Positions 1-64,000 of a stretch of 64,000 nt of DNA are shown here, piece by piece (the first letter of the stretch is position 1; every line of letters starts with the position of its first letter). Source of the DNA: Onchidella celtica (Eukaryota; Mollusca; Gastropoda; Systellommatophora; Onchidiidae); assembly GCA_963931925.1 (NCBI GenBank), contig OZ007569.1, positions 6,775,457-6,839,456 of the forward strand, in the 5' to 3' direction. The position numbers and the translations under genes were made by a program. The notes under the pieces are model-generated. The model was not told the DNA's origin. It did no database searches and worked only from the letters and a program-made list of their open reading frames with translations.

Positions 1-626
1 TATTTGATGGAAGATGATGATGGAGAAGATTTAGAATCGGAGTATGATGAGACGGAAGAGAGTTTTTGAAGATAGGTCTAGGTTAGGGCAGCCAGAAGTT
101 GAGACAGCAGTCGAAGGTGCTTCAACATCGGGAGCTTTAGATTAAGAAGAGGAAGACAGCAGTGATGATGATGAGGTAGATCGGGACGATACAGATTTGG
201 TAGTAGACATTGGAGTTAGAATTAGAGGGGGACAAATGATCCACTACACACAAATTCAGTCAATCAAAAGCCGTACGTGACAGTGTAATCTGCATGTACT
301 TTGTAAATTTACCACACAGGAAGTATCGGTTTTAAAGTTAAACAGTAAACACAAGCGTTTCATTTTTCACTTGAATAGACACCAATAAAATAATTCTGGG
401 CAATGATAGCTGATGTGGTTGACGGACGATGCTTGGAGCTGGGGTTGTCAAGATTTTTTTTAAGGAATCTTCTTTGATTATTATTGGCAGTTTTGATCCA
501 TCGTTCTTGGGGCTAGACATTTCTTTCTCACATGTTCATCTTACAGTTCATATTTTTTAATTATCTCCTTTCAACAATTTTTTCAACATGCAATTCTGTA
601 AGCTTAACCCGAATTTGCACACTCAG
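1..626. other. Noncoding lead-in, with decayed acidic coding-like tract
   Basis: The first 235 bases read as acidic peptide pieces (runs of Asp, Glu and Ser) interrupted by stops, for example YLMEDDDGEDLESEYDE. This resembles the acidic N-terminus of many transposases or nuclear proteins, but no catalytic motif is visible and I cannot name it. Bases 240-626 show nothing recognisable and probably form intron sequence of the YeeE/YedE-like gene, ending at the acceptor AG at 625-626. Confidence 0.3.
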
Positions 627-1751
627 GTTCCAGCACAAGTTATGTGACTGTTGCAGCCCAGCTTCTGCATATCACACCACTCAAGACAGTTTTCCCATAC
701 TTGAAATATTACATGGCCAGTATGATCAACTGGTGGCAGGTTAGTCGACGTTTTGAGTACATATTCACTCTTAGTTTTATCATGATATATATACATCACA
801 TTTTTCAGTGGTGAAAGAATTCAAATTGCGTATAAAAAAAGGGGTGATGTGCAGTGATGAAATATAATTGTTTCTTTAGGAAGAAGCTCACTGTCTTGAG
901 ACTGTGTGCAGGTCAAAGAACTTTACAAGTCTGGATCAATGTATGGAAAGTTAACAAGCATACAATGTAATTTCATCTTCAGTGTAGATGGGAATTGGAG
1001 CCAGGTCTCAATTGAACACTTCACAGTTTTGACAAAACATTTCAAAAAACGTAAATCCTGTATTTATTATCAATGGGAGAGGGCTTTTTGTGTGTTGTTA
1101 CCACTGTTATTATCAGTGGCACATGTATCTCCTATGTCTTGTATCTGATCAGGTGTTCTACGTTTGTGGAGCAGTCTGGGGAGCTCATGTGTCAGCCACA
1201 GCTTCAGACACTTTAGGCCTGGTCAGTGGTGTGGGTGCATGGCCTAGTTTTTGCGGAGGAGTGCTCATGATCTTTGGCTCAAGATTGGCTGGAGGATGTA
1301 CCAGGTAGGTCTTTGAACAATGGTCACTCAATAATACTGGATGCCAGTTGTTCACTGTAAATTACTTACATTTTTACTTAATCACCTCTTGTGTTCGCGC
1401 AGTTCTTCATGTTTTCTTTTTAATTTATCCATTTCTGATTTAGCCCACGAGGCAGCGACCGATTTTAATTAAATGCTCCATTGAGGAGGATTTTTTTCCC
1501 TTTAATTTTGGGCCACATTCTAACTTTTTTCCAAGCCGTGCTGTGACTGCAGATTTTCTGTAGATTTTTATAATAGTTATTACATTTGTCAGCGAGCATT
1601 CAGTTTAAGTACTTTCTTGTGTTTCAGTGGTCATGGGCTGTCAGGGATGGGATTGCTGTCACTGCTGTCATTTGTGGCTGTACCAGCAATGTTTGCTGGA
1701 GGGATCTCCACAGCTCTCCTCATGAAATATGGTTTTAATGTTGCAATGTAA
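627..1751 (+). CDS. YeeE/YedE family (sulphur-transport domain) membrane protein, C-terminal three exons
   Basis: Three exons (627-739, 1153-1304, 1628-1751) join in phase (2/0, 0/2, 2/0) and end at TAA. They give a hydrophobic C-terminus with a GSSTSY start, a glycine/alanine-rich helix, then GGVLMIFGSRLAGGCTSGHG followed by LSGMGLLS and a final membrane segment. FG(A/S)RLAGGCTSGHG with its cysteine is the signature of the YeeE/YedE family, which includes the bacterial thiosulfate transporter TsuA. All splice sites are GT-AG. The 5' exons lie left of the window, so this is a partial model of about 128 residues. The family is best known from prokaryotes. The introns show that this is a resident nuclear gene and not contamination. 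The substrate in an animal is unknown; transport of a small sulphur compound is the family-based guess. Confidence 0.8.
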
Positions 1752-2260
1752 AATATTCAGCATTATCTGATCAAAATATTATAAAATGTTATATATTATA
1801 TGCATTCCAGCAGTTCTTAAAAATATATGTTTTGTATTCCATCTCATTGTATCCTACATGTAGGTATCATTATGGTCACACATACATAAGTGAAAATTAT
1901 CAGCTTTTTGGGGGATTTCAGCTGAAGTGAGATTTTGGTTCTTTCATTGGGTGGAAATTTCTGCAGAAATCATTGTACATTTACTCATGTAGTGCTAAAG
2001 AAAATGTGAAACAAATGATAATGGACAGCATAAGAATGAAGATACATAACTGTGTATTTCATTCAAAATGGCAAAAAAGTTGCAACATGCTCTGCATTTA
2101 GGCACCAGCAAGTTGGTGTGCCATATCTGATTTTCCTCATAAACCATATTTCCTATGTATATCTGTGATTCTAGTTACGCATAATTTTTACAGTTTTCAT
2201 GATATCTACTGTATTACTAGACTGAACTTTTACTGCATCTTTTGAGATAAAAGCTTTTGA

Positions 2261-2266
2261 AATAAA
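2261..2266 (+). terminator. Candidate polyadenylation signal for the YeeE/YedE-like gene
   Basis: AATAAA about 510 bases after the stop. It is the best-placed canonical signal I saw, but variant signals closer to the stop are possible. Confidence 0.3.
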
Positions 2267-2290
2267 TGACATTTTTAACACATTAGTTAT

Positions 2291-2402
2291 GACTGAAACA
2301 TTTTTGACAGCTTTTGGCTGTGCCTGGTAGTGGCAATTCTAAAGTGGCAATGACTAAAACATTTCTGTCAGTTTTTGGCTGTGCCTGGTAGTGGCAATTC
2401 TT
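2291..2402. repeat. Two-copy tandem repeat, 61-bp period
   Basis: Copies start at 2291 and 2352 and share GGCTGTGCCTGGTAGTGGCA almost exactly, with a few substitutions elsewhere. A short noncoding minisatellite. Confidence 0.7.
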
Positions 2403-5400
2403 GTTACTCTTATTACTCTTATTAGATTTCAAATTTTCCATCCCTCCTTGCTTTCGAGCCATGCCATCCAACAGTTAGTCCAGAAATATTTGGATTGTCC
2501 TTTGCCCTTTCCTCCCTCATGAGAACTAATACCTAACCAAATTGGCACTAGAAGAGCAGCAGAAATTATTCGGTGACAATTGTGCAGACTGGTGGCTTTG
2601 AGATGATCTCATTGTTTGGACTCAGAATCTCACACTATATGGAAACATTTCCAGATCAAATGTTAAGATCTATTTTTTACCTGTTGAATCTGTTATGTGG
2701 ACCTGAACCAAACGTAAAATCATCATTTTCGAATGTGGCAAAAGGCTGCCAAACTTTTTTTTTCTTTCATTTTGACAAAACCAGTCAAGAATAAAATTAT
2801 TAAAATTCAATTGTGGGAGAAAAAACAAGTTTCCAAAACACTTTAAAAGTTTGTGACGCTGACAGGAAAGTGGATGCCACGAAAAAACTCAGTCTGTGAG
2901 ATATAATTGTATTGAACATTGTAGAACAGCCTCCAAATTATTTTTGAATACCAATAGGCCTACCTGTTTATTTACATAATAATATTACAGTTATAACCTG
3001 GCATTTGTATGTACATGTATGTACTTGTATGAACAATGTGTATTATCTAATTGCCATATGTATAAAATCATTTTTTCATAATTCACAGCAAAACCCAAAT
3101 GTCTTTTTTCTATTTGCGCATTTTATGAAATGTGCCAAATGTAGTGTAATTATTTTAAGACTATAAAAACAGACTGAATGCGGTTTCTGAAGTTTCTGTT
3201 TGGCACCATTTGAGCTTATGAACAAAATGTACTCAGTGAATGTGGTACTGTTCAATTTCAGTGGCATTGAAATTACTTCAAGATACAGGGGTGAACAGAT
3301 TTTAATACATGTACATGTATATTACAATGCACTTAATTTTGAAATTAAGGTGTGCTTTTGCTTTAGAAGTTTTTGTTAATGGCATTAATCATATTTATGA
3401 TGGGTGCTGTATTTGTAATTTATCCTCAACATTTTTCAGAGGCAAATCGCCTCTTTGGTCAGAGAAAATAGGACTGAGTCAAATGTGCCATAATAAGTGT
3501 AGGATTTCATCATCATTGTTTTGTCATCAGCATTGGTTTACTTTTAAAAAACAAAAAATAGCACATTTGAATTTACCACTGCACATATAATATATAGTTC
3601 TTATGCAAGGATTGGTGAAATTGTTTTATAACAGGAAGGGGTGAGCCATATCAAAATGGAATACTGAACTGTGGGTCCTTAATTCTTGTGTGTTCATCAG
3701 TCATTAGCAAATACTGGCCAGTCAACCAAATTATGTATTTTTGGTATTCATTCCAGTAACTTTGTTTTTTTTTAACATTTTTATTTTGTCCTTCTCTTTC
3801 AAACAATCTCTCACGGCAGTGTCATGGCTAACTGTTCTATATTGTCTCTTGAGATAATAGTTTGACAGTGTTCAGAGTGTAGATTTTATCCAACAAGAAT
3901 AATTCTGCGATGCAGCAGCTAAAACACCTGATACTGCTGAGATAAGATTGCAGTTATTGTTGTTTTTATGCTGTGCAGCCAAGTTGTAGGACTGGAGGTA
4001 GTTGCTTCTTTGTAAGTTTTTGGAACTAATGGTTTCCCAGACAGGCCAGGTTCCTCTGTTTTCAACATGTCTTTCAAAGTTAAAGGCAGCTTTGCCACAG
4101 ATACTCTGGTGTTCGTTTTAAATGTCTATGCAACATACATTGTAGCTGAATTAGTGTAACACATTAAGATTTTCAAGTTGCAAATGTCACTTGACATAAA
4201 TAAGTGTCCTTTCTCAGGTCTACTCCAGTTAGATTCAGGTATTAGAATCAAGAAATTTCCAGATTTTTAATTTTTTTTATTTCTTTCCTAGTGGAAACTG
4301 TGTAAAGGCTGTGGTCGACAGTGACACACTACAACAAAACTGTGTAAAGGCTGTGACACAGTACATCAAAACTGTTTAAAAGCTGTGGTCGGCAGCGACA
4401 TAATAGGCCTACATCAAAACCTCAGGAAATTTTTGTCAGTAGTTTGTATCTTTGAAATTATATTACTCGACCGGGCTGTGGACCTAAAAGTGATTTGTAC
4501 GATTTTGTAAATGTCATAGCTGTCTTTCGACTCAAGGTCACTTATAGTTGTTGTAAACAATAATCATATTAGAATAAGTTTTCATGCGATCTTTGAAGGA
4601 ATGTTAACTTAAAACTTCTTAAGAGAGTTTTAATAATTTGCTGTGTCCATTACCTTCATTAAAAATCATTGCTGCAAATCAGTTGCAAGAAATGCCTAGA
4701 ATAACGATATGTCTCATTCATGTAGCATGCAGACCAGCTTTTACAATTTACATACTTAATAACGCAATGGTACATGAGTGTATCACCTTATTGAAAATCA
4801 GACTGGAGAAATCAAGAAATCATGAAAAAAATGCTGCCAATTTAGACAATTTTAATGACCTGTCTGTAAGCGTTTGTTTCCAAAAATGCAGATTTCTGGT
4901 TGGCATCCTGCCCCAAGTATATTTTATTAAACAAATTGATCTAAACTTACTTCATCTATCTAATTGTCAGATGTAATTCTGTTATCATTTTATTTCATTT
5001 CATTATTCCATGCAACATCAAGCGAGAAGTCAAAACATCTGATTGATCCACGGTGTTCAATAGTCACATGATGCACTCAATAAATATGATAATACATTTT
5101 GTCCATCGGATGAGGTTAATAATTTCATTTGTTCACATATTAGTTTTCAAAGTTCAAGGCATATGGAACTTTGCAAAATGTTTACTACATTTGAAAAAAA
5201 AAAAATGAATATTGTTCATCTTTTGCTATAATGGTAATAAAGAAGACAAACGTTTGCCTTTGTATTCAATTCATGACATTTCTGTGTTTAGAAAGGATGT
5301 TTTTTGTTTTTTTTAATCCAAGAAATTTCTTAATCAAGAACTGAAGAAAACACAAGATGTTGACAATTGCATATTTTTAATTGGTATCTGAACAGTTAAA

Positions 5401-5830
5401 AGTCAAGTGATTGCACATTGTTCTCACAATAACACAAAAATGATTTCGGCTAAGAAGTGTTTCGTTAAGAATACTCAGTTGCATTGCTTTACGGTTATGG
5501 GGGTAAAAACCATGGGAGTCAGTCGTGCCACTATTAAGTTTGAATTTTTTCTTTTACTTTGATGTTTGGCACGGACAGTAAAACATGTTTTAGTGTTACC
5601 ATTCAATGCCTGCTGGATAAATTACATTTTCGTCTCTCACAACAACAAAACAACAAAGCACTTCCTTCTGCAGATTGCCTATCAAAATGATATCTTTAAC
5701 TTACTGCCTAGACTTTTGAGTGAACTATTTATTTTCAATCAAAAGAATCCAAGGTATGAAATGAATACTAGAAAACACATAATGCTTTTCCATGTGAATA
5801 GAATTTATTTATTTAGGGCCATTTGCTACT
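2403..5830. other. Long noncoding stretch
   Basis: AT-rich sequence after the first gene. All open frames here are short, lack splice support and have the composition of random AT-rich DNA. Apart from the tandem repeat at 4294-4423 I see no feature. Confidence 0.5.
4294..4423. repeat. Imperfect three-copy tandem repeat
   Basis: Three decayed units each begin AAACTGTKTAAARGCTGTG; the middle one is shorter. Units start near 4294, 4337 and 4366. Noncoding. Confidence 0.6.
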
Positions 5831-5837
5831 GGCCAGT

Positions 5838-6020
5838 CCTGCATTGGCTCAGTGGTTACAGTACTCGCTCTGAGTATGTCAGGGTCCTACCCATATGTAA
5901 TAATTTTCATTCACTATTTCTGTCAAGTGTTCACTCAGCAGCTTCCTGAGCAGGTCTATGCTTTGCCACTGAAATGATCTCATTATGATGAAAGAGCCTT
6001 AAAGGATGTAATCTTGGGGG
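5838..6020 (+). mobile_element. Possible decayed tRNA-derived SINE
   Basis: TTGGCTCAGTGGTTACAGTA resembles a tRNA box A region and GGGTCCTACCC about 40 bases later is a weak box B. A GATGAAAGAGCCTTAAAGG segment follows. It does not fold as a good tRNA, so a SINE relic is the best explanation. Confidence 0.35.
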
Positions 6021-6114
6021 AAGAAAGGGTGGCCAGCCTAAGGGCCGTACTTGATCAGGGATCTACTGAAAATATTTAGAAAAATCTGAATATTTGCATA
6101 TTTACCCACGTATA

Positions 6115-6773
6115 CAGTGGAGCCCGGATTATGCATAATCCGAAGTGGTCAGTAATGGATTACACTTCGATTTACCTCTGAATAGAGAAATAATCACTGT
6201 TATACTGTTTGCCCCATACAGTACACATAATTACATATTTCCTTGCAGATACCGCCATAATTATTTTCAGTTTAATAGTCATGTAATGCTGTACAGTTTA
6301 AGGAGCACCATCACGTGTACACGTGTTGTTGACAACATTATTGGTCATTAGGGTAGAATCACGCTGCATGCAGGGGTCCCACCCTTACTTCTGCCACGCC
6401 CCTCAGCATGTTTCTCACTTGGTCAGACAGATACCCAAGAGGAAGGCTCTACTGTCTACAGCCTACCCATTGCATCATTTTTGGCACCTCTACCCTCCCC
6501 CTCGATCACTGCTAAGAGTAAAGGGTTGTTGAACCGGCCTGCATCAGCGTGTTTGTGGAAATTGGTTTTTACGGGGTTGGAAATCAGTGGTCACACTGAG
6601 GATGAGCGCGCTCAATCAGCTCGATTTATCAGAGTTTGGTTGGTTCGAACTCAAATTAACAGTAAATGTTTAGTAGAGAAAAAGAAGAAGAAAAATTAAA
6701 AATTCATTTCAAAATCACTTCGATTTAGCAGAAATTCGAATTTGCCAAAGTTCAGTTTACATGGACTCCACTG
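6115..6773. mobile_element. Nonautonomous pogo/mariner-like TIR element (family 1, full length)
   Basis: Starts CAGTGGAGCCCGG and ends with the inverse of CAGTGGAGTCC, flanked on both sides by TA (6113-6114 and 6774-6775), as expected for Tc1/mariner/pogo insertion. Its 659 bp encode no convincing transposase. A truncated inverted copy of its right part is at 60514-60764, which confirms that it is a repeat family. Confidence 0.75.
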
Positions 6774-7764
6774 TAATTACTAAAGACCTGTAATAGATAA
6801 CCCAGACTTTCAGGCCAAGACTAAAAATAAATGTCCTTTCTATGATAATATACACGTAGTTCTTAAAGAATAAGTACGACAAAATGGGTCAAATGCATGT
6901 CACAATAAACAACACAAAATAACCCAATATAATGCTGAGTTCAGGATATCTAGTAGAGATACATGATGATTATCTATCATGAATACTGAGAAAATGATGA
7001 AAAGAGAAGAGAAGAAAAAAAATGACTTGATATAAATGCACTTATATCACAAGAATACATGTGTACATGTTAGCATAATTAATATGCACTTTGAACACAA
7101 TTTAAACGCTGTTCACTCCATCTTTCATACAAAAAGACAATTTGTGGCTGAAATCACTGTTCATTATGTCAAAAACTTGGCTGCAATATGTCAGCTATTC
7201 ATCATCCAAGTGATGAAAGCAATTTTTATGATACTCGCATAATATACATGGAGATGAAGGATGACTGGCTCCAAATTTGACAAAATGTATCCATTCTTAT
7301 TTCAGCACAATGCAAAACCAAGTGTCTGCCAAAGTTATTTATTACTTCTATATGATTCATGCAAGTGTCAACCATCCTAGCAAAAACAGCAGCAACAGGG
7401 CTACATATATTATGTACCTTCATTTTTTGAAATGAATTGCAGTGAAAACAGCAGACAGCAAGGTTTTCAGTTTTGTGCTGCACACATTCTGTGACTCATT
7501 TGTTGATTTGACGGATCAACTTTACAATATGTGGACAATTTTTCTTCATATTTAAAATCTATCACATTAGGCTGCATGTTCTTTTGAAAACAAAAAAAAA
7601 AAAGAAGCTAAATCAAATGCAATGACGAATGTTCTTTTGATACAAATGTTATACCTGTCTTATAGGGAACATGAAAATTGGACAGATGTGGCAAAAATAG
7701 TTTGGTCTAAAAACAGTTCATGACATCAGGGGCAGCTGGAGAAACTGGTGAATAAACATTGTTC

Positions 7765-8085
7765 ATATGGTGAGTTTGAGTTTGGGTTTAAACCCATGTT
7801 GGCATGATAACAGCCAAATTGCACCTTCACGGTTTTTTCATTATCTCGCTTTGGGTTGGCTTTCAGCCCTCAGTGCCTAGAAGTAACTCTAACAGGAAAA
7901 GGCCATTACTGTAAAGTGTGTCTATATAAGTCAGCCAACCGTCTTTCACTGGTGTAACATGAGATAGCGTGCTGCGCCCACTGGTCAGTCTGGGCTCGAT
8001 CCTTGCCCACGTCAATCGTGTTCTTACTCGCTCTGGACTTACCTGCACCGTTTCTACCATTCTACTTGTAGTGGGCCTTCACTGT
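7765..8085. mobile_element. SINE-like repeat pieces
   Basis: Near 7985-8005 a box B-like GGGCTCGATCCTTGCCC lies on the + strand. On the - strand, GATAATGAAAAAAC followed by GTTTAAACCCAAAC resembles a SINE tail. Nearly the same tail recurs at 10683-10762. The two halves point in opposite directions, so this is probably two overlapping fragments. Confidence 0.4.
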
Positions 8086-8754
8086 AATTGTGAATTTATT
8101 GTGTACTCTACAGTTTTACTGTAACTCTAACAATCATAGTTCATAACTATGTCTGATGATATGGAATTGGAAATGTCTCCCCACTGCAGAAATGAGATCT
8201 GACCGAGATCTGAATCGGAACAGCCCGGTAATGGCACAGATACCGCACCAGCAGTGAGCATCGACAGAAATGCATGCTCTAACATCCAAAATGATGGACA
8301 AAATAAATCATTTAGAAAAAAATCACCACCGTCTCTGTAAAAAAGACAATTATTACACAGTCCTCTACCTTCTGAACACCACTTCCCAAAAGATGAAATA
8401 TTATAAAAACCACATTCATCATCCAAGTGCTTCTGTGCTGCAATACAAGCAAGAACTCGCAGCTAAGCAGACATATTCTATTTAGATTCTATGTATTTAT
8501 TTCATATTCTATTTTTTTTATTGTTCAAGTGTTTTATCTGCTCAATTTTCAATTTTTTTTGTTTTGTTTTTTCTTTTTTTCCCCGAAGAAGGCTGTTGCC
8601 GAAATACTGGCCATTTTTGGCCTTCCCTTTTAGTTTGCGTTTCATTGTATCGTTTGGGTATTATTACATACCCGAGGTTTTGCTACATACACAATACAAC
8701 TTTTTCTTTTTGCCAATTTTTGACTTCCCAAAAGATAGTGCAATATCTACAAAG

Positions 8755-9420
8755 AATTGGCTTCTTCATTCATTAATGAGGAGGAAATGGCACCCCCAGT
8801 CTCACATAAGTTTGCATCTCTAGTCAGTAAACGGTTTGAGAGCATGCTAGAGGATGGAAGACTACCTGAGAAACTCACATGCATTCCAATCCCAGCAAAT
8901 GCAGGAATTTAGGAATGCCCTGCACAAACCAAGAAATATGACGTGCAATTGTAAGAAAAGCGAATGTCAGACTCGCAAGCACTCAAAAATATTTCTCCTA
9001 TACCTCTGTAGCGGTATCCCAATGTGCACAGATGCTACTGGAGACAAAGTCAAAACTGACCACAGTGACAGACACAGTTCACATCAAGTGGGAGACAATG
9101 TCTGGAATTTCCCCCCTCACAGATGCTCTGGCACTAATCGTGCACTGCAATCAAGATTTATCCTTTACGAGGAGGGAAGGACACTGGTATCTGCACACCT
9201 CATGTCCCTAATATGACCTCAGATCTCCTGTACAGTGACGACTTGCAGAAGAGTCTTAAAGAGGTCAAGGAAATGCAAAGACTGGGGCAAGCAAAGACAA
9301 AACCTCTCTAAAGAGCAAGCAATCGCCAGTAGAAATGATTTTTTTAAAGAGAAACAGCCTCCCAGGCAGTGGAAGAAACACTCGAACGGTGCGAAGGGAA
9401 GTAATCCCTTAAAATAAATC
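8755..9420 (+). mobile_element. Fossil gag-like region of a DIRS-like retroelement
   Basis: Peptide stretches such as VSHKFASLVSKRFESML, then LPEKL and IPANA, and further on DLLYSDDLQKSLKEVKEM, match the pattern of the gag-like ORF common in DIRS-type elements of marine invertebrates. The copy is broken in several places and only this part is recognisable. It is old, judging from the decay. Assignment rests on remembered family pattern, not on a search. Confidence 0.5.
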
Positions 9421-10241
9421 AGAATGAATTGTCTACATATATGTTATGCTTGCAATGAAAGTAACTTCAAATGTGACTGGCGTAAATGACATTATGAGGA
9501 ACAAAAAACAAAACGTGTCACCTATCAGTAGTTACTTTTCAGCGATGTTTACCATGTTACTTGTTATAAACATTTAAAACATCTTTCTTCTCTATATTTT
9601 TCTCACTGCAAAATTTTCGTTACACTTTTTTTTATGTTCCCAATCCTTCAGGGTATTTGAAAACAAGATCAGATTGCTTGAAGCAGACAAAGAGACTGTC
9701 ACAGCCTAGTCCCACCACCCTACAAAAGCTTGAGTATAGAAAACAGTAAAAGGCATCTTGTGCAGTTCTTGATATTGAAAAGATGTTACATATGCCAGTG
9801 AAAACTTGTTTCTTAATCAGTTTTGACTCCTGAACAATTTGAAAGTTTGTTTGCCTTTTTAAAAGATGCGGCAGGATATTGAAAATTATGGACAGGAAGG
9901 GAAAGTCTGGCTAAACAAAACTCAGTACTTTGGGGATTCAGCTGTTTTTAACGCTGATTCAACTGAAAAGAGGTCATCTCTTTGAAGATATGGGCACTCT
10001 CTTTGATATTGAAGGACATATGCGTCACGAATATTTGTTACACAGCTCCAGCCTAGGTAATGAAAAATATGATGCCGCCATCAAGGAAGAAGTACAAAAA
10101 TCTTAGATGTACAATTGACTGCACAGAAATTTTCAGTCAAAATGTATCAGATTTTATAAAATAAGGAAACCGTACCCACGGTATAAGAGAAACTCCATTC
10201 ACAAATGTTTGATTGGCATAGCTCCAAATGGCATAGTAATA
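9421..10241. other. Noncoding stretch, possible further retroelement debris
   Basis: No open frame with a recognisable motif. It lies between the DIRS-like fragment and a truncated pogo-like element and may be more of the same fossil. Confidence 0.3.
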
Positions 10242-10462
10242 CAGTGGACTATCAGGTTGAACGACACTGCTAATAACGAGACCTTTGCTAATAGCCAGAA
10301 CATTTTAAATCCCCGTTTTTTCTGCTATATGAGCTATATAATAAGATACTTGGATAATGGCAATCGATAATCAAAACACCTGCTATAGCAAGAGGATAAA
10401 TTTTAAGTGCGTACGGCAAATGGTGAGAGTGGCGGGCAGAACAATGTGTTTGGGAGTCAGAT
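10242..10462 (+). mobile_element. Truncated pogo/mariner-like element (family 2)
   Basis: Begins CAGTGGACTATCAGG after a TA and stays closely similar for 221 bp to the inverse of 41557-41772, through motifs such as CATTTTAAATCCCCG and AATCGATAATCAAA. Similarity stops abruptly at 10462, so the copy is truncated on its right. Confidence 0.7.
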
Positions 10463-10762
10463 ATGTATTATTCCCCATCTGGCCATCTTGAAAAGGAAAC
10501 AATACAGGCTGTAACAGATGCTAGTGCAATAGGATGGGGAGGAATGACCGAGATATTATTATGGGAGACAGTGATTTCCCACCATATGACCTGTTTGCTC
10601 CTAGAAACATGTTCAATTACTAACTCCACCATTTTTGGGCACCAGAAAATGTTTCCACTAAGACATGGGAAAGCAAAAAGAAAGTTTAAGTTTGGGTTTA
10701 ATGACACATCGGCACAATAACGAGCACTTTGCGCCTCTCACAATTTTTTCATTATCTCTCTT
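10463..10762 (+). mobile_element. Fossil fragment: RNase H-like piece plus SINE tail
   Basis: The segment AVTDASAIGWGGM resembles the RNase H motif of DIRS/LTR-type retroelements. The remainder of the frame has no further match that I can recall. From about 10683 it carries the GTTTGGGTTTAATGACAC tail repeat also seen near 7785. Broken and old. Confidence 0.3.
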
Positions 10763-11592
10763 TGGGCAAAAAGGATAGCTAAAGATCGATTTCATGTGGA
10801 AACAGCTAATGTAAATGTTCACGTTCTCCATACAAATATCAATACACGTATTCTACTTTGCTTTATGACATGTGGTCCCTAAATTTATCACACAACAGCA
10901 AATCAAACCAGTTCCCCTTCCAAAATTACAACTTGTTTTCACTTGCATTCTCGCCCCATGCTGCAAATCAACTGTAAAAATTTCCTTCTGTGATAATACA
11001 CAAACACATGAAATTGCCATCCATGAATAAATTCAAAACATCCTTACTTATTTTCCATATATGTACATATTCCTGATTAACATAAAATTCTCACTTAAAA
11101 ATTTAGACAACTGTTAACTCATCTGTATGTTCCCTTGTTTTCTTTCTGATACTCTGTTTGTCATGCATGCTACATGTAAGTCATATTTTTATACACATGT
11201 TTCTTTTGGTAAAATCCCACAGTATTGTAGAACATTTCATTTATTGATTTAATTCCAGGAGTCACACTGAAATAAACACACACTCAAGCATACATTCAAG
11301 TATGTATGTATATTTTATATTGAGCGAGAAACTTTGAAAACATTTCATTCTTCATGAAAAACATCAATGTCTCATATATATGAAGGCCCAGGGGAGAAGC
11401 AATCAGAGTCACAATTTTGATTTTTCAGAGTTTTTGCCCATAGTCTATACCCCAAGCGTTGTAGTTTCCTTCCACACAGTATTAACACCCACAACAATCA
11501 CAGTCCAGAGTTAGATACAATTTTTTAAAAGCATGTACAATGAAAGAACAATCAATATCTAATATTTACATGAAAAAAAAACTATCCCAGTC
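10763..11592. other. Noncoding stretch
   Basis: AT-rich, no supported feature. Confidence 0.4.
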
Positions 11593-12966
11593 TTGCTTGC
11601 AAGGACCTGGCAAGATCATGTGACCAGATACAACCACTGTGGTGTCAAGCATTTTGTAAACAGTATCCAAAATGGCAGAATCATGGCAGACCGACCAGTT
11701 GTGACTGAGACACCAAAGAAAAGAATTGGGCATGAAAGGAAGCAAGAACAAATGAAGAAAGTAAGACTGTCAAGCCACACAAGAGGTGAAGACTGTAAAT
11801 GCACTCTAAATTGTTTTGAAAAGTTTAGCGAGGAAGAGAAGAATGGACTGATTGAATATTTTAACTCCACCGAAAGCAAAGATAAGCAGGATTCTTTTCC
11901 CTGTGCCTTTGATCATGTTAGGCCTGTAGCTAGGCAAAGGCCAAGGCAAAACAAAGAAGTCACAAATTTTAAAGAACATTCTTACGACAATCGAGTGCGC
12001 TTTGTAATGTTAGGGAAGGCAGTGCCCTGGAACAAAAGTCTCCCCCTTAGCATTCATCACATTGTTAAGCATCATACACCAAAGAGTGCAAACGATCATG
12101 GCTATTTTGACTACAACAGGTGAGTGGTGACTTTTTTTTTTTTAACTATCATGATTGAACACACAACCTTGTAGATTCAGCTTTTAGGAAAAGTACTCCA
12201 AGCTATCCCTACAGCTAACTTTCAACACCAACCCTAACCCTACCCAACAAAATTCAACACTGGTTAAGGCTATCCCTGCAAGGACACCTGCAGCACTTAT
12301 GATGAATTTGCTCAGAAAATTTAACATGCGGAAATGAGGGTGATGCTGTCACAATGAATTAAATTCGGACTCTTATTTCTGCAAAGGAACTTCATCAGCG
12401 CAGGCATTTTGCAACATGCAAAAACTAGAGCGAGAGTTCTAGAGAATATGTAGAAGCAATGGTGTTTGAATTTCAAAAAAAAACCTGAATGCTCCAAATA
12501 AAACATCAAATGATACTTACAAAAGACATCAGCTGACCTGCATTTCATTCACACACGCTCTTTCTACCTTCTACAGATGATGTATATTTCTACTTTTATG
12601 TTGAGACGGTAGCTAAGAAAGGGGCCGATGAAGTCTGCTCCATGCTTTATCATTTCACAAAAAAATAATACCTGCCACTAGTGTCGCCAGACACTACTCA
12701 CCTGGAATTGTTCTGCAATGGCTGCGCGGGACAAAACAAAAACTACACCCTCATTCGTTTCTTACACTAGCTTGTAAACACTCAAAGTTTCAACACATAA
12801 CTTTATGCTTTCCAATCAGAGGCCATTCATATTTTGAGTGTGACAGAGATAATTATGGCTCTGTTAAAACTGATGAACTCGACCTTCCACAAACAAAGCA
12901 TCAAGTTTTCAGAGAAGTAAGGGTTAGATCATCTCCCTTCAGTGTTCAAACACACATGAATTAATT
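11593..12966 (+). pseudogene. Decayed DUF7869-like transposase-related locus
   Basis: An open frame from 11593 to 12123 (likely start ATG 11683, MADRPVVTETPKK) contains GEDCKCTLNCFEKFSEEEKN and ends in YFDYNR directly before a strong donor, CAG|GTGAGT. Farther on, in changing frames, come GCAGQNKNYTLIR (about 12720-12760) and FPIRGHSYFECDRD (about 12810-12850). This order (Cys-rich CKCxxxCFEKxSEEE, then CAGQNKN, then RGHSxxxxDRD) matches a repetitive protein family of insects, cnidarians and molluscs that I associate with DUF7869, thought to be transposon-derived. The later part is interrupted by stops and frame changes, so I call it broken. The first exon-like segment is intact, so a retained host use cannot be excluded. 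Confidence 0.5.
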
Positions 12967-14509
12967 AATCAATCAGAACTTGAACAAAGCTAATGACTGT
13001 GAAATTGCAGCTGTCCAAATTAAACAGTATATATCTCTGAGTTGACACAATGCTTTTTTGGATTTGTGAAGTCTATGAGAGAATTCTGAATCTTTAAAAT
13101 TGATTTTCTCAAAACTAAACAAGTGTGACTCTGATCGTCGCTCCCCCCGTGGCTTGAGTATGTATTTTATGTTGAGCATGAAACTTTGCATACAGTTTAC
13201 AGACTTCATAAAGTACATCAATGTCTCTTGGATACATGTACATTTAATAACCCAACGAAGTGGAGAAAGAGCTTGATTTAGACAGACCTGATGCCAAAGT
13301 TCCCTTGTATTCAAACGCGACATGTCATACCCTGTCTTTAACAGTGGTCTCGGTGCCCAATGAGCACTCTGCATGGAAAACTCTTGAGTCTGATATTCCA
13401 TTTCGATTAAACGTAGCCATTTGTTGTATTGGAAAATCTGTATAAAGATCTAAATGCTTGTTCAACTTATTATTCACATAAATAGCAAGCCATATATGGT
13501 AAAACAGCCTGAGAAATTGCACTGGATATATATATATATAATTTCTGTTACACTGAGAGGACCCTCTGAATCTTTTCAAAATGTTTTCGGTGAGGAGTTT
13601 TCCACTACCCAATCCACTCATTATTCAATATTACGAAGATGATCTCACAGCTTTCAGCCCTAATTATATCTTGGACATTGCTGTCTCTTTTAATGGATCC
13701 TGACTGAAACAGGGCCATACCTCCAAGTTTGGGTATGGAGCTGTGATTAAGTGTAGTTGTGGACTTCCGCATGATGTCACTTCAGTCAAGTAACTACATC
13801 ACAAATTCATTGCTAATTTTCCTCCTCAGACATGCTTTGTAATTTTTCTTTGGTTCCTTTCCTGATTGGCTTTTTTATTGATGCGTTAGGGCTTACCCCC
13901 ACTGTAAAAATATGAATAATTTTTAGTGACATCAGTTTTTCAACAAATAAGTGTGTGAAGTAGTGCATCAGCACACATTTAAAAGAGAAGAAAGGAAAAG
14001 ACAAATGACACTTATGAAAAAAACGATATTCATGCTCATGTAAAATATTTTTCTCCCTAACTTGAGCAACTGTAAACAAACAAAATTGGAAGAGGTTCTG
14101 TTCATTTGTCAGAGTACAATACTGGCCAAAATGAGTGCAAAGTGGGTTGAGTAGCAAACTTTGTAAGAGCATGACCTATCTCATTTGAATATTTGTACCA
14201 CTCATCATTTCCGATGAAAACCCCAAGGCAACCTTCAATTTACCAGGTAAGTCTCATCCACTTCTGACAACATTTGACAAACCCATTCTCCTAAAATTCA
14301 CAATATTATTTCGGAATTTTTTCACGACAGTCTCAATTGTGTTCCAATTGGCAAAGATGTTATTTTCAAACTCTGTGAATAATAAAGGCAAAGGTGACAA
14401 TACTGGCTGCAGAAATGTATCTCATATTTCCTTTCTTTTCCATCCCTATATAATACCCTAATCAATATGTTTAAAATTCAGTGAAGTTCAAGTGTTTAAT
14501 GTGTCAACA
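12967..14509. other. Noncoding 3' flank between the transposase-like relic and the GPATCH2-like gene
   Basis: Contains a short TA repeat at about 13526-13542 and probable 3' UTR of the GPATCH2-like gene. Short frames here are not supported. Further decayed pieces of the 11.6-kb locus may lie near 13260-13450. Confidence 0.4.
13874..13879 (-). terminator. Candidate polyadenylation signal for the GPATCH2-like gene
   Basis: AATAAA on the - strand, 631 bases beyond the stop. Tentative, since other variants lie nearer. Confidence 0.3.
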
Positions 14510-17500
14510 TCAGGAGTCGGAAACATTGTAATTAGCACCAGTTTTACGAGTACTCCTCCGCACGGGAATCACAGGACTTGGAGAGGTCTTGATAGGATTG
14601 CAGCCATTCGGCCGTAACATCTTTGGATTGATGTTTGACTCAGACACTGTATCAGAACACTGACCACTCAAACCTGGAAGGATATACAAGGATGATCTAA
14701 GAATATGATGGTACAATAAATCAAATCATAATTTAAGTACAAAGAATTAGCTGGCTGCATATTCCTATCTCGGATGCATTTTGGTCAAAGCAGTGTTGAG
14801 TTAATCACAAAATTACACTAATTAAAAAGGATTCAAGTACTTATCTATTTCCTTGTCTACTGTGACAAATAGAGAAATAAATCTGGGGCTGAGGCTTTGG
14901 TTCACAGGATCCCTAATTTCAGTTTACATGTGATCAAATTTTTAATGCTCAACTGCCTAAGAAAAACAAGACTGACAGGTGTGAAATATACATTTCTTTC
15001 CTCATGAAAGTATCCCATCCTACAAAAATATATGACAGCAAAATTTATAAAACAACATAACATAATAATACTGTGGCCCTATAGGATATTGTTCTACTGT
15101 CCACAGGCCGAGAAGTCTGCAATGGGAGGAATTAAAAACTAGCTGACGTTCTGTAAACATAAATTTCTCCTGAACATTACCAAAAAAAATGTACCTTCAA
15201 CCGCAGCAGCAGCGGCACTCCTCGTGACATGTCTCCGTTTTTTAAATTCAGCGCCATGGCCATTACTGTTATTATTGGTGCTATTGCTGGAACTACCTGG
15301 CATCTGTGTATTTGAATGGTGACCTTGCATACGATTCCAATGCTCTCTGTCCTGAAGAAACCTTCCCACAGTGTATCTTGGCATCTACAACAAGGCAAAA
15401 AGTAAATATGGCAATAAATAATAAACTGGACATTTTTCCCACTTCAGCTAAAAAAAAAATTCCCAATATTTTAAGTACCTGTGCAGAAACTAAGTGGACA
15501 AACAGACCACATTAGGCTACTCTTGACAACCATAACTTTGAAATTATGACTCCCTGCAATTATCTTAATAATATAACAACGTACAGTCTTGTCTACACAG
15601 CTCAACTGATAATCAGCTTGAAATCTTGATGACCACAAGTCAATAAAAATTTAGTAATAAAAACAATAGAGTCACCATTGTTGGTAGAAAATGTAGGGCA
15701 AAACATGAAAGAATGAATGCAACATTTTAAACTACACAAAAAAAGCCAACTCGGAATTCTTTAGCATGGCTTCATCTGGTTCAAGATTTAGTCACACAGC
15801 GTTATGTTTGTAGATACAAGGAAAATAGTAAAACACAGTTTTCTTTACGTATGCCCTGCCCATCCTTTTCTGTGGACAGCCGAGACTTGACAGAAACAAA
15901 AGATGAGGCATAGTCTCACAATGACAGTGATGACCCGAGGATGGTATGCATGGATACAGCGGCACATGAACTTAGGTCTGGTGTGCCCGAACAAGTTGGT
16001 TTTTTTTTGTTGTTTTCTTGGCAGTGCTTCAATAGAGCCAGTAAGTCCGAAGTGAATCAAAAAGAGAAAATAGCCTAAGTGAACTATGAAAACACTTTAC
16101 TATTTGTCTCTGTTCTGTAATTTCTCTCCTACTGCGGCACTATTTTATTTTTCATGCATTGGAGCATGACAGAAAAAACTTAACCATACTTTGCTTTGCT
16201 CCAGTCATCCTTGTTACATAGCACAAAGCTGCTTCTCATGTCTCTCAAAATATTGAAAAAGCCTTTACTAAAGACAAAGTGAGGCAACTCAAGACCCGCA
16301 AAGAAAAAGAAATACCTGTTTTATCATGTGAAAAAATGAAGATCTCATTAAGGAAATCCCTGGAGATCTTCAGTAAGTGGCTCAGAGTCAGAGCACACAC
16401 TGGTTATTTTTGGAACTTGCATTTGCAAATGATCAACCTCATAATCTTACCTTTCCTTTCAATTTTCGCCTGCCAAGACGAATTTCTCTGCCACTCTGCA
16501 AATAGACACAGACAAAGGAGGGAGATATACATGTATGGATAATAATAATAATAATAATGAAGAATATTTATATAGCATGCTTTTCCTGATGACTCAAGGC
16601 CTTTACAGGGTTAAAAACAAAATAATAATCCATTCTCATTATATGCATGCACACACGCACACACACACACACACCTCCCTCTCTATCTCTCATTTACTGG
16701 AGAGAGCAGAGAAATTTAATCCACAGTCAAAATGCTTTTCAATTAAAAATGATTTTTAAACTATTCTTAAACCTGGTGATGGTTATTATCAAGCAAACTG
16801 GTTAGTAATGTCAATGACTATGAATGTGTGAAATTCCACTTTCCTTTCTCATGAATTATATCTATCCATACTTCTCATTTGCCAGCTCCTCTAGTACATG
16901 CTTGTAGAATCTTTGTAACAGAAAAGACTGTTTCGAAGTCTAAGCCAAATATTAGTTGATGCCACCCCAAATTCCCACTAACTGAAGAAATGAGATGGTT
17001 CAGATGACCACGGAAACAAACATTTCAATACTGACAGAAAAACAGAGAAATCGACAACAAAATACAAACAACAGTGTAACTTAATAAGTGCAGTGGAAAA
17101 ATTACCCCAGATATAAGTCTCCCCATCCTGGCTTTAAAGCTTTGATTAGTAAATTTTGGCAGGTGTGCAAATGTTCCCGTGAGTATTTTTTCAAAGTCTG
17201 AATCAATGCGCAGAGGCTCATCGGTTACTCTTTCATTTTCCCACCATGGAACAATGTCCGGGATCCCACAAGCTGGTCCTGGCTCGTGGAAGAAATCACT
17301 TTGTTCGTCATCAGCTGCAATGAAAGAAACAAAGGCCATTTTCTCATGTCACATTAAAACAATAGTAAGTCCTTCTGTTTCGAGTGATAGTATGGATCTC
17401 CGCAACCTTAAAATATGGTAGTTGAGCTAACCAAACGCTTTGGAATAATCCATTTTTTTCAAACAGATATGAAATGGTCATCTCCCACAAGATGAAGAAA

Positions 17501-19017
17501 TTAACTGTATACAATACTTTTGCATTTTTCCCCTAGATGCTGAATAGCACAAATAAAATGTTTCTCATATTCCTGAAGATATTGATTCTGAAATATAATT
17601 ATTTGGTTGAACCAAGTTTGCCGAAATCTCTGTGACATACATGATGAAACAGTTGCCGTTTGTGTTAGAGCTACTCTCTAGCCTTGGTGATTATATGACT
17701 TTAGCACTGACCATGAAAATCCCCCGCATATCTAGGTAATGTACCTGCGGCAGTGAAGGAGTTAATTCTATTACTATCATTAATCACATTACCCACCTTC
17801 TCTTGCATCCTCATTGTTTCCATTCATATCACTGTCAAATTCACTGCTACTCAATGAACTCTCTCTGAAATCATATAATTTATTATAAACATGAAATTTC
17901 AAAAAATAATCTTCCAAGTCCATGCATACTTTAGCGTGAAATTTATTAATATTTTTAAAACTCTTTTGAGGAAATGGAACACCTGACTCACTTAGTCACT
18001 ACTTAAGATTATAACCATTAAGACATAATCCAGAATCCAAAATGCATGAAGTAAAAAGTTTCAATGCAAATAACCAGAAATAAAAACCAATGATTTTACG
18101 AATCCCATAAAGTGATGTGTTGCAATGATAATAATTATAATCTATAGGCTTGTAAACATAATGCTGTCTTCTTGACATAAATGCATGTAAAGACAATGTA
18201 ACTTTGTAAGAGATGCCAAATTAAATTATTCCTACACAACTCACTGTGAAATGCTGGCAACCTCCATTCTATCCAAATTCATAGATGCACATTGGGCCTG
18301 CTGGGAAGTATCCGAATGTGGACACATGCTAAAGTCAGTGCGGCTTTTACTACTGCGCTTTCGTTTCCCTGCAGTTACTGCGTGAGACTGAATACATCTT
18401 GATGTAGATGCTGCATTTCTTAAACTGGAAAATAAAGGTCTTTCCATATTGGTTATAACTGGTGAGTCTTCCTTCTTTTTTCCTATATGTTTATCACCTG
18501 AGGCTGAGTCTGCATCAGATGGTATGTGATCTGTCAAAGGAGAAGAATCTACTGCCATAGTTTTGAATTTTCTTCGCCGCCTTTGTGGTCGCAATGGAGA
18601 AAGGTTTTCTGTAAATGAGTCCGATTCTACGGGGGGAACAGGGTCAATCAATGGAACAGTCAGTTTAGGAATTCTCTGACAAGCAGCCAAGTCATCAGAA
18701 TCACTGTGAATGACATTTCCAGCATAATCTCTTATAGGCTGCTCATCAACACTACTCTCTGAGGCTTCACTTATGGTGCCACGTTTCCAGTAGTAGTTAT
18801 TGGCAGATGAACGCCTGATCCCTCTCCTTTTCTTCACATATCGCCTTGGATAAGTGTTAGTGTTGGCTCCCTCTGCTTGTGAGGTTCCTGGTCGGCCAAC
18901 ATTTGCAGTTTCTTCCAAAGCTGTTGTCAGATCTTGCACCAGCTCATCCATCTTGATAAAATTACACTGTGCAAACACCCTCAAATTCTCAAAATCTTTC
19001 ACAATGTTGCTCTCCAT
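14510..19017 (-). CDS. GPATCH2: GPATCH2/GPATCH2L-family nuclear protein lacking a G-patch
   Basis: Six exons, read downward: 19034-18245, 17864-17797, 17314-17106, 16495-16451, 15384-15195, 14673-14510. They join with exact phases and, from ATG 19017, give 482 aa. Family marks, in order: MDELVQDLTTALEE near residue 23, SEASESSVDE, ESDSFTEN then RPQRRRRKFKTMAVD (basic, likely nuclear localisation), a Ser/Glu stretch, DDEQSDFFHE then ACGIPDIVPWWENE, FEKILTGTF, FKARMGRL, and late FKKRRHVTRS. These match vertebrate GPATCH2 closely up to the KRRRK segment. The final exon (ending STRKTGANYNVSDS) has no G-patch, so the overall form is like GPATCH2L. GPATCH2 binds the helicase DHX15 through its G-patch; without it this protein would need another role. 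Exon one begins at a clear acceptor (19035-19036), so a 5' exon lies upstream. An isoform with a G-patch exon elsewhere is possible, but I found none in 9-19 kb. Confidence 0.85.
16541..16705 (-). mobile_element. LINE 3'-end fragment with (ATT)n tail and CA repeat
   Basis: On the - strand, a segment ending CTATATAAATATTCTTC and then (ATT)n is typical of the 3' ends of CR1/RTE-like LINEs or their SINEs. A related piece is at 46628-46900. A CA microsatellite (about 16646-16674) follows. It lies between the GPATCH2-like exons at 16495 and 17106. Confidence 0.5.
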
Positions 19018-19034
19018 CTGGTCTCCATACAATA

Positions 19035-20039
19035 CTGTAATAAATAAGTGTTATGAAAGGGACCATATTAAAAAACATAATGCTGGTCAACAATTTCAAT
19101 ATTTCCAATTTGTATGCCTAAATTAGACTAATCTTAGTCTTATAAGTTTAAAATCATTCTTTGGGCATGAAATAGATCATGCTGAAATTTGCCAAGATAG
19201 GCATGTTATTGAGCAATTAAATCAGGTTTTCTCCTGAATTTTACAATTTGGAGGACTTCCAAATAAATCTCATGGCCAGATTTTCTTACAGTAATGAAAT
19301 GTTCCAAATGGCAAAAACAGACCCTTGCAGGGACACACCTTCAAGAGCAGTCATGGGGGAGGGGTTCCGCCAAGGTAAGTTTGTCCTCTGTATAATAGTT
19401 AGGGATGTCTTTTACAGTTAACGCACTGCTCAATGATTGTCTATTGAGTTTATTTAAGGATGCAATCTGGTATTGCTGGCATGAGATGCATTCTGAAGTT
19501 TTTCCCCACAAACTGTTCATCCTCAAAGTGTTAGAGACTTGCAAAAAAAAATTCCAAGCTCATAATCCCAAAATTTCTGGTCATTTGAAAGCACCCGAGC
19601 AAGCATATCTGTAGTGCTAAAGTCTGTCTAGATCGGTCTTGCTTGTGGAAAGCTACAGCTTGATATTTTATTCCCCAAAGTCACCTATCAGTAAATTTAC
19701 AGGGTCCCACTGCACTTGCAGATGGAAAAGGGGTGCAAATGAACAACACTGATACAAACAGCATGGAAGGGGAAAAAAGGATGAGTTAGCTCTTAACGCA
19801 ATCTTCAGTCAAGCTTTTTTCATCTTCCTCACTTTTCAATCGGCCTCGTTCACTTAATTTTGGACATCTGCACTTCACTCATGGTGTGAAACTCTAGGTT
19901 CATGACTGTGGCTAAGTGTGGCCAATAGATTTTCCTCTCCAGTCTAACTAGCCAAGCAAGAGTGAAGGACAGACATCTTAATTCCTAGATTTTTTTTCAT
20001 GATTCACAATTGTTGGCACAAAATAAAAAGGTTCCCCAA
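19035..20039. other. Upstream region of the GPATCH2-like gene
   Basis: Probable first intron of the GPATCH2-like gene. No exon or repeat that I can support. Confidence 0.35.
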
Positions 20040-20346
20040 CCCCATCTTACCAAGCATGACCAGATCAAGAGATCTACTGTCAATGTGGTGTGGAATGAGA
20101 TTCCTTTAGATGTCCGCAGTTCCCAAGTATTGTCACAGTTTAAAAGGATGTTAAAATGTCATTTGTATGAGAGTTTCTAGTCTATGTAAAAGCTATCTGT
20201 TATTATTATTATTATGTGTGTATCAATGTGGGTTGTGTGTGTGAGTTTACCCATGTATTTCTTGACATGTTTCTGTAAAGCGCATAGAGCATTTTTGTAA
20301 TGGATATGCTCTATATAAATGCCATCCATTATTATTATTATCATTA
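20040..20346 (+). mobile_element. LINE 3' end (CR1/L2-like)
   Basis: The frame LTKHDQIKRSTVNVVWNEIP continues LDVRSSQVLSQFKRMLKCHL and stops at 20180. The WNxIPxxxRxxxxxxxFKxxLKxxL pattern is the common C-terminus of CR1/L2/jockey-type reverse transcriptases. It is followed by a 3' UTR with GTAAAGCGCATAGAGC, ATATAAATGCC and a (TTA)n tail. Strongly 5'-truncated. Confidence 0.7.
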
Positions 20347-21676
20347 ATGCACTGAGATCTACTGTCAATGCACTATGTGCAGTCAGCACGTCGATGCGGA
20401 CAATAACCATCAATATTTCTTTTTTCCAGTTTCATTTACCTGTGTTTTTGTGACATTCTTATCAAGACATCACAATATCACATCGCATAATGACTGCTGC
20501 CTAAGTTTGTATTTTGGCTTGAATGTATATATAACTTTCCAAGTTTTGTGTCCCCACAACTTCCATCTTGAGTTCAATATGTAAATATGTGACCCTACAC
20601 TTTTCTCCATGTTTTAGCGGTCTAATGTAAGCTCGTAGAAGTGCTCTGGACACTCTACTTTTGAGTGGATTTTCATTGAAAATATGTTTTCTGCAGATAA
20701 TGAGCGTGATATATGCACATATGGCACAGACTGCACTCACATGCATACATTTGACACCCAGCATGAGGTGCGGTCACTGGTAATTGCACTGGTAACTGTG
20801 ACATCAATGTTGTGTGCACATCAACTGCGATCACTGGCAGCATAGCATTAGATCTATTATCTATTAATAATATGATTACATTGATGTATTCAAAGCAAGA
20901 GTTCAAAAGAGCCACTGCACACCAGCTAATGGTAAACAACTGAATTTAATGAGAAACAAGGAATAATATTGTGGTAAAATCCAAATACAAAGGCAGTATT
21001 TCAAGGCATTTTGCAACTTGTTCAAAGAATAGGTCTTGTAAATTTAGTGACTTAAATTATAAGAGTTCTCCCTTCTTTTAAAGCAGGAAAGAAAGAAGGC
21101 AGAGAAGAAACAGAAGGTACAGGAGTGGAAAAGAGAGAAGGGGTTAGCAGAGGCAAAGAAAGGGAATGGTAGAAAGAAGAAATGGGTGGTGTGGTGTGGT
21201 GATGTAGAGCAGCCCACAAAATAAGGCAAAATACCAGCATGAGGACGAGAAAGAGTGGGAAGACAGGGAATTGGAAAAGAGGAGAATGAATTTGATTATC
21301 AAATCTATTTTTGATATTGATCATACAGATGAGCATGCACTGATGGCACTTATTACATGCACTATGCAGGTGATGGCCAACAGCTTGAGACTGCATCAAC
21401 ATACCATACAGTGACCGCACAGACATGCCGTTGATGCTAACACATGAAAAGTGTTCTGACCAGCACATGTTGGGAGACAATATTTAGGCCTAGGTGTTCG
21501 ACAAGCTACAAGTTCACTGGTTAAAATGAACCAGTCAGAAGTTCACTAGACTTAGTTTACTAAAAAAGGAGTAACCATTTCCTGCCTGGTGACCGCACCT
21601 AGATCGGATCTCGAGTCTAAGCCTAACATCTGGAGTTTGGGCCTCAAAATTTTGGTAGATATTTTACTTCTGGACT
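20347..21676. other. Noncoding intergenic stretch
   Basis: No supported gene. The 142-residue open frame at 21052-21480 (-) is low-complexity and made largely of the complement of a GA-rich tract. Confidence 0.4.
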
Positions 21677-21864
21677 GATGTTCTTCTGGGCAGTAGTCAG
21701 ACTGACATATCAGGGTGAGCCGCCGGGGTAGCTATGTATTGTTTTCACTCGTTAACTCTAAGAAGGACTTCCGAATGCCTTCTATAGTCCGAGTGAAAAC
21801 AATACATAGCTACCCCGGCGGCTCACCCTGATATGTCAGTCTGACTACTGCCCAGAAGAACATC
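21677..21864. repeat. Perfect 75-bp inverted repeat, 38-bp spacer
   Basis: Left arm 21677-21751 (starts GATGTTCTTCTGGGCAG) is the exact reverse complement of 21790-21864. The spacer extends the stem further with AGAAGG and CCTTCT. No open frame or target duplication is evident. Fold-back element, recent duplication or assembly artefact are all possible. Confidence 0.9.
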
Positions 21865-22012
21865 GGCCTACGGCCTCGATGATACAAACTGACTAGACCC
21901 TCACGTCGTTACATATCAATCTGACAATGGACTAATATTGCCTAGGTAAGTTGGTAGGCTGCCGTAAGAATAGCCACAGCGTATTTATTAACATTATTCG
22001 TAGATGAACGCC

Positions 22013-22064
22013 GCGTCTATCTAGATCTAGATCTAGAATCTAGATCTAGATCTAGATCTAGATG
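22013..22064. repeat. AGATCT microsatellite
   Basis: Tandem CTAGAT/AGATCT units. The unit is its own reverse complement. Same array type at 22737-22769 and 56114-56216. Confidence 0.85.
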
Positions 22065-22314
22065 ATGTTTTGTTTTATTATTTCGCTCCCTGTAACAAAC
22101 AAATTAGATATATCTAGATCTAGATCTATGTAAACAAAGGGCACTTAGACTTGTTGACTGTTGTTGCAATTATGATTATGACTGAGGAGACTGACATTTC
22201 GTTCATGACAAATTAATCATGAATTAGATCTAAGTAGATCTCGAATCTAGATCTAGATCTAGATATATCTAATTTGTTTGTTACAGGGAGCGAAATAATA
22301 AAACAAAACATCAT
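22062..22314. repeat. Perfect 66-bp inverted repeat bounded inward by AGATCT units
   Basis: Left arm 22062-22127 begins ATGATGTTTTGTTTTATTAT and ends in AGATCT units. Right arm 22249-22314 is its exact reverse complement. The spacer is 121 bp. It lies 190 bp upstream of the SPMIP10-like start codon. Confidence 0.9.
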
Positions 22315-22502
22315 TATCATTTGATTGCTCAAATTGCTACTTACTTCGTTCATTTCAAGGGAGAAAAAAAAAAGTACCGATGTACTGAGTCCACTAGCTA
22401 CATGACGCCATTTTGTTACTCGACAACTTCTCGCAAACTAACGTGTGATTTCTCCTATTGCGCGTGATTTGATCCGCTTTGGTTGGAAACCATTGTTTAA
22501 AA

Positions 22503-25500
22503 ATGGCTGGCGACAAGCAACGGGCGATTCCCATCAACAACAACTTCGGGAGAAATCTCTTCACATATAGTACTCCAAGGTAAATATCTCAAAAGCTGCT
22601 AGCCTGATTATGTTCTGAGTGAGAATATTAAATCCGATGAATGTTGTTTCATCGTGAGGAAGCCTTAAATTTGAAAGATACTCAACCGTTTTTCAGTAAC
22701 TCGGTGTATGATTCATGGCTTTTGCACCGCACTACATCTAGATCTAGATCTAGATCTAGATCTCTAGATAGTGTGCATTGGAAGGTCATAGATCGATATT
22801 TTACAGCAAAGGGGTATAAAACATAATAATTGTAATTTGATAGGCAGTTCAAATGCGTTTGGTAGGCAGTTCAAATGCGTTTGGTTTTCTACATTTTTAT
22901 CCACTCAAACTGGATTTTTTTAGTAGGGTAATAGCGTAGATAAGGATAATAAGAAGATGTCATACTCAGTCATACTCCATCCGTCGACTTGCTCGCGTAT
23001 CACCGGTGTCAACAATGCAACAATACGCATCACACCCCTTCATTTTTGAAGGAAAAAGAGTTGTACTCCCGTTATGTCGCGTAATTTGTGGACGTTTGAA
23101 TGGTTTGTTTCGGTATTCTGTGTCTCATGTAATAATATTATATTTATATATATATATATAGTTATTTCTTTGTTTGTTTATGCTGAAAAAAATTGAGGAG
23201 GTTTTTTTGGGAGGATTTATGTTTGGTGTTTATTTAAAGTTTATTACAGTCCAATCCACTTATCTCGACATGGCTTTTGTCGACATTCTGGGTAACTCAA
23301 CACAATTTTCAAGTCCCAACCTGTTCCTTCTTTAATGCTACTAAATATTTTCCCGTAACTCGACTTGTTATTCCATTCTTTCCTCTTATATCGACACATT
23401 TCTCCCTGATTGCGGCAAAACAAGTGCACTAGATCTGCTACTGATCTCAAAATTGCCCACGCAACTCCCCGCATATTAGACCTCTTTATTTCTTTTTGCT
23501 GTGCTGGCGGGGAGGGGTAGGAGAGGGGGTGTGTGGACACAGAAAATGACCCTTGGCATCAGTAACGCGAGTGTGGAGTGCTATGCGTAAGCATTCGGCA
23601 GTAAAAGTACGGAGTACTACAGAGTAATTTTTTTTCCCCCCCACAAAACATTCGCGCGCCGTTGATACTAGGCCTTGACCTAGATCTCTTGGTTAACTGC
23701 CGTACCGGAACTGCTTGTGTATCGATATCATCACTTCTTTTGAAGAAACAGACAGGTTGAGGTTAAAAAAAAAAAGTAAAGCGCTGCGCATTTGATAGCT
23801 ACCGCATTTCGCCGCCACGCAACTGCTCCGCACAACAGTGATATTGGAGGAACGAGTGACAATATGCCGGTAAAATAAAGGAAAAAGGGACATAATTGCG
23901 TTATTTATTGTGGACACTTCCCATTATGGTGGTGTTTGATTCCCCCCCCCCCCCCTTTTTTTTTTCTTCGACTTTCTCTTTACTCGACACAAGTCAGACG
24001 GTCCCAGTGATGTCAAGATATTAGGATTGCACTGTATGATATATCAATAAAATAGCAGCAATGATGTGAATCGAGTGCGCGAAAAATATGCCAAGGATGC
24101 CAATGTTAGTTAAATTGATCTGGCTGTTTATTTAGATACAAGATTTCTTGACAGTTAAGGCCTGAAAGATTTCAGAAAAGTCTGTCCAATTGCAGTACAT
24201 TCCATTATAAAGTTTTTGCAACTATGGACAGTTCTTTATGAAATGAAATATTTGTCACACCCTTCTGCCCCATCCAATATCACAAAAGCCTCAATACAAT
24301 TATTTGTGACACACAATTGCGCCATAGGGAATGAAGTCAACTGCAACAAATGAGAATGCATTGCAATTTTATATGTATTGTGGTGCTTCTGTAGTTACTG
24401 AGTAAACACACAATACAGCCTTGAAATTAGTTACATGTACATTGCTTAAAAGGTTAACATTGTTCTTCAGATGAGGCTTTTCATTGTGATATAAAGTGTT
24501 TACTGTCAAAACATGATGATGCATTTTTTTTTTTTTAGTTCTCTAGTCTAATTTATCATATTGGTTGTAAATGAAATATGTATATATAAATTATACATTG
24601 GAAATGAATCTTATAACACTGTCAGATTCAGTAACAAATTACTTTCATCATTTAAAGCAAAAAAAGTAAATCTTAAAGGTAAGTCTGTGCTGCACTTATA
24701 TAAACATTAGAGTTTCTCTTCCAAAAATTAGCATTACCACACCAGCCTTTTTAAGCTTTTATTCTTTGCAGTCCATTATTTTCAGGCATAGATGCATTAA
24801 GAATTAGATATCAATACACTGTAGATAGTCCTATTATGAGTTACATCAAAAAGTTGAGAGAAGAAACTGGCAGTATGTATTTCTCTGCATACTACACCAG
24901 GTTCCATCATTGACAGAAAGTGAAACTTGGAAAAAAAAAATGATTGGCCATAGGTCTTGATGCTATAAAAACATAAATTTCATTTGGGCCCTTTTTTTCC
25001 AGTATGATTCATGACAATTCCAAGTTTGCTCACTCATATTGTAATGTATTATGATGTGCAAGCACAATTACAAATCTGGCAATTTTGTAGAGATCTTGTT
25101 CAATACATATACATGTATATAAACAATTTTCTACTCACTAAAACATGGTAGACTAGAAATTCACTGTCCATGTATTTCTGAAATACTTTATGCCTATCTA
25201 GGATGATGTGCTAGAATATTGACAGTTCGACAGATGGACAGATCACTTGGTGCTCAATGTATTTCCTACCTCACAGCAATTTTGCTTCAAGTAGCTTAGT
25301 TCAATAGTTGCAGCTACTCTTTCTCCAACTTATCTTCTTCTGTAAACTGTAGCAAAAACTTAGTCCTTTCACAAATCAACTATAGCTTTCTACACTGTAG
25401 CTATTCAAGAAATTGCATAGCTGAACCACTAGCAAAGTATTTTTGTATGGCTTTGCCAGTTTTTAGACTGTTGAAAAAATGAAAATTTTGTCTGCCTTTC

Positions 25501-28500
25501 TTAGGGTTGTCTCCCCTTCTCCCTGGCCATAAATTTATTATCTCAGTTTTGCTATGTCATCTATATGTGAATTCCTAACATGAAAGTCGGCATCATGCAA
25601 GGATATTCAACTGCTTTTCAGTTAGCAGCTAATATAATGTCTGAAAAATCCTGCATAATTATGCTCACAGCCCAAACCCAACAGCTGTTCGGCATGCTAA
25701 TGTTCTTCGGCACTTATGACATAAGCATTAATTTTTTTATTGTTGTTGTTGTTGGGGGAGGAGGGTCAATGGACATTTAACTGTTATTTAATAAGAGTCT
25801 TGAGAAACGATCCATACGACCATGGATCATGATTTGTATATAGGCCTACATGTAATACATAAAAAGATAAACATAACATTAATCTCAACTCACATTGTCC
25901 ATGAAGAGAATTTGTCTATAGATAAAGAGAAGTCTGAAACCAGATAGGCATTTTTAGTTCCAATGTCTAGGAATAGTGCTATTGTCAAAACATACGCAGT
26001 TTGTGGAAATTTTCAATTGCATGGATTGTTATATTAATTATAATTTGATAACAAGGTTGGTATAATAAATTTTGGGTCTTGGCTCATCACTGACACTCAT
26101 CCCATGTTAAGGTAGCACATTTTACTAATTAATCTTTTCAGAGCTGTAAATCAGTATTCTGACCTATAGCATATAGCTACATATTTTCAAATCATATCAA
26201 AAAAAGCATACATGTATTGTTTTATTTGCACATCTACTTGGACTTATGCACCCTGTTTAGTGGGAAATTACAGGATTAGGAAAAAACTCCTTTTACATGT
26301 ACATCTATTCTCCTGTTTAATTTTTATAATCACCATTATTTTTTCTTGACCAATAAGGACAGTTATTTAATTAATTCACATGTAATTCTAGAGCGTTTCT
26401 GTCAGTGTCTTTGCCGTTCTTAACGGAGCTTTTTTCTTTTAGTCTTTGTTTTTAACTACAGGCACATTTCTTTGAACAGTAATCAGTTTAAGTATAGACC
26501 TTAAAATATCCCATGTATTAATCAGTTTACTATATGTATGTATATATGTGTATTTTTGGTTCTTCATTTCAATGCGAAAATAAAATTTGCAGGTCTGTCC
26601 AGGACATCCATATTATTGTAAAGGAAGGGACAGAGAAAAAGTGCTGTGATTAATGATACATTCAGAAATACCACTATATGTACAATGTAATTCCATGATA
26701 GTGTTCTTAGTTAACGTTGAATTAATTTTGTGGAAAGCGTTCTTAAATTTAAGTTGAAGACGACATCACCATTCACTTTCACCTTATTTGATGCAGGGCA
26801 TTCTGCTTCATGTCAGTGTCAAAAAAGACTGTGCTCTTTACTGCATTATGATCATGACAATTACAAACATTTTAAACATTTTTTTCATTTTCCCCTTGGC
26901 AGAATACCAGAGTACTCTAGAGCACACCCAATAGTACCAAAGCTCTATGTTCCAGAATGGAAAACAGACATGCCCAACAGAGCTATAATAACCCAGGTGT
27001 GTACAGTGCAGTTGTAGGTAGTACATGTAGTGTTGAAGTGCTCTGAATTTAGTTCAGTGAACTTCAAAATTTAGTGTAAGAGGTGTGTTTCAGAAACTGA
27101 AAAGATAATGGGACTAATAATAATAATAATAATAGTTCGTCCATCAGGTATGATGATGACCTTAACAACACCAGAGGAATAAAGAACAGAAATTGTTGAG
27201 AATTTCAACACATGGACAATAAAAAGAACTAAAGGACACAGAGGACAGAATGGAAAGACTGTTCTTTCATGACTTATGGCTTCTCATGTGACTGATAAGT
27301 CCTATTTTTGCCCTGCAGATCCTTCCGCATAAATGACAAGAGTGCTCCGTTGGTTCAGTACCACTGGGCCTTTTCTTGCGCCATTCTCTTTTTTTGATAG
27401 CCTGCTGGACTCTGTCAGCTTCCCATGCTTTGCTGCCTCTGGTAAGGGCCACCCTCCAATTTGCACGATCAAGCGAGAGCTTTTCCCACTCACTCACATC
27501 AATGGCAAAGGCCTTCAGTGATTGCTTGAGAGTGTCTTTGTAACGTCTCTTTGGGGCCCCAACATTCCTCGTTCCATTGGAGAGCTCAGAGAAGAAGATT
27601 TGCTTAGGGAGTCTGGAGTCGGGCATTCTGACAACATGTCCTGCCCAACGTAGCTGAATTTTATTCAGGTGGCAGAAGATGCTCAATTCCTTGGCACGAT
27701 TGAGGACCTCAGTGTCAGGAATTTTATCCTGCCATTTGATCCTTAGGATCTTTCTAAGGCAGGCCAGATTGGTACACTGTCCAGGTTTCATCCCCATAGA
27801 GTAGGATGGGAAGGACCACAGCATTGTACACTTTCAGCTTAGTGTCTGTGCGAATGCCGGCAACATCCCACACTCTCTTTCAAAGCCTGCCAAATGCAGA
27901 GCTGGCTTTGCTGATTCTTGAGAGAATTTCAGTATCAACACGAGCCGCGGAAGACAGTGTACTGCCAAGATAGATGAAGTTCTCCGACACCTTCAGAAGA
28001 CTGTCATGGACTTTGATATTTGGGGTCACAGGATACTTGTCGTCTGGAGTAGGCTGATGGAGCACTTCCGTCTTCTTTGTGCTTATTGTGAGGCCAAAGT
28101 TGTCACAGGCACTAGAGAACTTATCAACACAGTTTTGCATGCTATCCTCATCGTGTGCCAGAAGTGCACAATCATCAGCAAATAGTAGGTCACAGACTTG
28201 AGTACTTTTGGTTTTGGTTTTTGCCTGAAGTCTCCTGAGGTTGAACAGATAATGGGACTATGTTTAATATAAAGACTATCTTTCACATCCATAATAATTT
28301 TGTGAAATTTTAAGTTAATTTTGAGAAGCATCAACTATAGACTCAGTAACTATATCATCCCTCTTACTAGAACTTACAAAAATCTTATTGCAACACAAAG
28401 ATGCCATCTTACCACATGATTATATTGATTGTTGATTGCAGTTTGTGTGTAGTCAGAGATATTACACAGCTCCTTCCAAAGTAACTTCATGAAGTTATGT

Positions 28501-29171
28501 ATTAAAGTGCTGTTTATAGAGTGGTGGTCACATAGTCACAATAAATAAAATGTCCAAGCTGACTTTTCCATCCTGCTCAATATAAATGTTTCTTGTAAAT
28601 GATAATATTAAAGACTGAATTTTGTCCAAAGTGGATATGTTCACAGTATCTTGTACACAAAAATAGAGTTTATAGTACACAAAAGTTTTACAATTTTTGG
28701 TCACATACACACAACATTCTAGGTGCTTACATGTTCATCCTCTGGCTCCATTATACTATTATAGTACATGTATGATATGTAAACTCATGCATTTTGCAAA
28801 TAGCCTGAAACATATGTGCTGTACTTTGAATTTTTTCAGTCCCATCTCCTCCTAGACAATTATTAATCACATGTATTTCCTTTGTAAGCAAAACTATAGT
28901 AAGTTTATGATGCAGATGATAATGAACGGTATGACCATTGTTTTGTGTTCAACAGAATGCTTGTCTTGGTGGAATCCCCAATTATGAGCATGATGAAAAT
29001 CTGTTCTTAGAAAAGAGAGAGCAGATGCACTATAATGTGGAGGACTGGACCAGAATTCAGGAGAAAATCACAATTCCTCCAAGAGCTGAGCTTCTGCGGC
29101 CAGATTTTCACCATGAAACATCGAAGTATCAAAGTGAACTTATGATGCGGAGAGATGAGAATGCAGTGTAA
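22503..29171 (+). CDS. SPMIP10/TEX43-like sperm microtubule inner protein
   Basis: Three exons (22503-22579, 26903-26996, 28956-29171) join in phase to 128 aa, ATG to TAA. The N-terminus is MAGDKQRAIPINNNFGRNLF. The middle carries KLYVPEWKTDM and a later part ENLFLEKREQM; the end is SKYQSELMMRRDENAV. Order and spacing of W-K, a following R, GI, LFL-E, and SxYQS match vertebrate TEX43 (now SPMIP10), a small protein bound inside sperm flagellar doublet microtubules. The match is from memory and only moderate, so I leave the symbol blank. No domain, signal peptide or membrane segment is present, as expected for such a filamentous small protein. Intron 1 (4.3 kb) holds a pogo-like element and intron 2 a LINE with target duplication. 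Splice sites are GT-AG. The other possible reading is another ciliary inner protein of the same kind. Confidence 0.75.
22737..22769. repeat. AGATCT microsatellite in SPMIP10-like intron 1
   Basis: About five palindromic hexamer units. Confidence 0.8.
22842..22885. repeat. Two-copy 22-23 bp tandem repeat
   Basis: TAGGCAGTTCAAATGCGTTT is repeated twice with no mismatch. Confidence 0.8.
23247..24034. mobile_element. Nonautonomous pogo/Tigger-like TIR element (family 3)
   Basis: Flanked by TA on both sides (23245-23246, 24035-24036). Left end CAGTCCAATCCACTTATCTC pairs with the inverse of the right end CAGTGCAATCCTAATATCTT; both continue into GACAT. It is 788 bp with no transposase frame. It contains a C run followed by a T run at 23942-23966. 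It sits in intron 1 of the SPMIP10-like gene. Confidence 0.8.
24035..26902. other. Rest of SPMIP10-like intron 1
   Basis: AT-rich intron. No exon with matching phase and no repeat that I recognise. Confidence 0.5.
27117..28247 (-). mobile_element. 5'-truncated LINE insertion with 13-bp target duplication
   Basis: GATAATGGGACTA occurs at 27104-27116 and again at 28248-28260, bracketing the element. On the - strand it starts within the reverse transcriptase at DLLFADDCALLAHDEDSMQ, continues KKTEVLHQP and FIYLGSTLSS, then RWAGHVVRM and GAPKRRYKDTLK, and ends in a C2H2-type finger CHLCGRICRAKIGLISHMRS. The tail is (TTA)n at 27117-27135. A stop and a frame change near 27790-27880 show that it is dead. 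It is the common invertebrate non-LTR class with a C-terminal zinc finger; clade not assigned. It lies in intron 2 of the SPMIP10-like gene, opposite in strand. Confidence 0.85.
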
Positions 29172-29688
29172 ATTTGAAATATCATTAAATTTGTAAGCTC
29201 GGGGTTCAGAAACATTACAACTTTACAATGTAAACACTTGCACTGTTGCTACAAATATGCATTTCACAAGGATCGGTATTGGAATTATTCATAATTCATC
29301 TTGAGAAGTAATTGAGTTTCACAGGCCTCATTCACAATTGGCTGACTAATTCAAAATTGTTATAATTTATTTTGTTGAATCCATCATTTTTTTTAGTGAG
29401 AAGGCTTCCTTTCGTCAATGAATTTGTTGAAGAACTTAATGATGAATTAAGCTTGCTCATCCACTCACTAAAACTTTTTTGATTTACCCAATCGTATCAT
29501 GTTAAGTACTCTACTGTGACCAGTCCAGAAGATGGGTAAAATTGTCGTAAAGTTCAGCTTAGCTATTTAAAATTTATAAACATACAAACAAAGAGGTAAC
29601 CATCAGTATCAATGGAAATGTAACTCTGTGCCAATTCTTGCTTTTAAAATTATGGTCAAACAGTATTACCTTGTACACTGTATATGTA

Positions 29689-29694
29689 AATAAA
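29689..29694 (+). terminator. Polyadenylation signal of the SPMIP10-like gene
   Basis: AATAAA 518 bases after the stop. The first canonical signal downstream. Confidence 0.5.
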
Positions 29695-30373
29695 GTTTTA
29701 AAAGCTTACACAATATTGTGATAGTTTTTTTACATCATTTGTTTTTGTTGCATTTTCTTTGTAAGTTTCATTGAGGAACTAACAACTAAAAAGTGGGCTT
29801 TAGAAAAGAAGCCTGAGTAGTCCACGGATCACAGACAACTTTTTGAAAAATAAAATGTCAGCATTTTTCTTACATTTCAGGTCTGAAATGTCTACAAGAA
29901 GATACTTTCACCATGTGTTAAGAACAATATGTGAAATCTTAACTGTCTACATTTTAGCTCACATATCCTGCACAAATTCATACTTAAAAGACTACATCAT
30001 TTGATTTAGTGTAAGAATTAATAAATGAAAAAAAGAGTTTGCAATATTTATAAGATGACACAGATAGATGGACAAACAAATGTCAACTTTAAATCTCAAG
30101 CTATGAGATGAACACTCCAACTGTCATAACACACACAGCCAACCTACGCTCTGGTGTCCACTGAACAAAACTAATCTGATACCTTCAAATGTTCACAAAG
30201 GAAAATCAGGATGCAAAATATAGACCAAAGCTATTAGTTACAAATGTTGCAACAGAGAATTATTGCTAAGAATCTTTGAATCTAAACACAGATTTCACAG
30301 TTAGCAATACTCAGTTAATTAAATGTTTCTCTGTTCACAGATATTTTTGACTAGCTGAATGAAGCAAACTTAA

Positions 30374-31492
30374 CCCTAGTCCTGCGGGAGGCCAATATAG
30401 TGGCAACATGCAAGACACGGGAGGCCATTATTTTGTCCGACACACTTAACCGCGGGTCCTGCGGGAGGCCACATTTTTGTATAGCAACAGTGCGCCTCGC
30501 ACTTTGTTTATTCAGTTGCCAAGGCTGTCGTTGTTGTTGTTTTTTTTTCACGGTTTTTTTTCCACACTATTTTCGTGTATTTATCTATCCTGTCACCCCT
30601 ACTATATAGATCTAACAAAATGGTATCATCCGGTTACGTTTATTACGATGCAGCTATTCGTCATACTCGTGTAATAGTACTGACGGTCTGAAGTTTGAAC
30701 TGGGGAAAATCTTGGGGAAACTTTTACTTTGATGCTGGTTGTCGTCTACATGTGAAATGAGAAGAAAGGGGCCATGTGCGTATTTGAGACGCCGTTCTAC
30801 GTCTGTAATTATGAATTCCGATGTAATATTAGGGCATGCTGCATAAGGGCGTCTGTCAGTAGGTTTTTCATCAGGGAAAACTGGGAGAAAATGACCGACT
30901 TTGTTGTTGGTCGTTGTCTTTATTTGATGTGGTAATTAGAGAGATATTGTGTTCCTTTGGTTAAACCGCTTTTCAATACATGTATGTGCTCTACGACCTG
31001 GAACTGGAAATCAAATCTGTCGCTAAAACTAACATCATAGTACGTGAACGCTTTACATAGTAGAGGAGGGAGAAGGCAATGTCACGATACATGTGGTTAG
31101 TAAATTAAGCGAATGGCTTAAAAGATAATTTGTTCACCTCAATGGCCAGCCTTAGGGACAGAAAAAGCGCAGAGGACTTGGGAAAATGATAAAACATGTG
31201 TTAAACGGCATGCAAATGCAGAAAATTCTTGATTTGGGCCTTCCATTTCACAAGAAAACCTACTGCATATCATCACAAGTACTTTATCCAAATATCATAA
31301 GGGTCCTTTACGATTTATCCACCACTATTGTTGTTATTGCGTCCTGAAGTATACGCGATACACGTGTTCACAAGGACCCGATTGACCCGACCGCCGAGGT
31401 TATCGGCAATACGAGAATGATCGGCTGACTGGCCGCTGGCTATCCCTGCACGGGGCGTTACGTGGACGAGTTCACTGAACGCGGGACGAGGG
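30374..31492. mobile_element. Nonautonomous piggyBac-like element, copy 1
   Basis: TTAA at 30370-30373 and 31493-31496 bracket 1119 bp that start CCCTAGTCCTGCGGG and end CGCGGGACGAGGG. TTAA duplication with CCCT ends is diagnostic of the piggyBac superfamily. No transposase. The left terminal motif is partly duplicated inside (near 30448). Copy 2 is at 47550. This copy keeps the uninterrupted site GAGAGATATTGTG (about 30942) where copy 2 has a Helitron. Confidence 0.85.
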
Positions 31493-32692
31493 TTAAAATA
31501 CAATGCTACATATACCAATCCCCAAGATCTAATTTATACTCAAATGTATTTGTGAGTTAAGGTGAAGATTTATTTTTGTAAAATAACAATCCATGTTTCT
31601 CATGAAACATTTTCACACAGACAATCCAGGTAACCATTCAGTAGTTACCCAATTAGATCAGTGATGTTCAGTGACGAAAACCAGTCTACATGTGCAGAGA
31701 AACACAAAACAGCTGCTATTACAACTAGTAAATAAAATATTGGAAGTGAGTGCAAGATGAAATAAGCACAAATCAACAGTGGGATCGTACGACATAATTA
31801 TATTTATTCTGCTTTGGATAACAATCATTAGAAAATGGCTGGAGTGCATTTTTAACATGCAAACAATATCACAGTAGCATTTTCACTTAAAACAAATTCA
31901 GATTATTTCATACAGTAAAGCACTAAAGATGTGCATACTTTCTACGATGCAAACTAAAACATAGTATAAACAATATGAATCATAGCCCCTTTTTGGTGTT
32001 TTTTCTTTCAATAATAATTGAAAACTATTAATCAGTTGAAAATTTATGTATTATGTTTATACCTTTATCTGACAGCAGGATACTCGTAATAATCACAAGC
32101 GTTCATGGCAAACAGGATTAACAGAAGTGTTGTACCGGTACTGATGTAATGAAAATAATCTGAAATTGAAAATGTGCAGAATGAATTGCCAACTGACAAA
32201 ATTTTGAGAGCTGCAAAAATGGTTGTCATGTATTATCAGTAGTTTTGATTAAATTCCACATCATGTGGTTGTAAAGAAGGGGACAACATGGTTTTAAAGA
32301 AGAAAAAAAAAGTACAGGAGAGAACTCCAAAGCAATGGAGATTTGCTATTTCTGTTTCTTTACCAATTGGTCTTTAATCTTTGTGATTCAATTTAGAGAT
32401 AACCTGACTTGCTTGAGGTGAAGTGCACAGATTTTGCAGGGATGGAACATTTTTCTAAATCTGTGGATTATACTGTGAAATGAATTTCAACATACTAAAC
32501 AAAAGCATGCTGCAGACATGCACAGAAGTTACAAAAAACAAGAATAATTATGAATGCTTTAAAACTTTATTTTCTCTATACAAACATGACATATTATACA
32601 GATGCAGTTAACGGCTTAAATTTTCATTGTCTGATGTAAGTACCTTGAAGATGCCCAGTTTCTTCTTTCAAAAAAACTCCAGTTGATTGTTT
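31493..32692. other. Region between the piggyBac-like element and the RNF8 3' end
   Basis: Noncoding. Bases 32566-32692 are the inferred RNF8 3' UTR. Nothing else recognised. Confidence 0.4.
32566..32571 (-). terminator. Polyadenylation signal of RNF8
   Basis: AATAAA on the - strand about 122 bases after the inferred TGA stop at 32693. This supports 32693-32730 as the true last coding exon. Confidence 0.6.
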
Positions 32693-34032
32693 TCAGTTTG
32701 GACAACCATTTGCCCAATGGCCTCGCATGCCTGTGGAATAAATAATATAAAATTGTAATGTTGGAGCAAATAAGTCGAAACGAATTGGTGCACTAGCAAA
32801 GGCATTTTTTTCCTCAATTTTTCATATAATGTGTCATCAGCAACCATGATACATGCACAAGCCTAAAAATATATGGAACAACACACAAAACATACTTTTA
32901 ATAGTCAAACTTTCTCTTTCAAATGACTCTGAAGCAGAAGGAATGAAAATCACATAGAAAGCAAATTTTCACCTTAGGGAAAAAACAATGTGAAAACCCA
33001 GAAATACAGAAATTCCCAGAGGAATTAGAGGATTCCCAGCCCTGTAAACCTACTGATACAGGGTGACAAGTTATTTTGCTTCCTTGTCATAGAATGTCTT
33101 TACAGCATGATGTAGCTTCATCATTAATTTCTGTTTTACCTTTTTGTTCCATGTAAATGGCAAGAATGAAAAAAAAATACACCACATGTAGTTACTGAGT
33201 CTAATCTTCATTTATAAGCCCTAGTTATGGATATATACTATGTGCTTTTCAGATCTTCAGCTCAAATGCTCAAACCAAGAGCACTTTATGATGCTGCCAG
33301 CAGGCACATGCCATAAGTTTCGTTTTTCAAAATTTACCATTGGCTTCATATTTACTAAGTATTGTGTTTTCTTTAACTCTATCAATATTTAGTTACAATT
33401 CCTTCTACCACTTTTAAATTCATGGATATTGCAAATAAAAATGGCTTCTGCATGGGAAACAAAATATTCTGTTGAAGACTGAACACAAAAGAAATGGGCT
33501 GAAAATATTCTTATTGTGTTGGTAAGAGCTGAATGATCGGCATTTGATAGTCCCTGATTGGGTCTTATAATATATGACCCGATCACCACTGACAGGGTAG
33601 TGGTCAGAACTGGATGGTCATTGACCAGCAGAATTCATTGCTTTTTTGCACGTCTATAACAAAATGAATTTCAGCAAAAGTCATGAAATTTCAAGTCCGA
33701 GAACAATTTTCGAAATCACAGCAGTTTGAACTTGCTGTCAAGCCATGTAAGACCCCACCACTGCCCTACAGGTTAATTACCACAGTTGTAGCATCTGCCA
33801 TAGCCACCATAAAAAGCATCAGCGTCACCCTCTACAGATTCACTGTCACCATCACTATCATCCATGTAATGTCTGCCACGTCTTCTATAGTGAAAGTAAT
33901 CTTCTTCACTGTCTTCGCTGTTGTTGGAAGAATTGCTCTCATCACTCAGTACTATCATCTCTGAGGCTGTAGTAACTGCTGATGTTGATGATGAGGTTGT
34001 TGGTGCTGTTGCTGATGATGTAGAAGCTGCTG
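32693..34032 (-). other. RNF8: RNF8 tail exons: SUMO-interaction-like motif and CCHC knuckle
   Basis: Exon 12 reads EMIVLSDESNSSNNSEDSEE, a hydrophobic core followed by acids like known SUMO-interaction motifs. It then reads to CYNCG and would stop at TAA 33773 if unspliced. Splicing at the donor G|GTAATT (33781/33780) to the acceptor at 32731-32732 instead gives CYNCGMRGHWANGC, a full CX2CX4HX4C zinc knuckle, then PN and TGA. The emergence of a perfect knuckle across the junction is strong support for the splice. The unspliced end would be a shorter form without the knuckle. Confidence 0.75.
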
Positions 34033-37000
34033 CTGTTGATGGTAAGCAAATGAAAAATTAGTAGTACACGCTTATAATCATATTCATGAGTAGGTTTCAT
34101 GTCTGGCACAACGAAAATAATTTTTTTTCCCCTAATGTTATCCTCCTAGGTCATGTCTCCAAGTACTCATTCTAAACATTTTTATTTGGATTTTCTAACG
34201 GTCACTTTATGAATGCAGACTGCATATTATCATGAAAATCCCGAACCAGAAGTCTTGACCTTTCAGAACAATTATGCCAACCTTCCCTCTCTTCCTCTAC
34301 CCGCAAGTACGACCATCTGAAAATCACAGCTCAATCATTCAGCTCTTACCAACACAATAAGAATATTTTCAGCCCATTTCTTTTGTGTTCAGTCTTCAAC
34401 AGAATATTTTTTTTCCTATATCTACAACCATTATCTGATATATGCTAAGTGCAAATCAGCCATCTAGATGACCACTACAGTAAAGGACACCTCAAAAGGC
34501 AATTATACCCATGCCATGTAAAGGCAAAATGAAACTGTCGCATAGTTACGATTTTCACAAAAAGCAGCACACAAACACAAAACTTCACGGATCACATAAT
34601 GTTTTTCATACATATAATTTTTATAATGTGCATACTGCCATCACTGTCTTGCACTTTACTGGACTGGCCTTTATTCTCAAACCTGGCAGAAATTTTTTTT
34701 TGGGTTAGAAAAAATTATTTCTCATGTCCCCCCAATACTCTGAACACAGGATAGTCCCACAAAATAAGGGAGGATTGGCAGTCCTGTAATTAACACTGCC
34801 AGTTTCAAAACAGGCAAAGACAAACCTGCTGCTGATGCAGGCACATAGGTAGGGGCTGCTGTTGTTGCTGTTGCTGTTGTTGCTCGTGCAGCTGCTGCTA
34901 CTGCTGCCGTGGCCGCTGCTCTGTTTGCTGCTGCTGTTGTTCTGTTGCCTCCTCTCCTCTGATTGGCCCTGTTTCTTGCCCCTCTACGTGGTGCAGTGGT
35001 GGTGGTGGCAGCTGTGAGATTGGTGGCTCCCGCCACTGATGTTGCTGCTGTGACATGTGATGGGCCAGCAACCACACCATCAAATTTGTCTTGCTCAACT
35101 ATGTAGAGTTGACAAGTGCAATCATTGGTTAGGCATGAAATTTATTCTTGAAAGTGAATACATTTTAAGTGCTGAAATAATTTACAATCTTTTAAACTTA
35201 CATCCTTCTGTTGCACCTAGCAACACAGATGTAAAAACAACAGTGCCACTCTAATCTTGGGATTTCATTTGAAAGTACATGTAGAAGGGATGACAGAAAT
35301 CCAAAGAAAGATGAGTGTTTGCCTTCTAGAACTTGTACTGAGGATAATAGCCTAGGAAAAAAAAAAATTAACTTTGTGAAATGCAAATCCCATAACACTG
35401 TGTTGGCATATAAGTACTGTCATGAATACCCAAAGTGAGAGGATGACTGAATGTTTATTCCAATGGGGACACAAAGACACCACTCTAGGAGCATCATGCA
35501 TGAGGTAACATAGTATGGGCAGACAGCCCCTCTAGAAGTTTGGTCTTCTATGTGGATGTCTATATAATTAACACATGGGGACATAACAGTGATTAACACT
35601 TTCTCTGTGTTGTGCAGCTGCATACTAACACTGATATACTGCAGACTTCTGTGAAATCGTGGTAAAAAATTTGGTAGTGAATGAGTTAAAACTAACTACA
35701 TGAAATAAACCCCCTAGGGACCGTTCAAATATGATATAACGCGGCGGGGGGGTCTGGCAAAAATGTGAGGAGGGGGGGGGGGGTGTGTCTCATGGAAAAG
35801 TGATATCACACCTTTTAGCCTACTTCAGTGTATTAGAAATAGATTGAAAACTAAGATTTTTTAAACATTTCAAACTAACTTTCATTTGCTCTCGTGTAAG
35901 TATATCTAGAATCTAGGTTATTTGTGTAGTTGTTGTATGTCAATTTCCATTTGAATACCTACAGTACAGCTATTTCTTTTTCTTCTTTAATACATTTCAT
36001 GCTCCCCATTGCCTACAAGCCTAGATTAGATCTAGATCTTTCCTTCCAGATTATCACAAATCTCTAGGCAATTAGAGAGTTCATATACTTATAGTTATAT
36101 AGGCCTATAGACTATGGCAAAATCCTGTTGTATGTTGTGATTTCTTAGGAATTTGTTTTTAAAGATATAGATCTAGCAAAATGTCTAGGTAGTAGGTAGG
36201 CCCGAAAAAGCGTTGGCACTCTTAGTTTCTTTTACAACTAAATATAGTGTTTTTAGGGATGTTTTAGTTGTGTAATTTAAATTTTGTAATAAAAACTCAT
36301 AAATGTATTTAGATGATTTTATCATGCTGTTTTAAGTCAAATAAGTCAACGCAATAAAGAAAACACTGAATATGCTGAAAAAACTAGATCTCTAAATCCA
36401 TTCAAGAAAACAATAAATTTAGTTGTGGAAAAAAAAGAGTGGCAACACTTTTTGGGGCCTACCTAGCCTTTACCTACAAAAAAGTGTCAGACCTTAAGGG
36501 GAAGTCACTCTGCGGTAAAGCCCCCGATTTTTTTTTACGAGAAATTCTTATCAACAAAGGATTATTTAAATTTCAATAGTCAATTCAGCTCACAATAGTC
36601 CATTGTCTCAGCTATTTCTATGCCAAATATGCCTTTGTGTCTTTAATTTATCAATGCATTTTACTATTTCGAAGTAGTCTAACATTTAACGTATAATGTC
36701 TTATATATTGTCAAATGTGTGATATCACGGGGGGGGGGGGGGGGGGGGGGGGGGTGTGTGTGTGTGTCTGGCAAAAAATGTGAGGAAGTGTGAGAAGGGG
36801 GGGGGGGGGGGGGTCGTCTGAAAATCCCCCAAAAAAGTGTGATATCATATTTGAACAGCCCCCTATGGAATAGTAATCCTTTTTTGTGATTTTCAAATAC
36901 CCCTGATGCTAAGTTTGTATAGGCAGTCAATACTCACTCTTTCTCTGAGCAACTAATTCTGTTCTCCTCTTTTTCAGTTCATCGTTCAGCTGTTCTACCA

Positions 37001-40000
37001 TTCTGTCAATATAGCTGTCCAGAGCAATTGCTTGTAACTGGGATGTGATGGGGGTGCGGCAATTGGGACATTCTTTTTTCACCTTCATCCACTGACTAAT
37101 ACATAACTTGCAAAATACGTGTGCACAGTTCAGAGAAGTTGCCTGCAAAACAAGTTGTATTAATTTATATTACAATGGGAAAATGAAAACAATGCCATGA
37201 TGTACTTTGGGGGGGGGGAAGAATAGTAGTTGTTTTAGATACCAAGGATTTTACAATAATGACACTGAATCATGTTATTTTTTATTCACTAGTGTAAGGA
37301 CCCGTTCAAACGGGTTGCAATATCATCTTGCTGAAATTTACTCAGGCGGCACACAGATTATGTAGATCAAGGTAGAAAACAACGCGCACAATAGGCACAC
37401 AGATTGTGTACATCTAGGTAGAAAACAACTCACAACTGGCACAGTAACACCCGCATGGCCCGTGCATAAGGCAGACGGCACGGAAACTCATGCCTTCAAA
37501 CTTTGAAACGCAACCGGAAGTCTAAAGTCGAAACAAAACAAAGGCAGGAGGGAGGCCATCATTGTTGAGGAGAAAGCATTATTCGATATTTTTAGGCCTA
37601 TTTTCATTTATTACAAACTTATGGTACTTCGCCTTCATGTCAAAGGAATAGACATAGTAGCAAAAAGAACAATCTTTCACGTGTAATTTTTTCAGGTCTG
37701 GGCATTTCTTCCTCGCAGCAGTGAATTTTTTTTCCTTGCTGTTTTTTTATATAGATGTATTAATATTACAGTAATATTTATTAGACAAGATATGGTCAAG
37801 TTACTGTCCTTTCAAAATTTCAGGGAAAGAGATACTGTTTCTCTGATATGAGGTAATAGTAATATGCATCTTACTATAATTGAGCTAAAGGGTGAACCTG
37901 TAAGCAGCTAAAACTTCACGACTACGCCATAAAAAATTATGATACCTGGTGTACCGCATCAATTTTTGATGAAGAGTTACATGGACACATTTATTTTGAA
38001 CCAAAATCAGTCTTTACTATTATTTATATCAAACTTTTTTGAGCCGCAAAAACAGAGGCGCATTTTAATCGGATGGAACCGAAAAGTGTGACCGGAAATT
38101 ATGCCCTTGACCTCTCTTTACATATTGGTGGTAGAATATCGAAGTAGTCACATCTGTGTATTCCTACGTAACTTCGATTGATCATTACATCGAATCCGAA
38201 TGCTGCTCTTAATGTAGCCTAGATCTAGATCATACAGTTGGACTTCCTACGAAGAATCTGCAAGATTTACCTTGCGCTGGGCGGCTAGTTTAATATTATG
38301 CTGCCAAGAAACCGATATGCAGATGATCGTGGCAAGCACAGATAAAAGAGAACTCAAATAACTCTTCTTGAAAGCAGTTTTTCCACGAAACCAAAAATTC
38401 TATAAACACTACTACCATTACACAGTAATATTCTTTGGAAAAATTACTGGTGGGGCATGAGCACAGCAGTTAAAATTCCAGCCATGAAGAATTTTTCAGG
38501 CCAACTTTCACCCATTGTGGCAAGGCACACCGAGTTTTCTAAACTTACTACTCCACTGCATCTGACACCTTTAGTGACTATAGATATAAAGACAAGAATG
38601 TAATCCAACTCTTCAAAGCACACACTTTCAACTTCAAACATGCTAATTTGTAGATCATTATCCAATTACTTGTGAGTCCAATTAAGTTGTCTTGATCCAG
38701 ACTTCGGTGACATGACAGCATTTACTGAATGGGGGACAAGGTGGTCTAGAGGCAAGGTGCTCGCCTCTCATGCCAAGGGTCCCGGGTTCTAAACCTGGGC
38801 AGTGCAGGCATGTTGGAAAGTGGATTTTTCTCATATTTTCAAGACCCTGGTCCTATTGGGGGGTAGGATCGAGTAGTTCTTGGAAATTGGATTTTTCTCA
38901 TATTTTCAAGTCCCTGGTCCTATTGGGGGGTAGGATCGAGTACCTAGTCTTCTCGGATAAGGACGAAAAAATTCGGAGGGCCCGTGTGCACGTTAAAGAT
39001 ACCTTGGCAGTTGGAAATCGTAAAGAGCAGGCCGAAAGGCCGCTGCCCGGGCAAAATTGAAATTAATAGATTAAAATTTATCCATATCACCCCCCCCCAG
39101 AACAAGAAATAATAAAACAAGTAAAGTGAGGTGTAAATGCCAAGGGCAGCGAACCTCCTAAAATAAAGACCTCAAATCCATGGGAAACCCTTCAATGTGA
39201 CCAGAGAAAGTGAATACTCATATGACAGGCACTTGTTGACAGGAAGAGTTCCTGGAGAAAAGTCCTATACTTATCTTGGCTGTTACATTTATTACACCAA
39301 TTACAGACAAAACTGAGACTGGTCATTCTAATTTTTGAAGCAAGTCATTCCAAAATGAGGCAAATTACTAATGATTCCTCTCCATGTGGAATTGCTCATC
39401 TCATGTTTCCAATGATTGGTCAAGTCCCAACATGTTCCAATCTCAGAGGCTGAAGGAGATTAAAAGTAAATCTGCAAGGCCTACTCACCTTTATGAAGAG
39501 CTCATTGCAGATAGGACACTGTAACTCCATTTCCATTAGGTCTACAAAATTTGATAAAACATCATCTCTTGCCTTCAGTACTTGGAGTTTGGCTGTTTCA
39601 CTTTCTTCTTTTGTTTCATTGAGTTGAACTTCAAGTACTTTTTGTTCCATATCTTTTTTCTCTATAATCTGATGATGAATTTGACATTAAAACCATAAGG
39701 GGTAATTATTCTCCAAGGACAGACATAAAGTAATGGAATATAAAACAGCATTTTGTCTGAACTTCACAAATCTGAAACAACATACATCATGTGACAATAT
39801 GTGACTTAAAACATAAGACTCAAATATATAAAATCACAATCCAAATTCACTTGCACATTAATTTACATATCTGCTACATACACATAGAGCTTTCAGCAAT
39901 TTCTTAGTTTCTGCTGAGCCAAATATTTTGATTACCTGTTCATATAATTTTCGAGATCATTGGCATTGTAATCTGATGCTAATGATGACTTTCACATACT

Positions 40001-43000
40001 AACCTACGCTCATACATAAATACCCCATGATTTCAGGTAAAATTATAACTAGAAAACAGGGTTGTCGTTTTCTTGAACATGGTACAAGTAGCCCAGCCTA
40101 CAGTATACATAAACAGAAACAACCTTCAAACTTTCTTACCTTTTCTAAGTTTTGTTTTTGGTCTAATAACTGCTGTTCAAGTGCCTTGTTTTTTTCTTCC
40201 AAGGCCTTTTCCATCTCTTTTTGCAGGCTGTCTTCAACCTAAAACAAGATGGCAACAATTTCCAAACATTGCTCATGTCAAGATAATCTATTTTTGAGTT
40301 TCTGAGGCTTCCAACAGAAATGAGACTTCGAAATACTGATCTTAAAACTACAGCTACCGCAAAGCGATAAATGATCTCAATTTACTTCTCAAAGTATACC
40401 ACACTAACAGAAAGCTTCCTTCTGCCCCAGCATAAAAGTGATATTTCTTAACCCAATAGTTTATAAAGTCAAATTCACATGTACTGACATGATGATAAAA
40501 TGACAGTACTGAGAACTGGAGATTCCCAGAATACAACTTGATCAATTGTCTATAAAAACAACACAAAATTTACCTGCTTCTTTTCAATTAGTAGAGCTTC
40601 CTTCTGAGAAGTCAACTGTTTCATGAGGGTTTCTTCACGCTCTTTCACATTTGCTTCAAGTTCTGCTTGCATTTTTTGTCTCAACTCTTCTTTTTCCCTC
40701 TCCAGTTGCATCTGAGAAAAAAATATTAGATTTCATAGATTGAACATTACTTTAACCAGATATTTCTGGGATAGCTGTTAACACATGCAAATAAAAACAA
40801 AAACAGTGGAATTTGGTTACAATGAGAGGTCACGTTCCACCAAAAATGTCTCGTTCTACCCGAAGTCTCGCTATTCCAGGAAAGAGCCTAAAAGGCAAGG
40901 CAAAGAATTAAAACACTCCATTATTTGCAGGACATGCTAACAAGGGAGGTAACCATAAAAATAGTGGCGGATTTTAATGTCTACCTCCCTTGATCGCATG
41001 TCCTGTACATGAACGTACATTTAATTTCAATGTGACGGCAGATCTCAGCCTAGACTTCGGTGTTTGTTTTTTTTTTGTCTTTCTGTGCTAACAGGAGACA
41101 TGTTCCGATCAAAATTACGAGAGAGTCAGATGCAAAAATTAGAGGCAGACATTTGTTTCCAGTGGTTTCCCATGCTGTATCATTCAAAGTATGGGAACAG
41201 ATTAGCCACGCGTTTGTGACACAGGGAGTGTAGGCATGTGGTCACGAAGCCTGGTGCAGACAAAGAGCATTATGCCGCACAGCGATCAATTATGATCGAA
41301 GACCGTTTTAATATAATAATTATCGCATATCACAGGTGGTGACCAGAGAGTGCACGTGTGTGACGAAGCTACAGGGTTGTAGCCTTCATGGCCTGCATTT
41401 GCCTCAGTGAGTGATGAGACATCAATGAGTGACGGTCACTAGGGAGAGAAAGCATACTAGGCCTAAGCGAGAGATGGCCAGGTGGGGCCACAATTCGCAA
41501 GGCAAGCATGTACTAACAAACAAAGAACGATGCATGTTGTTATTGTCTAAATGGACTGACTCTCAACATGCTGTTCTGCTGCCGCCCCCACCATTTGCCG
41601 TATGCACTGAAAATTAATTCTCTCACTATAGCAGGTGCTTTGATTATCGATTGCTGTTATTTGGGTATTTCATAATATAACTCATATAGTGGAAAAAGCG
41701 GGGATTTAAAATGTTCTTGCTATTGGCAAAGGTCTCATTATTAGCAGCGTCATTAAACATGATGGTCCACTGTATTATCATAAATCAACTGACTAATCAT
41801 AATATTCATGATCTAGAACATGCATGGGCAACCATTCATTTAATAATAGCCAGACCTGAAAAATATGAGGATGAAGAGGGCCAGATACTCCATTTCACAT
41901 TAAAAGCCTTTCTATAAATGGCATGTTATTTATTTGGATGTTGATTTTTAAAGACAAACTTCACACACCCATGTGTTTTATATTTCTTTTTTTTTACCAC
42001 TTAGAGACCTGCGTGTAAAGTTAGTTTCAATCTACCTCATTTGAGGTTCTTTCTTTCATCCTTTCACAAACACAAACTTTAAAATTGTCTAATAAAGCAG
42101 AAAGCGGACAGAATTTTTTTATTTTCACATGGAAGACGATCAAGGTATCGTCTCAAGTGACATAATACGCATTATTTCAAGTATCGAGAACTCCAGTTGC
42201 CAGGAACACTTGAAAACACTCTGTCAAACCCAGCACTTTGTGGCATGCTAGGCAGGACCCCCTGCACTTTTGATGGCGCTTCATGACATGCCAGACAATA
42301 ATGGGTGTAACGAAGTGCCGCGTAATGACCATCCACTGGCCTGTTCGACCGGTCCACCTTCCTGATCTATTGTTCCAAGTTATGTCTCAGGCTACCTACG
42401 GGTAGAGCAATTATCTCTGACCCGTCCACCTAATACCCCAGCGTCCGAGTTTGGCCACCGTAGAATCTTTGTGCACGTTTTTATGGCTCACGAACTCGAG
42501 CTAGCTAGAACCTCCCAGTTTCCCCCTCTGTAATTTTCTGTAATTTTGAGTTTCTGTATATATTCCAGAGCAAATCTGGAGTCGTCAGTCCGCTTGCGAT
42601 AGACTCACTGCGAGGTCCTGCTCGTGCGAAGCAGTGTACCTGCCTGTAGAACTCAGGCGTGTATTTACAGTGTCTATTAAGGCCTGTATTAAAATTTAGC
42701 TCCTGTGGAGCGAGGTCCTGCTCACGTAGAGTGGTGTACCTGTCTGTCGTTCTTATTGTAAGACACAGACGTATATTTAACATAGCCTATACGGTGTGTT
42801 AAGTTAGCTCGTGTATAGAGCGTTTATGACTTTCAAGTTCGCGTAGGACTTAGTCATAGTAAATTACTGTATTTCTTGCTTTGTCAAAGCACGAAATAAG
42901 CTCAGTTAGAGCGGCGTGTGAGTCTAAGCTTAAAGTTAAAGTTAGCTCATGTACGCGGTGCATATATTGCACATATCTTAAGTTCTTAAGGAACTCGTTA

Positions 43001-46000
43001 ATTTCCAGTGTTGTACTCGCTTCTTGTGGCAGTGTTAGACCTGTAAGTCTCAGCGTGACCAGGCAGGCTTCTGTCCGTGTGTAGAGCATTGCACCCGGCG
43101 TTTCTGTTAATTGTACAGAACAGCGGGAAGGCTAGAGGCCAAGACCATAAAGTAACCCCCTGTTTTAAAGTATCCTGTGCATATTGTTAGGACATTTCGA
43201 TCCTGTTGTGTATCCTGTGACCAGAGCCTTATCAGGACATTAGTTATACATAGTTCTAGTAGTCATCTTATGGATGTGAACAGTGCTTTTATGTGGAGTA
43301 AGGACATATTTGTAATTGAGTGTATCCTGTAGCTGTGCCCAGGCCAGTATTGACAGTGTGACCTGTAGTGAATTTAAGAGAACATTATCTTTGTGGAGTC
43401 CAGTTTCCCAAGAGGACAGGCATTCTTCGGTTTAGGACCATCATCGTCAAGTTTACAGATTCAAGATATAGGACAAGTTTTAGTAACATTTTAGTTAGAG
43501 TAATTTTGGAAGAGTGTGGATATATTCTGTGTGAAACGTTCTTTGAGTGCAGAGCTGGTGAGATATACAACTACCTTTTTATCTGTGTTTTAGTGTAGCA
43601 TACTATAATCCATTTTATTGTCATTTCATTGCATTAATCAGAAACCTCTTCTTTCAGGGTAGTTAGTTTAGGTTATTGTTGTCACGTTTACTATCTTTGG
43701 ATCATTGCCATTTTAATATCTGTATGAAATATTTGTCCATCTCTTCTGACATGCTATTTAGACTATTTCACTAACATTAATTAAGCCCCCATCCCACGTG
43801 TCCCAATAAATTTATTGTGTGTATGACTGTAAAGCACTTGTTTCCATCGGTGTGTTGTAGTCCCTCATAGGCCGGAACATCCCAAGGTTGCAAACCGCAT
43901 TTGCAGTACCGTTGCCTGCACCTGCGCTTTGTGACAGTGGGTTAATCCTTGAAAACCATTTTGATAACGTAATATTTCTTATTTGATGCCTGCTATTGCA
44001 AACAATCGCAAGTTTCCAAAAATTTAAACCAATGTATTTTAGGTTAATTATTTAGCCCCACGTTTACGTGGAGTTACACAATTCAGGTCTCACATGAAAC
44101 ATCAGAATTGTCTGGAATACCTGTTTGTCTTGCATCTCCATTAGAATTGTCTGCTCTTTCTGTTTCAGTTCTTCTACTTCTTTTGCCTGGTTTTCTTTTT
44201 CTTGTCGTTCCCGTTCCAGTTGTTCTTGTACCTATAAGAGAAATACTTTGAACGTCAATTTTCATTTCACGTGATACAAAATGTCAAAGTTACAGCCACA
44301 AGATATTTCTAAACCTGAGTGAAAGTTTTCCATCCCATTTGCAAATTTTACTTTCTTACTCAGGTCAGCCATAGAATCTTCAGTCTTCAGCTTACAGAAA
44401 TTTTTGTCAACAGATGAATCGGTGCAATGCTGTAATCTTTCTAGCATAACTATACTCATTTTATTTTTTTACCATTCAAATTAAAACTGGTATAGTCTCA
44501 TTATGAGCCATTCTTTTCTATTCATTTATGAGAAATGGTTAAAATTTCATGTGACCTATTCTCTCTAACTTCACTTTAAAGGAATGTGTAAAATTGCTTG
44601 TGATATTTCATATACTCTTACCTCTTTCTGTTTAGCTTCTTTCTCCTTCAGTAATTTTTCCATCTCTTCTAACCTAGCCTGGTAGTCAGCTTCTCGGGCA
44701 GCTTGCTGTTTTTGTGATTCTTCCATTCGCTGACGCAGTTGTTTATTGGGTGAAACTTGCTGACTTGTTGTGTCTCCAACCTAAGAAAACGAAGACTTTT
44801 CAAACTGATGGAAAATCCTGGGGAGGGTTTACATTATAGCTTTTCTCTTTCTTACGTCTAAGGGATATGGAATGTTTTGCTAGATGTGGCCAATATCTTA
44901 CAATTTGCGCATTTCTGCACACGTCTACAATCTGTGTAACCATTGGTCAGAGACAGATAATGAATTCACTTGAAGAGTGCATGTTTCAAATTCAAAATAC
45001 ACTGTGTAGAGTTTTACCCTTTCAACAGCTTTCTTCCTTTTCACTTCTGTGTCATCATCTAACGATTCTCCATAACTTAAAGTGTCTCTGTCCTCTTTCA
45101 CTGAAGGATCAGTCTTCAATCTCTTGTTACTTTTCTTTTCAATGCGAACCTACAAGGAAAGACAAATCATGAATAAGCCAATGACATCCCTATTTTATAC
45201 CTTAACATCAAATTGTGCAAATCAAAATCAAACCCTAACTTCATTTTCCTTCAAATGAACAAGTATGAATAAGGGCACCTATATCAAGCATACCTCAGAA
45301 ATGTAAAGATGTCATTTGTAAGTATAAGACTCACTCAGGTACAAGATATTCTGGTACAAGATGATCTCATATCTTTACTATTTGTGGACTTGAGATTTTT
45401 CGTTGCAAAAGGCTTCTAAACCACTCAACACTCAGACTTCAAATTTTATATGGTGCATCAGAATGGATGTAAGGGTGCACAGTTTTTAATAGAAGTCTCA
45501 AATCGGTGTTGTTTTTTTTATTGGAAATTTGTTGTTTCGCCATGATTTAGATCTATTTCGAGTCATGGTTCGCCATTTTAAGGTTACGTTATCACTTCCT
45601 GTGATGTGTTCACCATCAAACACACTAACCCGTGCGCAAATCATGCTGTTGTACGGGATGCGCAGTGTGTCAACTCACAAAGGCAGAGCAGTAAGACTTA
45701 TTTAAAAACAAACAAACAAAAATAAAATAAACAAATAGTAACAGGCCAGATGAAGCAGGTCCATAATAACCACTCAGAACTGAAACTATATTCAAACCGA
45801 TTTATCCCGGGGGACCTCAGCTAGTTAACATATAATTCAAAAGAAGCTGATCCATATTTATTGAGGGTCCATTAAAGTAATACTCCATTTGTCTTACTGC
45901 TGCCCAGCTTTTCAACTGCTCCAGACAAGCAAGTATTTTCAGATTCAACTGAATGGTCTAAACCTGAAACACATTTTTCATCTAAAAAAGAATTCAAGAA

Positions 46001-49000
46001 GCCAATGGCATTGAACATAAAATGTCAGAAAAGGCACAGAATCTTTTGACTTGACTCTACAACATAAGAAGAGGCTTTTAAAAACAGCAACTCTCTTTAA
46101 CTTTCCATAATCTGTCTTTGATGTGGTTTCCTGAAGTGAAGGACTACACTAATAAAAAAAGTAATATGGACACTTCATTCATTGATTCATATTAAATCTT
46201 CAATTTCAGCACAGATTCTGTACTTACTCTTAAAGAACTGTAGAATCTGTATATAAAATCAGCAGGAGTATCTGCTGTGACTGGCACACCAAACTGAACT
46301 GTGTCACCTTCTTTAAGAGTGTAAGGGGTGAGTGGGGTTAACTGTTGTCCGTTGATATAAATTCCATTTAAACTCTGTGATGAGGAAAAATACAATAAAA
46401 TATTTTGAAATTTCACAATGTACTTATACATGTATTTCATACATAGTTCTTTTTTCTTTTTTCACACATATATCATATTGCCTGTCAGATTAAGCTGTAT
46501 TATACAGAAAGTGTTAAAAAAAAAACACGCATGCTTTGATCTTATTCCTTAAACAACAAACTACTGACCTTAATTTCCTAAATCAAATATTTCTCCATTG
46601 GAATGGCTTGAAACCCCATATTAACTAAATAATAATAATGAAGATCATTTATATAGAGACCAATCCAAACAGTTTGCTGTACAGGCACTTTACAGAAGAT
46701 CTTGTCCTCTCCATCTGCAACTCATCCTCTCTTTCTCTCTCTCTGACTCTATATATCTATCTCAAACACAATCTATTGCATACACTAGTCTTATGCTAGA
46801 CATACATTGTATACATAGACACACACACACATTACACACCAAAAGACAGAAACTAAACAACAATAAAACTGTAAAAAATAAAATTAAATGAATTGAGAAA
46901 ATAAATGGATTGGGAATGGGACTTCACTACGGCAAGTGTTTTTTAAAATTAACTCAGAGCATGTAACATCATTAAGGCACACAAAGTCCAGATTTAGAGG
47001 AAGCAGAATACAGATTAAAGGAAAACAAAAATACACTTTTCCTTTACCCTCCCACTTTGAAGTTATCAACCAGACCCAGAATTCCAAGCCATTATGTTCA
47101 TTCTCTGCAGTCAAAACAGATACCATTGCTTTGCTTTGAAAAGTGAATGATTATTTAAAGAAGATTTACTCACCTTGTTATCAGAAATGGACCATGTTTT
47201 ATCTTCTTGCTGTTTTATGATGGCGTGGCATCGAGAGATCATGTTGTTCAATATGGCATAGGTAACATCCCCTGATCTTCCTATCGTTATCTGGGAAGAA
47301 AAATCAATTTTCTGAATTTTTTATAACAATGAACAAACCAAAACTGAAACTAGAGTGAAACTGTAAACTCCACTTCTGAAATATCTTTAAAAACACTTAC
47401 ACTGCTACATTTTCACGCTTTCCTGAACCATCCTCAACAGGTGAGAACAAAAATGTAACAATGTACTCAATCTTCAAAAACAGGAATGTTTTAGTTTTTC
47501 TAAATTTTATCTTTGAGTTTGATCAATTTTGGGTTTTTTTAAAAGTTAACCCTCGTCCTGCGGGAGGCCACTATATCGGCCTGCGGGGGGCCAATATATT
47601 GTATAGCAACGCTGCTCCTCGTGTTTTGTTTATTCGGTTGCTGTGACTATTGTTTTTTTCACATTTTTTTTTCCACACGATTTTTGTGTGTTTATCTACC
47701 CTGTCACCCCTACTATGTCTAACAAAATGGCATAGTCCGATTACGTTTATTATGATGCAACTATTCATAACTATTGGTCATACTCATGTAACAGTACTGA
47801 CGGTCTGAAGTTCGAACTGGGGAAAATCCTGGGGAAACTTTTGACTTTGATGCTGGTTGTCGTCTGTAGATGTGAAATGAGAAGAAAGGGGCCATCTGCA
47901 TATCTGAGAAACTGTTCCATGTCTGTAATGATCAATTTTGATGTAATTAGGCATGCTGCATAAGGGCATCTGTCTGTCGGTTTTTCATCAGGGAAAACTG
48001 GGAGAAAATGACCGACTTCGTTGTCTTTATCTGATGTAATTAGAGAGACTAGCCGATCCGCGCAAGATAAATCTTGCAAATTTTTCTTGTACCAAGCCCA
48101 GCTGTATATCTACATGTAGATCTAAGTCGCATTATACACTTGGATCCGATGCAAAGATGAATAAATCTTTTTGTTACACCACGATTCCTTGCAGAATACA
48201 CCGATGTGATAAAACGACTTTCGGACGGAAATGTGTAAATATAGTGACGTAGAGCGCAGTTTCCCGTCACATTTTTCGATTCTACCCGATGAAAATGCGT
48301 CTGTTTTCGCGGCTCAAAATTTTAAAAATATAATTAATAGTAAAGACTGATTTTTGTCCAAAATGAATGTGTCCTCGTATCTCTTCATCAAAAATTGATG
48401 CAGTACACCAAGTTTCATGACTTTTGATGTCGTAGACACGAAGTTTTAGCTGCTTACAGGTTCACTCTCTAGCTCAATTATATAGTAAAATATTGTGTCG
48501 CTTTGATTAAACCACTTTTCAGTACATGTATACAAGTAGGCCTACTCTACGAGCTGGAAATCTAATCTCTTGCTAAAACTAACATCATAGTATGTGGAAA
48601 CTTTACATAGATGGAGGAGGGAGAAGGCAATGCCGCGATACACGTGGTTAGTAAATTAAGCGCCTGGCTTAAAAAAATAATTTGCTCACCTGAATGGCCT
48701 GATTTAGAGTCAAAAAAAATAAAAAAAGCACCGAGGTCTTGGGAAAAGGACAAAACGTGAGTTAAACGGCATGTACATGCAGAAAATTCTAGATTATGGG
48801 CCTTCTATTTAACAACAGAAGTTACTGCATATCATCACAGGTACTTTATCCAAATGTTATATAGGGGTCACTGACGATTTATGCACCACTATTGTTATTG
48901 CATCCTAAAGTAAACATGATACACGGGCTGAAAAGGAACTGATTGACCTGACCGCCGAGGTTATCGGCAACACGCAAACGATCGGCTGACTAGCTATCCC

Positions 49001-52000
49001 CGCACAGGGCGTTACGTTTTTGAAAATGATGAAGGATGAGATACTCCTCTATTTCACAGAATTTTTAAATTTCTGGAGTACCAAACACAGTGAAATAACT
49101 TTAAAATGTGAAAACAATCAAAAAGATTAAGCCAGGCGTCCATGGTTGGAGTGCACTGTTTGCTTTGCAAATGAGGTGTCTACCAGGTATGCAATAAAAA
49201 AAAACTCTATAATTAAAACCGGTTTGTTGTGCTACAGAATTCTTTCCGGGCTGTTTGAAAACAAAATGGCGGTGCCAACACCCACAAAAAAGATTTTGTA
49301 TTTGATTTCTGATTGCATGCTATTGGGGTTGATTGTGAAGCCTCCAATGTCATAAAATAAGCGGATCTGCTATGACAGATGTATAGTGTCACAAGTGCTG
49401 TTTATCAAAACCATGCAATGAACAATATCAGGGTTCATACACTTTTGACTCCAAAAATTTCCATAGGTTTTCATGGATAGATTTTCCATAGGCTCATTTG
49501 GAATTTCCAGAGCTAAATGCAGTTTTTCGGCACGAATTTCCCATACTTTAAATCTCTTAACAAAGGCTAAAAAAAATATGAATATAACTCAAACAATTTA
49601 GAACTGACTGATAAAATTAATAGGAATTTTCATTAGTTACTAAATTACGTACATGTACATGTATATAATATACCCAAATTAATTATACTTATGTGCACAC
49701 AGAGTTTCATGTTACTGTCTTTGTAAATATATTCAATCTAGTCTTAAAACTTTTGATGATTTGGTTATTTGTATTGTGGTGTGAGATACAAAAAAACTGT
49801 TGGAATTTCCCTTTAAAACACCCTGCTTTCAACTTCTTTAAATTACAATTCATTTCACATGTCAATTTGGAATAGGACTCTCAGAAAAACTAAACTTCTT
49901 AAACAGACCTAGTCTGAGTTGGGAATCAAATATATACACATTAAAAAGAAGCCTGGCACTATTTATTCCGTACATCATGATGAGTAAAGTATGTCTCGTG
50001 TGAGGTTCAGGGGTACTAGTATGGATGCATTCTAAATAAACATACAGTATTCTACAGTTTTAAACAGTAAAAGCATTTTTTTTTTTTTAACACTGAGCAG
50101 TACGATACCCATTATTAACAAACTAGATGTCCTACCGGGCATTGCCCGGAATAAACAATCACGTGATTCCCCACTCCCCCCTCTCTCTCTAGTATAATAA
50201 AAGTAATAAACTACAGTCTTGCTTCAGAACTCTTGCGCACCACAACATTACGCATCAGACTGAACGCTTGATACGATTACTTTTTATGACATGCACGGTA
50301 CTATAATATTATGAAACAAACATGCAAAAATACAGATGTTACATAGCAATAAACATTGTTTTTTTTTTTTAAATACATGCTTGAAGTAAACAACTTTTAA
50401 TTATAGCCATCATCTTCCTTATCTCAATTGCCACTTTCCTGCCAAATTTAAGGCCTGAAGAGTGTATAGTTTGGTCAGTTAGTCATGCCAAAGGTTGCAA
50501 GTTACTGAAATATATAATAGATAGACTTGTCTCTGTGAATCATGATATAGATTTAGCGTAATGGAATTTAAAAAAAAAAAAAAGTCAATTTGGCCCCATA
50601 TGCAGGATAGAAAGGCAAACAATCTACTATGCCATGTAAGAATTTCCATGAATAATATCAGTTAGTCTATGAAGTTATTTTGACAACATGTATAGATCCG
50701 AAAAAATTGATTTGGTAATAGCAAAAGGATAGCCCCCCCGGCATCGTAATTTACGTCGACCTACCATACAGCAGTAAAATTCGTGTACTAACCGGTATAC
50801 GGGGCATTTTGTACACGTACCTCAATTACAAGGCCAATTTTTGGAAGGGGGGGGGGGAGGGGAGGGGCACTTTAGACGTGAGTGCGATATTTTACAAATT
50901 TAATTATTTAATTCATTCCACCAACACTGTCGACTGCTCAAATTCGGGTGTGCTCACTGTCGTATGTTAAATACCACCGGAGAATGAGCAAACGGATGGC
51001 CATTACACACGTGGACGGAACGAGCGTGGCAATGGATTTTATATACAATTATGCAATATCGATTTAATCGTGTTTACGGGAAACTGAGACAGTCAGCGCC
51101 GACAGGTCTACGAAGGTGTCCCGCTACATTGTAAGCACTTCGGTCATTCATCGGTAGGTGAGATATTACATAAGGTGTGGAGGAGAGCTGAGAAGGATGC
51201 AGGACCGGAGACGAGTCTACGTACGGGTCGGGCCAGCGCGGGTTTGAGAGAGAAAGAGAGGAGAAAAAAAAGGTGCGGGTAATCACGGCTTAAGGGTTGT
51301 AGACTGTCATTTGCAGTGTCTATCAGTATTGAAGCGCAACTTTCCAATTATCGCATAGCATCGCATTATAATAGATTGGGCTGACCAGATTCCTTTTAAG
51401 TATCAGCGCAAAATCAGAGGCAGGGATCGTATGGTCCATGGATTTTTTGGCTCGAGCTCGCACCTTTTTTTTTTAAAGGGGAGTCTTGACGACTTTTTAA
51501 AAATCCATAGTTTTTCCATAGGTTGTGACTGATTTCTCAAATTTAATAGATTTTCAATATTATGAAATCCGAAATCCAAAATTCCATAGATTTTCCAGAA
51601 ATTCCATAGGTGTAGGAACCCTGGAACATGTAGAGTCAGTGAGTTAATGCAACAAAAAATGTGTTGAGTTTTTAGGATATTATCCATTACTTTGTGCATT
51701 CACTTTTACAACAAGTCTTCTTCTTCTTCTTTTATAGTTGGTTCGTCTATAAGACGATTCCCCAACTGCACTATAGTATATGCGACTCAACGTCGCTCCT
51801 CTGAGGCTAAAAACAGGGTAAAATCTTACATAGATGTTAAGACCATTTAAAAATATATTAGTTGTATAAAGTCTTTTGTTATATATAACTCTGGTATAAA
51901 TATCTCTTGGTTTCCAGATTGTGCACAGAAATACAACCCGCACTTTAGTTACAATGGTAGCTGCAACGGATAATAATGTTCTTAAATTCATTGTCGAAAG

Positions 52001-54799
52001 TCGTTGCAGACGATAGTGTTTGGACTTCTACCGGGAGGTTGTTCCACATCCTGATGACATTAGGGTAAAAAGAATAAAGATGGCTGTTAACCCATGAGCT
52101 TGGGATGTTATATTTTATATTATTCCTTCTGTTGCCTCTGGTATTAATGGTGAGGTGGTTCAGTGGGATATGGATATTTCCTTCCCTGCCTTTATAAAAT
52201 ATTTTTACTTTGTTTTTTGCTCTCCTCTCTTCTAATGGTGTCCACTCGAGGTCTCTCATCATTTTATTTACACTACTACTTCTAGTATAGTCATTTGTCA
52301 CAAAGCGGGCAGCTCTCCTCTGGACCCTTTCCAGTTGGTCTATGTTTATTCGACAGTGGGGGTCCCAGACACTGCAGCCATACTCTAGGGAGGGCCTCAC
52401 AAAGGTGTTATAGCATTTTTCTTTTACTTTCCTATCGCAGTTAGAGATGTTCCTTTTTAGAAATGCTAGTATACCGTTTGCTTTGTTACATGTGTTATTA
52501 ATGTGTTGGTTCCATGTAAGTTTTCTGTCCAATGTAACACCCAAATATTTAGCCTCATGTGTTTCGCTCAATTTTTCGTCGTGTATAAAGTAGCCTGAGG
52601 TGATGTTGTGTTTTTTATTTGAAATTCTCAGGACTTGGCATTTATTGGGGTGGAATTCCATACGCCAGTCCCTCTCCCATTTTTGTAGACTGTCTAGATC
52701 TTTCTGTAAAATTTCCGTATCTTCTTTTGAGTTTATTGTTCTATAGAGGAGGCTATCATCAGCAAACAGTCGTAATTTAGTGCCTGGAGAGATCTTACTT
52801 GGCATATCGTTAATATAAACTAGGAATAGTAAGGGGCCCATTACAGTACCCTGGGGTACTCCCAAGAGAACAGCTGCAGGATTGGATGACTTTCCATCAA
52901 CGACGACTATCTGTGTTCTATTTTCTAAGAAAGACTTAATCCACTTCAAAGTACTGTTTCTAACTCCATAGTGGTTTAGTTTAGTCAAGAGACTAGCATG
53001 GTGCACTTTATCGAAGGCTTTACTGAAATCTAATAAGATGGTATCAGTCTGCCTGTTGTTATTCAAGTTATTAACAAAATCATTGCAAGTTGTGACCAGC
53101 TGGGACTCACACGACCTGTGTTTTCTAAAACCATGCTGTACATGTGTTAAAACTGAGTGTTTCTCGAGATGCTTCATGATGCTGGTATGCAAGATATGCT
53201 CTAAAAGTTTACAAGATATTGATGTCAGGGAGACTGGTCTATAATTTTCAGGACTAGCTCTATTTCCTTTCTTAAAAATGGGTACTACATTTGCTTTTTT
53301 CCACTCTTCCGGTATTTTTCCTTGTTCAATTGAAGCTCTAAATAACAAAGTGTAAACAGGGGCAATTTCCTTGGCACAGAGTTTCAGTAATTTGGCGGGA
53401 ATTCCATCAGGCCCTGTAGCTTTATTTTCGTTAAGGTTTTCCAAAAGTTTCAGTACTCCATTTTCTGTGACAAACATTTCATCCATATCCGGCAGTTTGG
53501 CATCACTCAGCTCTCCCGAGAAGACTCCCCCTGGGTCGGAAAAGACCTTACAAAATTGAGTATTTAAGATATTGGCTCTTTTTTGGGCATCTTGCTGTGG
53601 GTGCCCTCTCTCATCGTTCAGTGCGGCTACTCCTAAGTTTTCTTTATTTTTACTTTTCACATATCTCCAATGTTTTTTACTGTTATCAGATGAATCACTT
53701 ATCATCTCATGGATATAATTATTATGAGCTTTCCGGCATTCTTTCTGTGTCAATCTTTTAATTTCTAGATATTTGTTTTTCACTCGTTCGGAGTTGCACT
53801 GTTTCATTTTTTTGAACCATTTATATTTTTTCCGAACTAATCTTTTCGTTAAAGTATTTATCCAGGGTTGGTGAATTTTTGTGGATGACATTTTTGTTGG
53901 GACATTTTCCATGATCATGTTCAAATTTAACTTGATACAGTCCCAGAGTTTGTTTGCGTCAGTTTTTGAAGAGTGGTATTTCATGAAAAAAGTGCCAAAA
54001 GTTGCTGCCTCCCTTTTCAAATTATTTTCGTCTGTCTGATTCCATAGGTAAATCTGTCGCCTAATAGGCCTTTTCTTAAAGGGTTTCAGTTCTGAATCAA
54101 TCTGGACTATGGTTTCAGTTCTGAATCAATCTGGTATTGTGCCTTCTACAAGTGCTTATGAATTAAAGAAGGCTCGTTGTAATTGACACACTAGATCAAA
54201 GTCTCCACAATCGCGAAGCATCCTGCAGCTTTTACACTATTTATCATGATTTCTAACTTTAACAGCAATGGCTACTTCTCAACACTGCCACGTGCCTTTA
54301 ATTTCGATGCACACACTAAATTTGTTGCCAGGACAGTGTGCACAAATGCCCTGACTTGATGTCACAAAACCCTCGCACTCCATCATAATTTGTGACACAC
54401 ATTTCCTACATGAGACTTTGGTCTCCTCCCTATCTCACACAATTTGGTCATTTCTTAGTCCTGCAAACTTGGTTTCAGTTTCAGTTCATACAATTTCCTC
54501 ATTTTTGCCATTTGTCAGAGTTGAACAGAAGAGGCGCTACACCTGGCTGGGCCTCCACCTATGATTGAGAATGGCTCATATATGTATTTCTATAGGAGTA
54601 AAATCTGATAACGAGGCAGTCTGATGAAAAACCTTGTATTTTAAGGGAATGTAATCAATCAATGTTATTGCCCACATGAATTATTGTTGATCGCTCTGCC
54701 TCTCCAAGGGATCCTCACCTGATCTCGATCTAGTTTAAAGATTCTGTATTTCTTCACATTTTCTCCGATTCTTAGAAGGCACGGCACTTCTTCAGTCAT
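32693..54799 (-). CDS. RNF8: RNF8-like E3 ubiquitin ligase (FHA, coiled coil, RING, zinc knuckle)
   Basis: Thirteen exons, read downward: 54799-54719, 47290-47174, 46374-46228, 45149-45018, 44780-44622, 44231-44121, 40711-40574, 40238-40140, 39668-39489, 37142-36938, 35098-34826, 34032-33781, 32730-32693. They join without phase error to 643 aa. Residues 30-110 form the FHA domain: ITIGRSGDVTY, MISRCHAIIKQ, SDNKSLNGIYING, EGDTVQFGVP, with the GR and SRxH phosphothreonine-binding residues kept. Residues about 116-375 are disordered, then coiled coil rich in Lys/Glu/Gln. The C3HC4 RING is split by an intron: CPICNELFIK / ATSLNCAHVFCKLC, then CPNC. This is the RNF8 layout; human RNF8 recruits BRCA1/53BP1 to DNA breaks by ubiquitylating histones. 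Unlike human RNF8 (about 485 aa) a tail of some 175 residues follows: Ala/Thr/Arg-rich, then MIVLSDESNSS with acids, then CYNCGMRGHWANGCPN. An acceptor just before the ATG implies a 5' noncoding exon. Confidence 0.9.
35717..36863. mobile_element. TA-flanked TIR element with long poly-G tracts
   Basis: Left end GGGACCGTTCAAATATGATA and the inverse right end GGGGGCTGTTCAAATATGATA match over about 21 bp, with TA duplications at 35715-35716 and 36864-36865. Both ends carry a subterminal CTGGCAAAAA(A)TGTGAGGA motif and G runs, including 26 G at 36729-36754 and 17 G at 36797-36813. No transposase frame. It is nonautonomous and lies in the RNF8 intron between 35098 and 36938. Confidence 0.75.
37348..37440. 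repeat. Two-copy 46-bp tandem repeat
   Basis: Units beginning GGCACACAGATTRTGTA at 37348 and 37394, both continuing into GGTAGAAAACAAC. Confidence 0.65.
37869..38288 (+). mobile_element. Short nonautonomous Helitron, copy 1
   Basis: Begins TCTTACTATAATTGAGC and ends GGCGGCTAG, with A at 37868 and T at 38289, as Helitrons require (5' TC, 3' CTAG, insertion between A and T, no target duplication). A short stem GCAAG...CTTGC lies about nine bases before the terminal CTAG. It is 420 bp with no Rep/helicase. A second copy in the other orientation is at 48049. Confidence 0.8.
38731..39075 (+). mobile_element. tRNA-derived SINE with internal 67-bp duplication
   Basis: A tRNA-like head has box A TGGTCTAGAGGC and box B GGGTTCTAAACC, followed by a body in which a 67-bp unit (GGATTTTTCTCATATTTTCA to GGATCGAGTA) occurs twice (from 38821 and 38888). 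The 3' part contains GTGCACGTTAAAGATACC, a motif I recall from several invertebrate SINE families. The head has mismatches that rule out a functional tRNA. Confidence 0.75.
40804..41772 (-). mobile_element. Pogo/mariner-like element, family 2, near full length
   Basis: CAGTGGAATTTGG at the left and the inverse of CAGTGGACCATCATG at the right, with TA after the right end. The truncated copy at 10242 matches its right 220 bp in inverse. An imperfect inverted repeat (40928-40951 and 40982-41005, CAGGACATGC ... GCATGTCCTG) suggests a second small insertion or hairpin inside. Mapped in the RNF8 intron between 40711 and 44121. Confidence 0.7.
42165..42370 (-). pseudogene. Possible piggyBac transposase C-terminus relic
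   Basis: On the - strand one frame reads RHFVTPI, then KRHQKCRGSCLACHKVLGLT and ECFQVFL, similar to the Cys-rich C-terminal finger of piggyBac transposases. Very short and isolated, so weak. Confidence 0.3.
42375..43940 (+). mobile_element. LTR-like noncoding block (fossil, uncertain)
   Basis: A GC-richer block starting near TGTCTCAGG and ending near TTTGTGACA, with a TATA-like TGTATATAT near 42556 and a polyadenylation-like AATAAATTTATT near 43805. It holds two direct repeats of about 100 bp starting GCGAGGTCCTGCTC at 42610 and 42710. No internal coding region adjoins it. A solo LTR is the simplest reading, but target duplications are not clear. Confidence 0.35.
45898..45954 (-). other. Doubtful extra RNF8 exon
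   Basis: On the - strand, an acceptor ATTCAG and donor GCA|GTAAGA frame a 51-base piece that keeps phase 0 with both neighbours (peptide LNLKILACLEQLKSWAA). A different frame of the same stretch looks more like protein (HSVESENTCLSG) but breaks phase. Either a facultative exon or chance. Confidence 0.25.
46628..46900 (-). mobile_element. LINE/SINE 3'-end fragment with (ATT)n tail
   Basis: On the - strand GTAAAGTGCC ... CTATATAAATGATCTTC then (ATT)n, like the piece at 16541. TC- and CA-rich simple repeat adjoins. Confidence 0.5.
47550..49015. mobile_element. Nonautonomous piggyBac-like element, copy 2, carrying a Helitron
   Basis: TTAA at 47546-47549 then CCCTCGTCCTGCGGG. Collinear with copy 1 (30374-31492) up to GGGCGTTACG near 49010, where the right terminus is lost. 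It is interrupted at 48049-48490 by a Helitron. About 85-90% alike to copy 1 by eye. Confidence 0.8.
48049..48490 (-). mobile_element. Short nonautonomous Helitron, copy 2, nested
   Basis: On the - strand it runs from TTTTACTATATAATTGAGC to GATCGGCTAG, with hairpin GCAAGATTTATCTTGC about ten bases before the end. Comparison with piggyBac-like copy 1 shows insertion exactly between A and T of the empty site AGAGATATTG, with no duplicated bases. That is the Helitron hallmark. Confidence 0.85.
49433..51623. mobile_element. Possible hAT-like element or pair of related ends
   Basis: CAGGGTTCATACAC at the left and the inverse CAGGGTTCCTACAC at the right, both followed by TTCCATAG-rich sequence. 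CAGGG ends suit hAT elements, but the 8-bp flanks do not match clearly. The interior shows no transposase, and a CCGGGCATTGCCCGG palindrome lies near 50144. Confidence 0.4.
51715..54135 (-). mobile_element. 5'-truncated LINE with long open reverse transcriptase frame
   Basis: One uninterrupted frame (at least 691 codons, 54020-51945, open upstream to about 54130) carries the reverse transcriptase: NKATGPDGIPAKLLK, VVPIFKKGNR, NYRPVSLTS, HGFRKHRSCESQL, DFSKAFDKVHH, GVPQGTVMGPLLF, LRLFADDSLLYR with the catalytic FADD, and HPNKCQVL. The C-terminus has RVQRRAARFVTNDYTRSS. The style is CR1/jockey group. The expected upstream AP endonuclease is missing, so the copy is 5'-truncated and incapable alone, yet the frame has no stop, so the insertion is fairly young. 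The 3' end has a GAA-rich tail at about 51715. It lies in RNF8 intron 1, same strand. Confidence 0.85.
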
Positions 54800-55723
54800 A
54801 CTGGAAGGACAAAAATACCGATGATTCTAATTTCTATACTTCACAGCTATAAAAGTTTACGCAGCCCGCTACCATAACTTTGTGTTTGTGCACTACGTCA
54901 CAGAAATGGTTCAACACAATTTTACGAAAAATACCGAAAAATTACTGTAATCTATATATCGTATAAAAGTTATCTTGAAGACTCGGCTACCCAAAGCAGA
55001 TTTATTCTGATTTTAATTTTAAAAAAAAAAAGACAACAACAAAGGAATTAATTCAGGTTAAAGACAATTAAGATTTGGCTGCAGTTAAAAGACCCAAGGC
55101 CCAACTTCCCCTGGTCTTGGCAATAAGTGATAGGTCTAGATACCTGATCATGATCATGATCATATCGATGGTAACGATTAAATGGTTCAAAACTCTTACG
55201 TTCAGTTTGTTGGACACATTGTTTTATCATCAATTAGACTTCATACACAGTGGCTATAGAGGAATCTTTTGAACCAGGTAGACAGATGGATCCATGGTGA
55301 AAATTGTACACCGTTTCCCTTTGTTGCCGTCAGTTGTTGTCGCTGTTTTCTGAATCCTCTAACCCAGCCCCCCCCCCCCCGAAGAAAAAATAATATTATA
55401 TATACATACGGGCTTGGTAAGACGCCTCATAACTCATAAGGTTGCGTCGCTCCGCCATGTGACAGGTGACACTGTTAGGCATACATAATTTACAGTCGTG
55501 TAACGTCTACTGCAAAATTGAATACTTATTTACGATAAAATAATATTTCTCTAACAATTGTCATCCATGATATAGAGTAGAGAAGTTATCACAAAGAAAG
55601 TTTGAGTCAAGTTCTTTTTGCGGTTGTCAAATTCCCAAACTGATCACAAAATTAACTGAACTGAACAAAGACAGTTTTACATTATTTCCGGCGTCCTACG
55701 TTTACGTATTCCTAATTTTAGTT
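54136..55723. promoter_or_regulatory. Shared RNF8/FAU upstream region
   Basis: RNF8 (-) and FAU (+) diverge from this region. The RNF8 start exon begins at acceptor 54801-54803, so its noncoding first exon and promoter should lie between about 54.9 and 55.7 kb. No clear TATA box was seen. A C run at 55369-55380 is present. Bidirectional control is possible but not shown. Confidence 0.4.
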
Positions 55724-55763
55724 CTTTTCCATCGAGGTTTCACCACCGATCTGCAACGGCGTG
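55724..55763 (+). promoter_or_regulatory. FAU: Probable TOP start and noncoding exon 1 of FAU
   Basis: CTTTTCC at 55724 fits a 5' terminal oligopyrimidine start typical of ribosomal protein genes. Forty bases later GGCGTG|GTAAGG is a good donor. The first coding exon begins with an acceptor (TTTTCTTTTCAG, ending 56313), so a noncoding leader exon is required, and this one suits. Confidence 0.5.
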
Positions 55764-56113
55764 GTAAGGGTTCTGTTGAAATTGACTTTTATCGCCCAAA
55801 CAACTAAATTTCTTATGGTGGCAGGTTGTGCCTGATTTATCGTCAGTATTTGTTGCCCTACACTACAGAGAGTAGGTATTTTTATAATTCTATAAGGGAA
55901 AAATTTCTACTTTCGTATGATATTAAAGGTGTAAACCTATTGTCGATAATTATCGCGCAGTGACAAGTTGAAAGCCGATTTGGTCAACTGTTTTGTTTTT
56001 CAGGAAGTCAGTCTAATGATAAGTTTTAATGGAACGAAATAGACTTATTTTCAAAACAAATAGAGTTCGTTGAAGAAATTTAGTGTAACCGTCAGGGTTT
56101 TTGGTTGGCTTAG

Positions 56114-56216
56114 TAGATCTATTCTAGATCTAGATATCTAATCTAGAATCTAGATCTAGAATCTAGAAAAGTAGAATCTAGATTTAGATCTAGATCTAGA
56201 TCTAGATCTAGATCTG
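56114..56216. repeat. AGATCT microsatellite in the FAU 5' intron
   Basis: Interrupted array of TCTAGA/AGATCT units ending in five to six perfect hexamers. Able to form long hairpins. Confidence 0.85.
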
Positions 56217-56329
56217 AGGGTGATGGTTCACATTTAATTAACGAGGAATTGGGGTGATGTGAAAATTATTGCTGGTGCTTTGTTAAATCTTAGTTCCCCT
56301 GTTTTCTTTTCAGAACCAAAATTTTCAAG

Positions 56330-59300
56330 ATGACACTATTTGTACGATCACTCCAAACACATGTGTTGGATTTGGATCAGCAAAAGACTGTCGAGGATGT
56401 GAAGGTGAGTAGATCTAGGCCTAATTCTTGATAGGGGAAATATGGCAGTAGAGAACTAGAAAGAAGTCGAATTTCATTTAGGCCTGAAAGCAACTGCAAG
56501 TTTAGTGGTTCAGTGCTATGGAAAAGACCTTTTAAAAGTTACTACTGGCAGTGTGCTAGAGAAATCCTTGCGATGCCTGGCATTTCTAGTCAAATAATTC
56601 CAGTGATGTAAAGATTATCAACATTCAACATCATAACAAGAAATCAATCCCACCAGTTATCAGCTGAAAATAGACTGTCTGCAATGAAGGGAAAAATTCT
56701 GAATGCACACATTATTTTAGCCATGCGTACACTAATATTAAAAACGTGAAAATTTGTCATTGGAAATTTTGTCATAGGGACATAGGCCTACTACTGTATG
56801 AACATGATATTTAACTCTGTTTCGTGAAAATGTAGAGTACAGGCAGTTCAAATTTCAGGGCATGACCACTGAAGTCAACAAAGAATGATGATTTGTTGTG
56901 GCATGTAAAGAATTTAGCAGTGATTAGGTATCCCAAACTGCCCGCCTCGGCCTCGGGCATGCGAAAAATGCCACTCATACTTGAAATTCGAGTGTTTTCA
57001 CACGATTGTAACTCTTTCTAATTTAATAGGATCACAAAGATCTACATATCAAATTAAAGCTTGTTTTCTGCCGTGTAATATCATACTAATTGACTACTAT
57101 TATTTTGCGCTATTTGGTTGGTATTAAGTTCATAAAAACCTGTCGTTTGCGTGAAAATCCCAAGTTTACATCGGCCGAGTCGCACCCTGGAGGGGTACTG
57201 TTTGCATTTTGCTCTGGCACATCGCGGCATGGCTACCTATGGCTTGATGATTAGTATGGTTAGAAAGGTCATTGGACAAGCTTTGTTTCGGTATAAAAAT
57301 AGCTTGGGTCCCGCCCCGATTTCAAATAAAAAACACGAGGTGAAAAATAGGGAATTTTCCATTACAGTGTATATTTCTCCCAAAATAGTATTGCATCTGG
57401 TCGAGTTTAACATCGTTGAAAAGAGCGTCATTTCCGCTTTATAATATTAAAAATCACGCTGATTGGTTCATGTGCCGCGGTGCGCCGTGCTTTTGAATAG
57501 GGTGACCCCCAACCCGAGTTTCGCGGAGTGAAGGGAATCCAGTCGGCCTGAGTTGGCTGACCCGTGCCTCTCGACTCGCACACACCAGCAACTGTTTCAC
57601 CCTCTTAATCTTATTGTTCAAAGTGATAGATTTCATTGTGGTTTATCAACAAATTCAATTGAATTCACGGGTTTGGACCATACTTTGGATAAATACTGCT
57701 TTTATGCAGCTAGTTTTAAACTGGTGTTGGTTTGCCACAATTTTTTTGTGATCGGGGACAATGGTATCTCCTTTCACTTTGTAAGCTATTTCATTGATGA
57801 AATCTATTTCGGGATCGGAAATGACGAAGTCTACTATAAATATAAATAATGTTCACTGATTGGTCGACATTTATAAACACTGAATCCCTTCATGCTACTA
57901 GAGTGTATGTTGCATTGTTACTGTCGTATGCCTAGCGCCCCCGCCCCCTCCTGACTCTTGGCAAGGAAAGCAGCGTAATCAAATTTATTGTCATGTTAGT
58001 ACAGTGGCACCCTTTGTAATTATATATGTTCGTTAGAAACTGAAAGGTATTGACTTTTTTCAGTGCCATCAGGGATTTGTTCACCCATTATTTCCACTCT
58101 GAATATGAAGAGATGAGTTTGATCTAAATCCAGTACTGCTAGTTGTATAAGTATGGTAGATCTACATCATTTTTATCCTATAGCCAACGATCCTATTGAT
58201 CAATTGCAATAACCAGTGACATAAATAGAGTGGAACATGCTTGTCTGTTGTCTACCAATGTATTTCAATCAATTTGGGACATTTTTTAGAAGAAAAAAAA
58301 ATTGGGTTCAATTTTTTGTCCTCTTCAAGATTTTCGCTGAAAACGCGACATCAGCCGAATTCAGGGACCCATACGCAGAAACGTTCCTCAGTATTGTTCC
58401 TAAAAAAAATTGAGCATATTCTCTGTTGGTATGAGTTATGCTCTAAACGGTATCATGACCATCAGACTTCCATATTTTATATAATCTGATGCCAAAGTAC
58501 GCCTGGTGGGCGATTTTGCACAAAAATTTTATGGTAAATTTGTTATGAAGGTCCATGTTTGACCTACCATTATGCCAAAAGTACAGAGCACAGACCTTTC
58601 ACATAAATACCATGGCATCTGCATATAACATAGAGTTAATTGTATCCAGGATTAAGAATTACAGGTCCAAATTATAACACAGTGCTACTCTGAAATGGCC
58701 TTCTCGTCACTTCAGCGACTTACCTTGAAAAAAATTAAGTCCAAGACTTTAAAAATTCATAACTTTTTTATTTTTTGAGCTACATGGACAAATTTTATAT
58801 CATTTTTTTCTGTTTGGAAGCCTCTTTTCAAATATCCAGTTTAAAAGAGGCTAGTATGAGTTTGAAAAGTTGGTTTGGGATACCTACAGTGATTCCAAGA
58901 GAATTGAGTAATAAATGCGATTGGGTGGTTTGCAGTATTTATTAATGCAGCCCTTATGAGTCTGTCAGTCCCAGTAGTAGATAGATCAACCAATCAATTG
59001 AAATTAAAATATATTTAAGTTGAATGAAGTTAAATGGAACATTCATTTAACTCTAGTAGATTTCACCTCTCTCCGAAATACGCTTTATAGGCGTCGTGAT
59101 GCGCTACCGGAAATTCACAAATCAGCGAATTAGGCAGGTTATGTGTTAAAGACACAGTGATAGATTACAGGTAAAGTAGCAACTTGCCGAAGTTATGATT
59201 TCCAGTTATTTTTCCCCATTGTCTATTCGAGGGTGCAGCAGACTGAAATACAGTTTCCAATCAGAGTATAAAGCATGTAAGACTTCCCAATCCCGTGTAA

Positions 59301-61826
59301 ATAATCAAATGATCATGTTATGTTTGCAGGAGTGTAAGTAAAGTTTGTTAAATGCTCATTGCCTGCTTTTCAACATGACATGACAGGTGTCTGTCATTGA
59401 TGTTTTCAAAAGAAACGGAAATCAAAAAGACCTAATGTCGGTAATGTCCTTTCTTTCTTTGTTCTGTTTTTCAGTCTTTTGTGGCAGAAAGAGAAAGTCT
59501 GCCTCAGGGGGATATGGCTGTCTTCTTTGAGGGCCAACCCCTGGATGATGCTTGTGAACTGGTCACCTTCAGGAATGAATCAACACTCAGTGTTGAGCTG
59601 AGATTGCTTGGAGGTAATTTTCATTCATATTTGGTGAGGGTTGGTAACAAGGTCCATTTCAGTACCTTGACAAGAGTACCATAAAGCTGTCACACCCCCT
59701 CCTAGGTTCACCTGTAGACCTAGACCTATGTCAGACCACTTACTTGGTCACTAGTATAAAGGTGCTAGTGCTACGGCTAGGTCTAGGCGATGTAGAGCTA
59801 CTTTCATTACAGTTGAAATCACTAGAAAGCCTCCTTATAATCATTGCTCTCTGCTTCAAATTTTTTACCAGAATCTGAATCATTTCGATTGATGGTTCAG
59901 ATAATAATAATACTGCGTTTTCCAGTTTTTATCAAAAAAACACCTCAACCACTCAAAAACTGCAAAAAGGCAATGAAAGTCTATTGTAGAGCTTCATAGT
60001 CGTAACAGTTCTAGCAGTTAGTAACGGAAGTTACTTGCAGTGTATGGTTAACTTTTTAGCCTAATTTAGAGGGGCACTGCAGCATCCACCAAACGGCAAA
60101 ATAGGTGTCAGGATGTGCTACCAGAAATTCGCCAATCAGCAAATTAGGCAGGTTAAGTGTTAAGCACACCGTGATAGATTAAAGGTAAAGACACATGATT
60201 AAGACAGCTCATGAAAGACTTGCCTTGAAGTTACATTGTGTGAAAGAAATAAGGCTTTAGCAAAGACCATGGAATATTTGCGGCATGTATTTGAAAAGGG
60301 TTGGTTTTTTTTTCCTCACACTTTTTGCTTTTCAACACTTGTTATACCATCCAGGCACTTCCAGGCCTATAAAAAAAAAACTGAAATTTTACATAATACA
60401 TGGTCACCATTTGTTTTGTGTAATAATGCATACAATTTACCTGTGGTCAGTTGCCAAAAGGTGCCCTTCTTTTCAATGGGTTCAGTGAAATACCTTAAGA
60501 AGGAAAACAGATACAGTGGAGTCCATGTAAACGGAACTTTGGTAATTCGAGTTTCTGCTGAATCTAGGTGATTTTGAAATGATTGTTGTTTTTTTTCCTT
60601 TCATATCTATTAAACATTTACTGCTAAGTTGAGTCCGAACCACCCCAGTTCTGATAAATGGAGCTGATCAAGGGCTCTCATCCTCAATCAACTCAATGTA
60701 ACTTCTGATTTACAGCCCAGTGGCTGTGAAAACCAGTTTCCACAAACACGCTGACACAGGCCTTTTTTTTTTTGGCAGACAAAACTCAAATATTATTTCA
60801 GTGAATAGTACAAAGTTAAGTTGCATGTACATTCCTACCTCCAAACGGCATTGTGGATGATTGCAAGACTTTAATTAATTTTATGTTTGAACCATGCAGT
60901 GGAAGAAGGATTCATCGTAGGGAAAGTTTTTTGGGTTGTTGTTTTTTTTGTGCACCTCACTTTGTGTAACAGTTGAAGTGTTTTCACAGCATGTTATAGA
61001 TGGGAGTACGTCAATTTTAGTTGACCACTTCCCAATGAAACGCAGCTGCCACAACTGCTGTCAATAAATTATAATACATGCGCTCCGTTGAATAGTGGAA
61101 ATGAGGACTTTAATACAAATGAGAATCAGAATAAGATACCCACAGAACTTCCAGGTCTTCAGCCACAGCTACTTCAGGATACTGCACTCCTCTCATATAC
61201 ACGTACACTTTCATGTAGAGCTTCCAGAACACAAAGGACCACCTATTCCATTTTCCTTGGGTCTAGCAGGTTCAATTGTCCCAGCCAATAAAGTCAGCCA
61301 ATAAGATATTAACATGTCTTTGTGCAACATCCCCCCAAGGTCAATCTTGCGTGAAGAAAACTTTCAAATTCAAGGAAGGTATGGAAAAAACTACACACGA
61401 ACAGTATAGGTCAAACTTAGGTCAGCGACCCGTCAGTAAACAAAGTAATAAATAGCTGAGGTGAGAGAAACTCATCGCTAAGCATAACAGCACACAGAGA
61501 GGTGAGGAGGGTGTTAGACAGTACACTCTGCATACCCCATTCCATGTCTCTGCATTTCAATCAGCATGGGGATCCATGTGCATTTACATGTATATATAAT
61601 TTTCATTTTATGTTGACCTGATAAATTGTATTTTCTATCATCAGGTAAGGTCCACGGCAGTTTAGCTCGTGCTGGCAAAGTGCGAGGACAAACACCAAAA
61701 GTTGACAAGCAGGAGAAGAAGAAAAACAAGACTGGCCGTGCAAAGCGTCGCATGCAGTACAACAGGCGATTTGTGAATGTCGTGGCTGGTTTTGGACGCA
61801 AGAAGGGACCCAATGCTCGCTCATAA
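56330..61826 (+). CDS. FAU: FAU: ubiquitin-like FUBI fused to ribosomal protein eS30
   Basis: Coding exons 56330-56404, 59475-59613 and 61645-61826 join in phase to 131 aa. The first part, [20 protein letters not shown] to ELRLLGG, is the ubiquitin-like FUBI domain with its C-terminal diglycine. Cleavage after GG by a deubiquitinase releases eS30, starting [19 protein letters not shown] and containing [19 protein letters not shown], the very basic 40S subunit protein near the decoding centre. The length is close to the human 133 aa and every family block is present. Splice sites are GT-AG. The last junction puts GG|K across exons 2 and 3, so the cleavage site spans the splice. Regulation is likely translational through a TOP leader. 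AATAAA at 61869 closes the gene. Confidence 0.97.
56926..58886. mobile_element. TIR element with perfect 8-bp target duplication
   Basis: CAGTGATT at 56918-56925 and 58887-58894 brackets 1961 bp whose ends are AGGTATCCCAAAC and the inverse TAGGTATCCCAAAC. An 8-bp duplication suits hAT or P-like elements, though the ends are not typical CAGGG hAT termini. Two open frames of about 97 codons inside (57151-57444, 57553-57849) have no motif I recognise. It lies in FAU intron 1. Confidence 0.8.
59075..59180. repeat. Dispersed direct repeat, copy 1 (FAU intron 1)
   Basis: Shares about 100 bp with 60085-60190, including AAATTAGGCAGGTTA-type sequence and GTGATAGATTA(C/A)AGGTAAAG. Confidence 0.6.
60085..60190. 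repeat. Dispersed direct repeat, copy 2 (FAU intron 2)
   Basis: Second copy of the 59075 repeat, about 80% alike by eye, in the neighbouring intron. Confidence 0.6.
60514..60764 (-). mobile_element. Truncated pogo/mariner-like element (family 1)
   Basis: TA then CAGTGGAGTCCATGTAAAC. The inverse of the right 250 bp of the 6115-6773 element, ending at GACACAGGCC where similarity stops. In FAU intron 2. Confidence 0.7.
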
Positions 61827-63076
61827 TTTGCTGAAAAACTACTGTGGTGTTTAAAATGACCGTGCATTAATAAATTATGTGAGCTTAACATATGTCAGAG
61901 GATTTGTCTTATTGCTTTGTCAAAACATCTTCGTTTCCCTGTTATTGTTTTATATGTTGCTGAAGATTGTTTTCATGGGGCCTTCTTGCTTCATTTCTGA
62001 TAGGGATTCCTCCTGTCTTATCGACCTGTCACATTTTTCTGTCATTTTGCCTTTTTTCCTAGCATAGTAGTTAGTACTAGTACAAAGGGGCCATTATGGT
62101 GCATTGTGCTTTCTTCCAACCCAAAATTCTTTAATTCTGTAAACTTTAGTTTATGCTCTGTTTGTATCCATCAGTATTCTCTGGTCTCCTTCAAAATCTG
62201 ATACATGTAGTTGTTACAGAATTTGTTGAGCTGGGGAGACAAGGCCATCAGTATCACATACATGTACGTCTAGATAGAACGTTTTGTGAAGGTTGAAAGG
62301 AAAAAACACAGATAATTGCAAGTTATAAACCATATGTTAGCTTTATCATTACACTTTACATCTACTTTAGGTCATGATTTTGGACCCACAGGTTGTAAAT
62401 TGACTAAAATCTTGGATATGGTCCCATTTGCATATCATTCCAATGCAGTCAGAAGCAGATACCCTCTGTTTTATCCACATAATTAAAGACATATCCTACA
62501 TGTTGCAAGTATTTGGCACCATTCTAGAACTAGATGATTGTGAATGTTAGTTTTGTATCATAATACACCTGTATCTTTAAGTTCAACTCCACTTGCAGAT
62601 TATTTAGGAAAAAAATAATAACAAACTACATGTATGTGGGACAGGGCACAAGACAACAGGGGAACACAATTCAACACTTCCATGTATTTTTTTAACAAAC
62701 AAAACTTAACTACATGTACATGCACACAATAAACTCTGAAAGAAATTATACAAGCTTTTAGAAAATATAGATGTACACAGTGTACATGTTCTACACAACA
62801 GTTATTTGGTTTTTAAGTTTGTACATGTAGTAATTTTTTAACTTGTAGATGCAGATCCATGAAAGAATTATTTTCTGACATGGGCTTGCAATGCATCCTG
62901 TCCTTTCTGGGAGATGTTGAAATCTACAACTCGATTTGAAAACTTTTATACCCCTTTACATAACTTTTTCCAGATCTGTACAAAACAAGTTTTGAGAATT
63001 TTACCAGTGTGATAAGATTATATGAATGTATTTAATTGTATTGCTAAACTTAAAAGCTCTAAATACGAAGCATAAA
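61827..63076. other. FAU 3' flank
   Basis: Short FAU 3' UTR, then AT-rich sequence with scattered TACATGTA motifs. No supported gene or repeat. Confidence 0.4.
61869..61874 (+). terminator. FAU: FAU polyadenylation signal
   Basis: AATAAA 42 bases after the stop, the compact 3' UTR usual for ribosomal protein genes. Confidence 0.85.
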
Positions 63077-63700
63077 TGTGAGCGAGCCTCACTAACCTCA
63101 ACGGAAGTCGCATTTTGTCAGTTTTGAGTTATGAATATCACCGTAAAGCATGAAATCTTATCTTAAATTTTGTGTAAAAATTATTGCAGTGCTCCTTTTT
63201 ATCGCAAAGTTATGGCTTTTTAAAGACACCTACCTCCAAGGTCAAAAACGGAAGTAACTTCCGAGAAAATCGCCATTAAAGATGGAGGAGCGATTTTCGC
63301 TCTCGGTGAGATGCGTGGGCTTACTATCTCCCTAGAATCAGGTCCTTGTATTTAACTTACGGCTTTGAAATTTTGCATGTCTATGTCAATATAAATTATA
63401 AACACTAAAAATTTTGCGACAATAGGTTTCTTAATTTTGAAGTTGTCGAGAATTCAATGCACCCCATTTTTGTTGTGATATCAACGGCAACATTAAAGGC
63501 ATTAGAAGCAATATTGATCATATTTCGAGGCTGATTTGAGACATAATATTTTCACAGAATGTAGAAAAATAGTTAACTTCAACACTCAAGTATCAACCAA
63601 AATACAAAAATCGTCAAAAAATCAGATATTTGTGTTTCATCGCGATTTTCTCCTTTTGGTCCAGTGCGACTTCCATTGAGGTTAGTGGGGCTCGCTCACA
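63077..63700. mobile_element. 624-bp MITE with 36-bp terminal inverted repeats
   Basis: Left end TGTGAGCGAGCC(T/C)CACTAACC continues to GGAAGTCGCA and pairs with the inverse of the right end at 34 of 36 positions. The interior is noncoding. Flanks are AT-rich and no clean target duplication can be fixed. Confidence 0.8.
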
Positions 63701-64000
63701 AATAAAGAACGTGTACCCAAATACTGAAATAGACCCGGAAGGACACAAAGTGGCCAATATCATGCCAATGCGCCGTAAAATGCGAAGTCATCTCAAACTC
63801 AAGCATGTACATGTAATACTTACAAATATTCACTGGCTAGCGATACAATACAATCAATGATCATTATGTGGGGTGTAATTAGAAGTAGAACTGCGGCGAG
63901 TGCTGAAGCAGCCAAGTGAAAGTACATGTAAAAGTTTGTCATAAAATTCTTATCTCTTTAAAGACTAAGACATGATGTTTGCAGAGAGAACATGCATAGA
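63701..64000. other. Right edge of window
   Basis: No supported feature in the last 300 bases. Confidence 0.4.

Follow-up and report, generated by a model that had tools for sequence, protein, structure and literature searches.

The window analysed here, a stretch of 64,000 nucleotides from the gastropod Onchidella celtica, contains a 13-exon RNF8 gene on the minus strand (54799..32693), whose product of 643 aa consists of an FHA domain, a long charged helical region, a RING and then a 187-aa tail. The tail contains an Arg/Gly patch, a SIM-like motif and a CCHC zinc knuckle which is split by the last intron. The sequence itself establishes the gene model, its domains and the signature of the knuckle. 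The preferred reading, with a probability of about 0.5, is that this is an RNF8 orthologue to which nucleic-acid binding and SUMO-assisted recruitment have been added.

The RNF8 gene and its identity

RNF8 is characterized by UBC13-dependent K63 ubiquitination at MDC1-marked breaks. The features of the gene in the window are as follows.

54719..54799, minus strand: exon 1, probable coding (MTEEVPCLLRIGENVKKYRIFKLDRDQ)
47174..47290, minus strand: exon 2, first half of the FHA domain (PF00498 with exon 3; human RNF8 FHA, 2pie)
46228..46374, minus strand: exon 3, second half of the FHA domain (PF00498 with exon 2; human RNF8 FHA, 2pie)
45018..45149, minus strand: exon 4, linker (GT-AG, phase 0)
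44622..44780, minus strand: exon 5, charged, helical and coiled-coil-like (coiled coil judged by eye)
44121..44231, minus strand: exon 6, coiled-coil-like (by eye)
40574..40711, minus strand: exon 7, coiled-coil-like (by eye)
40140..40238, minus strand: exon 8, coiled-coil-like (by eye)
39489..39668, minus strand: exon 9, end of the helical region and first RING half (LQCPICNELFIK; human RNF8 4orh and 4ayc, E 2e-28)
36938..37142, minus strand: exon 10, second RING half and C-terminal helix (PF13923 over the joined RING; alignment with human RNF8 stops at the junction with exon 11)
34826..35098, minus strand: exon 11, tail with the Arg/Gly-rich patch RRGARNRANQRRGGNR and an Ala/Thr-rich stretch (open frame; phase 1 to phase 1)
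33781..34032, minus strand: exon 12, tail with a Ser/Thr/Ala repeat, the SIM-like MIVLSDES, two acidic runs, RRRGRHY and CYNCG (open frame; SIM pattern)
32731..33780, minus strand: intron 12, 1,050 nt, splitting the knuckle (gtaatt...ttccacag)
32693..32730, minus strand: coding part of exon 13, second knuckle half MRGHWANGCPN and stop (PF00098 over the joined sequence)
32566..32571, minus strand: AATAAA polyadenylation-like signal, about 120 nt past the stop

All 12 introns are of the GT-AG type, and introns 10 to 12 are each in phase 1. Exon 1 lies 7.4 kb upstream of exon 2 and was chosen because it has the strongest donor (CAG/gtgagg, the slash marking the exon boundary) among seven phase-0 ATG candidates that passed the cut-off when 16 kb upstream of the FHA exon were searched; this choice and the presumed likeness of its peptide to the N terminus of human RNF8 make the assignment probable. 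The AATAAA after the stop is weak evidence by itself, because four more are found in introns 10 and 11 (35459, 35146, 34675 and 34186).

The assignment to RNF8, already made in the first-pass annotation, is well supported by comparison with solved structures. The FHA domain of exons 2 and 3 gives 71.8 bits against PF00498 (E 6.2e-20; in the query the domain was preceded by 10 residues of intron origin, which fall outside the match at 11-78), and its best matches among all solved chains are human RNF8, that is, 2pie (E 3.4e-15) and 2csw (E 3.9e-15). Its segments ITIGRS, MISRCH and DNKSLNG align with VTVGRG, MISRNH and DNKSLNG of the human protein, and by this alignment the phosphothreonine-contact residues, which we take to be GR, SR and the N of SLNG, are all present. 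The RING gives 41 bits against PF13923 over the joined exons 9 and 10, and together with the preceding helix it matches human RNF8 (4orh and 4ayc) with an E value of about 2e-28, again among all solved chains, the identity from the RING to the end of aligned human RNF8 being 42/80. Next after the RNF8 chains comes a RING2/BMI1 chimera (E 4.4e-13), and CHFR does not appear by name among the 44 matches listed from solved structures. A search with the 68-aa RING peptide of exon 10 left 0 of 9 pattern matches confirmed in viral contigs and 0 of 110 in genome contigs; it covered viral and prokaryotic DNA and is uninformative on animals.

Other features are also found in the window. Intron 1 of the gene holds, on the same strand, a 726-aa open frame at 51948-54125 (minus strand) with a reverse transcriptase match (PF00078, 132 bits), which is probably a non-LTR retroelement. 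A further reverse transcriptase match (PF00078, 33 bits) is located at 27883-28257 (minus strand), and the frame at 27270-27833 (minus strand), with no Pfam match above the cut-off and a C2H2-like end CHLCGRICRAKIGLISHMRSH, perhaps belongs to the same element. The 269-aa open frame at 18244-19050 (minus strand), which contains MDELVQDLTTALEET, has no Pfam match and presumably resembles GPATCH2. Intron 9 includes a tandem pair at 38813-38942 (67-nt unit, 1.9 copies, 96% match). Moreover, the open frames at 30657-30935 and 47774-48109 (both minus strand) are similar by eye (xEVGHFLPVFPDEKPTDRxPYAAC...), the former having no Pfam match, and we suggest that they represent a repeat family dispersed in the window.

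The tail, its split zinc knuckle and its SIM-like motif

Exons 11 to 13 add 187 residues beyond the RING. Human RNF8, arranged as FHA, coiled coil and RING, aligns with the present protein over the FHA domain, the RING and the C-terminal helix, and this alignment ends at construct residue 146 of 149, which corresponds to the exon 10/11 junction. The solved human construct presumably reaches the natural end of the protein, and therefore human RNF8 should end about where exon 10 ends here and be without the tail. The first-pass statement that vertebrate RNF8 ends soon after the RING and has neither motif thus holds for the human solved fragments, which are the sole vertebrate comparison. The tail carries the Arg/Gly patch, an Ala/Thr/Ser-rich linker, MIVLSDESNSSNNSEDSEED and the basic RRRGRHY. 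After a further acidic run, GGYGRCYNCGMRGHWANGCPN forms the extreme C terminus. Exon 12 encodes ...TTASEMIVLSDESNSSNNSEDSEEDYFHYRRRGRHYMDDSDGDSESVEGDADAFYGGYGRCYNCG and ends with the bases TGT G/gtaatt. The penultimate exon reads as previously described, with MIVLSDES, acidic residues and then CYNCG.

The true frame of exon 11 has no stops, against 1 and 3 in the other two frames, and that of exon 12 likewise has none, against 4 and 11. Open stretches of these lengths occur at 4.1% (exon 11) and 4.4% (exon 12) of intron positions, and the openness of the tail exons helps a little in supporting a coding function. In codon score per codon, measured with a training set that is short and helix-rich, the true frame of exon 11 is second of three (0.037, against 0.24 and -0.43), a value reached by 0.13% of 3,000 intron windows, and that of exon 12 is last of three (-0.11, against -0.02 and -0.02), a value reached by 8.7% of intron windows. 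The part of exon 12 after the repeat scores -0.125 in the true frame, with no stops. In both exons the best reverse-strand frame outscores the true frame (0.07 in exon 11 and -0.053 in exon 12). Codon usage is accordingly not supportive of the exon 12 frame. In addition, the Ala/Thr/Ser stretches are partly repeat-like in the DNA, with an imperfect GCT-type repeat at 34855-34941.

The knuckle CYNCGMRGHWANGCPN is an exact CX2CX4HX4C, which forms once the 1,050-nt intron 33780-32731 is removed. The acceptor and coding sequence of exon 13 (32730..32693) read ...tattccacag/GC ATG CGA GGC CAT TGG GCA AAT GGT TGT CCA AAC TGA, and the joined product gives 22.8 bits against PF00098 (zf-CCHC; E 9.2e-5), the Pfam cut-off being 20.8. 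The earlier proposal that a donor and an acceptor about 1 kb apart complete a perfect CX2CX4HX4C before the stop is confirmed by this join and this score. As a null, the end of exon 12 was joined to each AG on both strands, apart from those within the first 20 nt or the last 60 nt of the strand. The bare CX2CX4HX4C resulted at 8 of 3,776 minus-strand and 8 of 3,699 plus-strand AGs, and the full signature C..CG..GH[WIYFLV]A..CP at 1 of 3,776 and 0 of 3,699, respectively, so that of 7,475 AGs none but the proposed acceptor completes the full signature. This uniqueness is somewhat flattered because the full signature was defined after the sequence was seen, and a fairer yardstick is the bare motif, which about 0.2% of AGs yield. 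Among AGs with a pyrimidine tract, the bare and full forms were given by 2 and 1 of 318 on the minus strand and by 1 and 0 of 329 on the plus strand; such a tract accompanies the proposed acceptor, which lies 1,050 nt downstream of the donor. When tract-bearing AGs are limited to those within 1.5 kb of the donor, one of nine gives the bare motif and the same one gives the full signature, and within 5 kb the counts are 2/32 and 1/32. Judged from the sequence, the spliced knuckle is very probably real.

A search of solved structures with the last 72 residues listed 23 PDB chains, all with E above 0.04: 15 of retroviral nucleocapsid or Gag, two of Air2, one each of RECQL4 and Mpe1 and four of azurin, the last being plain chance matches. 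Retroviral nucleocapsid knuckles bind nucleic acid. Among solved knuckles RECQL4 comes closest, with CFRCGGMGHWASQCP (2mpj) against CYNCGMRGHWANGCP here, a weak match with E 0.043; the RECQL4 knuckle prefers RNA over DNA according to a review (PMC8637615). The possibility that the knuckle is a remnant of a retroelement gag was also considered and rejected, because its halves lie in two exons of the RNF8 gene whereas gag would be intronless.

Two further C termini may arise by intron retention. Retention of intron 12 would read CYNCGN-stop and lose the knuckle, as the first-pass annotation had anticipated, and this form should escape nonsense-mediated decay because its stop has no downstream junction. 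Retention of intron 10 (donor 36938) would read AQRKSEY-stop, giving about the length of human RNF8 and a possible second natural C terminus. Both isoforms are possibilities read from the genomic sequence.

The SIM-like string MIVLSDES matches, once in the 643 aa, the relaxed pattern [PILVM][ILVM].[ILVM][DSE]{3}, which follows SIM predictors and permits Met in the first position. In shuffled sequences the pattern appeared in 0.1% for the tail (n=5,000), 0.18% for the last 72 residues and 6.3% for the whole protein. Strict V/I/L four-residue SIM patterns miss MIVLSDES; the places where they do match, residues 8, 339 and 356, all precede the tail. Three of the four core residues are I, V and L, which fits a looser published definition of the SIM (PMC12751080), and a phmmer search of the PDB with the 30-aa segment around the motif gave no match up to E 10. 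The SIM of DAXX is IIVLSDSD, and phosphorylation of its serines by casein kinase II raises the affinity for SUMO-1 up to 30-fold (PMC8616421). Ser and acidic residues follow the hydrophobic core in both, and the differences here are Met in the first position and SDES in place of SDSD. Because of this closeness to DAXX and the right acidic and serine context, MIVLSDES is a plausible SIM, and for its actual binding to SUMO we would give even odds. SIMs are described as common in repair proteins (PMC4826866).

Proposed role of the tail and alternative explanations

In the preferred reading, the FHA domain would read phosphothreonine, the helical region would dimerise and the RING would build ubiquitin chains. 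The FHA domain should bind the ATM-phosphorylated TQxF motifs of MDC1, and invertebrate MDC1 is described as keeping TQxF repeats (PMC11014961). The three post-RING exons would then add a flexible tail acting as a second recruitment arm, in which the RG patch and the C-terminal CCHC knuckle would bind RNA or single-stranded nucleic acid. The single SIM, probably phospho-regulated, would have a weak affinity for SUMO-rich damage foci and help, in a SUMO-dependent way, to retain the protein at sites such as breaks, where SUMO conjugates accumulate. The tail would thus add avidity, and RNF8 would be held at damaged chromatin beyond the FHA contact. Splicing in vivo, the binding of zinc, nucleic acid and SUMO and the biological effect are what we infer in this proposal. 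A more far-reaching form of it, which appears unlikely to us, is that RNF8 in this lineage reads phosphothreonine through FHA, SUMO through a phospho-regulated DAXX-like SIM and RNA or single-stranded DNA through the RG patch and knuckle, with retention of the last intron giving a stable form that lacks the knuckle, so that splicing would switch RNF8 between a form tethered to nucleic acid and a free one, mammalian RNF8 being a reduced form.

The knuckle might instead be a protein-protein or ubiquitin-binding module, with the tail helping to choose substrates or ubiquitin chains. In the same pathway, HERC2 reportedly uses a zinc finger for SUMO binding (Danielsen 2012), and the acidic runs adjoining the knuckle would disfavour nucleic acid; however, retroviral nucleocapsid and Gag account for most of the chains listed, the knuckles of nucleocapsid and RECQL4 bind nucleic acid, and the RG patch lies within the same tail, so this explanation is rather unlikely. 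A true RNF4-like SUMO-targeted ubiquitin ligase acting on SUMOylated damage proteins, the layout suggested by the first-pass annotation, is distinctly unlikely, even though a RING and a DAXX-like SIM occur in one protein. The literature offers parallels, since human RNF8 is given as the nearest relative of the plant protein STUbL2 (PMC11014961) and a SIM is attributed to ICP0, which may be a STUbL (PMC12751080). RNF4, however, has four closely spaced SIMs (PMC12751080), and several clustered SIMs together with a RING, and a preference for SUMOylated substrates, characterize its class, whereas here there is one acid-flanked SIM-like motif, at which the strict SIM patterns fail. The RNF4-like label is withheld because the SIM-like motif is single, which weakens no other claim made here, and the SIM may serve recruitment alone.

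That the tail is coding and yet largely neutral, disordered and repeat-expanded, with the SIM-like string due to chance and only the knuckle, or nothing, under constraint, would be consistent with the repeat-like Ala/Thr/Ser coding stretches and the uninformative codon usage. Against this, a full knuckle split by an intron is improbable by chance and therefore has probably been kept by selection, and we regard a largely neutral tail as distinctly unlikely too. Less probable still is an error of the gene model, in which exon 12 is not spliced to exon 13 and the protein terminates close to exon 10 (as QRKSEY-stop, with the intron retained) or to exon 12. It would draw on the moderate donor of exon 12 (GTG/gtaatt, 5.8 bits by a human matrix), the near-human length of the intron-10 read-through and the AATAAA signals in introns 10 and 11, but the donors of exons 4, 6 and 11 score lower by the same matrix (5.2, 4.5 and 5.5 bits), and no other AG examined completes the full knuckle signature.

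Relation to known proteins and significance

Several known proteins share parts of this architecture. CHFR combines FHA and RING and has a C-terminal PBZ finger for poly(ADP-ribose), and is not known to have a CCHC knuckle or a long coiled coil. RBBP6/Mpe1, with a knuckle and a RING in one protein, is engaged in mRNA 3'-end processing and has a DWNN domain and no known FHA; the Mpe1 knuckle is a weak PDB match to the present one (E 0.38). DAXX, whose SIM resembles MIVLSDES, is not known to be a ligase, RNF4 is not known to have an FHA or a knuckle, and RECQL4, with the knuckle nearest to the present one, is presumably without a RING. RNF4 is a RING ligase whose SIMs are placed N-terminally (PMC12751080), and the protein here has a RING and a candidate SIM. 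RECQL4 is described as a helicase with an internal knuckle (PMC8637615).

A limited search of the open-access literature found no description of an RNF8 with a SIM or a zinc knuckle, and a CCHC domain may already be present, without comment, in existing annotations of RNF8 from invertebrate genomes. The RNF8/RNF168 ubiquitin response at breaks is known largely from mammals, in which RNF8 is known to have only FHA, coiled coil and RING. Should the combination of RNF8, knuckle and SIM prove widespread in other animals, the mammalian protein may have given up a direct connection to SUMO and RNA, which other proteins would now supply.
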